This document shows positions 1-64,000 of a stretch of DNA of 64,000 bases, piece by piece. A model generated the notes under the pieces. The model searched no databases. It was not told where the DNA came from and saw only the letters and a list, made by a program, of their open reading frames with translations. The translations under genes and the position numbers were made by a program. The stretch's first letter is position 1; each line of letters begins with the position of its first letter. Source of the stretch: Pseudooceanicola pacificus (GTDB lineage: Bacteria > Pseudomonadota > Alphaproteobacteria > Rhodobacterales > Rhodobacteraceae); NCBI RefSeq assembly GCF_009789075.1, contig NZ_WNXQ01000006.1, positions 124,001 through 188,000 of the forward strand, read 5' to 3'.

Positions 1-291
1 CACCTGGTCGAGGTGGTCCTTGTCGTAGAGCCTGCGGATGACAACCGTTTCCACCACCGCCCCCGCCAGCGCCGCCGCCGCCAGCGCCGCGGCCAGCGCC
101 AGCAGGAAGGAGCCGGTTGCCGCCGCCACCGCCGCCGCGGCAAAGGCGCCAACCATGTAGAGCGAGCCATGCGCCAGGTTGATCAGCCCCATGACGCCAA
201 AGATCAGCGTCAGCCCGGCGGCCATGAGGAACAGCATCACCCCCGATTGCAGGCCGTTCAGGACCTGTTCGGCTATCAGGATCGCGGACAT
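1..291 (-). CDS. Branched-chain amino acid-type ABC permease (LivH family), 5' part only
   Basis: These are the first 97 residues of an inner-membrane permease of the LivH (hydrophobic amino acid uptake) family; the gene runs off the left edge. The start MSAILIAEQV is followed by a hydrophobic segment ending in GLTLIFGVMGLINLAHG, the characteristic N-terminal block of LivH proteins, then an Ala-rich second helix and VVIRRLYDKDHLDQV. It lies 78 nt downstream of the binding-protein gene on the same strand and would form the membrane channel with a LivM partner and LivG/LivF ATPases outside the window. The family is clear. The substrate is not, because this family also carries amides, urea and aromatic acids. 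Confidence 0.85.
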   Translation of the reverse strand, partial: MSAILIAEQVLNGLQSGVMLFLMAAGLTLIFGVMGLINLAHGSLYMVGAFAAAAVAAATGSFLLALAAALAAAALAGAVVETVVIRRLYDKDHLDQV

Positions 292-316
292 GATGTCAGG
301 AAACGGGGCCGGCGAG

Positions 317-337
317 GGCCCGGCGCAGGGCCGGGCC
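317..337 (-). promoter_or_regulatory. Intercistronic GC stem-loop between binding-protein and permease genes
   Basis: A perfect 8-bp inverted repeat, GGCCCGGC (317-324) and GCCGGGCC (330-337) with a 5-nt loop, lies between the stop of the binding-protein gene at 370 and the permease start at 291. There is no T-run on the minus strand. It therefore looks like a stabilising or attenuating hairpin that protects the upstream mRNA rather than a full terminator. The role is inferred from position. Confidence 0.5.
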
Positions 338-369
338 ACCGGATGTCGTCACGAAACCGCCGCGCAGGC

Positions 370-1503
370 TCACATCTTGCACTGGTCGACGTATTCGTTC
401 GCGCGGTCGGTCATCGCGGTGCCGACGATCTTGTTGGTGAAGACGTCGCCTTCCTGCACCACCTCGCGGACATAGATGTCCTGGATCGGATGGCGGTTCG
501 GCGCAAAGGAGAACTTGCCCCGGACGCTGTCGAAATCGGCCTCCATCAGGGCGGCACCAAATGCGGCATCGTCATTCACATCGGCCTTGTCGATGGCCGA
601 AAGCAGCAGGTTCGCGGTGTCATAGCCCTGCGCGGCATAGATCGAGGGCAGGCGGTCGTATCTGGCGCTGAAGGCTTCGACAAAGGCGGCGTTGGCCGGG
701 GTGTCGATGTCCTTGGACCAGCTCGACGTGTTCTTGACCCCAAGCGCCGCGGCGCCGATAGCCTGCAGGATGCCCTGGTCGAACGAGAAGGCGGGACCCA
801 CCACCGGGATTTCCAGCCCGCTGTCGGCATATTGCTTGAGGAAGGAAATCCCCATCCCGCCGGGCAGGAAGAAGAACACCGTATCGGCGCCCGAGGCGCG
901 GATCTGCGCGATCTCGGCGGCATAATCCGTCTGGCCCAGCTGGGTATAGACCTCGCCCGCCAGATCGCCCTCGAAGAAGCGCTTGAAGCCGGTCAGGCTG
1001 TCCTTGCCCGCCGGATAGTTGGGCGCGAGGATGAAGGCGGTCTTGTACCCGGCCGAGGTGGCATAGGCGCCGGCGGCCTCGTGCAGGTTGTCGTTCTGGT
1101 AGCTGACCGAGAAGTAATTCGGATTGCAGCCCGGCCCGGCCAGCTGCGCAGGCGCGGCATTGGTCGACAGGTAGAACAGGCCCTGACCCACGGCCGAGGG
1201 CACGACGGCCATCGCGAGGTTCGACCAGACGATGCCGGTCAGCACGTCGACCTTGTCGGACTGGATCATCTTGTCGGCGATCTGCACCGCCACGTCGGGT
1301 TTCTGCTGGTCGTCCTCGACGATCACCTCGACATCGTCGCGCCCCGCCTGCTCGATCGCCAGCATGAAGCCGTCGCGGGTGTCGATGCCCAGCCCGGCGC
1401 CGCCGCCCGAAAGCGTGGTGATGAGGCCGACCTTGACCTCGGCCTGAACGGGTGCGGCCAGAGCGGCCACCACGGTGGCCAGTGCCATCGCCTTGAATCT
1501 CAT
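370..1503 (-). CDS. Periplasmic binding protein of branched-chain-type ABC importer
   Basis: This 377-residue protein begins with a Sec signal peptide (MRFKAMALATVVAALAAPVQA, cleavage near residue 21) and continues EVKVGLITTLSGGGAGLG, the usual opening of type I periplasmic ligand-binding proteins of the LivJ/AmiC family. The body shows the expected pattern of an N-lobe, a hinge and a segment near residue 290 with YAAQGYDTANLLL, typical of the C-lobe. It delivers ligand to the permease whose gene follows at 291. The ligand cannot be read from sequence. The Lrp-type domain gene 36 nt upstream hints at an amino acid or a related nitrogen compound. Confidence 0.85.
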   Translation of the reverse strand: MRFKAMALATVVAALAAPVQAEVKVGLITTLSGGGAGLGIDTRDGFMLAIEQAGRDDVEVIVEDDQQKPDVAVQIADKMIQSDKVDVLTGIVWSNLAMAVVPSAVGQGLFYLSTNAAPAQLAGPGCNPNYFSVSYQNDNLHEAAGAYATSAGYKTAFILAPNYPAGKDSLTGFKRFFEGDLAGEVYTQLGQTDYAAEIAQIRASGADTVFFFLPGGMGISFLKQYADSGLEIPVVGPAFSFDQGILQAIGAAALGVKNTSSWSKDIDTPANAAFVEAFSARYDRLPSIYAAQGYDTANLLLSAIDKADVNDDAAFGAALMEADFDSVRGKFSFAPNRHPIQDIYVREVVQEGDVFTNKIVGTAMTDRANEYVDQCKM

Positions 1504-1539
1504 GTCTTGTCCCTTTTCCTGTCGTCTTGGCCCGTGTCC

Positions 1540-1776
1540 TCAGAACGCCTTGAAGGTCAGCGTGGTCAGCGACCGTTCGATGCCCTCGATCTGATGCACG
1601 GTTTCGTTGATGTATTTCCCGATGTCCTCGCCATCCTCGATGTAGATCTTCATCAGCAGGTCATAGTCGCCGCTGGTGGAATACAGTTCGGAATGGATTT
1701 CCTGCAGCGCGATGTCGCGGGCCACCTTGTAGGCTGTGCCCGGCCTGCAGCGGATTTGCACAAAAACGCATTGCAT
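1540..1776 (-). CDS. Stand-alone Lrp/AsnC ligand-binding (RAM) domain protein
   Basis: This is a 78-residue protein that aligns by eye only with the C-terminal effector-binding domain of Lrp/AsnC regulators: MQCVFVQIRCRPGTAYKVA at the start, a central SGDYDLLMKIYIED strand pair, and GIERSLTTLTF at the end. The helix-turn-helix half of a normal 150-residue Lrp is absent, so it should not bind DNA by itself. Related stand-alone domains form dimers or higher oligomers and bind amino acids. It sits immediately upstream of the binding-protein gene on the same strand, probably in the same transcript. It could sense the imported amino acid or modulate a full-length Lrp elsewhere; that role is inference. 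Confidence 0.8.
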   Translation of the reverse strand: MQCVFVQIRCRPGTAYKVARDIALQEIHSELYSTSGDYDLLMKIYIEDGEDIGKYINETVHQIEGIERSLTTLTFKAF

Positions 1777-1792
1777 CGGTGGTCTCCCTTGG

Positions 1793-1858
1793 TTGCGCCG
1801 CGCCGGTGGTCCGGCATCCGGGCAGCGACGATAGTGCTGGTCCGGCGCGGGGGCGCAA
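1793..1858 (-). promoter_or_regulatory. Long stem-loop upstream of the RAM-domain gene
   Basis: The left arm TTGCGCCGCGCCGG (1793-1806) pairs with CCGGCGC (1842-1848) and GGCGCAA (1852-1858), leaving a 3-nt bulge (1849-1851) and a 35-nt loop. On the minus-strand transcript it ends about 16 nt before the RAM-domain start codon and follows the GST stop by about 45 nt. It may be a GST terminator, a leader structure or an RNA-stability element. There is no T-run, so simple intrinsic termination is not obvious. Confidence 0.45.
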
Positions 1859-1902
1859 GGGGGCAGGGGAATTTTCTTGGCCCGCGACCCGGTGCGGCAG
1901 GG

Positions 1903-2625
1903 TCAGACGAAGGGGGCGAAATCGGCCCGGGCAAAGGCGGGCCGCGCGGTGAGCGCCTGCCACCAGGCGGCGACCTTGGGCCGGGCGGAGGGAGAGAGCG
2001 CCTCGGGTGCGATCTCTTCGTCGATGCGGCGGACGAAGGGCGCGGTGGCGATATCGGCCAGCCCGTAGCGCCCGCCGATCAGCCCGTCGCCCCGGATCAT
2101 CCCCTCCATTCGGTCGAGCATGACCAGCAGGTTGGCGCGGGCCTCGTCCAGCTCGGCCTCGGTATAGGGCTCCCTGGCGGCGCGGCGCCAGGCCTCCTTG
2201 CGCTCGGCGCTCGGGACCTTGGCGATCATCGCCTGGAATTCGGCCTCGGTCATCTGCGCAGCGCGCTGCGCCAGGCCGTGGCGCCAGTTGAACTTGATCA
2301 GGTTGCCGATCAGCCCGTCGACATAGCGGATCCAGTTGCGCATCAGGGCCAGGTCATAGGCATCGCGCGGGCGCAAAGGCGGATCGGGGAAGACGGCGTC
2401 GAGATATTCGCACATGGTCCCGCTTTCGTGCAGCGGGCGGCCGTCATGGATCATGCAGGGCACGACGCCCATCGGGTTGATCTTCAGATAGGCTTCGGAA
2501 TGCTGTTCCTGCCGCGACAGGTCGATCACCCGCGCGTCGTAGGCCAGGCCCTTTTCCTCGAGGCACAGGCGCACCCGGCGCGAGGCGCTGGATTTCGGCG
2601 AGTGGTAGAGGACGATCCCAGTCAT
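1903..2625 (-). CDS. Glutathione S-transferase family protein
   Basis: The 240-residue protein starts MTGIVLYHSPKSSASRRVR, a thioredoxin-fold N-terminal domain of the GST family, with the conserved cis-proline region INPMGVVPCMIHDG and the ESGTMCEYLD helix (residues 50-75). An all-helical C-terminal domain follows (about 90-230), with the GLADIATAPFVRRI motif typical of GST C-terminal domains. It would bind glutathione and act in detoxification or in an isomerase or dehalogenase reaction. It is divergent from the CoA-transferase gene at 2836, so the two may share a control region. The start is chosen because it opens the thioredoxin fold; longer in-frame extensions upstream have no such homology. 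Confidence 0.85.
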   Translation of the reverse strand: MTGIVLYHSPKSSASRRVRLCLEEKGLAYDARVIDLSRQEQHSEAYLKINPMGVVPCMIHDGRPLHESGTMCEYLDAVFPDPPLRPRDAYDLALMRNWIRYVDGLIGNLIKFNWRHGLAQRAAQMTEAEFQAMIAKVPSAERKEAWRRAAREPYTEAELDEARANLLVMLDRMEGMIRGDGLIGGRYGLADIATAPFVRRIDEEIAPEALSPSARPKVAAWWQALTARPAFARADFAPFV

Positions 2626-2835
2626 GGCGGGTTTCCCGTGGCGGCATCCGGTTGGCGCGACGGTATCGGCGGGGTGCCACGGCGCGCAAGGCGGCGGTGG
2701 CGCGGGGGCGGGCGATAATACATACGGGAATTGCGCGACCCCCGGCTTGCCGCATGGCCACGGACCATGCCGGATCGGGGTGACGCGCCGGATTTTGCAC
2801 GCCACACTGCCCCGCATCGTCAAGGAGGACACCGC

Positions 2836-4005
2836 ATGACCCCGCTGCCGCTCGACCGTTTCCGCGTGCTGGACCTGACGCGCATCCGGTCCGGCCCGAC
2901 CTGCGTCAAGCAGTTCGCCGACTGGGGCGCCGACGTGATCAAGATCGAGCCGCCGCAGGACGACACCGGCTATGGCAACCGCGACACCTCGGATTTCCAG
3001 AACCTGCACCGCAACAAGCGCTCGCTGACGCTGGATCTGAAGACAGACGCCGGGCAGGAGGTGCTGGGCCGGCTGATCGACGGCGCCGATGTGCTGGTCG
3101 AGAATTTCCGCCCCGGGGTCAAGGACCGCCTCGGCCTGGGGTGGGAGGCGCTGCATGCGCGCAATCCCCGGCTGGTGCTCGGCTCGATTTCCGGCTTTGG
3201 CCAGACGGGGCCCTATGCCGAGCGGCCGGGCTTTGACCAGGTGGCGCAGGGCATGGGCGGGCTGATGTCGATCACCGGGTTGCCGGGGCAGGGGCCGGTG
3301 CGCGTGGGCGTTCCGATCGCCGACCTGGCCGCCGGGCTGTTCTGCGCCATGGGCATCCTGATGGCCCTGCTGGACCGCGAGCGCACGGGCGAGGGCCGTT
3401 GGGTGCAGTCGAGCCTGTTGCAGGCCCAGATCGGGATGCTGGATTTCCAGGCCGTGCGCTGGCTGATCGACGGCATGGTCCCGGAACAGGCGGGCAACGA
3501 CCATCCGACGGCGGTGCCGATGGGGGTCTATCCGACCGCCGACGGGGCGATGAACATCGCGGTGAACGGGGCGCGGATGTGGCGTTCCTTCTGCGATGTG
3601 ATCGGGCGGCCCGACTTGTTCGACCATCCCGATTACGCCACGCCCAAGGGCCGGTCGGCCAACCGCGTGGCGCTGAATGCCGAGATTTCCGCCATCACCG
3701 CCACCCGCAGCGTGGCCGAGCTGACCGAGGCGCTTTTGCAGGCGCAGATCCCCTGCGGGCCGATCAACCGGATGGACGCGGTCTTTGCCGATCCGCAGGT
3801 GCAGCATCTGCCGGTGGTGGCCGAGGTGACCCATCCCCGCAACGGGGTGCAGCGTCTGCTGGGCCAGGCCTTTCAGGTGCACGGGATCGAACCCGCGATG
3901 CGCTCGGCCACGCCCGACATGGGGCAGCATACCGACGAGGTGCTGGCCGAGATCGGCTATGATCCCGACCAGATCGCGGCGCTGCGTTCCGCCGGCGCGG
4001 TCTAG
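2836..4005 (+). CDS. CaiB/BaiF (class III) CoA-transferase
   Basis: This 389-residue protein of the formyl-CoA transferase/carnitine CoA-transferase family moves CoA between acyl groups. It opens PLDRFRVLDLTRIRSGPTCVKQFADWGADVIKIE, interrupted here only for length, and carries DVLVENFRPGVKDRLGLG near residue 95 and SISGFGQTGPY near 120, all hallmarks of the family. The start is fixed by a strong AAGGAGG ribosome site 7 nt upstream. Length is normal. The gene is divergent from the GST gene and its stop overlaps the convergent efflux permease by 4 nt. The acyl substrate is unknown. Confidence 0.88.
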   Translation: MTPLPLDRFRVLDLTRIRSGPTCVKQFADWGADVIKIEPPQDDTGYGNRDTSDFQNLHRNKRSLTLDLKTDAGQEVLGRLIDGADVLVENFRPGVKDRLGLGWEALHARNPRLVLGSISGFGQTGPYAERPGFDQVAQGMGGLMSITGLPGQGPVRVGVPIADLAAGLFCAMGILMALLDRERTGEGRWVQSSLLQAQIGMLDFQAVRWLIDGMVPEQAGNDHPTAVPMGVYPTADGAMNIAVNGARMWRSFCDVIGRPDLFDHPDYATPKGRSANRVALNAEISAITATRSVAELTEALLQAQIPCGPINRMDAVFADPQVQHLPVVAEVTHPRNGVQRLLGQAFQVHGIEPAMRSATPDMGQHTDEVLAEIGYDPDQIAALRSAGAV

Positions 4006-5138
4006 TCCAGCGTCTGGCGATAGCGCCGGATCGCCACGGCGACCACGACCAGCAGGATCAGCGCGATGGCCGTCAGATTGCCGGTGATGTCGGCCAGGCC
4101 CGCGCCCTTGAGCATGACCTTGCGGATCAGGCGCAGGAAATGCGTGGCCGGGATCACCGTGCCGATGGCCTGCGCCCAGCCCGGCATGGCGGCAAAGGGG
4201 AACATGAACCCCGACAGCAGGATCGTCGGCAGCAGGGTGAAGAACGAGATCTGCATCGCCTGCATCTGGCTGCGCGCCACTGTCGAGATCAGGAAGCCGA
4301 GCGACAGGTTCACCACGATGTAGAGGTTGAACCCGACAAAGAATGCCAGGGTCGACCCGGTGAAGGGCACGCCGAACAGCAGCCTTGCCGCCAGGATGAA
4401 GACCAGCGTCTGAACATAGCCGACCAGCACATAGGGGGCGATCTTGCCGGTCATCACCTCCAGCGGGCGGACGGGGGTGGCGATCAGCGTCTCCATCGTG
4501 CCGCGTTCGCGTTCGCGCACGATGGCGACGGCGGTGATCATCACCATGGTCATCGACAGGATCACGCCCAGCAGGCCGGGCACGATGTTGATCGAGGTGT
4601 CGCCCTCGGGGTTGTAGGCGCGGTGCACCACCACGCCAAAGGGCGCGGGGCCGGCCGTGCTGGCGGCCAGCGGGCCGGTCATAGACGCGGCGATGGCGTT
4701 GTTCACGATCGCGGTCATCGCGCCGGCGGCCCCGCCCACGGCGGTCGGGTCCGATGCATCGGCGGCAAGCAGGATGTCGGGCGACAGGCCGCGCAGGATG
4801 TCGCGTTCGAAATCGGGCGGGATGACCACCACGAAATTTGCCGTGCCGTCGCGCAGGACCCGGTCGCCCGCGGCGGGGCCGGTGACGACACCCTGGAAAT
4901 CGAAATAGCTCGAGGTTTCCATTTCCGCCAGGATCGACCGGGTGATCGGCCCCTCGTCCCCCATCTCGACCAGGGTGGGCAGGTGGCGCGGGTCGGAATC
5001 GATGGCATAGCCAAAAATCAGCAACTGCATGATCGGCACGCCGATCATCATCACGAATGTGACCCTGTCCCGCCTCATCTGCACGAATTCCTTGGACAGC
5101 ACCGCCAGGAACCGGCCAAGGGAAAACCGCAGCCTCAT
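4002..5138 (-). CDS. ABC-2 type efflux permease
   Basis: The 378-residue membrane protein resembles YbhS/YhhJ-type ABC-2 permeases. It has one N-terminal helix after RDRVTFVMMIGVPIMQLLIFG, a large periplasmic domain (about 55-185), then five hydrophobic segments (about 190-370) with the conserved cytoplasmic stretch RERERGTMETLIATPVRP. It is the last gene of a TetR-HlyD-ATPase-permease operon, with ATGA overlap to the ATPase, and would export a small molecule with the ATPase and the periplasmic adaptor. Only one permease gene is present, so a homodimer is expected. The start at 5138 is set by the overlap. Confidence 0.88.
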   Translation of the reverse strand: MRLRFSLGRFLAVLSKEFVQMRRDRVTFVMMIGVPIMQLLIFGYAIDSDPRHLPTLVEMGDEGPITRSILAEMETSSYFDFQGVVTGPAAGDRVLRDGTANFVVVIPPDFERDILRGLSPDILLAADASDPTAVGGAAGAMTAIVNNAIAASMTGPLAASTAGPAPFGVVVHRAYNPEGDTSINIVPGLLGVILSMTMVMITAVAIVRERERGTMETLIATPVRPLEVMTGKIAPYVLVGYVQTLVFILAARLLFGVPFTGSTLAFFVGFNLYIVVNLSLGFLISTVARSQMQAMQISFFTLLPTILLSGFMFPFAAMPGWAQAIGTVIPATHFLRLIRKVMLKGAGLADITGNLTAIALILLVVVAVAIRRYRQTLD

Positions 5139-6073
5139 GACGCCGCCCCGGCGAAATTGTCCGCCGCCCCGCCCATCAGGTAGATGAAGGCCTCTTCCAG
5201 CTCGGCCTCCTTGCGCTCCCACCTGTGGGAGCCGTCCTTGCCGTAGCGTGCGGCCAGCGCGTCCAGCGCCGCCTTGTCGGTGCCCGAGACATGCAGCACC
5301 GCGCCGAAGCGGGCGACCTGCGCGACGGCCTCTTCCTGCCGCAGCCGGGCCTCCAGCGCCGAGATGTCGTTACCCGTGACGCGATAGGTGTAGAGCCCGA
5401 TCATCTCTGGGATTTCGCGCGCGACGCCGGAAATCAGTTTCTTGCCATAGGCGATATAGGCGATGAAATCGCACTGGATCGCCTCGTCCATGTAATGGGT
5501 CGAGACCAGAACCGTGACGCCCCGGGCCGAGAGTTTGCGGATCTCGTCCCAGAAGTCGCGCCGGGCCTTGGGATCGACACCGGCGGTCGGTTCGTCCAGC
5601 AGCAGCAGTTCGGGGTCGTGGATCATGCAGGCCGCCAGCGCCAGACGCTGCTTCCACCCGCCCGACAGGGTGCCGGCGTATTGGGTCGCCCGGTCGGCCA
5701 GCCCCAGGTCGTCAAGCGCCGCGCGCACACGGTTGCGCCGGTCGCGCACGCCGAACATGCGGGCGATGAAATCGAGGTTCTCACGGATTGTCAGGTCTTC
5801 GTAGAGAGAGAATTTCTGCGTCATGTAGCCCACCCTCTCCTTGATCCGGGCCTGTTCGGTCAGGATGTCGAAGCCAAGGCAGGACCCCTTGCCCGCGTCG
5901 GGAGTGAGCAGGCCGCACATCATGCGGATGGTTGTCGTCTTGCCCGAGCCATTGGGCCCGAGAAAGCCGTAGATCGCGCCGCGCGGCACCTGCAGGTCGA
6001 AGTGATCGACCACCGCCCGCCCGCCATAGCGCTTGGTCAGGCCGGTGACCGTTATCGCGGGGGCGTCGGTCAT
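5135..6073 (-). CDS. ABC-2 efflux ATPase
   Basis: A 312-residue single-domain ATPase of the drug/polysaccharide export (CcmA/YbhF-like) family. Walker A is GFLGPNGSGKTTTIRM near residue 40, the signature is TLSGGWKQRLALA near 140, and Walker B is LLLLDEPTAGVD near 160, followed by the H-loop STHYMDEA. The signature has W in place of the usual Q (GGWKQR), which is common in this export subgroup. It overlaps the adaptor gene upstream and the permease downstream by 4 nt each, fixing its start at 6073. It would energise the ABC-2 permease. Confidence 0.9.
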   Translation of the reverse strand: MTDAPAITVTGLTKRYGGRAVVDHFDLQVPRGAIYGFLGPNGSGKTTTIRMMCGLLTPDAGKGSCLGFDILTEQARIKERVGYMTQKFSLYEDLTIRENLDFIARMFGVRDRRNRVRAALDDLGLADRATQYAGTLSGGWKQRLALAACMIHDPELLLLDEPTAGVDPKARRDFWDEIRKLSARGVTVLVSTHYMDEAIQCDFIAYIAYGKKLISGVAREIPEMIGLYTYRVTGNDISALEARLRQEEAVAQVARFGAVLHVSGTDKAALDALAARYGKDGSHRWERKEAELEEAFIYLMGGAADNFAGAAS

Positions 6074-7020
6074 GGCGCCACGTGCAGCGTCAGCGGCTGG
6101 CCCGGCAGCAGGCCCTGCGGGTCGATCAGCCGCGCCTCGGCCCGGAACACCAGGCGAGAGCGTTCCTCGCGGCTGTAGATGATCGGCGGCGTGTATTGCG
6201 GCGAGGAGGCAAGCCGCGTGACCTGCGCGCTCAACCCCGGGGCGCAGCCCGAGCATGTCACCTGCAGCACCTGCCCGACGGCGATGCTGGCGCGCTGCGG
6301 TTCGGGGACGAAGAACAGCGCCTTGAGCGTGTCGGGCGGCAGGATCGAGACGACCGGTGCCCCGGCGGCGGCGACCTCTCCGTCGCGGTAGAAGACCTTG
6401 TCGACATAGCCGGGCGAGGGCGCTTCGACCACGCGGTCCTCCAGCGCGGAACGGGCATCGTCGCGCTTGGCCTCTGCGGCCTCGAAACTCGCCTCGGCCG
6501 CGATCCGCTGGGCGTCGCGGGCGGGCAGCCTGGCAACCTGCAGTTCGGCCTCCAGTTGTTCGACCTTGGCCTTGGCGCTTTCATGGGCGGTGCGGTCCGA
6601 ATCGACCCGCGCCGCCGACACCGCGCCCGAGATCAGCAGCCGTTCGGACCGTTCCAGCGTCAGCGCCGCCAGCCGCTCGTCGGCCTGGGCCTGTTCGAGA
6701 GAGGCGCGGATCACCTCGATTTCCTCGCTCCGGCTGCCGCTGGAGAGGTTGGCGAGGTTGGCCTTGGCCACGGCCACCTCGGCCTCGGCCGCGCGCAGGG
6801 TGGCGAGCTGATGTGCATCCTCCAGCCGGAACAGCACGTCGCCGGCTTGCACCGTCGTGCCTTCGACCACCTCGATCCGCGACAGGCGGCCCGCTGCGGC
6901 GGGGGCGACATAGACGTAATCCGCCTCGGCATAGCCGTTGTAGCTGGCCGGCCCCTCCTCGGCGAGCGAGGGGAAGACCGCGGCGAGGACCCCGATGACC
7001 TGTCCGTAGATGTCGCTCAT
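6070..7020 (-). CDS. HlyD-family periplasmic adaptor of ABC-2 efflux system
   Basis: The 316-residue adaptor has the split lipoyl-like domain (AAAGRLSRIEVVEGTTVQAGDVL near 40-65, continued near 205 with PSPGYVDKVFYRDGEVAAAG), flanking a long Ala/Glu-rich coiled coil (about 75-185) and a beta-barrel C-terminal part. It resembles YbhG/YhiI adaptors that link inner-membrane exporters to an outer-membrane channel. The N-terminus (MSDIYGQVIGVLAAVFPSLAEEG) is only weakly hydrophobic and lacks a basic residue before it, so its membrane anchor or export signal is unclear. Its start overlaps the TetR gene stop. Confidence 0.85.
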   Translation of the reverse strand: MSDIYGQVIGVLAAVFPSLAEEGPASYNGYAEADYVYVAPAAAGRLSRIEVVEGTTVQAGDVLFRLEDAHQLATLRAAEAEVAVAKANLANLSSGSRSEEIEVIRASLEQAQADERLAALTLERSERLLISGAVSAARVDSDRTAHESAKAKVEQLEAELQVARLPARDAQRIAAEASFEAAEAKRDDARSALEDRVVEAPSPGYVDKVFYRDGEVAAAGAPVVSILPPDTLKALFFVPEPQRASIAVGQVLQVTCSGCAPGLSAQVTRLASSPQYTPPIIYSREERSRLVFRAEARLIDPQGLLPGQPLTLHVAP

Positions 7021-7667
7021 GCCGCGGGCTCCCTTTCCGGGGCCAGCCCGGCCCAGAGGATTTGGATGTGATTGTCCACCAGCCGCTGCATCTGCAGGCC
7101 GCCACCGGGCCGGATGTCAAAGACCTCGGACAGCAGGATGTGCACCAGCACCGGCCCGATGACAGTGCGCGCCGTCAGCTCGGGGTCGACGGGGCGGATA
7201 TGCCCGCCCTCGACCCCCTGGCGCAGCAGGGCGGTGATCGCGGGCAGGGCGCGGTCCAGGACCGAGCGGCGAAAGTTTTCGGTGATCCCCGGGGCAAGTC
7301 GCGATTCACGCAGGACGATCAGCGGAATCGCCCAGACCGGTCGCACCGTCATCATCGTGGCGATGTTGCGCAGGAATTCGGCCAGCAAGGGGCGGGGATC
7401 GCCGCGAAAGCCGCTCATCCGGTCAAAGGCGTCATCGACCACCGGGTTGATGGTCCGCCCGACCAGCCCCTCAAGGATCGCCTCTTTCGAGCGGAAATAG
7501 AGATAGACCGCGCCTTTCGACAGCCCCGCCCTGGCCGCGATCTGGTCGACCGTCGTGCTGGCAAAGCCCTGTTCCGAAAACAGGACCAGCGCGGCATCCA
7601 TCACCTCGTCGGGGCGATCCTCGGCGCGGCGGCGGAACTTGGGCTCTCGGGGTTCATTGTCTGACAT
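7017..7667 (-). CDS. TetR-family repressor of the efflux operon
   Basis: The 216-residue regulator has an N-terminal helix-turn-helix (about 18-65) with the TetR signature TTVDQIAARAGLSKGAVYLYF and a helical ligand-binding C-terminal domain. It is the first gene of the efflux operon, overlapping the adaptor gene by 4 nt, and a perfect palindrome starts 11 nt upstream of its start codon. The likely circuit is autorepression together with repression of the exporter, relieved by the exported compound, as in many TetR/efflux pairs. The ligand is unknown. Confidence 0.92.
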   Translation of the reverse strand: MSDNEPREPKFRRRAEDRPDEVMDAALVLFSEQGFASTTVDQIAARAGLSKGAVYLYFRSKEAILEGLVGRTINPVVDDAFDRMSGFRGDPRPLLAEFLRNIATMMTVRPVWAIPLIVLRESRLAPGITENFRRSVLDRALPAITALLRQGVEGGHIRPVDPELTARTVIGPVLVHILLSEVFDIRPGGGLQMQRLVDNHIQILWAGLAPEREPAA

Positions 7668-7677
7668 TGATAATACG

Positions 7678-7695
7678 TAACTGACTGGTCAGTTA
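7678..7695. promoter_or_regulatory. TetR operator (perfect 18-bp inverted repeat)
   Basis: TAACTGAC (7678-7685) and GTCAGTTA (7688-7695) form perfect 8-bp arms around TG. The site is 11-28 nt upstream of the TetR start codon, in a short AT-richer stretch where the promoter must lie. Length and symmetry fit a TetR dimer site. Confidence 0.8.
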
Positions 7696-7746
7696 TGTAC
7701 AACAGAAATTCCATGCGCCCTCCGGCGGCGGGCGGCCGGGGTCATG

Positions 7747-9033
7747 TCAGAGCGGTTCGAGCCCGCACCACTCGGCGATGAAGAGCGCGATGGAGCCGGT
7801 CACCCGCTTGACCGAGGCCAGGCTGACCCGTTCGTCAAACCCGTGGATCCCTTCGGAATAGGGCCCGTAGACCAGGCAGGGCGTTTCGCCGTAGATGACA
7901 AAGACGCGCCCGTCGAGGTAGCCGGGGGTGACGAAGCTTTCGAGCGGCTTGGCGTAACTGGCCATATGGGCGCGCGACAGAACCGCCTCGGCCTCGGACC
8001 CTTCTTCCAGCACGTAGCCTTCGGCGAAAAAGCCGTTGAAGATCAGCTCGGGCGGGTTGTTGGCGAGGAAGGGGATGCCGTCCGAGACACGGCGCAGGTG
8101 GGTCTCGATCTCGCGCGCGGCCTCCTGCGCTCCGGTGCCGGGGTAGATCGCGATCCGGCAGTCGAACTCGCACCATGCGGGGACCGAGGAGGCCCAGTCA
8201 CCGCCCCGGATCTTTCCGACGTTGAAATTGATCGGGTGGTCGAGATCCTCGAAATACCGGTGATCGCCCTTGCGCGCGTTCCACTCGGCCTCCAGCCCGC
8301 GCAGGCCCCGGATCAGCTCGTAAGCCGCCTCGATGGCATTGGCGCCGGTGCCGGCCTCGCGCACATGAACGGGCACGCCCTGCACCCGGACGCGGAACCA
8401 CACCACGCCGACATTGGCGCGCACCAGCTTGTCGTCCTCGGGTTCGGGGATGATCGCGGCATCGGCCCGGTAGCCGCGCACAAGGCAGGCGAGCGCCCCG
8501 TTGCCGGTGCATTCCTCCTCGACCACCGATTGCTGGTAGAGCGTCGCGGCGGGCCGGTAGCCCAGCGATTTCAGCGCCTCGACGGCAAAGATATTGGCAG
8601 CGATCCCGGCCTTCATGTCGGCCACGCCGCGTCCGTAGAGCCAGTCGCCCTCGCGCCGTGGCTCGAAGGGCGGGGCGGTCCACATGTCCTCGGGCCCGGT
8701 GGGCACGACGTCGATGTGACCGTTCAGGATCAGCGAGCGGCCGGTTTCCGAACGGGGCCGCATGGTGCCGACCACGTTGATCGCATTGGCGTAATCCACG
8801 TCGATGGGCGAAAACCCGGGGTGATGGCGGATGTCGTCGACCTCGATGGCCCAGCGGTCCATCGTATAGCCGCGCGCCTGCAGCTCGCGGTGCAGGAAAT
8901 CCTGTGCCGTATGTTCCTGCCCCCTGAGCGAGGGGAAGCGGGTCAGCGTACGGGTGAATTCCACCTGCGAGTCGAACCCGGCGTCGACGGCGGCGAGGAT
9001 CTCGCGCGTCAGCGCCTCGGGCAGGGCGCTCAT
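7747..9033 (-). CDS. M20 family deacylase/peptidase (ArgE/DapE-like)
   Basis: This 428-residue zinc-dependent amidohydrolase has all the metal and catalytic motifs in order: NGHIDVVPTG (near 105), GRGVADMKAG with the bridging Asp (near 138), VVEEECTGNG with the catalytic Glu (near 170), an acidic ligand in AAIIPEPED (near 195), and a C-terminal His in EGIHGFDERV (near 397). The family removes acyl groups from amino acids or cleaves amide bonds in the cytoplasm. It overlaps the histone-deacetylase-like gene by 4 nt and lies in the GntR operon, so both probably deacylate products of the adjacent importer pathway. Confidence 0.9.
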   Translation of the reverse strand: MSALPEALTREILAAVDAGFDSQVEFTRTLTRFPSLRGQEHTAQDFLHRELQARGYTMDRWAIEVDDIRHHPGFSPIDVDYANAINVVGTMRPRSETGRSLILNGHIDVVPTGPEDMWTAPPFEPRREGDWLYGRGVADMKAGIAANIFAVEALKSLGYRPAATLYQQSVVEEECTGNGALACLVRGYRADAAIIPEPEDDKLVRANVGVVWFRVRVQGVPVHVREAGTGANAIEAAYELIRGLRGLEAEWNARKGDHRYFEDLDHPINFNVGKIRGGDWASSVPAWCEFDCRIAIYPGTGAQEAAREIETHLRRVSDGIPFLANNPPELIFNGFFAEGYVLEEGSEAEAVLSRAHMASYAKPLESFVTPGYLDGRVFVIYGETPCLVYGPYSEGIHGFDERVSLASVKRVTGSIALFIAEWCGLEPL

Positions 9034-10058
9034 CCGGCGCGCCCTAGGAAGCCGGTCATGAAGCTTTCCAGCGAGGTGGTCAGGTCGGGCGACAGGTATC
9101 CGCCCTCCTGCACCAGCACGGTCGGGTGGCCCGCCGCGGCGATCAGCGCCCCGGCGCGGCGGAACCCGTCAAAGGTGATCTGCATCCCCTTGAGCGGATC
9201 GTTCTCATGCGCATCCAGGCCAAGGCTGACCATCAGCGCACCGGGGGCATAGGACGCGATCCGCTCCAGCGCGCCCTCGATCGCGGCGATCCAGGTGTCG
9301 TCGGTGGTGGTGCGGGGCAGGGGAATATTGGTGTTGAACCCCGCGCCCGCGCCGCGCCCGGTCTCATGCGCATGGCCGACGAAGAAAGGATAGTAGTCAT
9401 CCGGATCCGCGTGGATCGACACCGTCATCACATCGGCCCGGTCGTAAAAGATGTCCTGCGTGCCGTTGCCGTGGTGCACGTCGATATCCAGCGTGGCCAC
9501 CCGGTCATGCCCAGTGCGCAGGCGCGCGGCCGCAATGGCCGAGACATTCATCAGGCAGTGCCCGGCAGCCACATCCGCCGAAGTATGGTGCCCCGGCGGC
9601 CGGCACAGCGCATAGGCGGCCCGTTCGCCCGCCAGCACGGCGTCGGCGGCGGCAACGGCACAGTCGGCGGCACGGCGGGTCGCCAGCCAGCTGTTGGGCC
9701 CGACCGGCGCGGCGGTGTCGCCCATGTGCCAGCCGGCGCGGGCGACGATGGACTTGGGGTAGGTCTTTTCGGCATTGCGGGGAAAGACGTTCGGCACGAC
9801 CTCGGGCCCGGCATCCGGCAGGTCCTTCCATTCGTCCCAGCAGGTTTCCAGGAAGGTCACGAACGCAGGCGTATGGACAGCCTCCAGCGCAGCGCGGGGG
9901 GCCTCGGGCGGGACGGTGACTGGCAGGTTCAGCCGGTCCAGCGCGGCCAGCAGCAGCGTCGCGCGTTCGGCCTGTTCCGCATTGCGCTGCATCTTGCCGT
10001 AGGTCAGCCGGAACTTGGGGTCATGGGCCTCGGTCTCGGCGGCGTAATAGCACTTCAT
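9030..10058 (-). CDS. Histone deacetylase-family amidohydrolase (acetylpolyamine amidohydrolase-like)
   Basis: The 342-residue arginase-fold zinc enzyme has the deacetylase motifs: the tandem His in RPPGHHTSAD (near 156), the zinc site DIDVHHGNGTQD (near 190), the second Asp ligand in LGLDAHEND (near 280), and the transition-state Tyr in QEGGYLSPD (near 320). Bacterial members closest in length and in the opening MKCYYAAETEAHDP deacetylate acetylated polyamines and related amides. Its start overlaps the GntR stop and its stop overlaps the M20 gene. The actual acyl-amine substrate is not known. Confidence 0.88.
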   Translation of the reverse strand: MKCYYAAETEAHDPKFRLTYGKMQRNAEQAERATLLLAALDRLNLPVTVPPEAPRAALEAVHTPAFVTFLETCWDEWKDLPDAGPEVVPNVFPRNAEKTYPKSIVARAGWHMGDTAAPVGPNSWLATRRAADCAVAAADAVLAGERAAYALCRPPGHHTSADVAAGHCLMNVSAIAAARLRTGHDRVATLDIDVHHGNGTQDIFYDRADVMTVSIHADPDDYYPFFVGHAHETGRGAGAGFNTNIPLPRTTTDDTWIAAIEGALERIASYAPGALMVSLGLDAHENDPLKGMQITFDGFRRAGALIAAAGHPTVLVQEGGYLSPDLTTSLESFMTGFLGRAG

Positions 10059-10762
10059 GTCGACTGCTCTTTTTCCAGTTGGCGGAGTTTCTGGGTCACG
10101 ACCCGCTGTGCGACGACGATGTGAAAGCGCAGCGCCTCGACCGCGCGCATCTCGTCCCCGTCGCGCAGCGCGTCGATGATCGGCAGGTGCGTCTCGGCGA
10201 TCCGGTGCGGGTCGTCGTAAAGCTGCCCGACGATCATGATCGAGAACTCGGTTTCGGTCGCGATCTGTTCGAACACCGCCAGCAGCTTGGGATTGCCCGA
10301 GGCCGCGACCAGCAGGCGGTGAAACTGGATGTCGGCCTGCACCTGGGTCAGCATGTCGAAATCGGGGCCGAGGTCGGCGATGCGGTAGAGCTCGTCCACC
10401 TGCCGCGACAGGTTGGCGATGACCGGCCCGGTGTCGCCCCGGATCAGCCGGCGCACGGCGGCCGTCTCGATCACCAGGCGCAGCTCGTAAAGATCGTCGA
10501 TGGCATCGGCCGAGACCTGGCGGACAAAGAACCCCCGGTTCGGCACATAGGCCACAAGGCCCGAGCTTTCCAGCAGCCGCGCCGCCTCGCGCACCGGGGC
10601 GCGGCTGACGCCCAGGTCGCGGGCCACCACGGATTCCGACAGGCGCGCCCCTGGGGCCAGCTTGCCGGTGACAATCGCATTGCTCAGCAGCGCGGCCACA
10701 CGTTCGACCAGGCCCTCGCGGGCCAGGCGTTCGAATCCGGGTTTGCCGTTGTCGCTGGTCAT
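10055..10762 (-). CDS. GntR-family (FCD/FadR subgroup) regulator
   Basis: The 235-residue regulator has an N-terminal winged helix (about 15-85; GARLSESVVARDLGVSRAPV) and a C-terminal all-helical FCD domain (about 100-225) that usually binds a metal and an organic acid. It is the first gene of the minus-strand arm, followed by two amidohydrolases with overlaps, and it faces the aldolase-importer operon. A 12-bp palindrome of the type such regulators bind lies between the two arms. It probably represses both arms until a pathway intermediate accumulates. Confidence 0.9.
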   Translation of the reverse strand: MTSDNGKPGFERLAREGLVERVAALLSNAIVTGKLAPGARLSESVVARDLGVSRAPVREAARLLESSGLVAYVPNRGFFVRQVSADAIDDLYELRLVIETAAVRRLIRGDTGPVIANLSRQVDELYRIADLGPDFDMLTQVQADIQFHRLLVAASGNPKLLAVFEQIATETEFSIMIVGQLYDDPHRIAETHLPIIDALRDGDEMRAVEALRFHIVVAQRVVTQKLRQLEKEQST

Positions 10763-10812
10763 CTCGTCGCTTTGGTAATCGTTTCATGGTCAGCGTAATT
10801 GTCGTTTGCTGT

Positions 10813-10824
10813 ATTGTCGACAAT
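10813..10824. promoter_or_regulatory. Operator palindrome for the GntR regulator
   Basis: ATTGTCGACAAT is a perfect 12-bp palindrome in the 124-bp divergent region. A second half-like element AATTGTCG lies about 15 bp to its left. TTGTnnACAA-type sites are common for FCD-type GntR proteins, so this is the best candidate operator for both arms. Confidence 0.7.
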
Positions 10825-10886
10825 TTCCTTGACCTCGGGGCGCCGAATGGTCTTGGCTGTGGGAAATCGCAGAAAGGACCCCTCTC

Positions 10887-11657
10887 ATGGCCGACGGTGG
10901 CGTCGACACCCCGCTCTCAGAACTCAGGCGCGATCTGGCCGCCGCCTATCGGCTGATCGCGCTGGAGGGCATGGATGACGGTATCTACACCCATATCTCT
11001 GCCCGCCTGCCTGACGGGCCGGATGGCGAGAAGCGGTTCCTGATGAACCCCTATGGCCTGCGTTTTGACGAGGTGACGGCCAGCAATCTGGTGACGGTGG
11101 ACGAAACCGGTGCGGTGGTCGACGATCCCTATGGCGCCGGGGTGAACGCCGCCGGATTCACCATCCACTCGGCCGTCCACATGGCGCGCCACGATGCGGT
11201 CTGCGTGCTGCATACCCATACGGTGGCGGGTGTTGCCGTCTCGTCGATCCAGGAGGGCGTGCTGCCGCTGAACCAGTGGTCGGCGCAGTTCTTTGGCCGC
11301 GTCGCCTTTCACGATTACGAGGGCATCGCGCTGGATCTGGACGAACGCCAGCGTATTGTGGCCGACCTGGGCGACAAATACGTCATGCTGCTGCGCAATC
11401 ATGGTACGCTGTTGCTGGGCCGCTCGATCGCCGAGGCGATGAAGCTGGCGCTGAACCTCGAACGCTCGTGCCGGGCCCAGATCGCGGCGCTTGGCATGGG
11501 GCTGACCCCCGTCGTGCTGTCGGACGAGGTCGCCGAGCATACGGCGCAGCAATACCAGGCCGCCTATGACAGCACCGAAGCCGGCAATGCGCCGGACCCG
11601 GAATGGGCGGCCATGCTGCGGCGGCTGGACAAGGCCGCGCCGGATTACAAGCAATAA
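10887..11657 (+). CDS. Class II aldolase/adducin family protein
   Basis: The 256-residue protein is a zinc-dependent class II aldolase-fold enzyme. The metal ligands are visible as His109 and His111 (HTHT) and His172 (LRNHGTLLL); the phosphate- or substrate-binding loop region is GMDDGIYTHIS near residue 33. Relatives are fuculose- or ribulose-phosphate aldolases and decarboxylases, but many close homologues in importer operons are uncharacterised. It is preceded by AGAAAGGA at good spacing and starts the plus-strand operon that continues with a peptide-type importer. Substrate unassigned. Confidence 0.85.
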   Translation: MADGGVDTPLSELRRDLAAAYRLIALEGMDDGIYTHISARLPDGPDGEKRFLMNPYGLRFDEVTASNLVTVDETGAVVDDPYGAGVNAAGFTIHSAVHMARHDAVCVLHTHTVAGVAVSSIQEGVLPLNQWSAQFFGRVAFHDYEGIALDLDERQRIVADLGDKYVMLLRNHGTLLLGRSIAEAMKLALNLERSCRAQIAALGMGLTPVVLSDEVAEHTAQQYQAAYDSTEAGNAPDPEWAAMLRRLDKAAPDYKQ

Positions 11658-11721
11658 CACCAAAGAACGCCCCCGGCCGAACCGGGGCATCCCTCGCAAA
11701 CACAACAAAGACAGGGACCTC

Positions 11722-13269
11722 ATGACCTACCTCAAAGCTACAACATTCCTGATCGCTGCGGCGCTGGCCGCGCCCGCGCTGGCGCAGCAGGACGGCGGCC
11801 GACTGGACATCGTCGTGCAGCCGGAACCGCCGGGGCTGATGCTGGGCCTGGTGCAGAACGGGCCGACCCAGATGGTTTCGGGCGACATCTACGAAAGCCT
11901 GCTGCGCTATACCACGGACCTGGAACCGCAGCCGAGCCTGGCCAAAAGCTGGACCATCTCGGACGACGGGCTGGTCTATACCTTCAAACTGCAGGACGGC
12001 GTGACCTGGCATGACGGAGAGCCCTTCACCGCTGCCGACGTGGTCTTTTCGGCCGATGTCTTCCTGCGCGAGACCCATGCCCGCCTGCGCAGTTCGCTCG
12101 CCTATGTGCAAAGCATCGAGGCGCCCGACGACACCACCGTCGTCTTTACCCTGAAAGAGCCCTTTGGCCCCTTCATCAACGCCTTCGAGGTCGGCACCAT
12201 GCCGATCGTGCCCAAGCACATCTACGAAGGCACCGATTATGCCACCAACGAGATGAACGCCACGCCCATCGGCACCGGCCCGTTCAAGTTCGACAAGTGG
12301 GAAAAGGGCAGCTACATCCACCTGGTCAAGAACGAGGATTACTACGTCGAGGGCCTGCCCCATCTTGACGAGATCTTCTATCGCGTGATCCCGGATGCCG
12401 CCGCCCGCGCCGTGGCCTTTGAAACCGGCGAGGTCGACGTGCTGCCCGGCGGGTCGGTCGAAAACTGGGACGTGCCGCGCCTGACCGAGATGGAGGGCGT
12501 CTGCTCGACCGGCAAGGGCTGGGAATTCTTTGCCCCGCATGCCTGGATGTGGCTGAACAACCGCGAGGGGCCGACCTCGAACAAGCTGTTCCGCCAGGCC
12601 GTGATGTACGCGCTGGACCGTGAATTCGTGAAGGAAGTCGTCTGGAACGGCTTTGGCACCGTGGCCACGGGCCCGATCTCGTCCAAGACGAACTTCTACA
12701 GCGACGATGTCACGATCTACGACCACAATCCCGACAAGGCCAAGGAACTGCTGGCCGAAATGGGCTATGACGGGGAACCGGTGCGCGTCCTGCCGCTGCC
12801 CTATGGCGAGACCTGGCAACGCTGGGCCGAAGCGGTGCGCCAGAACCTGAGCGAGGTCGGCATCAACGTCGAACTCGACAGCACCGATGTCGCCGGCTGG
12901 AACGAGAAGACGTCCCAGTGGGATTACGACATGGCCTTCACCTATCTCTACCAGTACGGCGATCCGGCCCTGGGCGTGTCACGCAACTATGTCGCCAGCC
13001 AGATCAAGAAGGGCAGCCCCTGGAACAACGTCGAGGGCTACGACAACCCCGCGCTGGACGAGAAATGGAACGCCGCCGCCACGATGGTGACCCCGGCAGA
13101 GCGCGAAACCGCCTATGCCGAGATCCAGAAGGAGATCGTGGATGACGTGCCCGTGGCATGGCTGCTGGAACTGGAATTCCCGACCATCTACCGCTGCAAC
13201 GTCAAGGATCTGGTGACCACCGCCATCGGTGTGAACGACGGCCCCCGAGGGGCCTGGATCGAACAGTAA
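11722..13269 (+). CDS. Peptide/nickel-type ABC substrate-binding protein (importer 1)
   Basis: The 515-residue periplasmic protein belongs to the DppA/OppA family. It has a signal peptide ending ALAAPALAQQ (cleavage near residue 21), the family blocks YESLLRYTTDLEPQPSLAKSW near 65 and FTAADVVFSADVF near 105, and a GTGPFKFDKWEKGSY segment near 195. The start at 11722 is chosen because it opens the signal peptide; an in-frame extension upstream would run into the aldolase gene. It feeds the permease pair encoded just downstream. The ligand may be a peptide, an amide or another oligomeric compound. Confidence 0.9.
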   Translation: MTYLKATTFLIAAALAAPALAQQDGGRLDIVVQPEPPGLMLGLVQNGPTQMVSGDIYESLLRYTTDLEPQPSLAKSWTISDDGLVYTFKLQDGVTWHDGEPFTAADVVFSADVFLRETHARLRSSLAYVQSIEAPDDTTVVFTLKEPFGPFINAFEVGTMPIVPKHIYEGTDYATNEMNATPIGTGPFKFDKWEKGSYIHLVKNEDYYVEGLPHLDEIFYRVIPDAAARAVAFETGEVDVLPGGSVENWDVPRLTEMEGVCSTGKGWEFFAPHAWMWLNNREGPTSNKLFRQAVMYALDREFVKEVVWNGFGTVATGPISSKTNFYSDDVTIYDHNPDKAKELLAEMGYDGEPVRVLPLPYGETWQRWAEAVRQNLSEVGINVELDSTDVAGWNEKTSQWDYDMAFTYLYQYGDPALGVSRNYVASQIKKGSPWNNVEGYDNPALDEKWNAAATMVTPAERETAYAEIQKEIVDDVPVAWLLELEFPTIYRCNVKDLVTTAIGVNDGPRGAWIEQ

Positions 13270-13280
13270 CCGACCCTCTG

Positions 13281-13337
13281 CCGGGCCGGCCGCCGATCGC
13301 GCGCCGGCCCGGTTGCCTTGGCCGGTCCGCGGACCGG
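13281..13337 (+). promoter_or_regulatory. Two GC stem-loops between binding-protein and permease genes
   Basis: CCGGGCCGGC (13281-13290) pairs perfectly with GCCGGCCCGG (13303-13312) across a 12-nt loop. A second perfect 16-bp palindrome, CCGGTCCG plus CGGACCGG, follows at 13322-13337. They fill most of the 99-bp gap between the binding-protein stop and the permease start. There is no T-run, so partial attenuation or protection of the upstream message is more likely than a complete stop. Confidence 0.55.
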
Positions 13338-13368
13338 TCCCCTCTCGCAACGGAGCGCACGGGCGTCA

Positions 13369-14346
13369 ATGCAGATTGCCATCGCCATATTCTCGCGTCT
13401 GGTCAAGGCGGCGCTGACGCTGCTGGCCATCGCGGTGCTGAACTTCTTTCTCGTGCATGCCGCACCGGGCGATCCGGCGGTTGTGCTGGCGGGCGAGGCC
13501 GGCGCCGCGGACGAAGCGATGATCGAGCAGCTGCGCGAGCGGTTCGGGCTGGATCAGCCCTTCCACGTGCAGCTTGGCAAATATGTCTGGGGCATCGTGC
13601 AGTTCGACCTGGGCTATTCCTTCCGCCAGGGCGCCCCCGTCTCGCAGCTGATCGCCGAGAGGCTGCCCGCCACCCTGCTGCTGACGATGACCGCCTTCGG
13701 CATCTCGCTGGCCTGCGGCATCGCCCTTGGCGTGGCCGCCGCGGCGCGGGTGGGCAAGGCCTCCGATACCATGCTGACCACGCTGGCGCTGCTGTTCTAT
13801 GCCACGCCGCTCTACTGGCTGGCGCTGATGGCGGTGCTGGTCTTTTCGGTCTGGCTGGGGTGGCTGCCCGGCTTCGGCTACGAGACCGTGGGCGCCAACT
13901 ATACCGGCCTGACCCGGCTGCTGGACATCCTGAAACACCTGATCCTGCCGGCGCTGACGCTGGGGCTGTTCTTCATGTCGGTCTATATGCGGATGACGCG
14001 GGCCTCGATGCTCGAAGTCTCGCAGCTCGACTTCGTCAAGACCGCCCGGGCCAAGGGCCTGTCGGGCCCCGCGATCCGCCGCCGCCACATCCTGCGCAAC
14101 GCCATCCTGCCGGTTGTGACCCTGGCGGGGCTGCAGGCCGGGCAGCTGGTCGGCGGCGCGGTGCTGACGGAAACCGTCTTTGCCTGGCCCGGCATCGGGC
14201 GGCTGATGTTCGAAAGCCTCGCCGCGCGGGATTACAACACCATCCTCGGCGTCTTCATCGTCTCGGCGGCGATGGTGATCCTGTTCAACATCATCACCGA
14301 CCTTGTCTACCGCATCGTCGATCCCCGCATCGGAGCGACCGCATGA
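13369..14346 (+). CDS. DppB-type ABC permease (importer 1)
   Basis: The 325-residue permease has the DppB layout: an N-terminal helix (AIAIFSRLVKAALTLLAIAVLNFFL, shown here in shortened form as ending NFFLVHAAPGDPA), a periplasmic stretch with RFGLDQPFHVQLGKYVWG, and five further helices with the cytoplasmic coupling motif EVSQLDFVKTARAKGLSG near residue 225. The start MQIAIA at 13369 is preferred to an upstream in-frame ATG at 13318 because it directly precedes the first helix and leaves the hairpins untranslated. It overlaps the DppC-type gene by ATGA. Confidence 0.9.
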   Translation: MQIAIAIFSRLVKAALTLLAIAVLNFFLVHAAPGDPAVVLAGEAGAADEAMIEQLRERFGLDQPFHVQLGKYVWGIVQFDLGYSFRQGAPVSQLIAERLPATLLLTMTAFGISLACGIALGVAAAARVGKASDTMLTTLALLFYATPLYWLALMAVLVFSVWLGWLPGFGYETVGANYTGLTRLLDILKHLILPALTLGLFFMSVYMRMTRASMLEVSQLDFVKTARAKGLSGPAIRRRHILRNAILPVVTLAGLQAGQLVGGAVLTETVFAWPGIGRLMFESLAARDYNTILGVFIVSAAMVILFNIITDLVYRIVDPRIGATA

Positions 14347-15182
14347 CCCTCTGGAAACGCTTCAGCTCGAACACCGGGGCGATGATCGGGGTGATCATCC
14401 TGCTGCTGGTGATCGCCATCGCCCTGCTGGCACCGGTGATCTTCCCGAAAGGCCCCTGGCAGATGGTGCAACGGCCCTTTCTGGCGCCGTTCAGCACCGA
14501 TGGCCTGCCGCTTGGCACCGATACGCTGGGGCGCAACGTGGCCGCGCAGCTGGCCTATGGCGCGCGCGTCTCGCTGCTGGTCGGGCTGGTGTCGACCGTG
14601 GTGGCCCTGCTGATCGGGGTGCCGCTTGGCGCGGTCGCGGGCTTTTACGGCAGCTGGGTCGACGAAGGCGCGATGCGATTCACCGAGTTCTTCCAGACGA
14701 TCCCCAACTTTGCGCTCGCCATCGTGCTGGTGGCGATCCTGGAACCGACGCTGACCTCGATCACCCTGGCCATCGCCATCGTCTCGTGGCCGCCGGTGGC
14801 CCGCCTGGTCCGGGCCGAGGTGATGTCGGTGCGCAAGCGCGAATTTGTCGATGCCGCGCGGGTGGCGGGGCTGACCCGGCGGCGGATCCTCGTGGCGCAG
14901 GTGCTGCCCAACACCGTCTCGCCGATCATCGTCATGGCCTCGCTCATGGTGGCGACGGCGATCCTGCTGGAAAGCTCGCTCTCCTTCCTTGGGCTGGGCG
15001 ATCCCAATGCCATGTCCTGGGGTTACATGATCGGTGCGGCGCGCACCGTGATCCGCCAGCACTGGTGGCTGAGCTTTCTGCCCGGGATCGCCATCGTGAT
15101 CACCGTGCTGGCGCTGAACCTGATCGGCGAGGGGCTGAACGATGCGTTGAACCCGCACCTGTCGCGAAAGGCGCGCGCATGA
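14343..15182 (+). CDS. DppC-type ABC permease (importer 1)
   Basis: The 279-residue second permease has an N-terminal helix (TGAMIGVIILLLVIAIALL), the LGTDTLGRNVAAQLAYGARVS block near residue 60 that is diagnostic for DppC/OppC proteins, and the EAA-type coupling loop VRKREFVDAARVAGLT near 165. It overlaps the upstream permease and the downstream ATPase by 4 nt each, so translation is coupled. It forms the channel heterodimer with the DppB-type subunit. Confidence 0.9.
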   Translation: MTLWKRFSSNTGAMIGVIILLLVIAIALLAPVIFPKGPWQMVQRPFLAPFSTDGLPLGTDTLGRNVAAQLAYGARVSLLVGLVSTVVALLIGVPLGAVAGFYGSWVDEGAMRFTEFFQTIPNFALAIVLVAILEPTLTSITLAIAIVSWPPVARLVRAEVMSVRKREFVDAARVAGLTRRRILVAQVLPNTVSPIIVMASLMVATAILLESSLSFLGLGDPNAMSWGYMIGAARTVIRQHWWLSFLPGIAIVITVLALNLIGEGLNDALNPHLSRKARA

Positions 15183-16801
15183 CCGATCCCGCGCTCGATA
15201 TCCGCGACCTGACCATCGCCCTGCCCGCCGGGGCCGACCGCGACAACGCGGTGGCCGACATCACCTTTTCCGTGGCGACTGGGGAAATCCTCTGCGTCGT
15301 GGGGGAATCCGGGTCGGGCAAGTCGATGACCGCCAACGCCCTGATGGGCCTGCTGCCCCCCGGTGTCGGGGTGCGCAGCGGGCAGGCGATGTTCGGCGGG
15401 CGCGATATCCTGGCCCTGCCCGAGGCCGAGAAGCAGAAGATGCGCGGCGAGAGCATCGCCATGATCTTTCAGGAGCCGATGACCGCGCTGAACCCGCTGA
15501 TGCGCATCGGCGAGCAGATCACCGAGGTCTTTGCCGCCCATGACCTGCTCAACCCGGCCGAACGCCGCGCCCGCGCGCTGGAGCTGGTGCGCGAGGTCGG
15601 CCTGCCGGATCCGGACAAGATCATCCGCGCCTATCCCTTCCAGCTGTCCGGCGGGCAGCGGCAGCGCGCGATGATCGCGATGGCGCTGGCGCTGGAACCC
15701 AAGCTGCTGATCGCGGACGAACCGACCACCGCGCTGGATGTCACGACCCAGGCGCAGATCCTCAAGCTGATCCTCGACCTGCGCGCGAAACACGGCATGG
15801 CGGTGATGTTCATCACCCATGACTTCGGCGTGGTGGCCGAGATCGCCGACCAGGTCATCGTGATGCGCGAGGGGCAGATCGTCGAACGCGGCGCGGCGGC
15901 CAGGGTTCTGGGCGCGCCCGAACATCCCTATACCCGCCGCCTGCTGGATGCGATCCCCACCGGCCGGCTGCCCGAGGCGCGCACCCTGGCCGAGGTGCCG
16001 GCGCTTGAGATCAAGGACCTGCGCAAGGTCTACCGCACCGGCGGCGGCCTGTTCCGCCCGGTGCGCGAGGTGCGCGCGGTCGACGATGTCTCGCTCACCG
16101 TCGCGCGGGGCGAGGTGCTGGGGCTGGTCGGCGAATCCGGGTCGGGCAAGTCGACTTTGGGCCGCGCCGCCGTGCGCCTGATCACCCCCGATGCGGGGCA
16201 GGTGCTGGTCGGCGGGACCGATATCGCTGCCCTGTCCGAGGACGAGCTGCGCAAGGAACGCCACAAGGTGCAGATGGTGTTCCAGGACCCCTATGCCTCG
16301 CTCAACCCGCGCCAGAGGATCATGGGCGCGATCACCGATGGCCCGATCGCCCGTGGCATTCCCCGCGCCAGGGCCGAAGCCAAGGCCCGCGAACTGCTGG
16401 AGATCGTGGGCCTGGGTGCCGATGCCGCCACGCGCTATCCGCATGAATTCTCGGGCGGGCAGCGCCAGCGCATCGGCATCGCCCGCGCCCTGGCGATGGA
16501 GCCCGAGCTGATCGTGGCGGACGAGGCGGTCTCGGCGCTTGACGTGTCGATCCAGGCGCAGGTGCTGGACCTGCTGCGCGACCTGCGCAGCCGTCTGGAC
16601 CTGTCGATCCTCTTCATCACCCATGACCTGCGGGTCGCCGCGCAGCTTTGCGACCGGATTGCGGTGATGCAAAAGGGCAAGCTGGTCGAGATCGGGACCG
16701 TGCACCAGATCTTCCGCTCTCCGCAGCAGGCCTATACCCGGCAGCTGCTGGCCGCCGTGCCGGGGGCCGAGTGGAACCGCGACGGGGCCGTCACCGCATG
16801 A
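15179..16801 (+). CDS. Fused DppD-DppF dual ATPase (importer 1)
   Basis: One 540-residue polypeptide carries two complete oligopeptide-type ATPase domains. The first has Walker [13 protein letters not shown] (near 42), signature [12 protein letters not shown] and Walker [13 protein letters not shown]; the second has Walker [13 protein letters not shown] (near 318), signature [12 protein letters not shown] and Walker [13 protein letters not shown]. In the second Walker B the usual DEP is DEA. The first half lacks the Cys-rich oligopeptide C-terminal motif seen in the unfused DppD and DppF of importer 2. The gene overlaps both neighbours by 4 nt. Confidence 0.92.
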
Positions 16802-17697
16802 TCGGGGTTGCGACCTGTTCCCGCATCGACCTTCACACGCTCTACCGCCCGGTCTTTTCGCAGGTCGCGCCGGAATTGACCCTGTTGCGTCCCGAAGAGG
16901 TCACCCGCCCCGAGGAGGTGACATTCGCCCTGTCCTTCGTCCCCGCCGCCGATGCCTTTGCGCCCTATTCCGGGCTGAGGGCGATCTTTTCCGCCGGGGC
17001 GGGGACCGATGCGATCGACGCCTGCCCCTCACGCCCGGACGGCGTGCCGGTCTACCGGGTCGAAGAGCCGGATCAGGCGCTGCAGATGGCCGGGTTCGCC
17101 GCCTTCCACGTGCTCTGGCACCATCGCGGCATGGGGCGGTATCTGGCGCAGCAGTCGGGCGCGATCTGGCAGCGCGAGGTCGAAGGGCTGAGCCCGCGCA
17201 CCCGCCGGGTCGGTGTGCTGGGCATGGGGCATATGGGCCGGGTCATCGCCCGGGCGCTGGTGGCCCTGGGCTATCCGGTGGCGGGTTATTCCCGCCGCAT
17301 GCCCGAGCCGCGCGAACCCGGTGTCACGCATTTCACCGATGGCATGCTGGACGGTTTCCTGGCCCGCAGCGACATCCTGATCAACGTGTTGCCCCTGACG
17401 CCCGAAACCGACGGTCTGATCGACGCCGCCTTCCTTGCCGGGCTGCCCGCAGGGGCCGCGCTGATCCAGCTGGGCCGGGGCGGGCAGGTTGACGAGGCCG
17501 CGCTGATCGCGGCGCTGGATGCCGGGCATCTTTCGGGTGCCTCGTTGGATGTGTTCCGCACCGAACCGCTGCCCGCCGACAGCCCGCTCTGGTCCCATCC
17601 CGGGGTGCTGGTCACGCCGCATGTGGCCAGTATCCCCGATTTCGCCGATGTCGTAACCTCGATCCGCCAGCGTCTGCTGGCGCTGCCCAGCACCTGA
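16798..17697 (+). CDS. D-2-hydroxyacid dehydrogenase (glyoxylate/hydroxypyruvate reductase-like)
   Basis: The 299-residue NAD(P)-dependent oxidoreductase has the dinucleotide motif VGVLGMGHMGRVIA (near 142) and the catalytic residues in order: Arg in LIQLGRGGQVDE (near 225), Glu in DVFRTEPLP (near 260) and His in VTPHVAS (near 280). It is closest in layout to the short GhrA-type reductases. It overlaps the ATPase gene by ATGA, so it belongs to the importer operon and may reduce a 2-oxo acid released by the aldolase or amidase. A tandem repeat encodes RPEEVT twice at residues 31-42. Confidence 0.88.
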   Translation: MIGVATCSRIDLHTLYRPVFSQVAPELTLLRPEEVTRPEEVTFALSFVPAADAFAPYSGLRAIFSAGAGTDAIDACPSRPDGVPVYRVEEPDQALQMAGFAAFHVLWHHRGMGRYLAQQSGAIWQREVEGLSPRTRRVGVLGMGHMGRVIARALVALGYPVAGYSRRMPEPREPGVTHFTDGMLDGFLARSDILINVLPLTPETDGLIDAAFLAGLPAGAALIQLGRGGQVDEAALIAALDAGHLSGASLDVFRTEPLPADSPLWSHPGVLVTPHVASIPDFADVVTSIRQRLLALPST

Positions 17698-17715
17698 TCC
17701 CGAAGGACCCACAAG

Positions 17716-19110
17716 ATGCCGTTCGATCCCAACAGCCTGTCCGCCCGAGAGCTTGCCGACCGGATCCGGCGGGGCCGGCTCAAGGCGGTGGAGGTCACCG
17801 AGGCGGTGCTGGACCGGATCGCCCGCATCAACCCGGTGATCAACGCCATCGTGCAGGATTGCAGCGCCGAGGCCCTGACCGATGCCGCCGCGATGGACCG
17901 CCGCATCGCCGCCGGTGATCCGGTCGGCCCGCTGGCCGGTGTGCCGGTCACGATCAAGGTCATCGCCGACCAGAAGGGCTATGCCACCACAAACGGCACC
18001 AACCTGGCCAAGGACCAGATCGCGGCAGAGGACAGCCCCTTCCTGGCCAACATGCGGCGTGCGGGCGGCATCGTTGTCGGGCGGACCAACTGCCCGGCGT
18101 TCTCTTATCGCTGGTTCACCTCGAACCAGATCCACGGCACGACGCTGAACCCGCATGACCACGGGCTGACACCCGGCGGATCCTCGGGCGGGGCAGGGGC
18201 CGCCGCCGCCGCGGGTCTGGGCCATATCGCGCATGGCACGGATATTGCCGGGTCGATCCGCTATCCGGCCTATGCCTGCGGTGTGCAGGGGCTGCGCCCG
18301 ACACCGGGCCGGGTGCCGATGTTCAACCCCTCCGGCCCCGACCGGGCCATCGGCCCGCAGATGATGGCGGTGGCCGGTCCGCTGGCGCGCCGGGTCGACG
18401 ACCTGCGCCTGGGGCTGGAAACCATGTCGGGCTATTCGCATATGGATTACCTCAGCGCCCCGGTCCCGCTGCGCGGCGCGCCCTACCTGCGCCGGGTGGC
18501 GCTGGTGCCGCGTCCCAACGGGATGCAGACGGATCCGCGCATCCTCGACGACCTGGACCGCGCCGCCGCCATGTTCCGCCGCGCCGGCTGGAGCGTCGAT
18601 ACCCCGACCGAGGTGCCCGACCTGCGCGAGGCGATGGACCTGCAGACCGATCTGTGGCTTGCCGATGACTATGCCGGCAAGATCGCCGCCGCCGAAGCCG
18701 AGGGCGATCCCGGCGCGCTGGCCTGCCTTGGCCGGTTCCGCGAGCGGGCCGAGCGGATCGACACCCGGCGCTTCAGCGAGCTGTTCGTGCGCCGGTCGTT
18801 CCTGATCCGGGCCTGGCGCGCCTTCCTGGCGGATTACCCGGTGGTGCTGATGCCGATCTCGGCCGAACTGCCCTTCAAGCGCGACGAGGATCTCGACGGC
18901 CCCGAGGCGCTGGACCGGATCTGGAACGCGCAGCTGACGCAGGTCGCCTTGCCGGTCATGGGCCTGCCCGGCGTTGCCGTGTCGTCGGGCGTCGAGGGGG
19001 GCACCCCCTGCGGCGTGCAGCTTGTCTCGGCCCCCTGGCGCGAGGATATCTGCCTGGACGCTGCCGAGGTGCTGGAGGCCGGCTTCGGCGCCCCGATCCT
19101 GGCGGAATAG
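17716..19110 (+). CDS. Amidase (amidase signature family)
   Basis: The 464-residue hydrolase has the Ser-cisSer-Lys triad: Lys81 in PVTIKVIAD, Ser156 in TPGGSSGGAG and the nucleophile Ser180 in DIAGSIRYPA. The 24-residue spacing of the two serines is that of known members. The family cleaves amides to acids and ammonia or amines. It is the last gene of the GntR-controlled plus-strand operon and lies 18 nt after the dehydrogenase. Together with the two deacylases of the left arm it points to an amide-bonded substrate. The stop is 14 nt from the convergent importer 2 ATPase. Confidence 0.9.
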   Translation: MPFDPNSLSARELADRIRRGRLKAVEVTEAVLDRIARINPVINAIVQDCSAEALTDAAAMDRRIAAGDPVGPLAGVPVTIKVIADQKGYATTNGTNLAKDQIAAEDSPFLANMRRAGGIVVGRTNCPAFSYRWFTSNQIHGTTLNPHDHGLTPGGSSGGAGAAAAAGLGHIAHGTDIAGSIRYPAYACGVQGLRPTPGRVPMFNPSGPDRAIGPQMMAVAGPLARRVDDLRLGLETMSGYSHMDYLSAPVPLRGAPYLRRVALVPRPNGMQTDPRILDDLDRAAAMFRRAGWSVDTPTEVPDLREAMDLQTDLWLADDYAGKIAAAEAEGDPGALACLGRFRERAERIDTRRFSELFVRRSFLIRAWRAFLADYPVVLMPISAELPFKRDEDLDGPEALDRIWNAQLTQVALPVMGLPGVAVSSGVEGGTPCGVQLVSAPWREDICLDAAEVLEAGFGAPILAE

Positions 19111-19124
19111 ACCCTGTTCCGCCC

Positions 19125-20120
19125 CTATCCGGCGGTCAACGGACCCGGGTGATGGCAGGCGACCACGGCGCCGCTGCCCGTCAGCGCGGGCTGTTCGGCG
19201 CTGCAGACCGCGGTTGCGCGGGGGCAGCGGGTGTGGAACCGGCAGCCCGGCGGCGGGTTCATCGGCGAAGGCAGGTCGCCCTTGGGCACGATGCGCTTGC
19301 GCACCCGCTCTAGCCGGGGATCGGCGCGCGGAATGGCCGAGATCAGGGCCTGGGTATAGGGATGCTGCGGGTCGGAAAACAGCTGATCCACCGGCGCCAG
19401 TTCGACAATCCGGCCAAGGTACATCACCGCCACGCGGTGCGAGATGTGCCGCACCACGCCCAGATCGTGCGCGATGAACAGATAGGCGCAGCCGACCTCT
19501 TTCTGCAGCTCCTCCAGCAGGTTCAGCACCCCGGCCTGGATCGACACGTCAAGCGCGGAAACCGGCTCGTCCAGCACGATCAGTTTGGGGTTCAGCGACA
19601 GGGCGCGGGCGATGCCGATGCGCTGGCGCTGGCCGCCCGACAGCTCGTGCGGATAGCGCGAGGCAAGGTCGGCGGGCAGGCGGACCATGTCGATCAGCCC
19701 GGCGATCCGGGTCTTCAGCGCGGTGCGCGGCAGATCGGCAAGGCGCAGCCCCTCGGCCAGGATCTGCGCCACGGTCATGCGGGGATGCAGGCTTGCCATC
19801 GGGTCCTGAAAGACGATCTGCATCTCGCGCCGCAGCTGGCGCAGGGCCGGCCTGTCGGCTGCGGTCACGTCCTGCCCGGCCAGCGTCACCTGGCCCGACG
19901 TCGGCTCGATCAGACGCAGGATCGACCGGCCGAGTGTGGACTTGCCGCAGCCGGATTCGCCTACAAGGCCAAAGGTCTCGCCCGGGGCGATGTCGAACGA
20001 GATGCCCGACACCGCCTGAACAGAGCCGACCTCGCCCCCCAGAATACCGCCGCGCAGGGGAAATTCCTTGGTCAGGTCGCGCACGCTGAGGACGGGCGTG
20101 CCGAGCGACATATCCTTCAT
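19125..20120 (-). CDS. DppF-type ABC ATPase (importer 2)
   Basis: The 331-residue ATPase has Walker [15 protein letters not shown] (near 50), signature [12 protein letters not shown] (near 160), Walker [13 protein letters not shown] (near 180) and the C-terminal Cys-rich oligopeptide motif [15 protein letters not shown] (near 300). It is the last gene of the importer 2 operon. The start MKDMSLG at 20120 is chosen because it overlaps the DppD stop by 4 nt; a longer in-frame start would extend into DppD without homology. Confidence 0.92.
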
Positions 20121-21106
20121 TCCGCCACCTCCGTCCGTGTCGCGATCAGGGGGAAATGGCAGGCGCAATCGGTGTTGCCCACCTCGGCCAGCGCCGGATC
20201 CTCCTGCGCGCAGATCGCCTGCGCCCGGGTGCAGCGGGGGTGGAACGAACAGCCGCCGGGCCGGGTGAAGATCGACGGCGGCGTGCCTTCGATCTGCCGC
20301 AGGGCGCCGGTGCCTTCGATATCCGGGACCGCGCCGATCAGACCGGCGGTATAGGGATGCGCGGTCTCGTAGAACACCGGATCCGTCGCCCCGCGTTCGA
20401 CGATCCGCCCGCCGTACATCACCGCGATCTTGTCGGCGATGCCCGCGACAACGCCCAGGTCGTGGGTGATCAGCACCATGCCGATGCCGAGGTCCCGCCG
20501 CAGGTCGCGCAGCAGGTCGAGGATCTGCGCCTGCACCGTGACGTCCAGCGCCGTGGTCGGCTCGTCCGCGATCAGCAGTTCGGGACTGTTGGCCAGCGCC
20601 ATAGCGATCATCGCCCGCTGCCGCATCCCGCCCGAGAACTCATGCGGGTACTGGCGCAGCCGCCGGGCGGGCTGGGGGATGGCGACACGTTCGAACAGAC
20701 CCTCCACCGCCTTCATCGCGTCGCGGCGCGAGCGGGAACTGTCGTGCAGCAGGATCGCCTCGGCCACCTGGTCGCCGATCCGCAGCACCGGGTTGAACGC
20801 CGACAGCGGGTCCTGAAAGATGCAGCCGATGGACTTGCCGCGGATCCGGCGGATGCGCGGGCCGGCCATGCCGATCAGTTCTTGCCCCTTGAACCTGGCG
20901 CTGCCCGAGACGCGCGCGCTGTCGGGCAGCAGCTGCAGCAGCGCCATCATCGCGATGGACTTGCCCGACCCGCTTTCGCCGACGATGCCCAGCACCTCGC
21001 CCGGGTCGAGCGACAGGTCGACACCGCGCAGCCCCTCGGCCATGCCGCCATCGCCGTCGGGAAAGGCGATCCGCAGGTCCTTGAGGCTCAGCAGCGGGGC
21101 GCTCAT
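20117..21106 (-). CDS. DppD-type ABC ATPase (importer 2)
   Basis: The 329-residue ATPase has Walker [14 protein letters not shown] (near 40), signature [12 protein letters not shown] (near 155), Walker [13 protein letters not shown] (near 175) and the Cys-rich C-terminal motif [15 protein letters not shown] (near 290). It pairs with the DppF-type protein encoded next. The start at 21106 overlaps the DppC-type permease stop by 4 nt. In contrast to importers 1 and 3, the two ATPases here are separate proteins. Confidence 0.92.
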
Positions 21107-21975
21107 GCGGACCTCCGGTCGAACAGGTCGCGCAGCCCGTCGCCCAGGAACGAAGTCGCCAGCACCACCGACAGGATCGCCATGCCGGGGCCGAAGGCGA
21201 TCCACCAGTCATAGAACCGCGTCGCCCCTTCCGAGATCATGCTGCCCCATTCGGGCGAGGGCGGCGTGGCCCCCAGCCCGATGAACGACAGCGAGGCCGC
21301 AAGCAGCACCACCTGTCCGAAATCCATCGTCGCGTTGATCAGCGTCGGCGTCCAGCAAAGCGGCAGGACATGCACCCTGAGCACCCGCAGCCCGCCCGCG
21401 CCACCCGCGACGGCGGCCTCGACATGTTCGCGTTCCTTGACCTCCAGCACCTGGGCGCGCATCAGCCTGGCGTAGATCGGCCACCAGACGATGACCATCG
21501 CGATAGAGGCATTGGCCAGCCCCGGCCCCAGCATCGCGGCCACAGCCATGGCCAGCAGGATCGGCGGAAAGGCGACGGTGACATCGACCAGCCGCATGAT
21601 GATCGTGTCCCACCAGCCGCCGAAGAAGCCCGAGATCGCCCCCAGGAACGACCCGATGCTCACCGCACAGGCGACAACCACGATGGCGATCGGGATCGAC
21701 CAGATGCTGCCGTGAAGCGTGCGCGAAAAGACATCGCGCCCCAGGGCATCGGTGCCCAGCCAATGCGCCGCCGAGGGGGGCTGCAAGCGGCGGCCGACCA
21801 TCGCCAGCGGATCGGCCAGGGGCCAGAACTGCACGGTCAGCACGGTGAGGATCCAGAACAGCAGGATCGCGGCGCCGATCTTGGCGGTCAGCGGCAGCCT
21901 GCGCGACAGGCGGCGCAGCTGGCGGCCCCGGCGCGGGGCGGGCGCTGCGGTGACGGCGGGGGTGATATCGGCCAT
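21103..21975 (-). CDS. DppC-type ABC permease (importer 2)
   Basis: The 290-residue permease has a basic, cytoplasmic N-terminus (PRRGRQLRRLSRRLP), a first helix ILLFWILTVLTVQF, the LGTDALGRDVFSRTLHGSI block near residue 75 and the coupling loop LEVKEREHVEAAVAGGAGG near 180. In that loop the usual AR residues are replaced by AVAGG, a mild departure. The start MADITPAV at 21975 shares a TGATG with the DppB-type stop. Confidence 0.9.
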   Translation of the reverse strand: MADITPAVTAAPAPRRGRQLRRLSRRLPLTAKIGAAILLFWILTVLTVQFWPLADPLAMVGRRLQPPSAAHWLGTDALGRDVFSRTLHGSIWSIPIAIVVVACAVSIGSFLGAISGFFGGWWDTIIMRLVDVTVAFPPILLAMAVAAMLGPGLANASIAMVIVWWPIYARLMRAQVLEVKEREHVEAAVAGGAGGLRVLRVHVLPLCWTPTLINATMDFGQVVLLAASLSFIGLGATPPSPEWGSMISEGATRFYDWWIAFGPGMAILSVVLATSFLGDGLRDLFDRRSA

Positions 21976-22988
21976 CAGTGCACCTTGATCCGGGGATTGG
22001 CCCAGGCATAGGCGATGTCGGTCAGCAGGTTCGCCAGCAGAAAGGCGACGGATCCGACGATGGTCACGCCCCCGATGGCCGGATAGTCGAGCGCCCCGGC
22101 GGCGCGCACCGCATAGGAGCCGATGCCGGGCCAGGAAAAGATCGCCTCGGTCAGGACGGCGCCGGTGATCAGATAGGCGAAGGTGAAGCCAAGGATCGTC
22201 AGCAGCGGGATCAGCGCATTGGGCAGCGCATGGCGCACCAGCACGACCCGTTCCGGCGCGCCCTTGGCGCGGGCGGTGCGGGCGTAATCCAGCGACAGCC
22301 CCTCGACGATCGAAGAGCGCACCAGCCGGGTGATGATCCCGGTCACCGCCCATCCCAGCACGAAGGCCGGCAGGGCCAGGTGGGTCAGCGCCTGAACGAA
22401 CAGCGACAGGTCCCCGGCGATCAGCGCATCGACGGTATAGAACCCGGTGTGATGCGGCGGCGGGGCGATGCGCGGGGGCAGGCGGCCGGTGCCGGGCACG
22501 ATGGCGAGCCGGACCGACAGGACATAGAGCAGGATCAGCCCGGACCAGAAGATCGGCAACGAGGACCCGATCAGCGCGAAAATCCGCGCGATGCTGTCAA
22601 AGGCCGAGCCGCGGAAGCGCGCCGAAAGCAGGCCCAGCGTCAGGCCCATTGCGGTGCCGATGATCATCGCGGCGATCACCAGTTCCAGCGTGGCAGGCAG
22701 GCGTTCGGCGATATCCGTGGCCACCGGCCTGCGGGTCGCGAAAGAGGTGCCCAGATCGCCCTGCACCAGATTGCCGAGGTAGCGCAGGTAGCGGATCGGC
22801 AGGGGTTGATCGAGGCCCCACTGGGCCTTGACCGTCTCGACGATCTCGGGGTTCGACATCATCCGTTCGGGAACAAGGGCGGCCAGCGGGTCGCCCTTGG
22901 TCATTTGCGATAGCAGGAAGGAGACGCTCGCCACCCCGAGCAGCAGAAAGGGGATCGAAATCAGCCGTCTCAGGACATAGGCGAGCAT
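21975..22988 (-). CDS. DppB-type ABC permease (importer 2)
   Basis: The 337-residue permease has an N-terminal helix (LRRLISIPFLLLGVASVSFLL in part), the periplasmic QWGLDQPLPIRYLRYLGN block near residue 60 and the cytoplasmic loop EGLSLDYARTARAKGAPE near 245. The insertion around residues 165-200 (TGRLPPRIAPPPHHTGFYT) is typical of the longer DppB subgroup. The start MLAYVLRRL at 22988 lies 4 nt after the binding-protein stop, so unlike the other two importers there is no intercistronic hairpin here. Confidence 0.9.
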   Translation of the reverse strand: MLAYVLRRLISIPFLLLGVASVSFLLSQMTKGDPLAALVPERMMSNPEIVETVKAQWGLDQPLPIRYLRYLGNLVQGDLGTSFATRRPVATDIAERLPATLELVIAAMIIGTAMGLTLGLLSARFRGSAFDSIARIFALIGSSLPIFWSGLILLYVLSVRLAIVPGTGRLPPRIAPPPHHTGFYTVDALIAGDLSLFVQALTHLALPAFVLGWAVTGIITRLVRSSIVEGLSLDYARTARAKGAPERVVLVRHALPNALIPLLTILGFTFAYLITGAVLTEAIFSWPGIGSYAVRAAGALDYPAIGGVTIVGSVAFLLANLLTDIAYAWANPRIKVH

Positions 22989-22992
22989 CCGG

Positions 22993-24579
22993 TCACTTCC
23001 GCGAGATTTCCGCCAGCGGCAGGTTGCAGCAGGCCGAATAGCGCACGCCCTCGATATCGCTGCGATAGGCCAGCACGAGGTTCGGCGAGACGAGCGGCAG
23101 GATGATCGCATCCTTCATCATCTCTTCGCCCAGTTGGGTATAGAGCATCTCGGCGTCCTCGCCCGAGGAGGCAAGCGCCTGCTGGTAAAGGCCTGCCTCG
23201 GCGGGGTTCACCACCAGTTCGGGATGGCCCAGCCCCGCGCGGCCGGCCCAGGGAAAGCCCTCGATCATGCCGAAATACTGCACATACTGCGCAGAGCCGT
23301 AGTAATCCGGGGCGTAGTAGATCGCGGTGATCGGCCATTCGCCGGAACCCAGTTCGTCGCGCCAGACCGCCCAGGTCAGCGGCTTCAGCTCTAGCTCGAC
23401 ACCCACGGCGGCAAAGTCCTGCTGGACCTTCTGCATCATGATGTTGAAGTCGACGCCGTAGACGTTGTCGTTGGGATAGCCTGCGACCAGCTTCAGATTG
23501 GTGGCACCGGCGGCCTCCAGCATCTCCTTGGCCTTGGCGACGTCCTGCTCGCGCGGGATCAGCCCGGCGGTGCCGGGGAAGCCGTTGGGGATCGGCGCGG
23601 CCTGTTTCTTGCCGTTGCCGCCGACGGTGAAGTCGAGCATGCCGTCATAGTCGATGGCCAGCGCCAGCGCCTGGCGGACCTCGGGGGTGATCACATCGGC
23701 CATGCCCTTGGCCCCGGGGATGAAGCCGATGTAGACGAAGTTGTACGAGGGCACGATCTCGGTCACTACGTCCTGCGAGCGGATCGAACGGGCCGTATCC
23801 GGGTCGATCTGCATGGCAATGTCGGCCTGGCCGGTTTCCAGCGCCTGCGCCTGGCTGACCGCGTCCTGGATCTGGGTGACCACGATTTCCGAGAACTTCG
23901 GCGCATCGCCGTAATAGTCGGTGTTGCCGGCCATGCGCAGTTCGGCATCGGGCGCATAGCTGGCCAGCTTGTAGGGGCCAGAACCCGCGGAATTGGCCAG
24001 GAACCAGGGTTCGGCCTTGTCGGTCTCGGCCGCGTCATCGCCTGCGGTCGCGCCGTTGGCCTCGGCCAGTTCGGCGTTGACGACCCCGGCGTAGGAGGCC
24101 GAGATCTTGTTGAGGAACTCCGACGACGGCGCGTCGAGCTTGAAGACAACCGTCTTGGCATCGGTCGCCTCGGCGCTGACCAGCCCGTCCATCAGGAACG
24201 AGGGCGAGCCCTTGAGGTTCTTCAGCCGCAGGATGCTCCAGACCACGTCCGAGGCCTCGACCGGCGAACCGTCGGCAAAGGTCGCGTCCTTCAGGTGAAA
24301 GGTGAACTCGGTGAAGTCGGCGTTCACCTCCCAGCTTTCGGCAAGGTTCGGCACAAGGGTCTCGTTGTCCGCGCTCAGCGTCACCAGCGTCTCGTAGACG
24401 GCGGTGAGGTAGAACTGGCAGGTGTCGCAGAAGGCCCGCGCCGGGTCGAGGGAGTTGACGTCCATCGACCGGGCGATGACCAGCGTGTCGCTGCCCTGCG
24501 CCTGCGCGGGCGGCGCGAAGAGCGCGGTCCCGGCAAGCGCGATGACGGTCAGCCCGTGCTTGAATTTGCGTTGCATCAT
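22993..24579 (-). CDS. Peptide/nickel-type ABC substrate-binding protein (importer 2)
   Basis: The 528-residue DppA/OppA-family protein has a signal peptide after MMQRKFKHG, cleaved near AQA-QG (residue 27). It shows the family blocks LDPARAFCDTCQFYLTAVYE and VEASDVVWSILRL. Two cysteine pairs stand out, Cys51/Cys54 near the mature N-terminus and Cys517/Cys518 near the C-terminus; such pairs in periplasmic proteins may form disulphides. The start ATG at 24579 is preferred to an in-frame GTG at 24609 because AGGGA lies about 9 nt before it. It sits 34 nt after the aminotransferase gene. Confidence 0.9.
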   Translation of the reverse strand: MMQRKFKHGLTVIALAGTALFAPPAQAQGSDTLVIARSMDVNSLDPARAFCDTCQFYLTAVYETLVTLSADNETLVPNLAESWEVNADFTEFTFHLKDATFADGSPVEASDVVWSILRLKNLKGSPSFLMDGLVSAEATDAKTVVFKLDAPSSEFLNKISASYAGVVNAELAEANGATAGDDAAETDKAEPWFLANSAGSGPYKLASYAPDAELRMAGNTDYYGDAPKFSEIVVTQIQDAVSQAQALETGQADIAMQIDPDTARSIRSQDVVTEIVPSYNFVYIGFIPGAKGMADVITPEVRQALALAIDYDGMLDFTVGGNGKKQAAPIPNGFPGTAGLIPREQDVAKAKEMLEAAGATNLKLVAGYPNDNVYGVDFNIMMQKVQQDFAAVGVELELKPLTWAVWRDELGSGEWPITAIYYAPDYYGSAQYVQYFGMIEGFPWAGRAGLGHPELVVNPAEAGLYQQALASSGEDAEMLYTQLGEEMMKDAIILPLVSPNLVLAYRSDIEGVRYSACCNLPLAEISRK

Positions 24580-24613
24580 TTTGTTTTTCCCTGTTGGCGC
24601 ATGTTTCACCGTC

Positions 24614-25882
24614 TCAGGCCTCCATCAGAGCCGCCAGCACCGGCGACGGCTTGAGAGAGGCGCGGCTCTTCTTGATGGCCTCGAAGGCGGCGCCAGTCGC
24701 CTCAAGGGTCTGCGCAACATCCGTTTCGGTCATCGCGGCATTCATGAACATGTTGTGATACGGAGACATGTAGACACCCCGCGTCATGGCCTCGCGACAG
24801 AAACCGTAGCCCAGGCGAAAGTCCGGGTCATCCTCGAACAGCACCATGGGCGTGGCGGCGGGGCCGGTCTGGCGCAGGCCGAAACCGAACTCGACAGCCT
24901 GGGCGGCAAGGCCCGCGCGGAACTGCTCGCCGATGGCGGTCAGTCTTTCCAGGTAATCGCTTTCGCGCACGATGCGCAGGGTTTCGATCGCGGCGGCCAT
25001 CGGCACCGCGGCAAACCAGAAGGATCCGGTGACAAAGATGCGGCTGGCCGCTGCGCGCGCGCGGTTGTTGCCGACCAGGGCCGAGATCGGCTGCCCGTTG
25101 CCCAGCACCTTGCCCCAGGCCGACAGGTCGGGGCGCACGCCCACGGTTTCCCACGAGCAATCGCGGCACAGCCGCAGCCCGGCCCGCACGTCGTCGACGA
25201 TCAGCAGGGCATCGTATTCGTCCGCGATCCGGCGCGCGGTGCGGGCATATTCGGCATCGGGCAGGGACTGGTCGGCAAAGGTGTCGTGCCGGAAAGGCGC
25301 GGCAAAGATGCCGGCCAGGTCGTCCCCGGCCTGTTTCGCGGCATCCGCCAGGCTCTGCGTGTCGTTATAGTCGAAATAGATCAGATGGGCGCGGTCCTCG
25401 GCCACCACCCCGGCGGGGCGCGGCGTGTTCCAGGGCATCGAGCCGTGGTAGGCGTTGCGCGCGACCAGCACCTTGCGCTTGTCACGGTAGGCCCGGGCGA
25501 TCATCAGCGCCATCATCGTGGCATCGGCCCCGTTCTTGCAGAACATCGCCCAGTCGGCATGCGAGATCATGCCCACCATCGCCTCGGCCAGATCGACGAT
25601 CAGCGGCGAGGGGCCGGTGGAGGCGTCGATCCTGCCCTGCTGCTCGGCCACGGCGCGCATCACGTCGGGCTGCTGATAACCCAGCAGGTTCGGCCCGTAG
25701 GCGCACATGTAGTCGATATATTCATTGCCATCGGCATCGGTGATCCGGGTGCCCTTGGCCCCGGTGAAGAATTGCGGAAATCCCTCGGGCATCATTGCCG
25801 TGGACTGGTGTCCGTACATCCCGCCGGGAATGACCTCGGCGGCGCGGTCGCGCAGCTCTCGGTCCTTGGTGTTGCGCCACAT
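24614..25882 (-). CDS. Class III PLP aminotransferase (glutamate-1-semialdehyde aminomutase-like)
   Basis: The 422-residue PLP enzyme has the HemL-like layout: AEVIPGGMYGHQS near the N-terminus, YDALLIVDDVRAGLRL with the PLP-contacting Asp near 220, and the Schiff-base Lys258 in AWGKVLGNGQPISA. The CKNGADATMMALMIAR segment matches the family. It is unlikely to be HemL itself because it leads an importer operon. It more probably transaminates an imported amino compound or amine. The start MWRNTKD at 25882 is preceded by AAAGGGGC. A longer in-frame start exists but lacks homology. Confidence 0.85.
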   Translation of the reverse strand: MWRNTKDRELRDRAAEVIPGGMYGHQSTAMMPEGFPQFFTGAKGTRITDADGNEYIDYMCAYGPNLLGYQQPDVMRAVAEQQGRIDASTGPSPLIVDLAEAMVGMISHADWAMFCKNGADATMMALMIARAYRDKRKVLVARNAYHGSMPWNTPRPAGVVAEDRAHLIYFDYNDTQSLADAAKQAGDDLAGIFAAPFRHDTFADQSLPDAEYARTARRIADEYDALLIVDDVRAGLRLCRDCSWETVGVRPDLSAWGKVLGNGQPISALVGNNRARAAASRIFVTGSFWFAAVPMAAAIETLRIVRESDYLERLTAIGEQFRAGLAAQAVEFGFGLRQTGPAATPMVLFEDDPDFRLGYGFCREAMTRGVYMSPYHNMFMNAAMTETDVAQTLEATGAAFEAIKKSRASLKPSPVLAALMEA

Positions 25883-26231
25883 GCCGTGCCCCTTTTGCAG
25901 ACTTGCATGAACGGTAGAGCGGGGATGGAGTCCTGTGAAGATGATTTTCAACTAAATTTCGGAAACTGCGGGAGATCCGGCTTTGAGGGGTGCATCGGAA
26001 TATCTGGTATATAGTATTGATATATAATGGATAAGCTTCGATTTTTGCCATCATTCCGCGATGACCTCGGGGGTGTGCATGCGCTGAGTTTCCGTCAATC
26101 GCCGCCCAAAAGTGAAATGAAATTCGGCTAAAATTGCGGCGACTCACCCTCCTGCGCCCCTGTCGCGGGCACTGACCGGAAGCGGCCTGCGTGGCACGGT
26201 CGCGTTGATCTTGCCTGTCCCAAGCGTCTAG
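25883..26231. promoter_or_regulatory. Divergent AT-rich control region with inverted repeats
   Basis: This 349-bp gap separates the aminotransferase/importer 2 operon (minus) from the TetR gene (plus). It is clearly richer in A+T than the surrounding genes. It contains an imperfect palindrome TGAAGATGATTTTCA (25936-25950, one mismatched pair) and a TATATA-N7-TATATA inverted repeat (26008-26013 and 26021-26026). These are plausible operator or promoter elements, the second a candidate TetR site. No gene is visible in it. Confidence 0.55.
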
Positions 26232-26939
26232 ATGGGCGGGGCAACCGGCAAGCGATGCATGGAACAAAAAGTCGAAATCGACGGGAAATCCCGGAAACTG
26301 CGCAAGCGCGGGGTCAAGCGGCTGGAGACGCTGCTTGATGCGACGGCCTATCTGCTGGAGCAGCGGCAGGACGAGAATATCAGCCTGGCAGATATCGCCG
26401 CGCGGGCGGATATCCCCCTTGCCTCGGTCTATCACTTCTTTCCCAACCGGAACGCCGCCTTCGTCATGCTGGCCGAGCGCTATCACCGCCAGATCGCCGA
26501 CCAGGTGACAGCCCCCATCGTTCCGCGCCCGCAAAGCTGGCAAGAGGTCGTCACCTATCGGCAGCGCCGTGGCTCGGCCTATCTGAACGCCAATCCCGCC
26601 GCGCAACGCCTGTTCCTGGGCGCCGGCGTCAGCGTCGAGGTGCGCAACACCGATCTGAACGGCAACGCCTCGCTGGCCCGGTTCTATGCCGACCTGTTCT
26701 GCAGGTATTTCGAGATCGGCCAGTCCGCGGCGCTGGAGGACATGATGGCCAATTCCATTGCGCTGATGGATGGCATCTGGGCCCTGTCCTACAGCCGCCA
26801 CGGCCGGATCACCGACGCATTCCTGACCGAGTCGACCCGCGCCTCCATCGCCTATCTGCGCTGCTATCTGCCCGAACATCTCAAACCCCGGCACGAAGGC
26901 GGCGATGCGCCTCAGCCCGGGTCCGACGGGCAGAGTTAA
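26232..26939 (+). CDS. TetR-family regulator
   Basis: The 235-residue protein has a TetR-type helix-turn-helix near residues 45-85 (ISLADIAARADIPLASVYHFF) after an unusually basic N-terminal leader (KSRKLRKRGVKRLE), and a helical C-terminal domain. Either ATG 26232 or ATG 26259 could be the start; neither has a good ribosome site. It lies between the divergent importer 2 operon and the flavin monooxygenase gene. It could control either through the repeats at 26008-26026 or 26996-27022. The ligand is unknown. Confidence 0.85.
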   Translation: MGGATGKRCMEQKVEIDGKSRKLRKRGVKRLETLLDATAYLLEQRQDENISLADIAARADIPLASVYHFFPNRNAAFVMLAERYHRQIADQVTAPIVPRPQSWQEVVTYRQRRGSAYLNANPAAQRLFLGAGVSVEVRNTDLNGNASLARFYADLFCRYFEIGQSAALEDMMANSIALMDGIWALSYSRHGRITDAFLTESTRASIAYLRCYLPEHLKPRHEGGDAPQPGSDGQS

Positions 26940-26995
26940 CCGAAGTCTTCCGGGTTATCTGGTCGCAACCGTGATGATTGGCCGGGAAAGACGGC

Positions 26996-27022
26996 ATTTA
27001 GTCAGATAAAGTTTGACTAAAT
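26996..27022. promoter_or_regulatory. Perfect 9-bp inverted repeat before the flavin monooxygenase
   Basis: ATTTAGTCA (26996-27004) and TGACTAAAT (27014-27022) are perfect inverted arms around a 9-nt spacer, 56-82 nt upstream of the monooxygenase start. Its low GC stands out against the flanking coding DNA. It is a strong operator candidate, for the TetR protein just upstream or for the FixJ-type regulator downstream. A weak hairpin terminator of the TetR transcript is the alternative. Confidence 0.65.
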
Positions 27023-27077
27023 TCGCCACTGTGGGTCACCTTCGCGGCAGACAGCTGCCTGTGCAAGGACCCGTGAC

Positions 27078-28796
27078 ATGACCATTGCCCCCTGGATCGC
27101 CGCGCTGAACGCGGCTGTGGCCTCCTCTTACCCGGCGGAAACGGCCGCGCTGTTCGATCCCGGCGGGTTCTGGCGCGACTTCCTGGCGCTGGACTGGACG
27201 CTGCAGACGGTGGAGGGCGCGGAAGAGATCGGTGCCTTTGCCGCGCGTCAGGGGCCCGGTGCGGGGTTCAAAGCCGTGTCGCTGGCCACCGACCCCGGGG
27301 CGAGCGAGGGCTTCATTTCTTTCGAGACCACGCTGGGCCGCGGGCGGGGATATGTCCGCCTGAAGGACGGGCGCTGCCTGACCCTGCTCACCGCGCTGGA
27401 AGAGCTGAAGGGCCATGAGGAGCCGCTGCGCCAGCGCCGCCGGACGGGCCTTTACGACGATCCGCACGGGCGCAACTGGAAGGAACGGCTGGAGACCAAG
27501 ACCGACGCCTATGCCGAGGGGGCTGCCCCTTATGTGCTGATCGTCGGCGGCGGGCAGGCGGGCCTGGCCCTTGGCGCGCGGCTGGAGATGCTGGGCGTGC
27601 CCTATCTGATCGTGGACAAGCACCCCCGCGTCGGCGATCAGTGGCGGTCGCGCTACAAGGCGCTGACGCTGCATGATCCGGTCTGGTACGACCATCTGCC
27701 CTATATGCCCTTCCCGGATTTCTGGCCCGTCTTCACCCCCAAGGACAAGATGGGCGACTGGCTGGAATCCTACGCCCATGCGCTTGAACTGGCCGTCTGG
27801 ACCCGCACGGAATGCACGGGCGCGCGCTATGACGCGGACAGCGGCACCTGGACCGTCGAACTGGACCGCGACGGCACCCCGATCACGCTGAGGCCCGCGC
27901 AGCTGGTGATGGCCGTCGGCAATGCCGGGTTCCCGCGCACCCCGCAGATCGAAGGGCAGGCCGAGTTCACCGGGCCGCAGATGCATTCGAGCCAGTTCAC
28001 CAGCGGCGAAGCCTATGCCGGCAAGCGGGTGATCGTGGTGGGCGGCAACAACAGCGCCCATGACATCGCCGCCGACCTGGTCCAGAACGGGGCCGCGCCG
28101 GTGCTGATCCAGCGCTCGCCCACGCTGATCGTGCGGATGACCACGATGACCGACGTGCTGCTGAAACCCGTGTTCTCGCAGGATGCGGTGGATCGCGGCA
28201 TCAGCACCGACCTGGCGGACCTGCTGCTCGCCTCGAATCCGCTGCGGCTGCAGGAGGTCAACAGCCGCAGGACCTGGGACCAGATCCGCCAGGACGAGGC
28301 GCCGTTCTACAAGGCGCTGGCCGACACCGGTTTCCTGGTGGGTTTCGGTGCCGACGGGGCCGGGCTGATGGCCTATCAGCGGGCGGCCTCGGGCTATTAC
28401 ATCGACGTGGGCGCCTGCCAGATGGTCATGGACGGGCGCATCGCGCTGCGCTCCGGCAAGGGCATCGCGCGGATCCTGCCGGGCGGGATGGAGCTGGAGG
28501 GCGGCGAGGTGCTGGAGGCCGATGCCATCGTCTATGCCACCGGCTTCGGCTCGATGGAGGAATGGGTCGCGCGCCTGATCGACCCCGCAACGGCCGAGCG
28601 CGTCGGGCGGTGCTGGGGCTATGGCTCGGGCACGCCGGGCGATCCCGGGCCCTGGCAGGGAGAGCTGCGCAACATGTGGAAACCGACCGCGCAGCCGGGC
28701 CTGTGGTTCATGGGCGGCAACCTGGCGCAGGGCCGGTTCTATTCGGGCCTGCTGGGTCTGCAGCTCAAGGCGCGGTTCGAGGGGATCGCCGCCTGA
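27078..28796 (+). CDS. Flavin-containing monooxygenase with N-terminal NTF2/SnoaL-like domain
   Basis: The 572-residue protein has two parts. Residues 1-135 look like an NTF2/SnoaL-type domain (FWRDFLALDWTLQTVEG). From about 150 there is an FAD-binding Rossmann fold (LIVGGGQAGLALG), the monooxygenase fingerprint FTGPQMHSSQF near 295, a second nucleotide-binding motif VVGGNNSAHDIA near 320, and the ATGFG motif near 485. This is the flavin monooxygenase/Baeyer-Villiger layout using NAD(P)H and O2, acting in the cytoplasm. A strong inverted repeat precedes it. The substrate is unknown. Confidence 0.88.
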   Translation: MTIAPWIAALNAAVASSYPAETAALFDPGGFWRDFLALDWTLQTVEGAEEIGAFAARQGPGAGFKAVSLATDPGASEGFISFETTLGRGRGYVRLKDGRCLTLLTALEELKGHEEPLRQRRRTGLYDDPHGRNWKERLETKTDAYAEGAAPYVLIVGGGQAGLALGARLEMLGVPYLIVDKHPRVGDQWRSRYKALTLHDPVWYDHLPYMPFPDFWPVFTPKDKMGDWLESYAHALELAVWTRTECTGARYDADSGTWTVELDRDGTPITLRPAQLVMAVGNAGFPRTPQIEGQAEFTGPQMHSSQFTSGEAYAGKRVIVVGGNNSAHDIAADLVQNGAAPVLIQRSPTLIVRMTTMTDVLLKPVFSQDAVDRGISTDLADLLLASNPLRLQEVNSRRTWDQIRQDEAPFYKALADTGFLVGFGADGAGLMAYQRAASGYYIDVGACQMVMDGRIALRSGKGIARILPGGMELEGGEVLEADAIVYATGFGSMEEWVARLIDPATAERVGRCWGYGSGTPGDPGPWQGELRNMWKPTAQPGLWFMGGNLAQGRFYSGLLGLQLKARFEGIAA

Positions 28797-29146
28797 CACC
28801 GGCGGCCCTGCGCCTCACCCGGGCGGAACGCGGAAAAACCGGCGCCGGACAAGGTATCCGACACCGGTTTCCTGAATAAACGAATTGCGATAGCGCCCAC
28901 TCACAAGCACTGTAAAAGGTATTTATCAAATACAGACCCGCACCTTGGATTGGGGATGGTATTGGCGGCGCGGTTTCTGACCAAGAGCCTGTCACAGAAG
29001 GCGGAAACACGGAATACGCGTGATTGCCTGCGTAATATTGCCTATGCCCGACAGCCCCCGGCGGAGTTGCGCCGAAGGCCAGAATGTGGAAACTCGACCA
29101 GAGCGGGCAAGGCACGGCTGGCCGCCGATGCGGGAGGCTTGACCCC
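28797..29146. promoter_or_regulatory. Intergenic region: probable terminator hairpin and kinase promoter region
   Basis: This 350-bp gap has no convincing gene. AAACCGG (28836-28842) pairs with CCGGTTT (28864-28870), with an inner CGGA/TCCG pair, a hairpin ending in TTT that could terminate the monooxygenase transcript. Further on is GTATTT-ATC-AAATAC (28919-28933), a perfect 6-bp inverted repeat in AT-rich DNA. It is a candidate regulator site or promoter element for the histidine kinase gene. GGGAGG ends 9 nt before the kinase start. Confidence 0.5.
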
Positions 29147-31471
29147 ATGCGGATATCACTTGGCGCCATGCTGGCCATCGGACTGGCCGGGCTGCAGTTC
29201 ATCGCGGTGCTGGCGGTGGTCTTTTCATCCTATGTCACCTCGGAACGCGCCCTGCTGGATCATGCGCGCGAACTGCTGAGCGACGTGGGCACCAATGCGA
29301 TCGAACATTCGCGCGGCTTCCTCAGCCCGGCACGCGGGGCCGCCGAGCTGTCGGCGCGGCTGGCGCAGGATCAGGTGATCGCCAGCGACGTGCCCGAACT
29401 GCTGGAGCGTCTGCTGTTCCAGCAGCTGCAATTCGCGCCGCAATTCTCGGGCCTCTATCACGGGACCGAGGACGGCTCTTTCGTCTATGTCATGCGCGAC
29501 CCCGAGCGCGACGCCTTTCGCACCAAGATCATCCGCACCGGCGGCGGTGTCCGCACCACCGAACTGATCTGGCGGGACAAGGATTACAGCGTGCTGGAAC
29601 GCCGGATGGACCCGGCCGACACCTACGATCCGCGCACCCGGCCCTGGTACGTGCTGGCGCGCGACAAGCTGACGACGGTCTGGACCGATCCCTATATCTT
29701 CTTCTCGTCGCAGCGGCCGGGGATCACGCTGGCCTCGCCCGTGCTGGATGGCAGCGGCGGGGTGAAGGGCATCGTGGGGGTGGATATCGAGATCAGCGAT
29801 ATCTCCAGCTTCCTCGCGCGGCTGCGCATCGGGCGGTCGGGCCGGGCGCTGATCATCCACAGCAACGGCGATGTGATCGCCCACCCCGACAAGGCCCTGC
29901 TCAAGACCGTCGATTCCAACGGGCAACTGCGGTTTCCCGATATCCAGCATGTCGAGGATCCGATCGCCCGCGCCGCCTTTGGCCATCTGATGGACAATGG
30001 CACCGTCTCGGTCGAGGAAGAGACCCTGTCGCAGTTCATCTACAACGGCGAAACCTATGTGTCGGTCGTGATGCCGCCGATCAATGACAACCTGCCCTGG
30101 ATCACGGCCGCCTACGCGCCCGAGAGCGACTTTACCCAGGTCATCAAGATGAACCGGCGCGACAATATCTGGATCGCGGTTCTGGTGGCGGCGATCACCG
30201 GGCTCTGCGGGCTTGGCCTGGCGAATTACATCTACAAGCCGGTGCGCGCCTTTGCCGTGCGTTCGGCCCTGATTTCGCAGGGAGAGCTGGACCCGGCCGA
30301 GCCGCTGCCCGCCACATATCAGGAGCTGGAAAACGCCAATGCGACGCTGATGCAGCAGATCGCCGCGCGGCGGGCGACCGAGATGGAATATGGCAAGACC
30401 TTCCAGCTGTCGTCACGCGGGATGGCGCAGATCGACGCCGAAACCGGGCGCTTCCTGCGGGTGAACGACAAGGTCACGGATATCACCGGCTATGACGCCG
30501 CCACGCTGGCGGGCATGACATTTGCCGAACTGGCCCATCCCGATGACCCGCGGTTCCTGCTGTTCGACGCGGCGCAGGGCAGCCTCCCGCACGAGATCAA
30601 CCGCGAGCTGCGCTGCCAGCGGCGCGACGGCAGCACGATCTGGGTCGCGCTCGATGCGATCATGATCTTCAACCTCGACGGCAAACCGCTGCACTATGTG
30701 CTGACGATGGAGGACATCACCCAGGCCCGCCAGACCGAGGACCAGATCGCCGAGCTGAGCCGCGAGCTGTCGAACCTGTCGCGCGACAAGACGCTGGGGC
30801 AGATGGCCGCGGGCCTGGCGCATGAGCTGAACCAGCCGCTGACCGCCATCGCCCAGAATGCCGACAGCGCGCTTTACGCGGTGGACCAGCTGGCCGGCGC
30901 CGACAGCGAACTGCGCGCCACGCTGCACGAAATCGCCGAACAGTCGATGCGGGCGGGCGAGATCATCAAGGCATTGCGCGGCTTCATCCGGCGGGACGAG
31001 GGGATCCGCAGCGATTTCGACCTCACCGACCTGATCCAGCAGACCGGCCACCTTGTCCGGGCCGAGGCGCGGGCGGCGGGCGTCAAGGTGAGTGTCGAAC
31101 CCGGCCCGCTGCCGCCGATCCATGCCAACCGGCTGCAGATCGCGCAGGTGCTGGTCAACCTGATCCGCAACGCGATCGAGGCGCTGGCCTCGACCTCGCA
31201 GGCCGACCGGCAGGTGCGCATCACCGCCCGGGTCGATAACGGGCATGTGCTGCTGAGCGTGGCCGACAACGGGCCGGGGGTCGATCCCAACATCAGGCTG
31301 TTCACCGATTTCGAGACGACAAAACCCAGCGGGATGGGCCTTGGCCTGTCGATCTGCCAGTCCATCGTACAGGCCAACGGCGGGCGGCTCTGGCATGAAC
31401 GCCGCGAGCCGCGGGGCGCGCGGTTCAACTTTACCGTGGACCTGGCCGAGGTCCGGAAAGGCGCGGCATGA
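29147..31471 (+). CDS. Membrane sensor histidine kinase with dCACHE and PAS domains
   Basis: The 774-residue kinase has a first transmembrane helix (about 5-27), a periplasmic double-CACHE ligand-binding domain (about 30-335, with RTRPWYVLARDKLTTVW-like features), a second helix near 340-360, a HAMP-like linker, a PAS domain (about 415-540) and a kinase core. The phospho-accepting His559 lies in AHELNQPLTAIAQNAD. The N box is LVNLIRNAIEAL, and the G boxes are VADNGPGVDP and GMGLGLSICQ. This is the FixL/DctB-like branch. The start MRISLGAM is set by GGAGG 9 nt upstream. It overlaps its response regulator gene by ATGA. Confidence 0.92.
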   Translation: MRISLGAMLAIGLAGLQFIAVLAVVFSSYVTSERALLDHARELLSDVGTNAIEHSRGFLSPARGAAELSARLAQDQVIASDVPELLERLLFQQLQFAPQFSGLYHGTEDGSFVYVMRDPERDAFRTKIIRTGGGVRTTELIWRDKDYSVLERRMDPADTYDPRTRPWYVLARDKLTTVWTDPYIFFSSQRPGITLASPVLDGSGGVKGIVGVDIEISDISSFLARLRIGRSGRALIIHSNGDVIAHPDKALLKTVDSNGQLRFPDIQHVEDPIARAAFGHLMDNGTVSVEEETLSQFIYNGETYVSVVMPPINDNLPWITAAYAPESDFTQVIKMNRRDNIWIAVLVAAITGLCGLGLANYIYKPVRAFAVRSALISQGELDPAEPLPATYQELENANATLMQQIAARRATEMEYGKTFQLSSRGMAQIDAETGRFLRVNDKVTDITGYDAATLAGMTFAELAHPDDPRFLLFDAAQGSLPHEINRELRCQRRDGSTIWVALDAIMIFNLDGKPLHYVLTMEDITQARQTEDQIAELSRELSNLSRDKTLGQMAAGLAHELNQPLTAIAQNADSALYAVDQLAGADSELRATLHEIAEQSMRAGEIIKALRGFIRRDEGIRSDFDLTDLIQQTGHLVRAEARAAGVKVSVEPGPLPPIHANRLQIAQVLVNLIRNAIEALASTSQADRQVRITARVDNGHVLLSVADNGPGVDPNIRLFTDFETTKPSGMGLGLSICQSIVQANGGRLWHERREPRGARFNFTVDLAEVRKGAA

Positions 31472-32103
31472 GCGAGACTGAACGCCTGGTCTTCATCGTC
31501 GACGACGATCAGGACATCCGCACCTCGCTGACCCGCGCCCTGCGGCAGCGCGGCTTTGCGGTCGAGGCCTTCGAGTCGGCCCGCGCCTTTCTGGCGGCAT
31601 TCGACGGCAGCCGCGCCGCCTGCCTGGTGCTGGATTACGGCATGCCCGAGGTGAACGGGCTGGAACTGCAAGAGGAACTGAACCGGCTGCAGTGGCCGCT
31701 GGCCGTGGTCTTCATCACCGGTCATGGCGGCGTGCGCGAATCGGTGCAGGCGATGCGGGGCGGGGCGATCGACTTCCTGGAAAAGCCATTTCGCCAGTCC
31801 GAACTGGTCGAGCGGATCGAATCCGCGCTGGACATCGCCCGCGAGCGCCACGCGGCGCAGGCCTCGCGCCAGGCCTTCCGCACCCGGTTCTCGCGCCTGA
31901 CGGAACGCGAGACCGAGATTGTCGAGCAGGTGCTGGCCAACCCGGCCGAGGCGTCGAGCAAGGAAATCGGCCTGGCCCTGGGCATCAGCCCCCGCACCGT
32001 CGACCATCACCGCGCGCGCATCCTGGAAAAGCTCAACGTCCGCTCTCTGGTCGAACTGGTCAGGCTGGCCACGACGGTCGGGGGCGAGGGGCAGCCGGAA
32101 TAG
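31468..32103 (+). CDS. FixJ/NarL-type response regulator
   Basis: The 211-residue regulator has a receiver domain (about 5-120; acidic pocket Asp12-Asp13, phospho-acceptor Asp56 in LVLDYGMPE, Lys in FLEKPFRQSEL near 108) and a C-terminal LuxR-type helix-turn-helix (about 140-200; LTERETEIVEQVLANPAEAS). It is translationally coupled to the kinase by a 4-nt overlap and is certainly its partner. Targets probably lie nearby, for example the monooxygenase or an importer, because the CACHE sensor suggests response to an external small molecule. That link is inference. Confidence 0.93.
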   Translation: MSETERLVFIVDDDQDIRTSLTRALRQRGFAVEAFESARAFLAAFDGSRAACLVLDYGMPEVNGLELQEELNRLQWPLAVVFITGHGGVRESVQAMRGGAIDFLEKPFRQSELVERIESALDIARERHAAQASRQAFRTRFSRLTERETEIVEQVLANPAEASSKEIGLALGISPRTVDHHRARILEKLNVRSLVELVRLATTVGGEGQPE

Positions 32104-32136
32104 GCGGCAGGTCCCCGCCGGGGCACAATGTTTGAC

Positions 32137-32171
32137 TGATTTGCACCTGTTCCGCTAAACCGTGCAGATCA
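32137..32171. promoter_or_regulatory. Inverted repeat upstream of the LysR gene
   Basis: TGATTTGCAC (32137-32146) and GTGCAGATCA (32162-32171) form 10-nt arms with one mismatch across a 15-nt spacer. A short palindrome ATGCAAGCAT follows at 32171-32180. They lie 11-54 nt before the LysR start codon, the position expected for LysR autoregulation. Confidence 0.55.
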
Positions 32172-32190
32172 TGCAAGCATCCGGACCGTC

Positions 32191-33120
32191 ATGAACATCA
32201 AGAGCCTGCGCCTGTTCCGCAACGTGGTCGCCACAGGATCGCTGTCAGAGGCGGCGGCGCGGATGAACCTGTCGCCCTCGGCCGCCAGCCGCTTGCTGAC
32301 ACAGCTGGAAACCAGCCTGAAGCTGGAGCTTTTTTCGCGCTCGCGCCGCAATCTGGAACTGACCGAGGCGGGGGCGATGTTCTATCAGCAGATATCGAAC
32401 ACGCTGGACGGGATCGACGAGATCCCGGTGATCGCCCGCGACCTGCGCACCCGCACGCGCAACTGGCTGTCGGTGGTGACCGCTGCGCCGCTGGCCAACG
32501 GGCTGGTGGTGCCCACCATTGCCCGGCTGCGGCGCGAGGGGGTGGACCTGCAATGCACCCTGCATGTCGAAAGCCGGTTCCAGATCGAAAGCAAGGTGGC
32601 GGCGCGGGGCTATAACATGGGGATGATCTCGCTGCCGGTGCAGAACGAGATCATCCCCATCGACATCATGCCGGTCCTGCGTTCGCGCCTTTGTGCCCTG
32701 ATGCCCGCTGATCACCCCCTGTCTGCCGAGACCGAAATCGGGGTCGAGGCCCTGGCGGCAGAGCCTCTCGTGACCCTGGCCGCAGGCCAGTTGTGGCGGG
32801 ACAGGCTCGAAGAGCTGATGGGCAAGGCCGGGCTGCGCCCCGAAATCGCGTTCGAAACCGGATCCACCCTGGTTACCGTGGAAATGGTGCGCCACGGGCT
32901 GGGCCTGACGCTGATCGACCCGATGGTCATGACATCGACCATGCTGCAGGGCCTGGCGATCCGCCCGCTGGCCGGGGATGCCTGGATCACCTATGCCAGC
33001 GTGCATGCCCCGGGGCCACGCGCCGAACTGGCCGAGGTGTTCCTTGACGGGCTCTGCGCCCATGTCGAGGCGCGCCGGACCACCGAGCCGGGGCTGGCCG
33101 ACCTGATCTACCTGATCTGA
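32191..33120 (+). CDS. LysR-family regulator
   Basis: The 309-residue regulator has an N-terminal winged helix-turn-helix (LFRNVVATGSLSEAAARMNLSPSAAS, here given only to mark residues 7-32) and a periplasmic-binding-protein-like effector domain (about 90-300). It runs convergently into the lyase gene and the two stops overlap by 13 nt, so it is not co-transcribed with importer 3. It may still control that operon or the two-component genes upstream. The effector is unknown. Confidence 0.9.
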   Translation: MNIKSLRLFRNVVATGSLSEAAARMNLSPSAASRLLTQLETSLKLELFSRSRRNLELTEAGAMFYQQISNTLDGIDEIPVIARDLRTRTRNWLSVVTAAPLANGLVVPTIARLRREGVDLQCTLHVESRFQIESKVAARGYNMGMISLPVQNEIIPIDIMPVLRSRLCALMPADHPLSAETEIGVEALAAEPLVTLAAGQLWRDRLEELMGKAGLRPEIAFETGSTLVTVEMVRHGLGLTLIDPMVMTSTMLQGLAIRPLAGDAWITYASVHAPGPRAELAEVFLDGLCAHVEARRTTEPGLADLIYLI

Positions 33121-34436
33121 CGCCCCAGCTCGCGCGCCATGCGCGCGGCGTCCTGCGCGATACGGGCGCTGTCGCCGCAGTAATTCGCCGGGTCCAGCGC
33201 CGCGTCGATCTCGGCTTCGGACAGATGCGCCCTCAGCCCGCCGTCGGCCTTCAGCGCCTCGGCCACGCTGCCGCCCGCGCGGCGATCCAGCGCGTGGTGG
33301 ATCAGGTCATGCGCCACGGCCCGCCCGGCGCGGGGGGCCAGCAGCATCATCAGGCCCTCGGTCGCGATGGCCCCGCCGCTGAGCCTGGCGTTGCGTTCCA
33401 TGCGCGGGGCGTTCACGGCGATCCGGCGCAGCAGCCCGTCGAAGCCTTCGGCCAGGGTCCAGGCCAGGGGAATGGCGCGGTCGAGCACCGAACTCAGCAG
33501 CTGGTTCTTGGCCGCGTCGCCCTCGTGGCTGGAGCGGCCGGTTTCCAGCGCCGATCCGGCGATGCCGCGCAGCTCGGCCGCTTCGGCCAGAACGCGGACG
33601 ACGAACTTGGGGTTGATCTTGTGCGGCATGGTCGAGGATCCGACCGTTCCGGGATCGAGCGTTTCCGAGATTTCGCCGATTTCCTCGGTCATCAGCAGGT
33701 ACAGTTCGGCCGCGATCCGTTCGATCGTCATCGCCATCAGCGCAAGCTGCACCACGTAATCGGCAAAAAGGTCGTTGATCGCCCGGCCCGGGACCAGCAG
33801 CGCGCCCAGCCCGAACCGGGCGGCAAGGCGGGTGTTGAGCTCCTGCCCCTGCGGGCCAAAGGCGTGCATCGCCCCGACCGCCCCGCCAAAGGGCAGCACG
33901 AAAAGCCGCCGCCCGCCGCCGTCAAGCCGGTCGACCGCGCGGGTCAGTTCCTCGATCCAGCCGGCGACCTTGAAGCCGAAGGTGATCGGCAGCGCGTGCT
34001 GGCGGTTGGTGCGCCCCGCCATCAGCGTGCCGGCATGGGTCGCCGCCATTTCGGCCAGCCGGTCCAGCGCGGCGCCAAGCGCGCGGCGGATCGCGCCATC
34101 GGCCTGCCGGATCAGCAGGATGCGGCCGGTCTGCATCACGTTCTGCGTGGTTGCGCCCCAGTGGACATAGGCCCCGGCCTCGCCCGCCGCGCGGCCCAGC
34201 AGACGCGTCATCGACAGGACCGGCGCATGGGTCACCCGGATGTCGGCCTGCAGCGCCTCGATCCCGATCTTGTCGAGTGTGGCGGCGGCGCGGATCCCCT
34301 CGGCGGCCCAGGCGGGGATCATCTCCATCTCGGCCTGCACCTCGGCCAGGGCGGCCTCGACATCCAGCCAGGATTGCCACAGCGTCTCGCGGGCAAAGAG
34401 GGTCCCGGGCGTCAGGCCGGGGGTGTTCACTTTCAT
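33108..34436 (-). CDS. Fumarase/aspartase superfamily lyase (adenylosuccinate lyase/cycloisomerase-like)
   Basis: The 442-residue protein has the superfamily signature GSSTMPHKINP near residue 267, the YVHWGATTQNVMQTG block near 90 and GRTNRQHALPITFG near 140. It is closest in pattern to adenylosuccinate lyase and 3-carboxymuconate cycloisomerase-like proteins. Housekeeping PurB is unlikely here because the gene is the last member of the importer 3 operon, overlapping the fused ATPase gene by ATGA. A beta-elimination splitting fumarate or another unsaturated acid from an imported N-substituted amino acid is a reasonable guess, but it is only a guess. Confidence 0.85.
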   Translation of the reverse strand: MKVNTPGLTPGTLFARETLWQSWLDVEAALAEVQAEMEMIPAWAAEGIRAAATLDKIGIEALQADIRVTHAPVLSMTRLLGRAAGEAGAYVHWGATTQNVMQTGRILLIRQADGAIRRALGAALDRLAEMAATHAGTLMAGRTNRQHALPITFGFKVAGWIEELTRAVDRLDGGGRRLFVLPFGGAVGAMHAFGPQGQELNTRLAARFGLGALLVPGRAINDLFADYVVQLALMAMTIERIAAELYLLMTEEIGEISETLDPGTVGSSTMPHKINPKFVVRVLAEAAELRGIAGSALETGRSSHEGDAAKNQLLSSVLDRAIPLAWTLAEGFDGLLRRIAVNAPRMERNARLSGGAIATEGLMMLLAPRAGRAVAHDLIHHALDRRAGGSVAEALKADGGLRAHLSEAEIDAALDPANYCGDSARIAQDAARMARELGRQIR

Positions 34437-36253
34437 CGGGCGGCCTCCATTTCCGGCATGGCATCGAAACGCGGCGCGGCGGCCAGCAGGCGCTGCGTGT
34501 AATCGTTCGCGGGGCGGGACAGCACGTCGCGGGCATTGCCCTCTTCGACGATCCGGCCCTGATACATCACGGCGACCCGGTCGGCGATCTGGTGCACCAC
34601 CGCCATGTCATGGGTGATGAAGAGGCAGGTCAGCCCCATTTCCGCGCGCAGCTCGTCCAGCAGGTTCAGGATCTGCGCCTGCACCGAAACGTCGAGCGCC
34701 GAGGTCGGTTCGTCGCAAACCAGCGCCTCGGGCCGGGTCACCAGCGCGCGGGCGATGGCCACCCGCTGCCGCTGGCCGCCAGACAACTGCGAGGGATAGG
34801 TGTGCAGCAGGCGTTTGGGCAGGCGGACGAGGTCCATCGCCTGTTCCACCGACCGGGCGCGGGACACGCTGTCGCCCTCGCCGCGCAGCACCAGCGGGCG
34901 GGCGATGATCTCGGCCAGGCGGCGCCTGGGGTTGAGCGAGGAATAGGGATCCTGGAACACCGGCTGCACGAAGGAGGCCCGCTCGGTCCCCGTCAGCTCG
35001 GCCACCGGGCGGCCCAGCATGGTCACCTCGCCCGAGGTCGGCAGGGCGAGTCCCAGCATGATCCGCGCCAGGGTCGACTTGCCCGACCCGCTTTCGCCGA
35101 TCAGGGCCAGGGTCTCGCCGCGCCTGAGCGCAAGCGACACGTCGTCCAGCGCGCGGATCTCGCGTTTCGGGCCGAACAGGCCCTTTCGGGACTGGAACAG
35201 CTGGGTGACATGGCTGGCCGCGATCACCGGTTCGCCTCCGGCGACGCCATGCCCGGCCAGGGGCTGGGCCGGGGGGCGGGCGGTCGGCGGGTCGCTCAGC
35301 ACGCAGCGATAATCATGCACCGCACCGGCCTGCTGCACCGGCGGACGCGCGCTGGTGCAGTCGGGCCGCCGGTAGCCGCAGCGCGGGGCAAAGATGCAGC
35401 CCGTGGGCGGGTGCATCAGCGAGGGCACGGTGCCGGGGATCGCACCCAGGCGGGCGGGATCGGCCCCCATCGTGGGGATCGCCTGCAACAGGGACTGGGT
35501 GTAGGGATGCGCCGGGGCGCGCAGCACGGCCGCGGCGGCACCCTGTTCGATCACCTCGCCCGCGTACATCACGGCCACATGGTCCGTGCGCTCGGCCACC
35601 ACGGCAAGGTCATGCGAGATCAGGATCATGCCCATCTGCCGTTCGCGCCGCAGCCCGTCCAGCAGGTCGAGGATCTGCGCCTGGACGGTGACGTCCAGGG
35701 CGGTGGTCGGCTCGTCCGCGATCAGCAGGTCCGGGTCCAGCATCAGGGTCATGGCGATCATCACCCGCTGCCGCTGGCCGCCCGACATCTGGTGCGGATA
35801 TTGCGACATGCGCCCGGCGGGGTCGGGGATGCCGACCCGGTCGAGCAGGTCGATCGCCTTTTTCCGCGCCTGCGAACCCGAGAGCATGCCACGCGCCACG
35901 GCGGCCTCGGTCATCTGGCGGCCGATGGTATAGACCGGGTTGAGCGAGGTCATCGGCTCCTGAAAGATCATGCCGATGCGCGGCCCGGCGATCTCATGGG
36001 CAAAGGCGGCATCCGGCATCGCGGGCAGGTCCTGCCCGTCGAAGGCCATGCGCGTCGGGCGGCACTCGGCCCCGCGCGGCAGCAGCCGCATCAGCGCCAG
36101 GGCACTCAGCGACTTGCCCGAGCCGCTTTCGCCGACGATGCCAAGCGACTGCCCCCGGTCGAGAGAGAGGCTGACGTCGCGCACCGCATGCAGCGTGCCG
36201 TCGGGCAGTTTGAGCGAGATCGACAGGTTGCGGATATCGAGGAGCGTACTCAT
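34433..36253 (-). CDS. Fused DppD-DppF dual ATPase (importer 3)
   Basis: The 606-residue protein contains two ATPase domains. The first has Walker [14 protein letters not shown] (near 42), signature [12 protein letters not shown] and Walker [14 protein letters not shown] Cys-rich oligopeptide motif [15 protein letters not shown] follows near 290. The second domain has Walker [14 protein letters not shown] (near 388), signature [12 protein letters not shown] and Walker [13 protein letters not shown]. Unlike the importer 1 fusion, the first half keeps its Cys-rich C-terminal motif, so the two fusions look independent or differently trimmed. The start at 36253 overlaps the permease stop by 4 nt. 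Confidence 0.92.
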
Positions 36254-37164
36254 CCGTTGCGGCCCTCCGGCGAAGTGATGTCGCGCAGCCCGTCGCCCAT
36301 CAGGTTGGCGCCGATGACCAGCAGGAACAGGCAGATGCCGGGCAGGATCACCAGCCAGGGGCGATAGAACATCGCCTGTTTGCCCTCGGCGATCATCAGG
36401 CCCCACGACGGCGTCGGCGGCTGGATCCCCACGCCGAGGAAGGACAGCGAGCTTTCCGCCAGGATCGCGATGCCCAGTTCGAAGGTGAAGATCACGATGA
36501 TCGAGCTGAGCAGGTTCGGCAGGATCTCGTGCCAGATGATCTGGCGCGAACTTGCGCCCGAGGCGGCGGCGGCGGCGATGAAATCCTGCGAGCGGATCCG
36601 CTGTGTCGCGGCACGGGTGACAACCAGGTAATAGGTCCAGTGCAGCACCCCGACGATGCCTATCACCACCCAGATCGACGGGCCGATGATGAAGACCAGC
36701 GCCATGGCCAGCAGCAGCCCCGGCAGGGCCAGCTGCGCGGTCAGCAGAAAGCTGATGGCATGATCCAGCCAGCCGCCGAAATAACCGGCGATCACGCCGA
36801 GCGTCACGCCGATGAACAGGCCCACGGTGGCCGCCCCGATGCCGATGGTGATCGAGACGCGGGTGCCATAGATCAGCCGGCTGAGGTAGTCGCGCCCGTT
36901 CTGGTCGGTGCCCAGCAGATGGTCCCATGTTCCGGCGTCGTCCCAGACGGGCGGCAGCATGCGCGAGGACAGGGACTGCGCATAGGGGTCGTGCGGGGCC
37001 AGCAGCGGGGCAAAGATCGCAACCAGAACGATCAGCAGGATCAGCCCCGCGCCCAGCAGGAACCCCTTGTGGCCAAAGATGCGCTGGCGGAAAATCTCGC
37101 CCGGCGTCAGGGCCTTGGTCTCGCCGTCCTCGACGGCGGACAGGGTGATGTCGGTGGTGGTCAT
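36250..37164 (-). CDS. DppC-type ABC permease (importer 3)
   Basis: The 304-residue permease has a cytoplasmic leader, a first helix after FGHKGFLLGAG, the LGTDQNGRDYLSRLIYGTRVS-type block near residue 85 that marks DppC proteins, and the coupling loop RIRSQDFIAAAAASGASS near 190. It overlaps the DppB-type gene upstream and the fused ATPase downstream by 4 nt each. It would form the heterodimeric channel of importer 3. Confidence 0.9.
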   Translation of the reverse strand: MTTTDITLSAVEDGETKALTPGEIFRQRIFGHKGFLLGAGLILLIVLVAIFAPLLAPHDPYAQSLSSRMLPPVWDDAGTWDHLLGTDQNGRDYLSRLIYGTRVSITIGIGAATVGLFIGVTLGVIAGYFGGWLDHAISFLLTAQLALPGLLLAMALVFIIGPSIWVVIGIVGVLHWTYYLVVTRAATQRIRSQDFIAAAAASGASSRQIIWHEILPNLLSSIIVIFTFELGIAILAESSLSFLGVGIQPPTPSWGLMIAEGKQAMFYRPWLVILPGICLFLLVIGANLMGDGLRDITSPEGRNG

Positions 37165-38078
37165 CCGATTCGGATCCTCGGGTCCAGTGCCGCATTCAGG
37201 ATGTCGGCCAGCAGGTTCATGACGACAAAGACGATGGCGAAGACAAAGATCAGCATCTGCACGGTCGGGATGTCCGCGCCGAGGATCGATTCAAGCGCCA
37301 GCCGCCCCAGCCCGTTGATGGCAAAGATGCTTTCGGTGATAACCGAACCGCCGAATTTCTGGCCAAGCTGCACCGCCAGGACCGAAATCACCGGCAGCAG
37401 CGCGTTGCGCATCGCGTGGCGGCGCAGCAGGGGCCAGCCACGAAAGCCCTTGGCGCGGGCGGTGCGGACGTAATCGGCGCCCATCACCTCGATCAGCCCG
37501 GTGCGGGTCAGACGCATCACCGCCGGGACGGAGGAGGCCCCCAGGACAAAGGCCGGCAGCACGAAATGCTTCCACGTGTCATCGCCCGAGACCGGGAAGA
37601 TCGGGATCATCACCGCGAAGAGGATGATCATGATAAGCCCCAGCCAGAAGTTCGGCACCGCCTGGGCCGAAACCGCGACACCCAGGGCGACCCGGTCGAT
37701 CCAGCTGTTGGGGTTCAGCGCCGCCAGCGCACCGAGGGGGATGGCGATCAGGATGGTCACCGACAGCGCCGACAGCGCCAGGGTGATCGTCTCGTCCGCG
37801 CGGTCCGCGACCAGTTCGGCGACCGGCTTGTGCCAGTAATAGCTTTCGCCGAAATCGCCTTGCAGCACGCCGCCCAGCCATTCGCCGTAGCGCACCCAGA
37901 GCGGTTGATCCAGACCGTAGCGCTGGCGGATCGCCTCGACCACATCGGGGGTGGCGTCCTCGCCGGCGATGGCCTGGGCCGGATCGGCGGCGACATTCAG
38001 CAACAGGAAGGCGGCAAGCGAGACGGTGAAGGCGACAAGCAACGCCAGCAGCCCGCGCAGCGCGATGTAACGCAGCAT
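37161..38078 (-). CDS. DppB-type ABC permease (importer 3)
   Basis: The 305-residue permease starts MLRYIALRGLLALLVAF, has the periplasmic block QRYGLDQPLWVRYGEWLGG near residue 52 and the coupling loop EVMGADYVRTARAKGFRG near 205. It is one of the shorter DppB-type proteins. Its start lies 53 nt after the binding-protein stop, and that gap is mostly a strong hairpin. It overlaps the DppC-type gene by ATGA. Confidence 0.9.
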   Translation of the reverse strand: MLRYIALRGLLALLVAFTVSLAAFLLLNVAADPAQAIAGEDATPDVVEAIRQRYGLDQPLWVRYGEWLGGVLQGDFGESYYWHKPVAELVADRADETITLALSALSVTILIAIPLGALAALNPNSWIDRVALGVAVSAQAVPNFWLGLIMIILFAVMIPIFPVSGDDTWKHFVLPAFVLGASSVPAVMRLTRTGLIEVMGADYVRTARAKGFRGWPLLRRHAMRNALLPVISVLAVQLGQKFGGSVITESIFAINGLGRLALESILGADIPTVQMLIFVFAIVFVVMNLLADILNAALDPRIRIG

Positions 38079-38096
38079 GAGTTTGGGTCCTTTCGT

Positions 38097-38122
38097 TGCG
38101 GGGGCCGGATGCGGCCCCCGCA
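38097..38122 (-). promoter_or_regulatory. Intercistronic GC stem-loop between binding-protein and permease genes
   Basis: TGCGGGGGCC (38097-38106) pairs perfectly with GGCCCCCGCA (38113-38122) across a 6-nt loop. It occupies half of the 53-bp gap between the importer 3 binding-protein stop (38132) and the permease start (38078). It is the third such hairpin at this position in this window, which supports a role in setting relative expression of the two genes. Confidence 0.6.
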
Positions 38123-38131
38123 GGGGTCAGC

Positions 38132-39658
38132 TCACTTCCAGGATGCGTGCTGCAGCCGCGGCAGACCATCCGGGTCCAGCGGGAACGACAGCTGCGGCGA
38201 GACCAGATAATTCGCCGAGTACGAGAAGAGCGGCGCCCAATAGGCCTCGTCCGCGATCTTGCCGATCGCCTCGGAATAGATCGCCTTGCGCTTTGCCTGG
38301 TCGGCCGTCTGTTCGGCCGACAGGACCAGTTCTTGCAGCGCCTCGTCGCCCGACAGGTTGCGGTCGCTGTCCGAGAAATGGATCCGCGCGATGGCCGCGG
38401 TATCCGCCGTGCCGCCCGAGCCCCAGGTGCCGACATAGGCCGGGATCTCGCGTGCCGCCCGGGCCTGGTTCAGGCTTTCCAGCTTCACATAGCGCAGGTC
38501 GACGTCGATGCCGACCTTGGTCAGATCGGCCGAGATCGCCTCGGCCACCGCCTTGTCGCGATAGGCCCAGAGTTCGAGCGGGAAGCCCTCGCCATAGCCT
38601 GCTTCCGCCAGCAGGGCCTTGGCCTTTTCCGGGTCGTAGGGATAGGCGGTCACGTTCTGATCGCAGCCGAACTGAGCCGGATGGCAGGCGGTATGGATCG
38701 CCTCGGCCGAGCCGCCGATCAGGTACTTGGCCATTTCCTCGGTGTTCAGCGCATAGTTGATCGCCTGGCGCACCTTGAGGTTGGTCAGGGGTCCGTCCGG
38801 ATCCGTATAGCCATGCGCGTCGAGCACGATGAACCCGATCCGCAGGTCCGGCCCGCTGAGGTGTTCGGCCATCGGTGTCGCGCCCAGGCTTTCGGCCAGG
38901 TCCAGCGGCACCTTGAACATCCAGTCGATCCCGCCCGACATCAGCTCGGCCTGCTGGGTGCCGATATCGGGGATGTTGCGCACCACGACCTTGCCGATGG
39001 CGGGCTTGTCGCCAAAGAAGTCGTCGAACCGCTCCAGCACCAGTTCGGTGCCCGGCTCGAAGCTGACGACCTTGTAGGGGCCGGTGCCGATCAGGTTGCT
39101 CGACATGGCGTTGCGGTCGATGGTTCCGCCCGCGTCATAGGTGCCGGCCTTGCGCAGCATGATGCGGTTGGACATGTCGCGCAGCACCAGCGGATAGACC
39201 GATTTCAGGTGAAAGCGGACAGTGTTCGGCCCGGTCACCTCGGCATTGTCCAGCCAGCGTTCGACCACTCCGCTGGCGTTGGATTCACTGTCGGGGCTGG
39301 CGATCCAGTTGTAGGTATAGGCCACGTCCTCGGGCGTCAGCGTGCTGCCGTCGTGGAATTTGACATCGTCGCGCAGGGTGACGTCGAGCGTGGTGTCGTC
39401 GACCCAGTCATAGCCCGTGGCAACCGAGGGATTGAATTCCTGCGTCGCGGGGTCGAGGTCGAAGAGCGTGGCATCGGTCAGCTGCGCGAGGATGATGTAT
39501 TCGCGCTTGGTGGTGTAGTTGTAGTCGAGGTTCAGGATCTCCTCGGCCATGGCGGCGCGGAGCGTGTCGTCTGCCGGGCCGGCGATGGCCGGGCCAAAAG
39601 ACGCGGCAAGTGCAACGGCACTCGCGGCGCAGATGCTGCGCCAACGTGGAATACTCAT
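38132..39658 (-). CDS. Peptide/nickel-type ABC substrate-binding protein (importer 3)
   Basis: The 508-residue DppA/OppA-family protein has a signal peptide after MSIPRWRSI with cleavage near AIA-GP (residue 26). It shows LTPEDVAYTYNWIASPD near 110 and LIGTGPYKVVSFEPGTEL near 180, both typical. It leads the operon that ends in the lyase gene. A GGGAGGAGA ribosome site precedes the ATG. The 174-bp region upstream (39659-39832) is AT-rich and must carry the operon promoter. It also contains GTCTGCATT on the minus strand (39718-39726), resembling one arm of the XRE operator at 40499. Confidence 0.9.
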   Translation of the reverse strand: MSIPRWRSICAASAVALAASFGPAIAGPADDTLRAAMAEEILNLDYNYTTKREYIILAQLTDATLFDLDPATQEFNPSVATGYDWVDDTTLDVTLRDDVKFHDGSTLTPEDVAYTYNWIASPDSESNASGVVERWLDNAEVTGPNTVRFHLKSVYPLVLRDMSNRIMLRKAGTYDAGGTIDRNAMSSNLIGTGPYKVVSFEPGTELVLERFDDFFGDKPAIGKVVVRNIPDIGTQQAELMSGGIDWMFKVPLDLAESLGATPMAEHLSGPDLRIGFIVLDAHGYTDPDGPLTNLKVRQAINYALNTEEMAKYLIGGSAEAIHTACHPAQFGCDQNVTAYPYDPEKAKALLAEAGYGEGFPLELWAYRDKAVAEAISADLTKVGIDVDLRYVKLESLNQARAAREIPAYVGTWGSGGTADTAAIARIHFSDSDRNLSGDEALQELVLSAEQTADQAKRKAIYSEAIGKIADEAYWAPLFSYSANYLVSPQLSFPLDPDGLPRLQHASWK

Positions 39659-39832
39659 GGTCTCCTCCCTTGATGTTGACCAAGTGTAGACCGTCTTTGT
39701 TGATTACCAAAAATGCAAATGCAGACAGTTTTGTTGCATAATTCGCAAGTCACAACGGCGAACCGGCCCAAGCGGCGCGCAGCGATCCGGATCCCGGCCT
39801 TGCGGCGGGCGGGCGGATCCGGGCCGCGCGGC

Positions 39833-40471
39833 CTATTGCGGGTAGCAGATGATCGACAGATAGCGGATCGGGCGCTGCAGATGCCGTTCCGGCCCGTGCG
39901 GCGCGTCGGAGTCAAACAGCAGCGAGTCGCCGGGTTCGAGGATGTAGAGCGTTTCCGCGTGGCGGTATTCCAGCGTGCCCTCGATCATGTACAGGAACTC
40001 GATCCCCGCGTGCTGGAAGACGGGAAAGATGTCGGTGTCCTCGGTCAGGGTGATCAGGTAGGGTTCCACCACCACGCCGCTGTCGGTGGAGCCGATATGG
40101 CCCAGCAGGTTGTACTGGTGCCCGGCACGCGTCCCCTCGCGCTTGATCTCGACCCCTTCGCCGGCCTTCACATGCATCGCGCCGCGCGGCTGGTCGAACC
40201 CGGTGAACAGATGCACGACCGGCACCCGCAGGGCATCGGCCAGCGCCTGCAGTGTTGCCAGCGATGGCGAGATCACACCGTTTTCGATCTTGGACATGGC
40301 GCCGACGGACAGCCCGGCCTGGGCGGCTAGCTCGGTTCCCGTCATCCGCTGGCGCTTGCGCAGCTCGCGGATCTGGCGGCCGATGGCCAGCTCCAGGTTG
40401 CGCTCGCGCGGCTCTCGCACGGCATGGGGATCCTGGCGCAGGGCAATCGTTTCGGGCTTCTTGTCCTTCAT
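39833..40471 (-). CDS. XRE-family regulator with C-terminal cupin domain
   Basis: The 212-residue regulator has a lambda-repressor-like helix-turn-helix (about 30-85; RMTGTELAAQAGLSVGAMSKIENG) and a cupin (about 115-210; EFLYMIEGTLEYR and LEPGDSLLFDSDAPHGPE). Proteins of this PuuR/MppR-like type often control polyamine, amino acid or glutamine-synthetase-like catabolic genes. It lies between the glnT gene and importer 3 and is transcribed in the same direction as both. It could therefore control either. A near-perfect palindrome 28 nt before its start suggests autoregulation. Confidence 0.9.
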   Translation of the reverse strand: MKDKKPETIALRQDPHAVREPRERNLELAIGRQIRELRKRQRMTGTELAAQAGLSVGAMSKIENGVISPSLATLQALADALRVPVVHLFTGFDQPRGAMHVKAGEGVEIKREGTRAGHQYNLLGHIGSTDSGVVVEPYLITLTEDTDIFPVFQHAGIEFLYMIEGTLEYRHAETLYILEPGDSLLFDSDAPHGPERHLQRPIRYLSIICYPQ

Positions 40472-40498
40472 GAGCGCTGCTTTACCTCCGCCGCCTGT

Positions 40499-40516
40499 GT
40501 CTGAATTAATCCAGAC
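40499..40516. promoter_or_regulatory. Candidate XRE-cupin operator
   Basis: GTCTGAATTAATCCAGAC is an 18-bp palindrome in which eight of nine pairs match. It starts 28 nt upstream of the XRE-cupin start codon, in the 105-bp gap after glnT. Size and position fit a self-repression site. Confidence 0.6.
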
Positions 40517-40576
40517 GCGGCGCGGTTTCCACCACCAAGCCGCCGGCGCGGGGCCGGGGCAGGGCGGCGGCCCGGC

Positions 40577-41893
40577 TCAGATATCCAGCGTATTGTCCTT
40601 TTCCCACTGCGAGAAATGCGCGGTATAGGCGTTCCACTCCTGCCGCTTGAGCTTGGCGTAAGAGGCCGAGAACCCGGCGCCCAGCATTGCGGTCAGCGTG
40701 CCGTCGGCCTCGAATGCGCGGATCGCATCCAGCAGGTTCAGGGGCAGGCGCTTGGCGTCCTTGACCGTGTGGCCCTCGGCATACATGTCGATGTCGTGGC
40801 GCGGGCCGGGATCGGCCTTGCCCTTCAGCCCCGACAGGCCCGCCGCGATGATCACGGCCTGCAGCAGATAGGGGTTGGCCGCGCCGTCGGGCAGGCGCAG
40901 CTCGAACCGGCCCGGCCCGGGGACACGGACCATGTGGGTGCGGTTGTTGCCGGTCCAGGTCAGCGTGTTGGGCGCCCAGGTGGCGCCCGAAATGGTGCGC
41001 GGGGCATTGATGCGCTTGTAGCTGTTCACCGTCGGATTGGTGATCGCGGGCAGGGCCTCGCCGTGCTGCATGATCCCGCCCAGGAAATGCGCGCCCTTTT
41101 CGGACAGCCCCACCTCGCCGGTCTGGCCCGTGCCCGCCCCGGCAAAGGCATTGGCCTGCCCCGCAATGTCCCAGACCGAGATATGGGCGTGGCAGCCATT
41201 GCCCGTCAGCCCCTCGACCGGCTTTGGCATGAAGGTCGCGCGCAACCCGTGGTTCTCGGCCACGGATTTCACCATGAACTTGAAGAAGCTGTGCCGGTCG
41301 GCGGTCACCAGGGCATCGTCGAAATCCCAGTTCATCTCGAACTGGCCGTTCGCGTCCTCGTGGTCGTTCTGATAGGGGTTCCAGCCGAGGCCGAGCATGT
41401 AATCGCAGACCTCGGCGATCACGTCGTAGCGGCGCATCACGGCCTGCTGGTCGTAACAGGGCTTTGCCGCGGTGTCGTGGACATCCGAAATCCGGTCCCC
41501 CTCGGGTGTCAGCAGGAAGAACTCGGCCTCGACCCCGGTCTTCACCCGCAGCCCTTCGGCGGCGGCGGCGTCGACCATGCGGCGCAGCACGTTGCGCGGG
41601 GCCTGTTCGATCTCTTCGCCCTCCATCACGCAGGTGGCGGGGACCCAGGCGACCTCGGGCTTCCACGGCAGCTGCACCACGGCGGCAGGGTCGGGCACGG
41701 CCAGCATGTCGGGATGGGCGGGCGTCATGTCCAGCCAGGTGGCAAAGCCCGCGAACCCGGCGCCGTCCTGCTCCATCCCGGCGATGGCCTGGGCGGGCAC
41801 CAGCTTGGCGCGCTGGCCGCCGAACAGGTCGGTGTAGGAAATCATGAAATACTTCACGCCGCGCTCGGCGGCGAATGTGGCGAGGTCGCTCAT
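40577..41893 (-). CDS. glnT: Glutamine synthetase family protein (GlnT / gamma-glutamylmethylamide synthetase type)
   Basis: The 438-residue ATP-dependent ligase has the glutamine synthetase core: EAEFFLLTPEGD (near 125), the metal/glutamate block NGQFEMNWDFDD (near 185) and the GNGCHAHISVWD loop (near 232). Length and sequence are those of the GlnT/GmaS group rather than GlnA (about 470 residues with an adenylylated Tyr loop). Known members make glutamine (rhizobial GlnT) or gamma-glutamylmethylamide from methylamine (GmaS). It follows the glxBCD/mgsABC-like genes, the arrangement seen in N-methylglutamate pathways, which supports but does not prove GmaS activity. Confidence 0.88.
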   Translation of the reverse strand: MSDLATFAAERGVKYFMISYTDLFGGQRAKLVPAQAIAGMEQDGAGFAGFATWLDMTPAHPDMLAVPDPAAVVQLPWKPEVAWVPATCVMEGEEIEQAPRNVLRRMVDAAAAEGLRVKTGVEAEFFLLTPEGDRISDVHDTAAKPCYDQQAVMRRYDVIAEVCDYMLGLGWNPYQNDHEDANGQFEMNWDFDDALVTADRHSFFKFMVKSVAENHGLRATFMPKPVEGLTGNGCHAHISVWDIAGQANAFAGAGTGQTGEVGLSEKGAHFLGGIMQHGEALPAITNPTVNSYKRINAPRTISGATWAPNTLTWTGNNRTHMVRVPGPGRFELRLPDGAANPYLLQAVIIAAGLSGLKGKADPGPRHDIDMYAEGHTVKDAKRLPLNLLDAIRAFEADGTLTAMLGAGFSASYAKLKRQEWNAYTAHFSQWEKDNTLDI

Positions 41894-41926
41894 CGTCTGG
41901 TCCTTCCGTCCCGGTGGTTGTCGGCT

Positions 41927-41948
41927 CGGGGGTCCCCCCGGGCCCCCG
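41927..41948 (-). promoter_or_regulatory. GC hairpin between glxD and glnT
   Basis: CGGGGGTCC (41927-41935) and GGGCCCCCG (41940-41948) form a 9-nt stem with one imperfect pair and a 4-nt loop in the 94-bp gap between glxD and glnT. It may reduce read-through or protect the upstream message. Confidence 0.4.
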
Positions 41949-41987
41949 CTGCTTGGATGTCGCGTCAGAGCGGGGGGCGGCGCATTC

Positions 41988-43313
41988 TCAGAACTGGGCC
42001 TTGCCGGGCCACCAGTCGGTGCCCGCCAGGGGCACCTGCGCCATGGCGGCGGCCTCCATCGTCAGCGCGCAGAGGTCTTCGGGTTCCAGGTTGTGCACGT
42101 GGCTCTTGCCGCAGGCGCGGGCGATGGTCTGGCATTCCAGCGTCATCACGTTCAGGAAATTGCGCAGCCGGCGGCCCGCGGCCTCGGGGTCCAGCCGCTT
42201 CATCAACTCGGGGTCCTGGGTGGTGATGCCGGCGGGGTCGCGCCCCTCGTGCCAGTCGTCATAGGCCCCGGCGGTGGTGCCCAGGGCGTTGTACTCGGCC
42301 TCGTAACGCGGGTCATTGTCGCCCAGGGCGATCAGCGCCGCCGTGCCGATGGACACCGCATCGGCGCCAAGCGCCAGCGCCTTGGCCATGTCAGCGCCCG
42401 AACGGATCCCGCCCGAGACGACAAGCTGCACCTCGCGGTGCATCCCGAGGTCCTGCAGCGCCTTCACCGCGGGGCGGATACAGGCCAGGGTCGGCTGGCC
42501 CACATGTTCGATAAAGACATCCTGCGTCGCCGCCGTGCCGCCCTGCATCCCGTCCAGCACCACGACATCGGCCCCGGCCTTGACCGCCAGCGCGGTGTCG
42601 TAATAGGGCCGCGCGCCGCCGATCTTGACGTAGATCGGCTTTTCCCAGCCGGTGATCTCGCGCAGTTCGAGGATCTTGATCTCCAGATCGTCGGGGCCGG
42701 TCCAGTCCGGGTGGCGGCAGGCGGACCGCTGGTCGATGCCCACGGGCAGGTCGCGCATGCCGGCGACCCGTTCGGTGATCTTCTGACCCAGCAGCATGCC
42801 CCCGCCGCCGGGTTTTGCGCCCTGGCCGACAACCACCTCGATCGCATCGGCGCGGCGCAGGTCGTCGGGGTTCATCCCGTAGCGCGAGGGCAGATATTGA
42901 TAGACCAGCTTTTCGGAATGCCCGCGCTCTTCCTCGGTCATGCCGCCATCGCCGGTGGTGGTCGAGGTCCCGGCCATCGTCGCGCCCCGGCCAAGCGCCT
43001 CCTTGGCGGGGCCCGAGAGCGAGCCGAAGGACATGCCCGCGATGGTCACGGGGATCTTCAGCTCGATGGGGTTCTTTGCGTAGCGCGTGCCAAGCGTGAC
43101 GCCCGTCTCGCATTTCTCGCGGTAGCCTTCGAGCGGATAGCGCGAGATCGAGGCGCCCAGGAACAGCAGGTCGTCGAAATGCGGCACCCGCCGCTTCGCC
43201 CCGCCGCCGCGAATGTCGTAGATGCCGGTGGCGGCGGCGCGGCGGATTTCCGCGTTCACCTCGCGCGAGAAGGTCCAGGACTGGCGCGGTTCGGTGGCTG
43301 GGGTCTTGTCCAT
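41988..43313 (-). CDS. glxD: FMN-binding glutamate synthase-domain protein (GlxD / MgsC type)
   Basis: The 441-residue protein corresponds to the central and FMN-binding region of the glutamate synthase large subunit: KIPVTIAGMSFGSLSGPAKEA (near 90, shown as the family block), YVKIGGARPYYD (near 225), ADVVVLDGMQGGTAAT (near 245) and LVVSGGIRSGADMAKALALGAD (near 290, abbreviated in function as the flavin-phosphate site). As GlxD or MgsC it works with GlxB and GlxC. The known N-methylglutamate synthase makes N-methylglutamate and 2-oxoglutarate-linked products from methylamine and glutamate. It shares TGATG with glxC. Confidence 0.88.
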   Translation of the reverse strand: MDKTPATEPRQSWTFSREVNAEIRRAAATGIYDIRGGGAKRRVPHFDDLLFLGASISRYPLEGYREKCETGVTLGTRYAKNPIELKIPVTIAGMSFGSLSGPAKEALGRGATMAGTSTTTGDGGMTEEERGHSEKLVYQYLPSRYGMNPDDLRRADAIEVVVGQGAKPGGGGMLLGQKITERVAGMRDLPVGIDQRSACRHPDWTGPDDLEIKILELREITGWEKPIYVKIGGARPYYDTALAVKAGADVVVLDGMQGGTAATQDVFIEHVGQPTLACIRPAVKALQDLGMHREVQLVVSGGIRSGADMAKALALGADAVSIGTAALIALGDNDPRYEAEYNALGTTAGAYDDWHEGRDPAGITTQDPELMKRLDPEAAGRRLRNFLNVMTLECQTIARACGKSHVHNLEPEDLCALTMEAAAMAQVPLAGTDWWPGKAQF

Positions 43314-43996
43314 CAATACTGGTCCGCGTTGTCGATGTTGAAATGATAAAGCTGGCGGGCCGAGCCGTAGCGCCGGAATTCCTCGGGGCGGGCATCGGCG
43401 CCCGCGCGCTTGAGCAGGTCGGCCAGCAGGGCGGTATGTTCGGGCCGCATCGCCTTTTCCACGCAGTCCGCGCCCAGGGATTTCACCGTCCCGCGCACGA
43501 AAAGCCGCGCCTCGTACAGGCTGTCGCCAAGCGCCTCGCCCGCATCGCCCAGCACCACCAGGTTGCCCTTTTGCGCCATGAAGGCCGACATATGCCCGAT
43601 GGAGCCATGCACCACGATGTCGATCCCCTTCATCGAGATGCCGCAGCGCGACGAGGCATTGCCCCGGATGTTCAGCAGCCCGCCATGCCCGGTCGCCCCG
43701 GCATACTGGCTGGCATCGCCATCCACGATCACCTCGCCCGACATCATGTTCTCGGCCACGCCGGGGCCGACGGAGCCTTGAACATGCACGGTGGCGGTCT
43801 TGTTCATGCCCGCGCAGTAATAGCCGGTCGAGCCCTTCACGGTGACCGAGACCGGCCCGTCCAGCCCGACCGCGATGGCATGGGCGCCGCGCGGGTTCTC
43901 GATCACATAGGCCTCGTTCGCCTGGCCCCTGGCGGCGGTATGCAGGGCGGCGTTCACGTCGCGCAATTCGGTTGTCAGCATGTCCAGAACGGGCAT
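43313..43996 (-). CDS. glxC: Glutamate synthase C-terminal-domain-like protein (GlxC / MgsB type)
   Basis: The 227-residue protein is built of the glycine-rich right-handed beta-helix seen at the C-terminus of glutamate synthase large subunits: VKGSTGYYCAGMNKTATVHV, then VGPGVAENMMSGEVIVDG and YAGATGHGGLLNIRG. In glutamate synthase this domain is structural and part of the subunit interface. Here it is a separate subunit between the amidotransferase-like GlxB gene (3-nt gap) and GlxD (TGATG overlap). Confidence 0.88.
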   Translation of the reverse strand: MPVLDMLTTELRDVNAALHTAARGQANEAYVIENPRGAHAIAVGLDGPVSVTVKGSTGYYCAGMNKTATVHVQGSVGPGVAENMMSGEVIVDGDASQYAGATGHGGLLNIRGNASSRCGISMKGIDIVVHGSIGHMSAFMAQKGNLVVLGDAGEALGDSLYEARLFVRGTVKSLGADCVEKAMRPEHTALLADLLKRAGADARPEEFRRYGSARQLYHFNIDNADQY

Positions 43997-43999
43997 GGC

Positions 44000-44884
44000 T
44001 CAGCGCTCCCAGAAATAGACGGTGGCGGGTTCGGGTTCCCAGACGCGCGCGGCCTCGATCCCGGGAAGGTTGGCGAAGGCGCGGTATTCGCTGCCAAAGG
44101 CCACGTAATCCCCGGTTTCGGCCATCACGGCGGGCTTGCAGGCAATCGGATCGCGCACCACGCCGAACCCGTCCCGCGTGCCGGTGACAAAGGTGAAGAA
44201 GCCGTCGAGGTCCTTCAGCGTGCCCTCCAGCGCCTCGCCCAGCGAAGCGCCCTCGGCGATGCGCGACGAGATATAGGCGGCGCCGACCTCGGTGTCGTTC
44301 TCGGTCCGGGTGTGGACACCCTTGCGCGCCAGGCGGCGGCGCATGTCGTTGTGGTTCGACAGAGAGCCGTTGTGCACCAGGCACTGGTCCGGCGCGGTCG
44401 AAAAGGGATGCGCCCCCATCGTCGTCACCGCGGATTCCGTGGCCATCCGGGTGTGCCCGATGCCGTGGCTGCCGCCCATGCCGCGAATGCCGAAGCGGTC
44501 GGCCACGTCGCGGGGCAGGCCGACCTCCTTGAAGATTTCCATGCTGGTGCCCGCGCTCATGATCCGGATGCCGCGCTGGTCCAGGAAAGCGGTTGCCGCC
44601 GCGCCGGCCTCGGCCGGGACGCTCAGCACGGCATGGGTGCTGATCCGGCGCATCGTCACGGGCGCGCCCAGATGCCCGGCCAGCGCCGCCTCCAGCCCGT
44701 CGAAATCCGCGTCGGTGTCGGACTGAACGGTGATCTTCAGATTGTCCGAGGAATCGCCATAGATCGCGATCCCGGCACTGTCGGGGCCACGGTCGGTCAT
44801 GGTGATGAGCATGTCGGTGAGCATGTCGCCCAAACGGGGCCGCAGCTCATCCTTCTTGAGAAACAGGCCTACAATGCCGCACAT
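44000..44884 (-). CDS. glxB: Class II glutamine amidotransferase-like subunit (GlxB / MgsA type)
   Basis: The 294-residue protein starts MCGIVGLF, giving the N-terminal nucleophile cysteine of class II amidotransferases after Met removal. It continues with TMTDRGPDSAGIAIYGD near 32 and CLVHNGSLSNHNDMR near 160, the glutamine- and ammonia-binding blocks. It is the first gene of the minus-strand glxBCD-glnT operon. It would release ammonia from glutamine or gamma-glutamylmethylamide for the GlxD partner. The upstream region has two inverted repeats. Confidence 0.9.
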   Translation of the reverse strand: MCGIVGLFLKKDELRPRLGDMLTDMLITMTDRGPDSAGIAIYGDSSDNLKITVQSDTDADFDGLEAALAGHLGAPVTMRRISTHAVLSVPAEAGAAATAFLDQRGIRIMSAGTSMEIFKEVGLPRDVADRFGIRGMGGSHGIGHTRMATESAVTTMGAHPFSTAPDQCLVHNGSLSNHNDMRRRLARKGVHTRTENDTEVGAAYISSRIAEGASLGEALEGTLKDLDGFFTFVTGTRDGFGVVRDPIACKPAVMAETGDYVAFGSEYRAFANLPGIEAARVWEPEPATVYFWER

Positions 44885-44917
44885 GGGTCCTCCGAAGAGC
44901 GTTAAAGGTCTCCCGAG

Positions 44918-44956
44918 TCACTGTAGTGAGAAAATAATATTCGTGCTAGGAATATT
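44918..44956. promoter_or_regulatory. Two inverted repeats upstream of the glx operon
   Basis: TCACT-GT-AGTGA (44918-44929) is followed by AATATTC (44936-44942) and GAATATT (44950-44956), perfect 7-bp arms around a 7-nt spacer in an AT-rich stretch. They are 34-72 nt upstream of glxB. They are good candidates for its promoter and operator. Neither matches the XRE-cupin site at 40499, so a different regulator may act here. Confidence 0.6.
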
Positions 44957-45047
44957 TTGGGGTTAGCCGGGCGGCGCGCCGGGACAGGGCGAAAGCGATC
45001 AGAAAACCGGCAGCGGGGCGACCGTCCGCTTGCGATCCCCGGCATTC

Positions 45048-45065
45048 TGACCTATATCTTGGTCA
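45048..45065 (+). promoter_or_regulatory. Toxin-antitoxin promoter/operator
   Basis: TGACC (45048-45052) and GGTCA (45061-45065) flank TATATCTT, 17-34 nt before the antitoxin start. A symmetric site overlapping a TATA-like -10 region is the usual arrangement for repression by the antitoxin or the toxin-antitoxin complex. A GAGAGG ribosome site follows. Confidence 0.5.
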
Positions 45066-45081
45066 ACACGAGAGGTGTCCC

Positions 45082-45321
45082 ATGCAGATCGCCATTGCCG
45101 AGGCCAAGGCCCAGTTCGCCGAGATCATTCGCCGCGTCGAAGCGGGAGAGGCGATAGAGCTGACGCGCTATGGCCGCCCGGTGGCCAAGATCGTGGCCGC
45201 CGACCGCCCGGTCGGGCGCCCGCTGATCGGCGCGATGGCCGGGGCGTTCACGCTGCCTGCGGATATCTTTGCCGGCGACGACGAGATCGCCGAAATGTTC
45301 GACCGCGCGGCCGGGGACTGA
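45082..45321 (+). CDS. Phd/YefM-family antitoxin
   Basis: The 79-residue protein has the Phd/YefM DNA-binding N-terminal fold: MQIAIAEAKAQFAEIIRRVEAGEAIELTRYGRPVAKI, cut here into its recognisable parts EAKAQF, VEAGE and RYGRPVA. An acidic C-terminal tail (PADIFAGDDEIAEMF) should wrap the toxin. Its stop is directly followed by the toxin start (TGAATG). It would neutralise the PIN-domain toxin and repress the pair's promoter. Confidence 0.93.
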   Translation: MQIAIAEAKAQFAEIIRRVEAGEAIELTRYGRPVAKIVAADRPVGRPLIGAMAGAFTLPADIFAGDDEIAEMFDRAAGD

Positions 45322-45690
45322 ATGCGCCTGCTGCTGGACACCCATGTCCTGCTCTGGGCGCTGCTGGACGATCCCCGGTTGTCGGCGGACCAGCGCGCGG
45401 CCATCGGCGGGGGAGAGCTCTATATCTCGGCCGCCAGCGTGTGGGAGATCGGGATCAAGCGGGCCATCGGCAAGCTCGACGTGCCCGAAGAGCTGTTCGA
45501 TATCGCGGTGGATGCCGGATGCCGCCCGCTGCCGATCTCGTGGACCCATGCCGAGGCCGCCGCGGCCCTGCCCCTGCATCACGCGGATCCGTTCGATCGG
45601 ATGCTGGTTGCCCAGGCCCGATGCGAGGGGCTGCGCCTGGCCAGTTCGGACGCCAAGCTGGCGGCCTATGACGTCGATCTCGTCGGCTGA
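45322..45690 (+). CDS. PIN-domain ribonuclease toxin
   Basis: The 122-residue VapC-like toxin has the four acidic residues that bind Mg in PIN nucleases: Asp6 (LLLDTHVLLW), Glu42 (SVWEIGIK), Asp92 (HADPFDRML) and Asp110 (ASSDAKL). The THVLLWALLDDPRLS start is typical of the PIN group paired with Phd-type antitoxins. It would cleave RNA, commonly tRNA or mRNA, when the antitoxin is degraded. All active-site residues are intact, so the pair should be functional. Confidence 0.93.
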   Translation: MRLLLDTHVLLWALLDDPRLSADQRAAIGGGELYISAASVWEIGIKRAIGKLDVPEELFDIAVDAGCRPLPISWTHAEAAAALPLHHADPFDRMLVAQARCEGLRLASSDAKLAAYDVDLVG

Positions 45691-45782
45691 GGACACCGGC
45701 GCCCGGAGCGGTGGCAGATGCAGCCGAAAGCGTCTACCAAGGCGGACAATTCACCGCTGAACCGATCCCGAGGAGCACCGAC

Positions 45783-47291
45783 ATGACCTTCACGCCGCAT
45801 GGAAAACACCTGATCGCCGGGGACTGGACGATGGGGGCGGATACCTTCACCTCCACTCCGCTGCACGGGCCGGGCTTTGCCGTGTCGCGCGGAACGGCCG
45901 GTGACGTGGACCGGGCCGTGCAGGCCGCCGAAGAGGCCTTCTGGACTTATGGCTATTCCTCTCGTGAGGACAGGGCGGCCTTCCTCGACGCCATCGCCGA
46001 CGAGATCGAGGCGCGCGCCGCGGACATCACCGCCATCGGCACCGCCGAAAGCGGCCTGCCCGAGGCGCGCCTGCAGGGCGAGCGGGGGCGGACCACCGGG
46101 CAGCTGCGCCTTTTCGCGACGCATATCCGCAGCGAGGCGTACCTCGACATCCGCCACGATCCCGCCTTGCCCGACCGCCAGCCGCTGCCGCGCCCGGACC
46201 TGAAGATGATGCAGCGCCCCATCGGCCCGGTGGCCGTCTTTGGCGCGTCGAACTTCCCGCTCGCCTTTTCGACCGCCGGGGGCGACACCGCCGCCGCGCT
46301 CGCCGCCGGATGCCCGGTGGTGGTCAAGGGCCACCCGGCCCATCCCGGCACAGGCGAAATCGTGGCCGAGGCGATCCATGCCGCCATTGCCCGCTGTGGC
46401 ATGCATCCCGGTGTCTTCTCGCTGATCCAGGGCGATCAGGTGGATTATGCCCAGGCCCTGGTCCAGCACCCTCTGATCCGCGCGGTCGGCTTCACCGGCT
46501 CTCTGGGCGCCGGGCGCGCGCTCTTCGACCTCTGTGCGCAGCGGCCCGAGCCGATCCCCTTTTTCGGAGAGCTGGGTTCCGTCAACCCGATGTTCATCCT
46601 GCCCGCCGCCGCCGCCGCGCGCGGGGCCGAGATCGGCGCCGGATGGGCCGGGTCGCTGACCATGGGGGCGGGGCAGTTCTGCACCAACCCAGGCATCGCC
46701 GTGATCCCCGAGGGGCCCGAGGGCGACGCCGTGGTGGCCGCCGCCGCCGAGGCGCTGGCGAAAGTCGCCCCGCAGCCGATGCTGACCGATGGGATCGCCG
46801 CCGCCTACCGGCGCGGCAAGGCGCGGTTCGACACCCGCAACGCCGTCCGCCCGGTCCTGACAACGGCGGACGAGGGGCGGCAGGCCTCCCCCAATCTTTA
46901 CCAGACCGACATGGCCAGCTACCTGAATGACCATGTGCTGGGCGAAGAGGTCTTTGGCCCGCTCGGCCTGGCCATCCGGGTTTCGGAACCTTCGCAGATG
47001 ATCGAACTTGCCAAGGGCTTCGAAGGGCAGCTGACCGCCACGCTGCAGATGGACGAGGCCGACACGGCCCTGGCCCGGCAACTGCTGCCGGTGCTGGAGC
47101 GCAAGGCGGGGCGCATCCTGGTGAACGGCTATCCGACCGGGGTCGAGGTCGCCGACAGCATGGTCCACGGCGGGCCTTACCCGGCCTCGACCAATTTCGG
47201 CGCCACCTCTGTCGGCACGCTGGCGATCCGCCGGTTCCTGCGCCCGGTCTGTTATCAGAATTTCCCGGATGCGCTTGCCGTCACCGGCTGA
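45783..47291 (+). CDS. Aldehyde dehydrogenase (2,5-dioxovalerate/ketoglutarate semialdehyde type)
   Basis: The 502-residue NAD(P)-dependent enzyme has the catalytic Glu263 (FFGELGSVNP) and nucleophile Cys300 (GAGQFCTNPG). The sequence pattern is that of 2,5-dioxopentanoate dehydrogenases, which end sugar-acid and hydroxyproline routes by making 2-oxoglutarate. The C-terminal NGYPTGVEVADSMVHGGPYP block fits this group. The start MTFTPHGKH at 45783 is preceded by GAGGAG; an earlier in-frame ATG at 45711 gives a tail without homology. It stands alone, convergent with the flavoprotein gene. Confidence 0.88.
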   Translation: MTFTPHGKHLIAGDWTMGADTFTSTPLHGPGFAVSRGTAGDVDRAVQAAEEAFWTYGYSSREDRAAFLDAIADEIEARAADITAIGTAESGLPEARLQGERGRTTGQLRLFATHIRSEAYLDIRHDPALPDRQPLPRPDLKMMQRPIGPVAVFGASNFPLAFSTAGGDTAAALAAGCPVVVKGHPAHPGTGEIVAEAIHAAIARCGMHPGVFSLIQGDQVDYAQALVQHPLIRAVGFTGSLGAGRALFDLCAQRPEPIPFFGELGSVNPMFILPAAAAARGAEIGAGWAGSLTMGAGQFCTNPGIAVIPEGPEGDAVVAAAAEALAKVAPQPMLTDGIAAAYRRGKARFDTRNAVRPVLTTADEGRQASPNLYQTDMASYLNDHVLGEEVFGPLGLAIRVSEPSQMIELAKGFEGQLTATLQMDEADTALARQLLPVLERKAGRILVNGYPTGVEVADSMVHGGPYPASTNFGATSVGTLAIRRFLRPVCYQNFPDALAVTG

Positions 47292-47464
47292 GGCAGAGCG
47301 GCCTTGGCCCCGGCCCCGGATCCTCCGCCGCTCCGGTGGATCGAACCGGGGTTTGAGGGCTGTCGTTCCGGCCCAAGGGTCGCAGGATGTCCCCGGGCAG
47401 GCCCTCTGACTCCGCGGCGGGCTTGCCTGCTGCGGGTCGTTTCAGGGCGGAACAGGGTCTTATC

Positions 47465-48706
47465 TCAGGTAAACCGGCGGGCCGGGTCATAGGCGGGCAG
47501 CGGCAGGTTCGGCTGCCGCCCCTCGGCCAGATCCGCCACGATGCGCCCGGTGATGCCGCCAAGGGTCAGGCCCAGATGCTGGTGCCCGAAGGCATGGATG
47601 ATCCGACGCGACACCGGGCTGTGCCCGATGGCGGGCAGGCTGTCGGGCAGGGTCGGGCGGTGGCCCAGCCAGCTCGACCCCGGTTCGGGCAGGTCGGGAA
47701 ACATCTGCGCCGCGCGCCGCCGGATATAGGCCAGCCGCTTGGGGTTTGGCGGGGCGTTCAGCGCGGCGATCTCGACCGTGCCGGCCAGGCGCAGGCCCTG
47801 GGCCATCGGTGTGGCGTAAAACCCGCCCTCGGCCCAGCCGGTGGGGCGGGTGACGCGATGCGCCTCGCCAGGGAACAGCAGGTGATAGCCCCGCTCGCAC
47901 CCCAGCGGCAGGGATTCGGCGCCCGATCCCCGCACCGACCGCGAAAAGGCCCCGCAGGCGATGACCGCATGGCGGGCGGTCAGGGTGCCGCCGCCTGTCG
48001 TGATCTCGACCGTATCGCCTGTGGCCCGGGTTGCCGTGGCCCGGGCGACGAGGGTCTGCCCGCCAAGGTCCGTGAACCGGGCGTGGAACCGCTGCACCAG
48101 CGCCAACGGGTCGGCGACCTGACGCGCGCCGGTGAAATGCACCGCGCGGGCGATCGGCAGCGCGACACCGGGTTCCAGGGCGCGCGCCTCTTCCTCCGTC
48201 AGCTCGGTGAAGGGCACGCCAAGGGCGCGACGCATGCCAAGCCCCCGGGTCGCGCCCTCGGCCCCGGCGGTGGTCGACCAGAGCGAGAGCTGACCGCGCG
48301 CCGTGACCAGGTCTTCGGCCCCGGCCTCGGCCAGCAGCGGGTTCAGCCCGGCCTCGGCATGAGAGAGCAGCGTGGCGAGGTGACCGGCGATCCGGTCCGC
48401 GCGCGCGACGCGGCAATTCGCCAGAAAGGACAGCATCCAGCGCGGGTTCAGCAGGGCGTGGCGCCACGAGATCGCCAGCGGGCTCTGCGGGCCGAAAAGC
48501 AGGGCAGGCAGCCCGGTGATCACCGAGGGGTCGTTGACCGGCAGGCAGGCATAGGTCGCGATGGTGCAGGCATTGCCCGAACTGGTGCCGGATCCGGGCG
48601 GTTCAGGGTCTATCAGGGTGACGTCATGGCCGCGCATCCGTGCCCAGAGGGCGGTGCTGGTGCCGACAATCCCGGCGCCGATCACGGCAATGTCGGTATC
48701 GGTCAT
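47465..48706 (-). CDS. FAD-dependent D-amino acid dehydrogenase-like oxidoreductase (DadA family)
   Basis: The 413-residue flavoprotein has an N-terminal FAD motif DIAVIGAGIVGTSTALWARMRG, marked by GAGIVG, and a C-terminal block HAFGHQHLGLTLGGITGR that closes the FAD site in DadA-type enzymes. Such proteins oxidise D-amino acids, hydroxyproline or other amines in contact with the respiratory chain. The start MTDTDIAV at 48706 directly precedes the Rossmann fold. It is convergent with the dioxovalerate-type aldehyde dehydrogenase. D-hydroxyproline to 2-oxoglutarate catabolism would link the two, but the other pathway genes are not here. Confidence 0.82.
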   Translation of the reverse strand: MTDTDIAVIGAGIVGTSTALWARMRGHDVTLIDPEPPGSGTSSGNACTIATYACLPVNDPSVITGLPALLFGPQSPLAISWRHALLNPRWMLSFLANCRVARADRIAGHLATLLSHAEAGLNPLLAEAGAEDLVTARGQLSLWSTTAGAEGATRGLGMRRALGVPFTELTEEEARALEPGVALPIARAVHFTGARQVADPLALVQRFHARFTDLGGQTLVARATATRATGDTVEITTGGGTLTARHAVIACGAFSRSVRGSGAESLPLGCERGYHLLFPGEAHRVTRPTGWAEGGFYATPMAQGLRLAGTVEIAALNAPPNPKRLAYIRRRAAQMFPDLPEPGSSWLGHRPTLPDSLPAIGHSPVSRRIIHAFGHQHLGLTLGGITGRIVADLAEGRQPNLPLPAYDPARRFT

Positions 48707-49122
48707 GCTGCATCCCCGACGGCTGTCGCCGCCAGTCTTGCGTCGCCAGCTGCGCCGCCGCAATGGAAATCGGCCGGGCGGGGCGGGCGTCTTGCTGGCT
48801 GCCGTGGCCTGCTGCAAGCCGCTTTCGGTGGTCGCGCCAAGCGGCGCGGGTGCAGGTCATCCTGTCGACAGGAAACCGCTGTCCAACAGGCGGCGATCGG
48901 GGCCGAGACCCCCGATACAGTCTCTGTTTAGGGGACCCGGGCGGTGGCGAGCTTTTCGGATAACGCCGGTTTCGCCAGAGCCGCGCACCCGACACCGCTG
49001 CGCCTTGCGCCAGATCTGCCCGGCCTGGCGGTCCCGTCGGATTGCACCGCGACGGCCTCGATGCCGCTCTTGGAGCGCGTGCGGCACCAGCGCCGGAACC
49101 GAGGTGCCGCAACGCCATCCGC
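48707..49122. other. Intergenic stretch without a recognisable gene
   Basis: This 416-bp gap separates the flavoprotein gene from the end of the cyanurate-type operon. Short open frames on both strands have no start with a ribosome site and no family pattern. It contains the 14-bp palindrome listed separately and presumably the flavoprotein promoter. Confidence 0.5.
48860..48873. promoter_or_regulatory. Perfect 14-bp palindrome upstream of the flavoprotein gene
   Basis: TCCTGTCGACAGGA is perfectly symmetric and lies about 155 nt upstream of the flavoprotein start. A degenerate second copy, CTGT-CCA-ACAG, begins 5 nt further on. It could be the operator of an unlinked regulator. Confidence 0.5.
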
Positions 49123-49464
49123 TCAGGCGGGTTCGAGGAATTCGACCGGCGTGGCCCAGTGGATCAGCACCACGCAGCCGTCCTCCGACCAGACGGAATG
49201 TTCGCTCCCGGGGGGGTTCATCACCAGGCTGCCGACGGTGTAATGGCCGTTTTCGTCGCTCTGGCTGCCCTCCAGCACCAGCACGCATTCCAGCCCGGAA
49301 TGGCGGTGCCGGGGCGCGCGGGCGCCGGGGGCATAGCGCAGCAGCGCAACCTGCGGATGGCCCGCCTGAAGGGTGCAGATCTCGATCCCGTCGCGGAACC
49401 GGGTGAATTCCATCTGCTGCCAGCCGCCAGCGGCCAGCCCGTGAAAGGCTGTCGCATCAGGCAT
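49123..49464 (-). CDS. Small cupin-domain protein, last gene of the cyanurate-type operon
   Basis: The 113-residue single-domain cupin has the metal-binding strand motif [24 protein letters not shown] (His, His and Glu in HRHSGLE) and a second motif [14 protein letters not shown]. It resembles ChrR-type cupins. It overlaps the second hydrolase gene by 8 nt, so it belongs to the operon. Its role is unknown. A metal-dependent enzyme acting on a ureido compound or a sensor are both possible. Confidence 0.8.
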
Positions 49465-50128
49465 CTATCGGCGCCACCGCTGCAAGGATGGTGGCCACCG
49501 GCGCGGTCCAGCCGACAATGGCGCCCTGGGCGCGGATCATTTCGATCGCGGCGGTCTTGAAGGCGGGGAAATAACTTTCCGTGGCATCCTCGGCCAGCAG
49601 GCAGTCGAACCCGCGGTCGTTGGCCTCGCGCATGGTGGTCTGCACGCAGACCTCGGTGGTGACGCCCGCAAAGATCAGCGTGCGGATGCCCAGACCGGCC
49701 AGATGCGTGCCCAGATCGGTGGCGTAAAAGGCGCCCTTGCCGGGCTTGTCGATCACCTTTTCGCCCGGCACAGGGGCCAGTTCGGGCAGGATCTCGGCCC
49801 CCGGTTCGCCCGCGATCAGCACGCGGCCCATCGGACCGGCATCCCCGATGCGCAGGCTCGGCGACCCGCGCAGCCGCTTGGCGGGCGGGCAGTCCGACAG
49901 GTCGGGCCGGTGGCATTCGCGGGTGTGGATCACCGGGATCCCGGCGGCGCGGCATCCGGCGATCAGCCGCGCGGTGGCGGGCACGATGGCCTGCAACAGC
50001 GTCACGTCATTGCCCAGGGTCGCGCCAAAGCCCCCCGGTTCGATGAAGTCGCGCTGCATGTCGATGACGATCAGCGCAGTGGTCGCCGGGTCCCATTCCA
50101 GCGCAAAGGGCAGGGCGTCGATCTTCAT
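49457..50128 (-). CDS. Isochorismatase-fold cysteine hydrolase (second hydrolase of the operon)
   Basis: The 223-residue amidohydrolase has the family triad Asp23 (IVIDMQRDF), Lys128 (IDKPGKGAF) and Cys161 ([15 protein letters not shown]). It is clearly paralogous to the biuret-hydrolase-like protein at 52747, sharing HTRE, DLSD, GEPG, DKPGKG, ATDL and [11 protein letters not shown], but it lacks the N-terminal 14-residue tail and has RAQGAIVGW where the other has MQGGVFG. A distinct ureido substrate is therefore likely. Triuret, carboxybiuret or ureidoacrylate are candidates. It overlaps the ATPase gene by ATGA. Confidence 0.85.
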
Positions 50129-51660
50129 GCGTGGCCTCCCATGTGATGGCCGATGGTGGGAATATCGGCCTCGGCCGCGGTGCATTCGTAGACCAGCCGC
50201 CCCTCGGACATCACCATCACGCGGTCGGCCAGTTCCAGGATTTCGTCCAGGTCCTCGCTCATCAGCAGAACCGCGGTGCCCTGGTTGCGCGCCGACATGA
50301 TACGCGAGCGGATCTCGGCCACGGCGGTGAAATCCAGCCCGAAACACGGGTTCGAGATGATCAGGATGTCGACCTCTCCGTCCAGTTCCCGCGAGAGCAC
50401 GGCGCGCTGCACATTGCCGCCCGAGAGCGCGGCGATGGGGCTGTCGAGCGAGGCGGTCTTGACCTTGTAATCCGTCACCAGCCGCGCGGCGCGGCGTTTC
50501 ATCTCGCCCGGGGCCAGCCAGAAGCGGGTGCCCCCGACATCCACGTCGAAGGAGCGGAAGCCGATGTTTTCGCTCACCGTCATGCGGGGGGCGCAGGCGT
50601 TCTGCAGCGGCTCTTCGGGCAGGTAGCGCACCTTGTGGCGGCGCGCCTCGGCCCGGGTCGCGCCATAGGGGGCGCCCTTGACCGCGATGGTGCCGGCGCT
50701 GACCGGGCGCTGGCCGGTGAGGATCTCCATCAGTTCCATCTGCCCGTTGCCCGAGATCCCGGCGATGCCCACGATCTCGCCCGCGCGGATGGTCAGCCCG
50801 TCGATGGCGATCTCCTTCAGCCCCGAGCGGTCGCGGGCGCGCACGCCCTCCAGCGCCAGCACGGTCTCGCCCGTCGTCACCTCGCGCGCGGCGGGGGCGG
50901 CGGGCTTGGCGTCACCCATCATCATCGCGGCCATGTCCTGATGGCTGAGATCGGCCACCATGCCACCGCCCACGCGGCGGCCCCGGCGCAGCACCGTCAC
51001 CTCGTCGGCAAAGGCGGTCACCTCGCGGAACTTGTGGCTGATCATCAGCACCGACAGCTCCCCCGCCTCGCAGAGCTTGCGGACATGGCCCAGCACCTCG
51101 TCCGCCTCGTCCGGGGTCAGGACCGAGGTCGGCTCGTCCAGGATCAGGAACCGGCGGCCAAGGTAGAGCTGTTTCAGGATCTCCAGCTTCTGCTTCTCGC
51201 CCGCCGCCAGGCGGTGCACCGGTTCGCTCAGCGGGACGCGGAAGGGCATCGCCGCCATGAAGGCCTGCAGGCCCGTCATCTCATGCTCCCAGTTCACGAC
51301 GGCGGGAACATCGGCGCGGCTGATCACCAGATTCTCGGCCGCGGTGAGGGCGGGGACCAGGGTGAAATGCTGATAGACCATGCCCAGCCCCTTGGCATGG
51401 GCGTCGCGGGGATCGGTGACATTGCCGTCGAACCCGTCGATCAGCAGGCTGCCCGCGCTCGCGTGGTAAAAGCCCATGATGCATTTCACCAGCGTCGACT
51501 TGCCGGCCCCGTTCTCGCCCAGCAGGGCGTGGAACGACCCGGGCCGCACCTTGATCGAGACATCGTCGAGCGCGGTGAAACTGCCAAAGCGCATGGTCAT
51601 GCCGACGGTTTCGATACCGACGGCGGGGAGCGGGGACTGAATGGGCTGGGCTGCGTGCAT
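50125..51660 (-). CDS. ABC ATPase of BMP/nucleoside-type importer
   Basis: The 511-residue dual ATPase is of the sugar/nucleoside (RbsA/NupA-like) type. The first domain has Walker [16 protein letters not shown] (near 47), signature [13 protein letters not shown] and Walker [12 protein letters not shown]. The second domain is degenerate at Walker A ([15 protein letters not shown]) as is normal, has signature [15 protein letters not shown], and an unusual Walker B region [12 protein letters not shown] without the DEP/QPT sequence. It lies after the cyanuric-acid-amidohydrolase-like gene, separated from its permease partners by two catabolic genes. A GAGGA ribosome site lies within the upstream gene's end. 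Confidence 0.9.
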
Positions 51661-51667
51661 GGGATCC

Positions 51668-52747
51668 TCAGCTGCGGCGGGCGATGAGTGCGACGGGGCC
51701 GCCGCCATCGGGGCCCTGGTGTTCCGCCCCGCCCGAAACGAACAGGTCGGTGAACCCGACAAGCGACGCCAGCGCCCCGCCGACAAAGGCGCGGGCATGG
51801 CGGGTGTGCGATATGTCGGAATCCGACAGCATGACATGACGCGCGCCCCGGACCCGGCCCGAGGCGGCGGCCTCGGCCTTGGCCATCACGGCAAGCAGCC
51901 GGGCGCGCTGCGCGGGGGCCAGCTGCCCCGGCGCGTCCAGCCCCAGGCGGGCGAGGGCGGCGCGGACGGGTTCGGTATCAATGCTGTCGGACATCACCGC
52001 ATGGTCGATCAGCAGGGGGCCGGACCAGCTGTCGGACAGGCCCATCACGACGATCTCGTGATCCTCCAGCTCGACCCCGGCCGAGGCCCCGCAGCGGGTA
52101 CAATAGAGCGCGGGATCGCCGGGTTCGGCATCGCCGGGCACCTCGCCCAGAGCGATCGCCGCCCCAAGGGCCGAGGCGCCACGCGACAGGGCCATGCTCT
52201 TCAGCGTGTCGCGGGTGGCCGTGGCGGCGCCGCGCGCATCCGCCTGGGCGATCCGTTCGGGGGTCAGCAGGGGGCATTTCACCTGCACGTAATGCACCGC
52301 GTCGGGGCCGGTGATCCCGGCATCGGCCATCGCGGCGGCCACGCCCCGGGCGACCTCGGCCGACTGGGCAGGGGTTCCGATCTCTTCGGGCAGCAGGGCC
52401 CTTGTGCGCGCCCGCCCGATGGCCAGCGCCGGGCTTTCGCCACCGCCGGGCGCGGGATCCGAGGTAAAGACCAGCCAGTGCGGCGACAGCGCGCCCTCGG
52501 TTCCGCCGGACATGACCAGGGCGACCCGGTCGACCTCGGCCAGCGGCAGATGACGGGACAGCAGGGCGCGCAGGGCGCTGACGGCAAAGGCGCGGGTGAA
52601 GTCGTTGACGCAGCCGTTGCCCTCGGTCTTGCCAAAGATCGCGACGATGGAGCCGGGCGCCAGCCGCCCGGCCTCGATCAGCGCGGCAATCGCGCTCACG
52701 TCATCGGGCGCCTGCGCCTCCAGCCGATGGACTCCGGCACATCGCAT
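51668..52747 (-). CDS. atzD: Ring-opening amidohydrolase (cyanuric acid amidohydrolase/barbiturase family)
   Basis: The 359-residue protein belongs to the small AtzD/TrzD/barbiturase family, which hydrolyses cyanuric acid to carboxybiuret or barbiturate to ureidomalonate. The fold has three repeats, each with a Lys-Ser pair: Lys40 (FGKTEGNG) with Ser80 (VMSGGTEG), Lys157 (QVKCPLLTP) with Ser222 (CGASAGVE), and Lys290 with Ser338 (VSGGAEHQGPDGGG). These match in order and spacing the pairs known for AtzD. The biuret-hydrolase-like gene immediately upstream (TGATG overlap) favours cyanurate over barbiturate. The start at 52747 gives family length. Confidence 0.88.
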   Translation of the reverse strand: MRCAGVHRLEAQAPDDVSAIAALIEAGRLAPGSIVAIFGKTEGNGCVNDFTRAFAVSALRALLSRHLPLAEVDRVALVMSGGTEGALSPHWLVFTSDPAPGGGESPALAIGRARTRALLPEEIGTPAQSAEVARGVAAAMADAGITGPDAVHYVQVKCPLLTPERIAQADARGAATATRDTLKSMALSRGASALGAAIALGEVPGDAEPGDPALYCTRCGASAGVELEDHEIVVMGLSDSWSGPLLIDHAVMSDSIDTEPVRAALARLGLDAPGQLAPAQRARLLAVMAKAEAAASGRVRGARHVMLSDSDISHTRHARAFVGGALASLVGFTDLFVSGGAEHQGPDGGGPVALIARRS

Positions 52748-53451
52748 CACGGCAGCACGGCCAGCAGATCGGCCGAACTGGCGGTCGCGCCAAAGACGCC
52801 GCCCTGCATGTGGATCATGTGGATCGCCGCCGCGTGGTTCGCCGGATCCGTCGCCGCGCAGCAATCCGTCAGCATCACGCATTCAAAGCCGCGGTCGTTG
52901 GCCTCGCGCATGGTGGTGTGCACACAGACATCGGTGGTGATGCCGGTCAGCACGATATTGTCGATTCCCTTCAGCCGCAGGATCATTTCCAGATCGGTGG
53001 CGCAGAAACATCCCTTGCCCGGCTTGTCGATGATCACCTCGCCCTCCAGCGGGGCCAGTTCGTCGATGATCTCCCAGCCCGGTTCGCCGCGGGTCAGGAT
53101 CCGCCCGCAGGGGCCGGGATCGCCGATACCCGCCCCGATCCGGCGCGAGCGCCAGCGCTTGTTCGCGGGCAGATCCGACAGGTCGGCGCGGTGCCCCTCG
53201 CGGGTGTGGATCACCATGTAGCCCTTGGCGCGGAAGGCCGACAGCAGCGCCTGGATCGGCGCGATCGGCGCGCGGGTCAGCGAGATGTCATAGCCCATCG
53301 AGTCGACATAGCCGCCGGGCCCGCAGAAATCGGTCTGCATGTCGATGATGATCAGCGCCGTGTTCCCGGGCCGCAGGTCGCCGTTCCACGGCCAGGCATA
53401 GGGGGTCGAGGCGATGGTGGTGCCCGTGGGTGTCTCGGTCATGGCGTTCAT
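52747..53451 (-). CDS. biuH: Biuret hydrolase (isochorismatase fold)
   Basis: The 234-residue cysteine hydrolase has Asp37 ([15 protein letters not shown]), Lys143 (DKPGKGCF), Cys176 (TTDVCVHTT) and Gln216 (MQGGVFG). With an offset of one these coincide with Asp36, Lys142, Cys175 and Gln215 of the characterised Rhizobium leguminosarum BiuH, and the long N-terminal tail is also shared. The reaction is biuret to allophanate and ammonia. In known pathways biuret arises by decarboxylation of the carboxybiuret made by AtzD-type enzymes, whose gene overlaps this one. It starts 15 nt after the permease stop. Confidence 0.87.
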
Positions 53452-53465
53452 CGGTCAGGCTCCGG

Positions 53466-54389
53466 TCATTTGGTGATGGAGAGTTCGCGCGGGGCGCCGG
53501 TCAATGCGCCGCTTTTCGAGGAGGATGCGATCAGCACCACCAGTGTCAGCACGAAGGGCGCGGCGTAGAAGAGGTAATAGCCCGAGGTGACGCCAACCGA
53601 TTGCAAGGCCGGGCCAAGCGCCCCGGCGGCGCCAAAAAGAAGGGCGGCAAAGAAGCAGTTGACCGGCGACCAGCGGGCAAAGATCACCAGCGCCACCGCG
53701 ATCAGGCCCTGGCCGGAGGAGATCCCTTCGTTCCACGAGCCGGGGTAGAACAGCGACAGATAGGCCCCGCCCATGCCCGCCAGCGCCCCTCCAAATCCGG
53801 TGGCGAGGATGCGCACCCGCGCCGGGCGGATGCCAAGCGCGCGCGCGGCGTCGGAACTGTCGCCCACCACGCGCAGGGTCAGCCCGATACGGGTCCGTTT
53901 CAGCATCCAGGCCAGGGCCACGGCCAGCAGGCCGCCGATAATGAACAGCACATTGACCCTGAGCGCGGCCTGCACCTGCGGCAGGTCGGACCACCAGCCC
54001 AGATTGATCGCGGGCAGGTCAGGGGCCACCGGCTGGATGAAGGCCTTGCCGAAGAAGAAGGCGAGCCCGGTGCCAAGCAGCATCAGCGCGATGCCGATGG
54101 CAATGTCGTTGACCCGGGGCAGCGAACAGAGCAGCCCGTGCAGCAGGCCGAATGCGGCCCCCGCGCCGGCGGCGGCCAGCACCCCGATCCAGGGTGAGCC
54201 CGTCATATAGGCCAGCGCATAGCCCGCCATCGCCCCAAAGACGAGCGTGCCCTCAAGCCCCAGGTTTATCCGGCCGGAGCGTTCGGTGATCACCTCGCCC
54301 AGCGAGACGAACAGGAACGGGGTCGACACGCGGATCGCGCCGCCGACCATTGCGAGCGGCACCGCCCAGAGACCGATATCGCCGCTCAT
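53466..54389 (-). CDS. ABC permease 2 of BMP/nucleoside-type importer
   Basis: The 307-residue membrane protein is of the NupQ/YufQ-like branched-chain/BMP permease type, with about eight hydrophobic segments and the early family motif LGEVITERSGRINLGLEGTLV (marked by ERSGRINLGLEG, near residue 35). The coupling region GLTLRVVGDSSDAARALGI near 170 fits. The start at 54389 overlaps the first permease gene by ATGA. It forms a heterodimer with that protein. The hydrolase gene for biuret follows after 15 nt, so uptake and catabolism are co-transcribed. Confidence 0.9.
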   Translation of the reverse strand: MSGDIGLWAVPLAMVGGAIRVSTPFLFVSLGEVITERSGRINLGLEGTLVFGAMAGYALAYMTGSPWIGVLAAAGAGAAFGLLHGLLCSLPRVNDIAIGIALMLLGTGLAFFFGKAFIQPVAPDLPAINLGWWSDLPQVQAALRVNVLFIIGGLLAVALAWMLKRTRIGLTLRVVGDSSDAARALGIRPARVRILATGFGGALAGMGGAYLSLFYPGSWNEGISSGQGLIAVALVIFARWSPVNCFFAALLFGAAGALGPALQSVGVTSGYYLFYAAPFVLTLVVLIASSSKSGALTGAPRELSITK

Positions 54390-55495
54390 GCCGTGTCCTT
54401 TCTGTTCAGCCAGGCGGTCAGGCTGATCCGCCCGGTCAGGGTCTCGCTCGCCAGGATCGACACGAAGACAAAGCCCTGCAGTACGGTCATCGTGGCGTCG
54501 GGCAGATCCATCCGGCGCTGGACAAGACCCGAAGAGGCCTCGAACCCGGCGAGCAGCAGGGCGACGGGGATGATCGCCAGCGGATTGTGCCGGGCGAGGA
54601 AGGCGACAAGGATGCCGGTATAGCCATAGCCCGAGGCGAGCGAGGCATTGGCCGACCCGTGCACCGCCGAGACCTCGAAATATCCGGCCAGCCCGGCGAA
54701 GGCCCCGCCAAGCGCGGTGAAGCCGACCACCAGCCGGGTCACCGGCAGCCCCTGCACCTGCGCCGCGCGGACATTGCCGCCCGCGATCCGGGCGCCAAAC
54801 CCGGTGGTGGTGCGTTCGATCAGCACCCAGCACAGGATGCAGCAGACCACCGCCACGGCCAGCCCCCAGTGCACGTTCCAGCCGGGCAGGTCGCCGACGC
54901 GCAGCGACTCGGCCAGCGGCGCGGTCGAGGGTTTGTTGAGCGAGGCGGGATCGCGCAGCGGCCCCTCCACCAGGTGGTTCATCAGGGCGATGGCGATATA
55001 GGCCAGCAGCAGCGAGGCGATGGTTTCGTTGACCCCGCGCCACTGGCGCAGCGCCCCGACGGCACCGATCCAGATCGCGCCGACCAGCGCGGCCATCAGC
55101 GCCAGCAGCGGCATGGCGAGGATGGCGGGCCAGCCTGCCAGGAGCATGGCCAGGCCGCCCGCCATCACGCCGCCCAGCACAATGGCTCCTTCGCCGCCGA
55201 TGACGACGAGGCCAAGGCGCGCCGGAACGGCGACGCAGAGAGCCGAGAACAGCAGCGGTGCTGCCCGCGACAGGGTGTTGTTCCAGGAGAAGGCGGTTCC
55301 GAACCCGGCCTTGTATACAAGTGCGTAGAAGGTAGCCGGGTTCTTGCCAAGCAGCAACAGAAACACGGCAAAGACCGCAAAGCCGGCCAGCAGCGCCAGA
55401 ACCGGCAGCAGCAGCCCCTCGGCCCGGCCCGCGATGCCCGTCAGCCAGGCCCGCAGGGGCGTGGCCGGGGCCGGGATATCCGCCCCGACCGCCAT
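54386..55495 (-). CDS. ABC permease 1 of BMP/nucleoside-type importer
   Basis: The 369-residue membrane protein resembles YufP/NupP-type permeases: a long cytoplasmic leader with WLTGIAGRAEG, a first helix, then NTLSRAAPLLFSALCVAV, LGLVVIGGEGAIVLGG and the coupling loop RIAGGNVRAAQVQGLPV near residue 255. The start MAVGADIP at 55495 lies 1 nt after the binding-protein stop, so there is no intercistronic hairpin in this operon. Residues upstream of this Met in the same frame lie in the binding-protein gene and were discarded. Confidence 0.9.
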   Translation of the reverse strand: MAVGADIPAPATPLRAWLTGIAGRAEGLLLPVLALLAGFAVFAVFLLLLGKNPATFYALVYKAGFGTAFSWNNTLSRAAPLLFSALCVAVPARLGLVVIGGEGAIVLGGVMAGGLAMLLAGWPAILAMPLLALMAALVGAIWIGAVGALRQWRGVNETIASLLLAYIAIALMNHLVEGPLRDPASLNKPSTAPLAESLRVGDLPGWNVHWGLAVAVVCCILCWVLIERTTTGFGARIAGGNVRAAQVQGLPVTRLVVGFTALGGAFAGLAGYFEVSAVHGSANASLASGYGYTGILVAFLARHNPLAIIPVALLLAGFEASSGLVQRRMDLPDATMTVLQGFVFVSILASETLTGRISLTAWLNRKDTA

Positions 55496-55496
55496 G

Positions 55497-56612
55497 TTAC
55501 GAGGTCGACCCGATGACGCCCTCGACGAGGTAGCCCATCGATTCCAGCGCCACGTCGGATTCCTCGAAGGCCTGGCCCTCGGTCGCGACGACATTGCCGG
55601 CGTTGTCCTTCATCGGACCGTTGATCACGGCGAACCCGCCCGACATGATCCTGGCCTTGGTGTCCTCGAACTGCGCGCGCGCCGCGTCGGACACGGCCGG
55701 GCCCAGCGGGGACATCTTGATGAAGCCCTCGGCCAGCCCGCCGCGTACGAAATTGTCGATCGGCTCGCCCGCCATCGTCTTCTTCACCATGTCGGTATAG
55801 ACCGTGGCCCAGTTCCATTCCGCGCCGGTCAGGTATTTCTCGGGCGCCAGTACGGACTGGTTGGCGTGATAGCCGCAGATGAAGCAGTCGCGCGCGGCGG
55901 CGGTTTCCATCACCACCTTGGGCCCGTCCACATGGCAGGTGATCACATCGGCACCGGCATCGGCCAGGGCGTTGGTGGCCTCGGCCTCCTTCACCGCCAT
56001 CGACCATTCGCCGGTAAAGATCACCTGGCATTCGATGGTCGGATCGACCGAGCGCGCGCCCAGCAGGAAGGAATTGATGTTCAGCAGCACCTGCGGGATC
56101 GGCTTGGCGGCGACAAAGCCGATCTTTTTCGACTTGGTCGCATGCCCGGCGGCGATGCCGTTCAGGTACTGGCCCATGCCGATATAGCCGAAATAGCTGC
56201 CCACATTGGCGGGCATCCCCGCGGACCACAGCCCGCCGCAATGTTCGAACCGGACATCGGGATTGTTGGGCGCGACCTTCAGGATATGCGGGTCGAAATA
56301 GCCGAAGGAGGTGGGGAAGAGCAGGGTGGCGCCGTCGAAATTGATCATCGACTCCATTGTCTGCTGCACGTCCTGCGTCTCGGCCACGTTCTCCTCTTCG
56401 ATGACCGTGACGCCCTCCATCGCCTTGACGACCGCGGCCCCCTCGGCATGCGCCTGGTTGTAGCCGTAGTCGTCGCGCGGGCCGACGTAGATGAACCCCA
56501 CGGTCAGCTCGCCCGAGGCGCGGGCCGGGCGGCCCAGACCGCCCAGCGTGGCGGCCCCGGCAAGCCCGGCGGTGGTGGACAGGAAACGGCGGCGCGTCAG
56601 GAAACTGGTCAT
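55497..56612 (-). CDS. BMP-family (PnrA-like) substrate-binding protein with Tat-type signal
   Basis: The 371-residue binding protein begins MTSFLTRRRFLSTTAGLAG, a twin-arginine signal (TRRRFL), and then ASGELTVGFIYVGPRDDYGYNQAHAEG, the opening of BMP/PnrA (purine nucleoside) binding proteins. Other family blocks are TSFGYFDPHILKVAPNNPDVRFEHCGG and GFVAAKPIPQVLLNINSF. BMP proteins bind nucleosides, nucleobase-like compounds or other heterocycles, which suits cyanurate or barbiturate. It is the first gene of the eight-gene operon. Tat export suggests the protein folds before export. Confidence 0.9.
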   Translation of the reverse strand: MTSFLTRRRFLSTTAGLAGAATLGGLGRPARASGELTVGFIYVGPRDDYGYNQAHAEGAAVVKAMEGVTVIEEENVAETQDVQQTMESMINFDGATLLFPTSFGYFDPHILKVAPNNPDVRFEHCGGLWSAGMPANVGSYFGYIGMGQYLNGIAAGHATKSKKIGFVAAKPIPQVLLNINSFLLGARSVDPTIECQVIFTGEWSMAVKEAEATNALADAGADVITCHVDGPKVVMETAAARDCFICGYHANQSVLAPEKYLTGAEWNWATVYTDMVKKTMAGEPIDNFVRGGLAEGFIKMSPLGPAVSDAARAQFEDTKARIMSGGFAVINGPMKDNAGNVVATEGQAFEESDVALESMGYLVEGVIGSTS

Positions 56613-56693
56613 GTGGTGAACCCTCTCTGCAAAGCGAATCCGGCTGGCCCGGATCTGGTTGACCTGAGGGTCACGGATTGCACTGCTGTTGTC

Positions 56694-56712
56694 TGCTGCT
56701 AAGTTGGCAGCA
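56694..56712. promoter_or_regulatory. LysR-type operator between divergent LysR gene and operon
   Basis: TGCTGC (56694-56699) and GCAGCA (56707-56712) are perfect arms around TAAGTTG. The core fits the LysR T-N11-A rule (T56697 to A56709) with TGC/GCA symmetry. It is 82 nt before the binding-protein start and 36 nt before the LysR start, so it could control both directions. Confidence 0.7.
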
Positions 56713-56747
56713 TTGCGGTGCGTTTTTTGCAGCAGTCAGGGAAAGCC

Positions 56748-57674
56748 ATGAAACAGCTCGAAACGCTGGAGTTCATCGAGGCCATTGCCCGCGCCGGGTC
56801 GATCCGGGGCGCGGCGGATTCGCTGTCGCTGACCTCGACCGCGCTGAACCGCCGCCTGCTGGCGCTGGAGGAGGAGCTGGGCGCCCCCGTCTTCGAACGC
56901 CTGCCGCGGGGCGTGCGCCTGTCGCCGGCGGGAGAGCTGCTGATCCACCACATCCGCCAGCAGCGCGCCGACCTGGACCGCGTCCGCTCGCAGATCGCCG
57001 ATCTGAAGGGCGAGCGGCGGGGCCATGTGAAGGTCGCCTGCAGCCAGGCCCTGCTGCCCTATTTCATGCCGCACGAGATCAACGCCTACCGGGCCGAGCA
57101 CCCCAAGGTGACCTTTGAGGTCAACCTGCGCGACCGCTACCGCGCGGAACAGGCGCTGGTGACCCATGCCGCCGATATCGCCCTGGTGTTCGAACCGGTC
57201 CGGCTGGCGGATGTGCAGGTGCTGGCCACCGCGCCGCAGCCGGTGCATGTGGTCATGGTGCGCGACCATCCCCTGGCCGCCAAGCCGGTGCTGCGCCTGT
57301 CGGATCTGGTGGGATATCCGATCGGGATGCCCAGCGAGGAATTTGGCGTGCGCTACCTGCTGGATCTGGCGATGCGGCGCTCGGCGATCCGGATCACCCC
57401 TCAGATCGTGTCGGACAGTTTCGAATTCCTGCGCAGCTATCCGGGGCCCGAGCTGATGCTGACCTTTCAGATCCCCATCGGCCTGCCGGCCCAGGACAGC
57501 GGGCCGGAGGCCTTTGTGTCGCGCCCCGTGGACACGCGGGACGTGCCGGCGGGGCTGCTCTACCTGGCGCAGATGCGGGGGCGGACCCTGCCGGTGGCCG
57601 CCGCGAATTTTGCCCGCCAGCTGGCCCGCGCGCTGGATGCCGCATCCGACGGGCCGGTGCGGCCGGGCCCCTGA
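56748..57674 (+). CDS. LysR-family regulator of the cyanurate-type operon
   Basis: The 308-residue protein has a LysR winged helix (FIEAIARAGSIRGAADSLSL at residues 8-27) and an effector domain (about 90-295). It is divergent from the importer/hydrolase operon and separated from it by 135 bp, with a LysR-type palindrome in between. AtzR, the known activator of atzDEF, is also a LysR protein encoded next to the operon. The start MKQLETLEF has CAGGGAA upstream; an in-frame GTG at 56718 adds ten residues without homology. Confidence 0.9.
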   Translation: MKQLETLEFIEAIARAGSIRGAADSLSLTSTALNRRLLALEEELGAPVFERLPRGVRLSPAGELLIHHIRQQRADLDRVRSQIADLKGERRGHVKVACSQALLPYFMPHEINAYRAEHPKVTFEVNLRDRYRAEQALVTHAADIALVFEPVRLADVQVLATAPQPVHVVMVRDHPLAAKPVLRLSDLVGYPIGMPSEEFGVRYLLDLAMRRSAIRITPQIVSDSFEFLRSYPGPELMLTFQIPIGLPAQDSGPEAFVSRPVDTRDVPAGLLYLAQMRGRTLPVAAANFARQLARALDAASDGPVRPGP

Positions 57675-57707
57675 GGCGACCCTGACGCGCCCCTGACGCG
57701 ACCGGAC

Positions 57708-57741
57708 AAAAAAGGCATGGCCCCGGTGACAGGGCCATGCC
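57708..57741 (-). terminator. Rho-independent terminator of icd
   Basis: GGCATGGCCC (57714-57723) and GGGCCATGCC (57732-57741) form a perfect 10-bp stem with an 8-nt loop. On the minus strand the stem is directly followed by six T (57713-57708). It lies 40 nt after the icd stop. Confidence 0.92.
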
Positions 57742-57780
57742 GTGTGACATGTCAGCTCCCGCCGGGCGGGGGGAGGGGTG

Positions 57781-59985
<2,205 letters not shown>

Positions 59986-60199
59986 AATATCCAAGCCTTT
60001 TCCTGAGCCGAGCAACGCTTACCCGATGCAGCGGCCAAGGTCCACTTGTGCTGACGCGATCCGGTGCGACTTGTCGCCCGGACCGGCGATCCGCAGCGGA
60101 AATGGCGGATCGGGGCGGATATTGACACCGCCCGGGGCGGCCCACATGGTCGGCGCCGGGCAGGGGGCGGACCAATCGCGCCCCGCCACCGGACCGGAC

Positions 60200-61471
60200 A
60201 TGCAGATCAGCGAACACCAACCGATTTCACTCTGGGACAGCTCGGCCGCCGAGCCCGATCCCGACACCACCGCGCCCCGGGGCGACCGCGAGGCAGAGCT
60301 GGCCATCGTCGGCGGCGGTTTCACCGGGCTGTCGACCGCGCTGCATGCCGCACAGGCCGGGCATGACTGCCTGCTGCTGGAGGCCGAACGCATCGGCCAC
60401 GGCGGTTCCGGGCGCAATGTCGGGCTGGTCAATGCCGGGGTCTGGCTGCCGCCGCGTAAGGCGATGGAGGTTCTGGGCCCCGAGCGGGGGCGCTCCTTCG
60501 TCGAGTACCTCGGACGCGCGCCAGGCTATGTCTTCGACCTGATCGAGGCCCACCAGATCCGCTGCGAACCCCGGCGCGAAGGCACGATCCACGCCGCGCA
60601 TGCGCCCTCGGGCCTGCGCGACCTGTCCCGCCGCGCCGCGCAGTGGGAGGAGCTGGGCGCCCCGGTCGAGCTGCTGACCGGCGACGAGATGGAAGCCCGC
60701 ACCGGCACCGCACGTTATCACGGCGGGCTGCTCGACCGGCGCGCGGGCACGGTCAACCCGATGGGCTATGCCCGCGGCCTGGCGCGCGCCGCCGCCGCCG
60801 CGGGCGCGCGGATCGCCACCGGGGTGCGCGTCACCTCGCTGCGCCGGGACGGGGACGGCTGGGTGCTGGGCACCACGCGCGGCCAGGTGCGGGCCCGCCA
60901 TGTGGTGCTGGGCACCAATGCCTATAGCGATGCGCTCTGGCCCGGACTGGCCGAAAGCTATGTGCCGATCGATTTCTTCCAGCTGTCGACCGAACCGCTG
61001 GGCGCACGCGCGGCGCAGGTTCTGCCGGGCGGGCAGGGGCTCTGGGACACCGGGCAGATCATGTTCTCGCTGCGCCGGGACGCTGCGGGGCGGATCGCCG
61101 TCGGCTCGATGGGCCGTGTCATGGGCGCCCTGTCGCACCGCTGGGCCGCGCGGCGGCTGCGCCACCTGTTCCCCGATCTCGGCCCCGTGCGGTTCGAGCA
61201 GGCCTGGAGCGGGCGCATCGCGATGACCGACGATCACATCCCGCGCATTCACCGGCTGGCCGAGGGGCTGTACACGCCCATCGGATACAACGGGCGCGGG
61301 ATCACCACCGGCACGATGTTCGGCAAGGCGATGGCCGGCCTGCTGTCGGGCGAGGCCGAGGGCGACCTGCCGCTGCCCCTGTCGGACCTGCACCGCCCCC
61401 GGGCCCGGCGGCTGAGGACCGCGTTCTTCCGCGCCGCCTTTGCCGCCAACCAGTTGATGAAAAGCGTCTGA
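60200..61471 (+). CDS. FAD-dependent amine/amino acid oxidoreductase (PuuB/DadA-like)
   Basis: The 423-residue flavoprotein has a short leader with ISLWDSSA, an FAD Rossmann motif LAIVGGGFTGLSTALHAAQAG (GGGFTG near residue 38), GSGRNVGLVNAGVW near 75, and the C-terminal FAD-closing block YTPIGYNGRGITTGTMFGKAMA near 375. The layout matches gamma-glutamylputrescine oxidase-like and glycine-oxidase-like enzymes. The start MQISEHQ at 60200 is placed by this layout; in-frame sequence further upstream has no homology. It stands alone, divergent from icd. Substrate unknown. Confidence 0.83.
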   Translation: MQISEHQPISLWDSSAAEPDPDTTAPRGDREAELAIVGGGFTGLSTALHAAQAGHDCLLLEAERIGHGGSGRNVGLVNAGVWLPPRKAMEVLGPERGRSFVEYLGRAPGYVFDLIEAHQIRCEPRREGTIHAAHAPSGLRDLSRRAAQWEELGAPVELLTGDEMEARTGTARYHGGLLDRRAGTVNPMGYARGLARAAAAAGARIATGVRVTSLRRDGDGWVLGTTRGQVRARHVVLGTNAYSDALWPGLAESYVPIDFFQLSTEPLGARAAQVLPGGQGLWDTGQIMFSLRRDAAGRIAVGSMGRVMGALSHRWAARRLRHLFPDLGPVRFEQAWSGRIAMTDDHIPRIHRLAEGLYTPIGYNGRGITTGTMFGKAMAGLLSGEAEGDLPLPLSDLHRPRARRLRTAFFRAAFAANQLMKSV

Positions 61472-61511
61472 CGGGCCATCGGGGTCCTGTGGCGGACGCC
61501 CTCGGCCCGAC

Positions 61512-61549
61512 GCCCGCGCCCCGCCGCATGGCCGAGCAGGGGCGCGGGC
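61512..61549. promoter_or_regulatory. Strong GC hairpin after the FAD oxidoreductase gene
   Basis: GCCCGCGCCCC (61512-61522) and GGGGCGCGGGC (61539-61549) form a perfect 11-bp stem with a 16-nt loop, 41 nt after the stop. There is no T-run. It may still limit read-through into the MaoC gene. Confidence 0.5.
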
Positions 61550-61711
61550 AAATGGACAGTCCTTGACCAAAGGCGCGACACTCAGCGCCGCGGGACCGGC
61601 CTGCGCCGGAGGCCTCGAGACGGATGTCGCCCCGATCTCGCCGCAACTGGCGCTTTGCCACTTCGCCGGGCGGGTGCTACGCCTGAGCAAACCGTTTTGG
61701 AGGAGACAGCG

Positions 61712-62170
61712 ATGCCCGGTCTTTGGTTCGAGGAATTCAGCGTAGGTCAGCATTTCCGGCACGAGTTGTCGCGCACCGTGACCGAGTCCGACAACATGAT
61801 GTTCAGCCTGATGTCGATGAACCCGCAGCCGCTGCACATCGACTTCAACTTCGCCAAGGAGACGGAGTGGGGCCAGCCGCTGTTCAACTCGATGTTCACC
61901 TTTGCCATCATGGTCGGGCTCAGCGTGCAGGATACGACGCTGGGCACCACCGTCGGCAACCTCGGCTTTTCCGAGGTGACCTTTCCCAACCCGGTCTTTC
62001 ACGGCGACACGCTGCGCGCCGAAACCAAGGTGCTGTCGGTGCGCGAGAGCAAATCGCGCCCGACCCAGGGGCTGGTCGAGTTCCAGCACCTCTGCTTCAA
62101 GCAGGACGACACGCTGGTCGGCCAGTGCAAGCGCATGGCGCTGATGCGCAAGCGGCCCGAGGCGGCGTGA
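61712..62170 (+). CDS. MaoC-family enoyl-CoA hydratase-like protein
   Basis: The 152-residue protein is a single hot-dog hydratase of the MaoC/R-specific enoyl-CoA hydratase type. The catalytic Asp/His region is visible as MNPQPLHIDFNFAKETEWG (residues 35-53), followed by LFNSMFTFAIMVGLSV. A GGAGGAG ribosome site precedes ATG 61712. It shares TGATG with the CitE-like gene, so the two act together. A hydratase followed by a malyl- or citramalyl-CoA-type lyase would split a branched dicarboxylic acyl-CoA, as in itaconate or C5 acid metabolism. The exact substrate is inference. Confidence 0.87.
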   Translation: MPGLWFEEFSVGQHFRHELSRTVTESDNMMFSLMSMNPQPLHIDFNFAKETEWGQPLFNSMFTFAIMVGLSVQDTTLGTTVGNLGFSEVTFPNPVFHGDTLRAETKVLSVRESKSRPTQGLVEFQHLCFKQDDTLVGQCKRMALMRKRPEAA

Positions 62171-63036
62171 TGCGCAGTTTTCTCTTCGTTCCCGGCGACA
62201 GCCTGCGCAAATTCGAAAAGGCGGTGACGGGCGAGGCCGACGCGCTGATCCTCGATCTGGAAGACTCGGTCGCCGCCTCGGCCAAACAGACCGCGCGCGA
62301 GACGGTCGCCCGGATGCTGCAGGCCGAACGCAACGGCAAGGCGCTCTTTGTGCGGGTCAATGCGCTCGACACCGGGCTGACCCTGGCCGACCTGGCCGCC
62401 GTGATGCCATGCGCGCCCGACGGGATCACCCTGCCGAAATGCGAAGGGCCGGACGATCTGAACCGGGCGGCGCATTACCTGGCGGCCTTCGAGGCGGCGC
62501 ATGGGCTGGGGCCGACCCGGATCCTGGCCATCGCGACGGAAACCGCCGCCTCGCTCTTCACGCTTGGCTCCTACACCGGGTGCGACGAACGGCTCTGGGG
62601 CCTGATGTGGGGGGCCGAGGATCTGACCGCCTCGCTCGGCGCGCGCGAAAACGGGGCAAAGCAGGGGTTCCACGAACCGTTCCGCCTGGCGCGGAACCTG
62701 TGCCTTGCGGGCGCTGCGGCGGCGGGGGTGGTGCCGGTCGACACGATCTGCGCGGTGCTGGACGACCTGTCGGTGGTCGAACGCGAGGCGCGCGAGGCGC
62801 GGCGCGACGGTTTTGGCGCCAAGGCGGTGATCCATCCGAAACACGTGGCCCCGGTCAACGCCGCCTTTACCCCGACCGAGGAGGAACTGGCCTGGGCCCG
62901 CAAGGTGCTGGCGGCCTTTGCCGCCGACCCGGATGCGGGTGTGGTCAGGATCGACGGGCAGATGATCGACAAGCCGCATGAACGCGCCGCGCGCAAGATC
63001 ATCGCGACGGCGGGACCGGGCGTGGGTGCAGGCTGA
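62170..63036 (+). CDS. CitE-like CoA ester lyase (HpcH/HpaI superfamily)
   Basis: The 288-residue protein has the CitE-type blocks RSFLFVPGDSLRKFEKA, DALILDLEDSVA (Mg-binding acid residues), LFVRVNAL, LPKCEGPDDL, AIATETAASLF, WGAEDLTASLGA and FGAKAVIHPKHV, in the usual order. Such enzymes cleave malyl-, methylmalyl- or citramalyl-CoA to an acyl-CoA and glyoxylate or pyruvate. It is coupled to the MaoC hydratase gene by TGATG. An independent citrate lyase alpha or gamma subunit is absent, so it is not part of a citrate lyase complex. Confidence 0.88.
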   Translation: MRSFLFVPGDSLRKFEKAVTGEADALILDLEDSVAASAKQTARETVARMLQAERNGKALFVRVNALDTGLTLADLAAVMPCAPDGITLPKCEGPDDLNRAAHYLAAFEAAHGLGPTRILAIATETAASLFTLGSYTGCDERLWGLMWGAEDLTASLGARENGAKQGFHEPFRLARNLCLAGAAAAGVVPVDTICAVLDDLSVVEREAREARRDGFGAKAVIHPKHVAPVNAAFTPTEEELAWARKVLAAFAADPDAGVVRIDGQMIDKPHERAARKIIATAGPGVGAG

Positions 63037-63083
63037 CTCCTGTAATCAGAATTATGGTTAATATCGGATTGATCCGCCGCACG

Positions 63084-63107
63084 GCCATGCACAGCGGCAT
63101 GCATGGC
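63084..63107. repeat. Inverted repeat downstream of the CitE-like gene
   Basis: GCCATGCA (63084-63091) and TGCATGGC (63100-63107) are perfect 8-bp arms around 8 nt, 48 nt after the CitE-like stop. It may be a weak terminator for the plus strand. Confidence 0.4.
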
Positions 63108-63144
63108 GCCAAGGCAGCCAGGTCCGGGATGTGACGACACGACC

Positions 63145-63174
63145 AACCGCCGCAGGCCCGTACCCGCGGCGGTT
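63145..63174 (-). terminator. Hairpin in the convergent gap, probable terminator
   Basis: AACCGCCGC (63145-63153) and GCGGCGGTT (63166-63174) form a perfect 9-bp stem with a 12-nt loop, 11 nt after the SapC-family stop. On the minus strand it is followed by GGTCGTGT, with few T. Convergent position supports a terminator. Confidence 0.5.
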
Positions 63175-63184
63175 GCGCGTTGGA

Positions 63185-63958
63185 TCAGGCGTCCAGCGGT
63201 GCCTCGGCTTCGGGGGCCGTGGCGGGCTCTGCCGGGTCGGACCCGGCCACCTTGCGCAGCAGGGGCTGGAGGTTGTTCATCGACTGCAGGTGCACGAACA
63301 GCAGTTCCAGTTCATCCGTCGCCAGCATCTGGCGTACCACCTCGTCGGGCAGCGCCTTCAGCTTGTCGCGATTGACGGCCAGGAAACCGGCCAGCCGGCC
63401 CGGAGAGCCGTCGGGCATGGTGTACTGGGCATGCATCGGCTCCAACAGGTCATGGTCCACCAGGCGTTCGCAAAACGCCTTGGTCCGGGTGAATTGGGCC
63501 TGATATTCCCGCATGAAATCAAGCACCTGGTTCAAATACATCGACCGTTCGCCACGGCTGTCGAACAGCTTTTCGCCCTCGCCGTCGCGGTTCACGCCCT
63601 CGTATTCCTCGTCGATGAAGAGGGTGAAGGACTTGCCGTCCTGCCCGCTGGCAAAGACAAAGGGATAGCGCCGCATGAAGGCCGGGATATAGCGCCCGTT
63701 CCAGCTGCCGTCGGCCTCGACATAGAGGTTCTGCTTGTCCCGCAGGCCCAGGATCACAACCGGCATGACCTCCTTGCCCTGACCGGCAAAGACGATGGTG
63801 CAGTCGGATGCCGCGGCCCGGAATTCAGCCGCTACCAGCGGGACCGAGTTCACTTCGGCGGCGAAACCGTATTTGCCGCCGCTGCGCAGGGACACGTCCT
63901 TGTGTGCCTCGCTCGAGACGGGAACGGCCCGCTTGTAGAAAAGAAGTTGTGTTTCCAT
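63185..63958 (-). CDS. SapC-family protein
   Basis: The 257-residue protein resembles the SapC family of proteobacteria: YKRAVPVSSEAHKDVSLRSGGKYGFA at the start, FRAAASDCTIVFAG near 55, VVILGLRDKQNLYV, RYIPAFMRRYPFVFA near 105, and CERLVDHDLLEP near 175. SapC proteins were named from an S-layer-associated gene; their function is not established, and many alphaproteobacterial copies sit near S-layer or flavin halogenase genes. The start METQLLFYK at 63958 is chosen because it opens the conserved part. The C-terminal tail (EPATAPEAEAPLDA) is low-complexity. Confidence 0.82.
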   Translation of the reverse strand: METQLLFYKRAVPVSSEAHKDVSLRSGGKYGFAAEVNSVPLVAAEFRAAASDCTIVFAGQGKEVMPVVILGLRDKQNLYVEADGSWNGRYIPAFMRRYPFVFASGQDGKSFTLFIDEEYEGVNRDGEGEKLFDSRGERSMYLNQVLDFMREYQAQFTRTKAFCERLVDHDLLEPMHAQYTMPDGSPGRLAGFLAVNRDKLKALPDEVVRQMLATDELELLFVHLQSMNNLQPLLRKVAGSDPAEPATAPEAEAPLDA

Positions 63959-64000
63959 GTGACGTCGCTGCTCCTCGCGAAATGCATTGTCGGGTGGCAC

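Follow-up and report, generated by a model that had tools for sequence, protein, structure and literature searches.

A probable ureide nitrogen-scavenging operon in Pseudooceanicola pacificus with a cupin as candidate carboxybiuret decarboxylase

Eight adjoining genes in the window, the 64,000-nucleotide stretch of P. pacificus DNA analyzed here, quite probably form a ureide nitrogen-scavenging operon, in which an ABC importer of the BMP type is combined with TrtA- and AtzD-type enzymes that would yield carboxybiuret, a cupin, and the biuret amidohydrolase BiuH. The operon core consists of the BMP importer, BiuH, TrtA, and the cupin, to which the cyanuric acid hydrolase AtzD is an add-on. The operon kind itself is known from nodule bacteria; the fresh lead of the locus is the cupin. 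Enzymes are identified, provisionally, by sequence and residue matches to characterized enzymes; we infer the importer ligand, the activity of the cupin, and the regulation.

Operon layout and proposed pathway

All eight genes lie on the minus strand between 49123 and 56612, in the order given by an earlier sequence-only reading, and each is separated from the next by an overlap or a gap of at most 14 nt. The genes and the features beside them are as follows.

56748-57674, plus strand: divergent LysR-type regulator (PF00126 and PF03466; likely start ATG 56748)
56694-56712, no strand: TGCTGC-N7-GCAGCA, a perfect inverted repeat between the divergent genes and a candidate site for LysR binding
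55497-56612, minus strand: BMP binding protein (PF02608, 130 bits; best PDB match AtzT 6pi5, 199 bits)
54386-55495, minus strand: ABC permease 1 (PF02653; NF047929, 173 bits, under the cut-off of 400)
53466-54389, minus strand: ABC permease 2 (PF02653; NF047928, 147 bits, under the cut-off of 465)
52747-53451, minus strand: BiuH, biuret amidohydrolase (NF050097, 427 bits, cut-off 370; Rhizobium BiuH 6azo, 396 bits)
51668-52747, minus strand: AtzD, cyanuric acid amidohydrolase (NF052395, 515 bits, cut-off 360; 4nq3, 391 bits)
50125-51660, minus strand: double-domain importer ABC ATPase (PF00005 in two stretches; NF047930, 385 bits, under the cut-off of 670)
49457-50128, minus strand: TrtA-like triuret hydrolase (6xix, 306 bits vs 220 for BiuH 6xjm; BiuH model, 255 bits, cut-off 370)
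49123-49464, minus strand: single-domain metal-type cupin (PF12973, 66 bits), predicted carboxybiuret decarboxylase

The BMP gene is followed after 1 nt by permease 1, which overlaps permease 2 by 4 nt. After a 14 nt gap comes BiuH, overlapping AtzD by 1 nt, then after 7 nt the ATPase gene, which overlaps the TrtA-like gene by 4 nt, and the latter overlaps the cupin gene by 8 nt. These overlaps make joint production of the importer and hydrolases plausible, and the arrangement is not a product of chance because the gene order is found again in many genomes. A longer open reading frame is listed for permease 1, with an ATG at 55594 within the BMP gene. The importer set is complete (PF02608 binding protein, two PF02653 permeases, and double-domain PF00005 ATPase). 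The earlier claim that a BMP-type importer, BiuH, and AtzD share one operon is borne out by NCBIfam and Pfam family matches, and this combination points to a role in nitrogen scavenging from ureides or cyanurate.

In the proposed pathway, the importer would take up triuret/biuret-like compounds and perhaps cyanuric acid too. Triuret would be converted to 1-carboxybiuret by TrtA, and cyanuric acid to the same compound by AtzD. The decarboxylation of carboxybiuret to biuret may be sped up by the cupin, and deamination of biuret by BiuH would then deliver allophanate. Finally, allophanate would be finished by an AtzF that was not found in the incomplete assembly, or decay to urea for urease. In the genome, which is listed as 67% complete, urease alpha is present, and neither an AtzF match over the cut-off nor a PF02682 match was found. 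Weaker AtzF matches are general amidases, given that 13 of 14 genomes show a match of the control, too, below the cut-off.

The three hydrolases

BiuH clears the NCBIfam equivalog cut-off and carries the catalytic residues D37, K143, and C176 together with Q216 (the Q215 equivalent). Five of six discriminating residues are present (Y48, Y54, D174, T201, and V219), the sixth being Cys148 where the consensus is Ser.

For the second isochorismatase-fold hydrolase, the sequence-only reading had the fold right and overlooked the identity, as the protein appears to be triuret hydrolase-like. It shows all six TrtA discriminants (F34, N40, A133, E159, Y186, and I204), which correspond to F35, N41, A134, E160, Y187, and I205 in Herbaspirillum numbering (the window number being the paper number minus 1), as well as D24, K129, C162, and Q202 (Herbaspirillum numbering). 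Carboxybiuret would thus come from two routes.

Cyanuric acid hydrolase has been described with three Ser-Lys dyads, the catalytic residues Ser226, Lys156, and Glu230, and Arg52, Arg188, and Arg314 in Azorhizobium numbering (PMC4051656). By correspondence read off the alignment, the window's AtzD has all three dyads (S80/K40, S222/K157 with E226, and S338/K290) and the three arginines R52, R189, and R319. The ring-opening enzyme had been called AtzD/barbiturase-like, and the NCBIfam cut-off and structure scores uphold the first half of that name. Barbiturase is ruled out, since the equivalent of position 188 is Arg (R189) instead of the Gln of the barbiturase subgroup and the structure match is weaker (5hwe, 250 bits vs 4nq3, 391 bits).

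AtzD as an add-on

In a sample of the family to which P. pacificus belongs, a BMP protein with at least 74% identity occurs in 18 of 197 other genomes. An analyzable operon is found in 16 of these 18 stretches, all with BiuH and TrtA; AtzD lies near one and inside none, a zero that is not absolute because L095, a Rhodobacteraceae MAG placed among the family rows of the operon tree, has AtzD inside. Counting all TrtA-bearing operons (window included), AtzD lies within 37 of 68, but 36 of these 37 were fetched by the AtzD search and the remaining one is the window, so that the counts with AtzD are biased. Operons fetched by BMP or TrtA have AtzD inside in 0 of 29 and near in 3 of 29. Many operons show the same junction without AtzD, and 8 changes are required on the operon tree to account for AtzD inside the operon.

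The importer and its ligand

The BMP protein is PnrA-like, a relative of AtzT, and starts with a leader that, judged by eye from the letters RRRFLS, is of the twin-arginine type. The full AtzT pocket (Tyr45, Ser97, Phe98, Glu165, Asn169, Trp194, Asn218, and Asn220) is not reproduced in the window BMP: Tyr45, Ser97, Phe98, Asn169, and Trp194 are kept, with Gln, His, and Asp at 165, 218, and 220. An identical pocket code occurs in 56 of 67 operon BMPs, 31 with AtzD nearby and 25 without, so cyanurate is not the importer's defining ligand. Taken together with the absence of AtzD inside the operons fetched by BMP or TrtA, this independence of the pocket from AtzD makes a triuret/biuret-like compound the likelier ligand, judging from sequence. 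The earlier proposal of an importer for a cyanurate/biuret-type nitrogen source is partly supported: the nitrogen-scavenging role stands. A pure cyanurate importer is likewise weakened.

It is improbable that the operon as a whole serves mainly to import and degrade cyanuric acid, BiuH and TrtA having an auxiliary part. Such a reading could draw on the AtzD-bearing operons counted above, on the divergent arrangement of a BMP importer and atzD in pADP-1, and on a second pocket class, which is seen in 10 of the 67 BMPs and with AtzD only, all 10 having been fetched by the AtzD search. However, the AtzD-inside operons stem from that same search, the 29 operons fetched otherwise have no AtzD inside, the main pocket class is unchanged by AtzD, and TrtA is not known to us to take part in degrading cyanurate.

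The importer's true substrate might also be a purine or other heterocycle (guanine, adenine, or urate-like), with the hydrolases acting on products of its breakdown, whether this takes place within the cell or outside it. Of the two nearest solved proteins, both purine binders, AtzT has its highest affinity for guanine (KD about 110 nM), and 3s99 was modeled with adenine (PMC6834077). The five conserved pocket residues fit such a ligand, and uric acid oxidation can yield triuret (PMC7948467). We nevertheless consider this unlikely, given that 56 of the 67 BMPs from the operons have Gln, His, and Asp in place of Glu165, Asn218, and Asn220, and Gln in place of Thr139.

The cupin as candidate carboxybiuret decarboxylase

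The cupin has 113 aa, made up of one cupin domain alone (model pLDDT 95), and its residues H53, H55, E59, and H89, putative metal ligands according to cupin motifs, are invariant in 51 of 51 proteins. The cupin is encoded in 51 of the 68 TrtA operons and an AtzH-like protein in 15; the two never occur together there, and two operons (L044 and L053, both with AtzE) lack either. This exclusion comprises three independent, reciprocal switches, one within the window's own three-row clade, a number too small to prove it (sign test, p 0.25). Cupin orthologues were found 8 times among 398 genomes and adjoin trtA in 8 of 8 cases, the next best match reaching 76 bits.

On the basis of this genomic association, we tentatively propose, rating the chance as somewhat short of even, that the cupin is a previously unrecognized carboxybiuret decarboxylase whose fold is unrelated to AtzH/TrtB. 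It would be the missing enzyme of the alphaproteobacterial pathway from triuret or cyanurate to biuret, including that of Rhizobium 3841, and would have been swapped one-for-one with AtzH-like decarboxylases across operons. TrtB itself would be AtzH-like; homology of the cupin to AtzH (DUF3225) was not found, and the two differ in fold. A fold search gave 319 matches at E ≤0.001, of which 50 range over unknowns, KdgF, a polyketide cyclase, dioxygenases, and anti-sigma factors and hence do not discriminate between functions. Many activities are compatible with the fold and the metal ligands.

Among solved proteins, the cupin is closest to the cupin domains of the anti-sigma factor ChrR, which match it best in both sequence and fold, and it may accordingly be a sensor or regulatory protein without enzymatic activity. 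That this is the case seems doubtful, however, as the protein is a lone cupin domain, keeps its four putative ligands throughout, and alternates with an AtzH-like family for which a catabolic role has been reported (PMC6219798).

Somewhat less doubtful, though still on the unlikely side, is that decarboxylation proceeds enzyme-free and the cupin has a different intermediate as its substrate. Unaided, carboxybiuret has a half-life of about 20 min (PMC7948467), and the 3841 pathway has been described with a solvent-mediated step (PMC6219798). On the other hand, among the families compared a trade-off of the cupin is seen with AtzH-like genes and with AtzE, and none with AtzF: at the threshold of 650, AtzF lies near 33 of 51 cupin operons and not near 18. 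AtzF counts are lower bounds because this threshold leaves out some weaker or cut-off matches (e.g., L098, L187, and L202). The cupin is therefore not simply a substitute for allophanate hydrolase.

Arg66 of the AtzH-like proteins varies with AtzE (threshold 450; residue numbering shifted by 3, inferred from the paper's Tyr22 being Tyr19 of the plasmid annotation). Arg66 is kept in 9 of 9 AtzH-like proteins with AtzE and in the 30 best-scoring ones of a class-wide sample; it is absent (Q, L, or C) in 6 of 6 counted as AtzE-less, one of which (L194) has an AtzE-family match of 366, below the threshold, on the opposite strand some 7 kb past TrtA. Loss of Arg66 might be expected of a carboxybiuret rather than a dicarboxyurea decarboxylase. 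The tree of AtzH-like rows, which contains pADP-1's own AtzH twice, once mislabeled, is itself weakly supported and shows four changes of AtzE context. An AtzH-like protein was not found in the window's own assembly (listed as 67% complete), and the AtzE-family match in the window (351, at 17782-19080, ~30 kb away) is a general amidase according to NCBIfam.

Regulation

The divergent LysR gene belongs to the locus and was absent from the earlier description. Its product shares 81% and 87% identity with the LysR proteins beside the sister operons L170 and L171, and the inverted-repeat block is partly conserved in five aligned intergenic regions; the LysR protein probably controls the operon. 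A sigma-54 promoter like those of the pADP-1 operons was not found, with 8 pattern matches in the window vs 11.3 by chance and 0 in the intergenic region. Neither sigma-70 promoters (0; shuffles 0.7) nor terminators (5; shuffles 3.4, SD 2.0) were in excess, and no tRNA was found in the window.

Implications

The operon suggests that uptake and triuret/biuret hydrolysis are inherited as one unit in many alphaproteobacteria, and that the cyanurate hydrolase was acquired or swapped on several occasions. Should the cupin prove to be a carboxybiuret decarboxylase, an enzyme would carry out the rhizobial step described as solvent-mediated, and this chemistry would have a second protein fold, which a simple assay of coupled ammonia release could test. 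By the Arg66 pattern, a rule based on a single residue would separate dicarboxyurea-type AtzH from carboxybiuret-type proteins.

Comparison with known systems

Operons of this type have been known before, and clusters that join an importer to biuH/trtA have been published (PMC12625717). On pRL10 of Rhizobium johnstonii (leguminosarum bv. viciae) 3841, whose BiuH is characterized (PMC5806882), the same eight genes follow in the same order on one strand (RL_RS29145-RS29185). There, a formamidase lies between permease 2 and biuH and the divergent regulator is a GntR, whereas the window lacks a formamidase and its divergent regulator is a LysR. The window's TrtA-like protein, whose activity is predicted, shares all catalytic and all six discriminating residues with TrtA of Herbaspirillum sp. 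BH-1 (6xix).

The clusters of ammonia oxidizers (bmpA-nupABC with biuH, trtA, trtB, and atzF) likewise link a BMP importer to biuH and trtA, and their authors found no atzD and report trtB (PMC12625717); the word "cupin" is absent from the main text of that paper. In Pseudomonas sp. ADP, pADP-1 (atzRSTUVW and atzDGEHF) brings together a BMP-type importer, a LysR regulator, and atzD (PMC6834077). Unlike in the window, this importer is divergent from atzD and ordered BMP-ATPase-permease-permease, and the downstream enzymes are AtzG, AtzE, HpxZ (AtzH), and AtzF; in the stretch viewed, the annotation lists neither BiuH nor TrtA nor a cupin. AtzH/HpxZ (DUF3225, NTF2-like) would fill the role that the cupin holds in other operons, with a fold unrelated to it.

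Operon organization and gene identities

The proposal that a compact operon of eight genes occupies 49123-56612 on a single strand was borne out, as all eight lie on the minus strand and no neighboring pair overlaps, or stands apart, by more than 14 nt.

Genes of the operon and its divergent neighbor
55497-56612, minus: BMP-type binding protein of the importer (curated model)
minus: two permeases and a double-domain ATPase (curated models)
minus: biuret hydrolase BiuH (curated model, 427 bits; cut-off 370)
minus: cyanuric acid hydrolase AtzD (curated model, 515 bits; cut-off 360)
minus: second protein of isochorismatase fold (BiuH model, 255 bits, under that model's cut-off)
49123-49464, minus: cupin (curated model)
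start 56748: LysR gene, divergent from the operon

The gene read from sequence as biuret-hydrolase-like can be named BiuH, since it scores above the curated cut-off. The LysR-BMP intergenic region carries at 56694-56734 an inverted repeat (TGCTGC-N7-GCAGCA) and another GTGC...GCAGCA half site, a stretch conserved in part among relatives. Elsewhere in the window, a type III glutamate-ammonia ligase (654 bits) lies at 40577-44884 with glutamate-synthase-like and glutamine-amidotransferase-like genes, which we take to resemble an N-methylglutamate pathway set. At 45082-45690, adjoining the gene at 45783-47291, a small Phd/YefM antitoxin-like gene is followed by a PIN-domain gene, likely forming a toxin-antitoxin pair.

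The hydrolases

The second hydrolase keeps its isochorismatase fold assignment and is further specified as similar to triuret hydrolase (TrtA). Its closest solved relative is TrtA 6xix (306 bits, versus 220 bits for BiuH 6xjm), and it carries the TrtA-like residue (F34, N40, A133, E159, Y186, and I204) at each of the six positions that distinguish the two consensus sequences according to PMC7948467 (in part). The upstream hydrolase is BiuH-like at five of these and has Cys at the sixth. Across related operons (68 TrtA and 71 BiuH proteins), each group shows no variation at five of the six positions, whereas both vary at the A134 position. Where the sequence-only reading had left AtzD and barbiturase side by side, the AtzD score and Arg189, found where the barbiturase subgroup carries Gln, uphold the former and not the latter; the three Ser-Lys dyads are complete and the three arginines are present (residue roles from part of PMC4051656).

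Related operons and the variable presence of AtzD

Genome contigs were searched with an alignment of ten AtzD proteins and the best 80 loci of a larger number were kept, to which 51 stretches picked by BMP, TrtA, or AtzD matches were added (one overlapping the earlier set); operons were scored with profiles built from these collected loci. ATPase and BiuH occur together in 71 operons, the window counted, and TrtA joins them in 68. Three more ATPase loci are without BiuH (L062, an incomplete locus, L188, and L189). A formamidase, absent from the window, is found near 45 of the 71 operons, where it usually separates permease 2 from BiuH; that of L113 (8257-9273) scores 587 bits to NF009803 (cut-off 406). 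We know of no formamide step in the triuret/biuret pathway. TrtA-like proteins of 56-64% identity also occur with no importer, BiuH, or cupin in the viewed stretch (L201, L203, L205, L206, L208, L209, L215, and L216), and their substrate may differ from that of TrtA.

Among 197 other genomes of the window's own taxonomic family, 18 carry the BMP protein at 74% identity or above, 16 of them with an analyzable operon (L174 and L182 are cut off). The allophanate hydrolase gene AtzF lies within 10 kb of 13 of these 16 operons; none of them contains AtzD, and a single one has it nearby. A counterexample is L095, a named Rhodobacteraceae MAG placed among the family rows of the operon tree with AtzD inside. 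The sister operons L170 and L171 have no AtzD, and the window's AtzD clusters with that of a Methylobacterium (L064, support 96), which has no adjoining importer operon. Presence or absence inside the operon requires eight changes on the operon tree and seven on the AtzD tree, where starred branches force three. AtzD has therefore entered the same junction more than once, been exchanged, or been lost, the trees being blind to gain versus loss.

A proposed decarboxylase slot shared by cupin and AtzH-like proteins

The cupin is present in 51 of the 68 TrtA operons and an AtzH-like gene in 15 (counted up to 10 kb away or as far as the locus extends); no operon has both, and two have neither. AtzE was above threshold near none of the 51 cupin operons. 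On a quick tree built from concatenated BiuH, ATPase, and TrtA sequences, cupin and AtzH-like genes switch reciprocally three independent times, too few for significance (p 0.25); one switch sets the cupin of the window and L171 against the AtzH-like gene of L170 in a fully supported three-row clade.

AtzH reportedly acts on 1,3-dicarboxyurea, the product of AtzEG, in a pocket rich in arginine (PMC6219798, in part). Nine of the 15 AtzH-like proteins are linked to AtzE and all carry Arg66. The other six, with no AtzE above threshold (L063, L065, L170, L194, L198, and L199; about four lineages), have Gln (three), Cys (two), or Leu (one, L194, with a weak AtzE-family match farther off). A class-wide sample of 385 genomes gave HpxZ/AtzH matches in 51; the best-scoring 30 loci fetched all have Arg66, with AtzE in the fetched flank of 20 and absent there in 10, and loss of Arg66 among weaker matches is possible. 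Carboxybiuret has one carboxylate less, which fits the loss of one arginine. Judged from these residues, the Arg66-lacking proteins would be carboxybiuret decarboxylases, for which Arg66 replacement is a possible one-residue mark, and the cupin would fill the same slot.

The four putative metal ligands of the cupin are invariant in all 51, and its structure model is confident (pLDDT 95), with fold matches that do not discriminate function. Over 398 genomes of the phylum, with up to 12 first-look candidates scored per genome, the cupin profile found eight orthologues at 155 bits or more (next match, 76 bits). All eight, the window's included, adjoin trtA by coordinates. TrtA matches occur in 40 other genomes of this sample; of 24 neighborhoods viewed, 12 are in an importer operon (seven cupin, five AtzH-like) and 12 elsewhere.

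Among the papers covered, our literature search ranked none joining "carboxybiuret decarboxylase" and "cupin", and "cupin" is absent from the main texts of PMC12625717 and PMC9800807. If trtB were this cupin family, the lead would not be new. However, all eight orthologues belong to the window's class (none outside it in the 398 genomes), the five operons viewed outside that class all have AtzH-like genes, and the abstract of PMC12625717, a source seen in part, names atzH in the place of the trtB given in its text. This class is taken as Alphaproteobacteria because most named operon-sharing loci of the AtzD contig search belong there. As to the pathway end, the 67% complete assembly contains urease alpha and yielded no allophanate hydrolase over cut-off and no match to PF02682 or an AtzH-like protein.

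The importer in comparison with known systems

Linkage of such importers to biuH/trtA and to atzD is already in print (parts of PMC12625717 and PMC6834077, respectively). In AtzT, the BMP protein of pADP-1, guanine is contacted by Tyr45, Ser97, Phe98, Glu165, Trp194, Asn218, and Asn220 (PMC6834077, in part), whereas the window's protein has Gln, His, and Asp in place of Glu165, Asn218, and Asn220. At ten pocket positions compared, 56 of 67 operon BMP proteins match the window's exactly; 31 of these have AtzD in or close to the operon and 25 lack it. One more deviates at a single position. The remaining ten form a second class (Trp45, His139, Ser or Thr165), all with AtzD and all fetched by the AtzD search. 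The importers without hydrolases, L188 and L189, resemble this class except at position 165, which is Leu and Phe. The window's own genome encodes a further BMP importer (L210, C12:163000-182900), which has a different pocket code and an adjacent isochorismatase-fold gene (35% to BiuH).

An importer for cyanurate, biuret, or a similar compound had been proposed. Since TrtA and BiuH are the constant factor, triuret or biuret would be the likelier ligand; cyanurate would be less so, the main pocket code being the same with and without AtzD. The order on pRL10 of Rhizobium johnstonii 3841 is BMP-permease-permease-formamidase-BiuH-AtzD-ATPase-TrtA-cupin.
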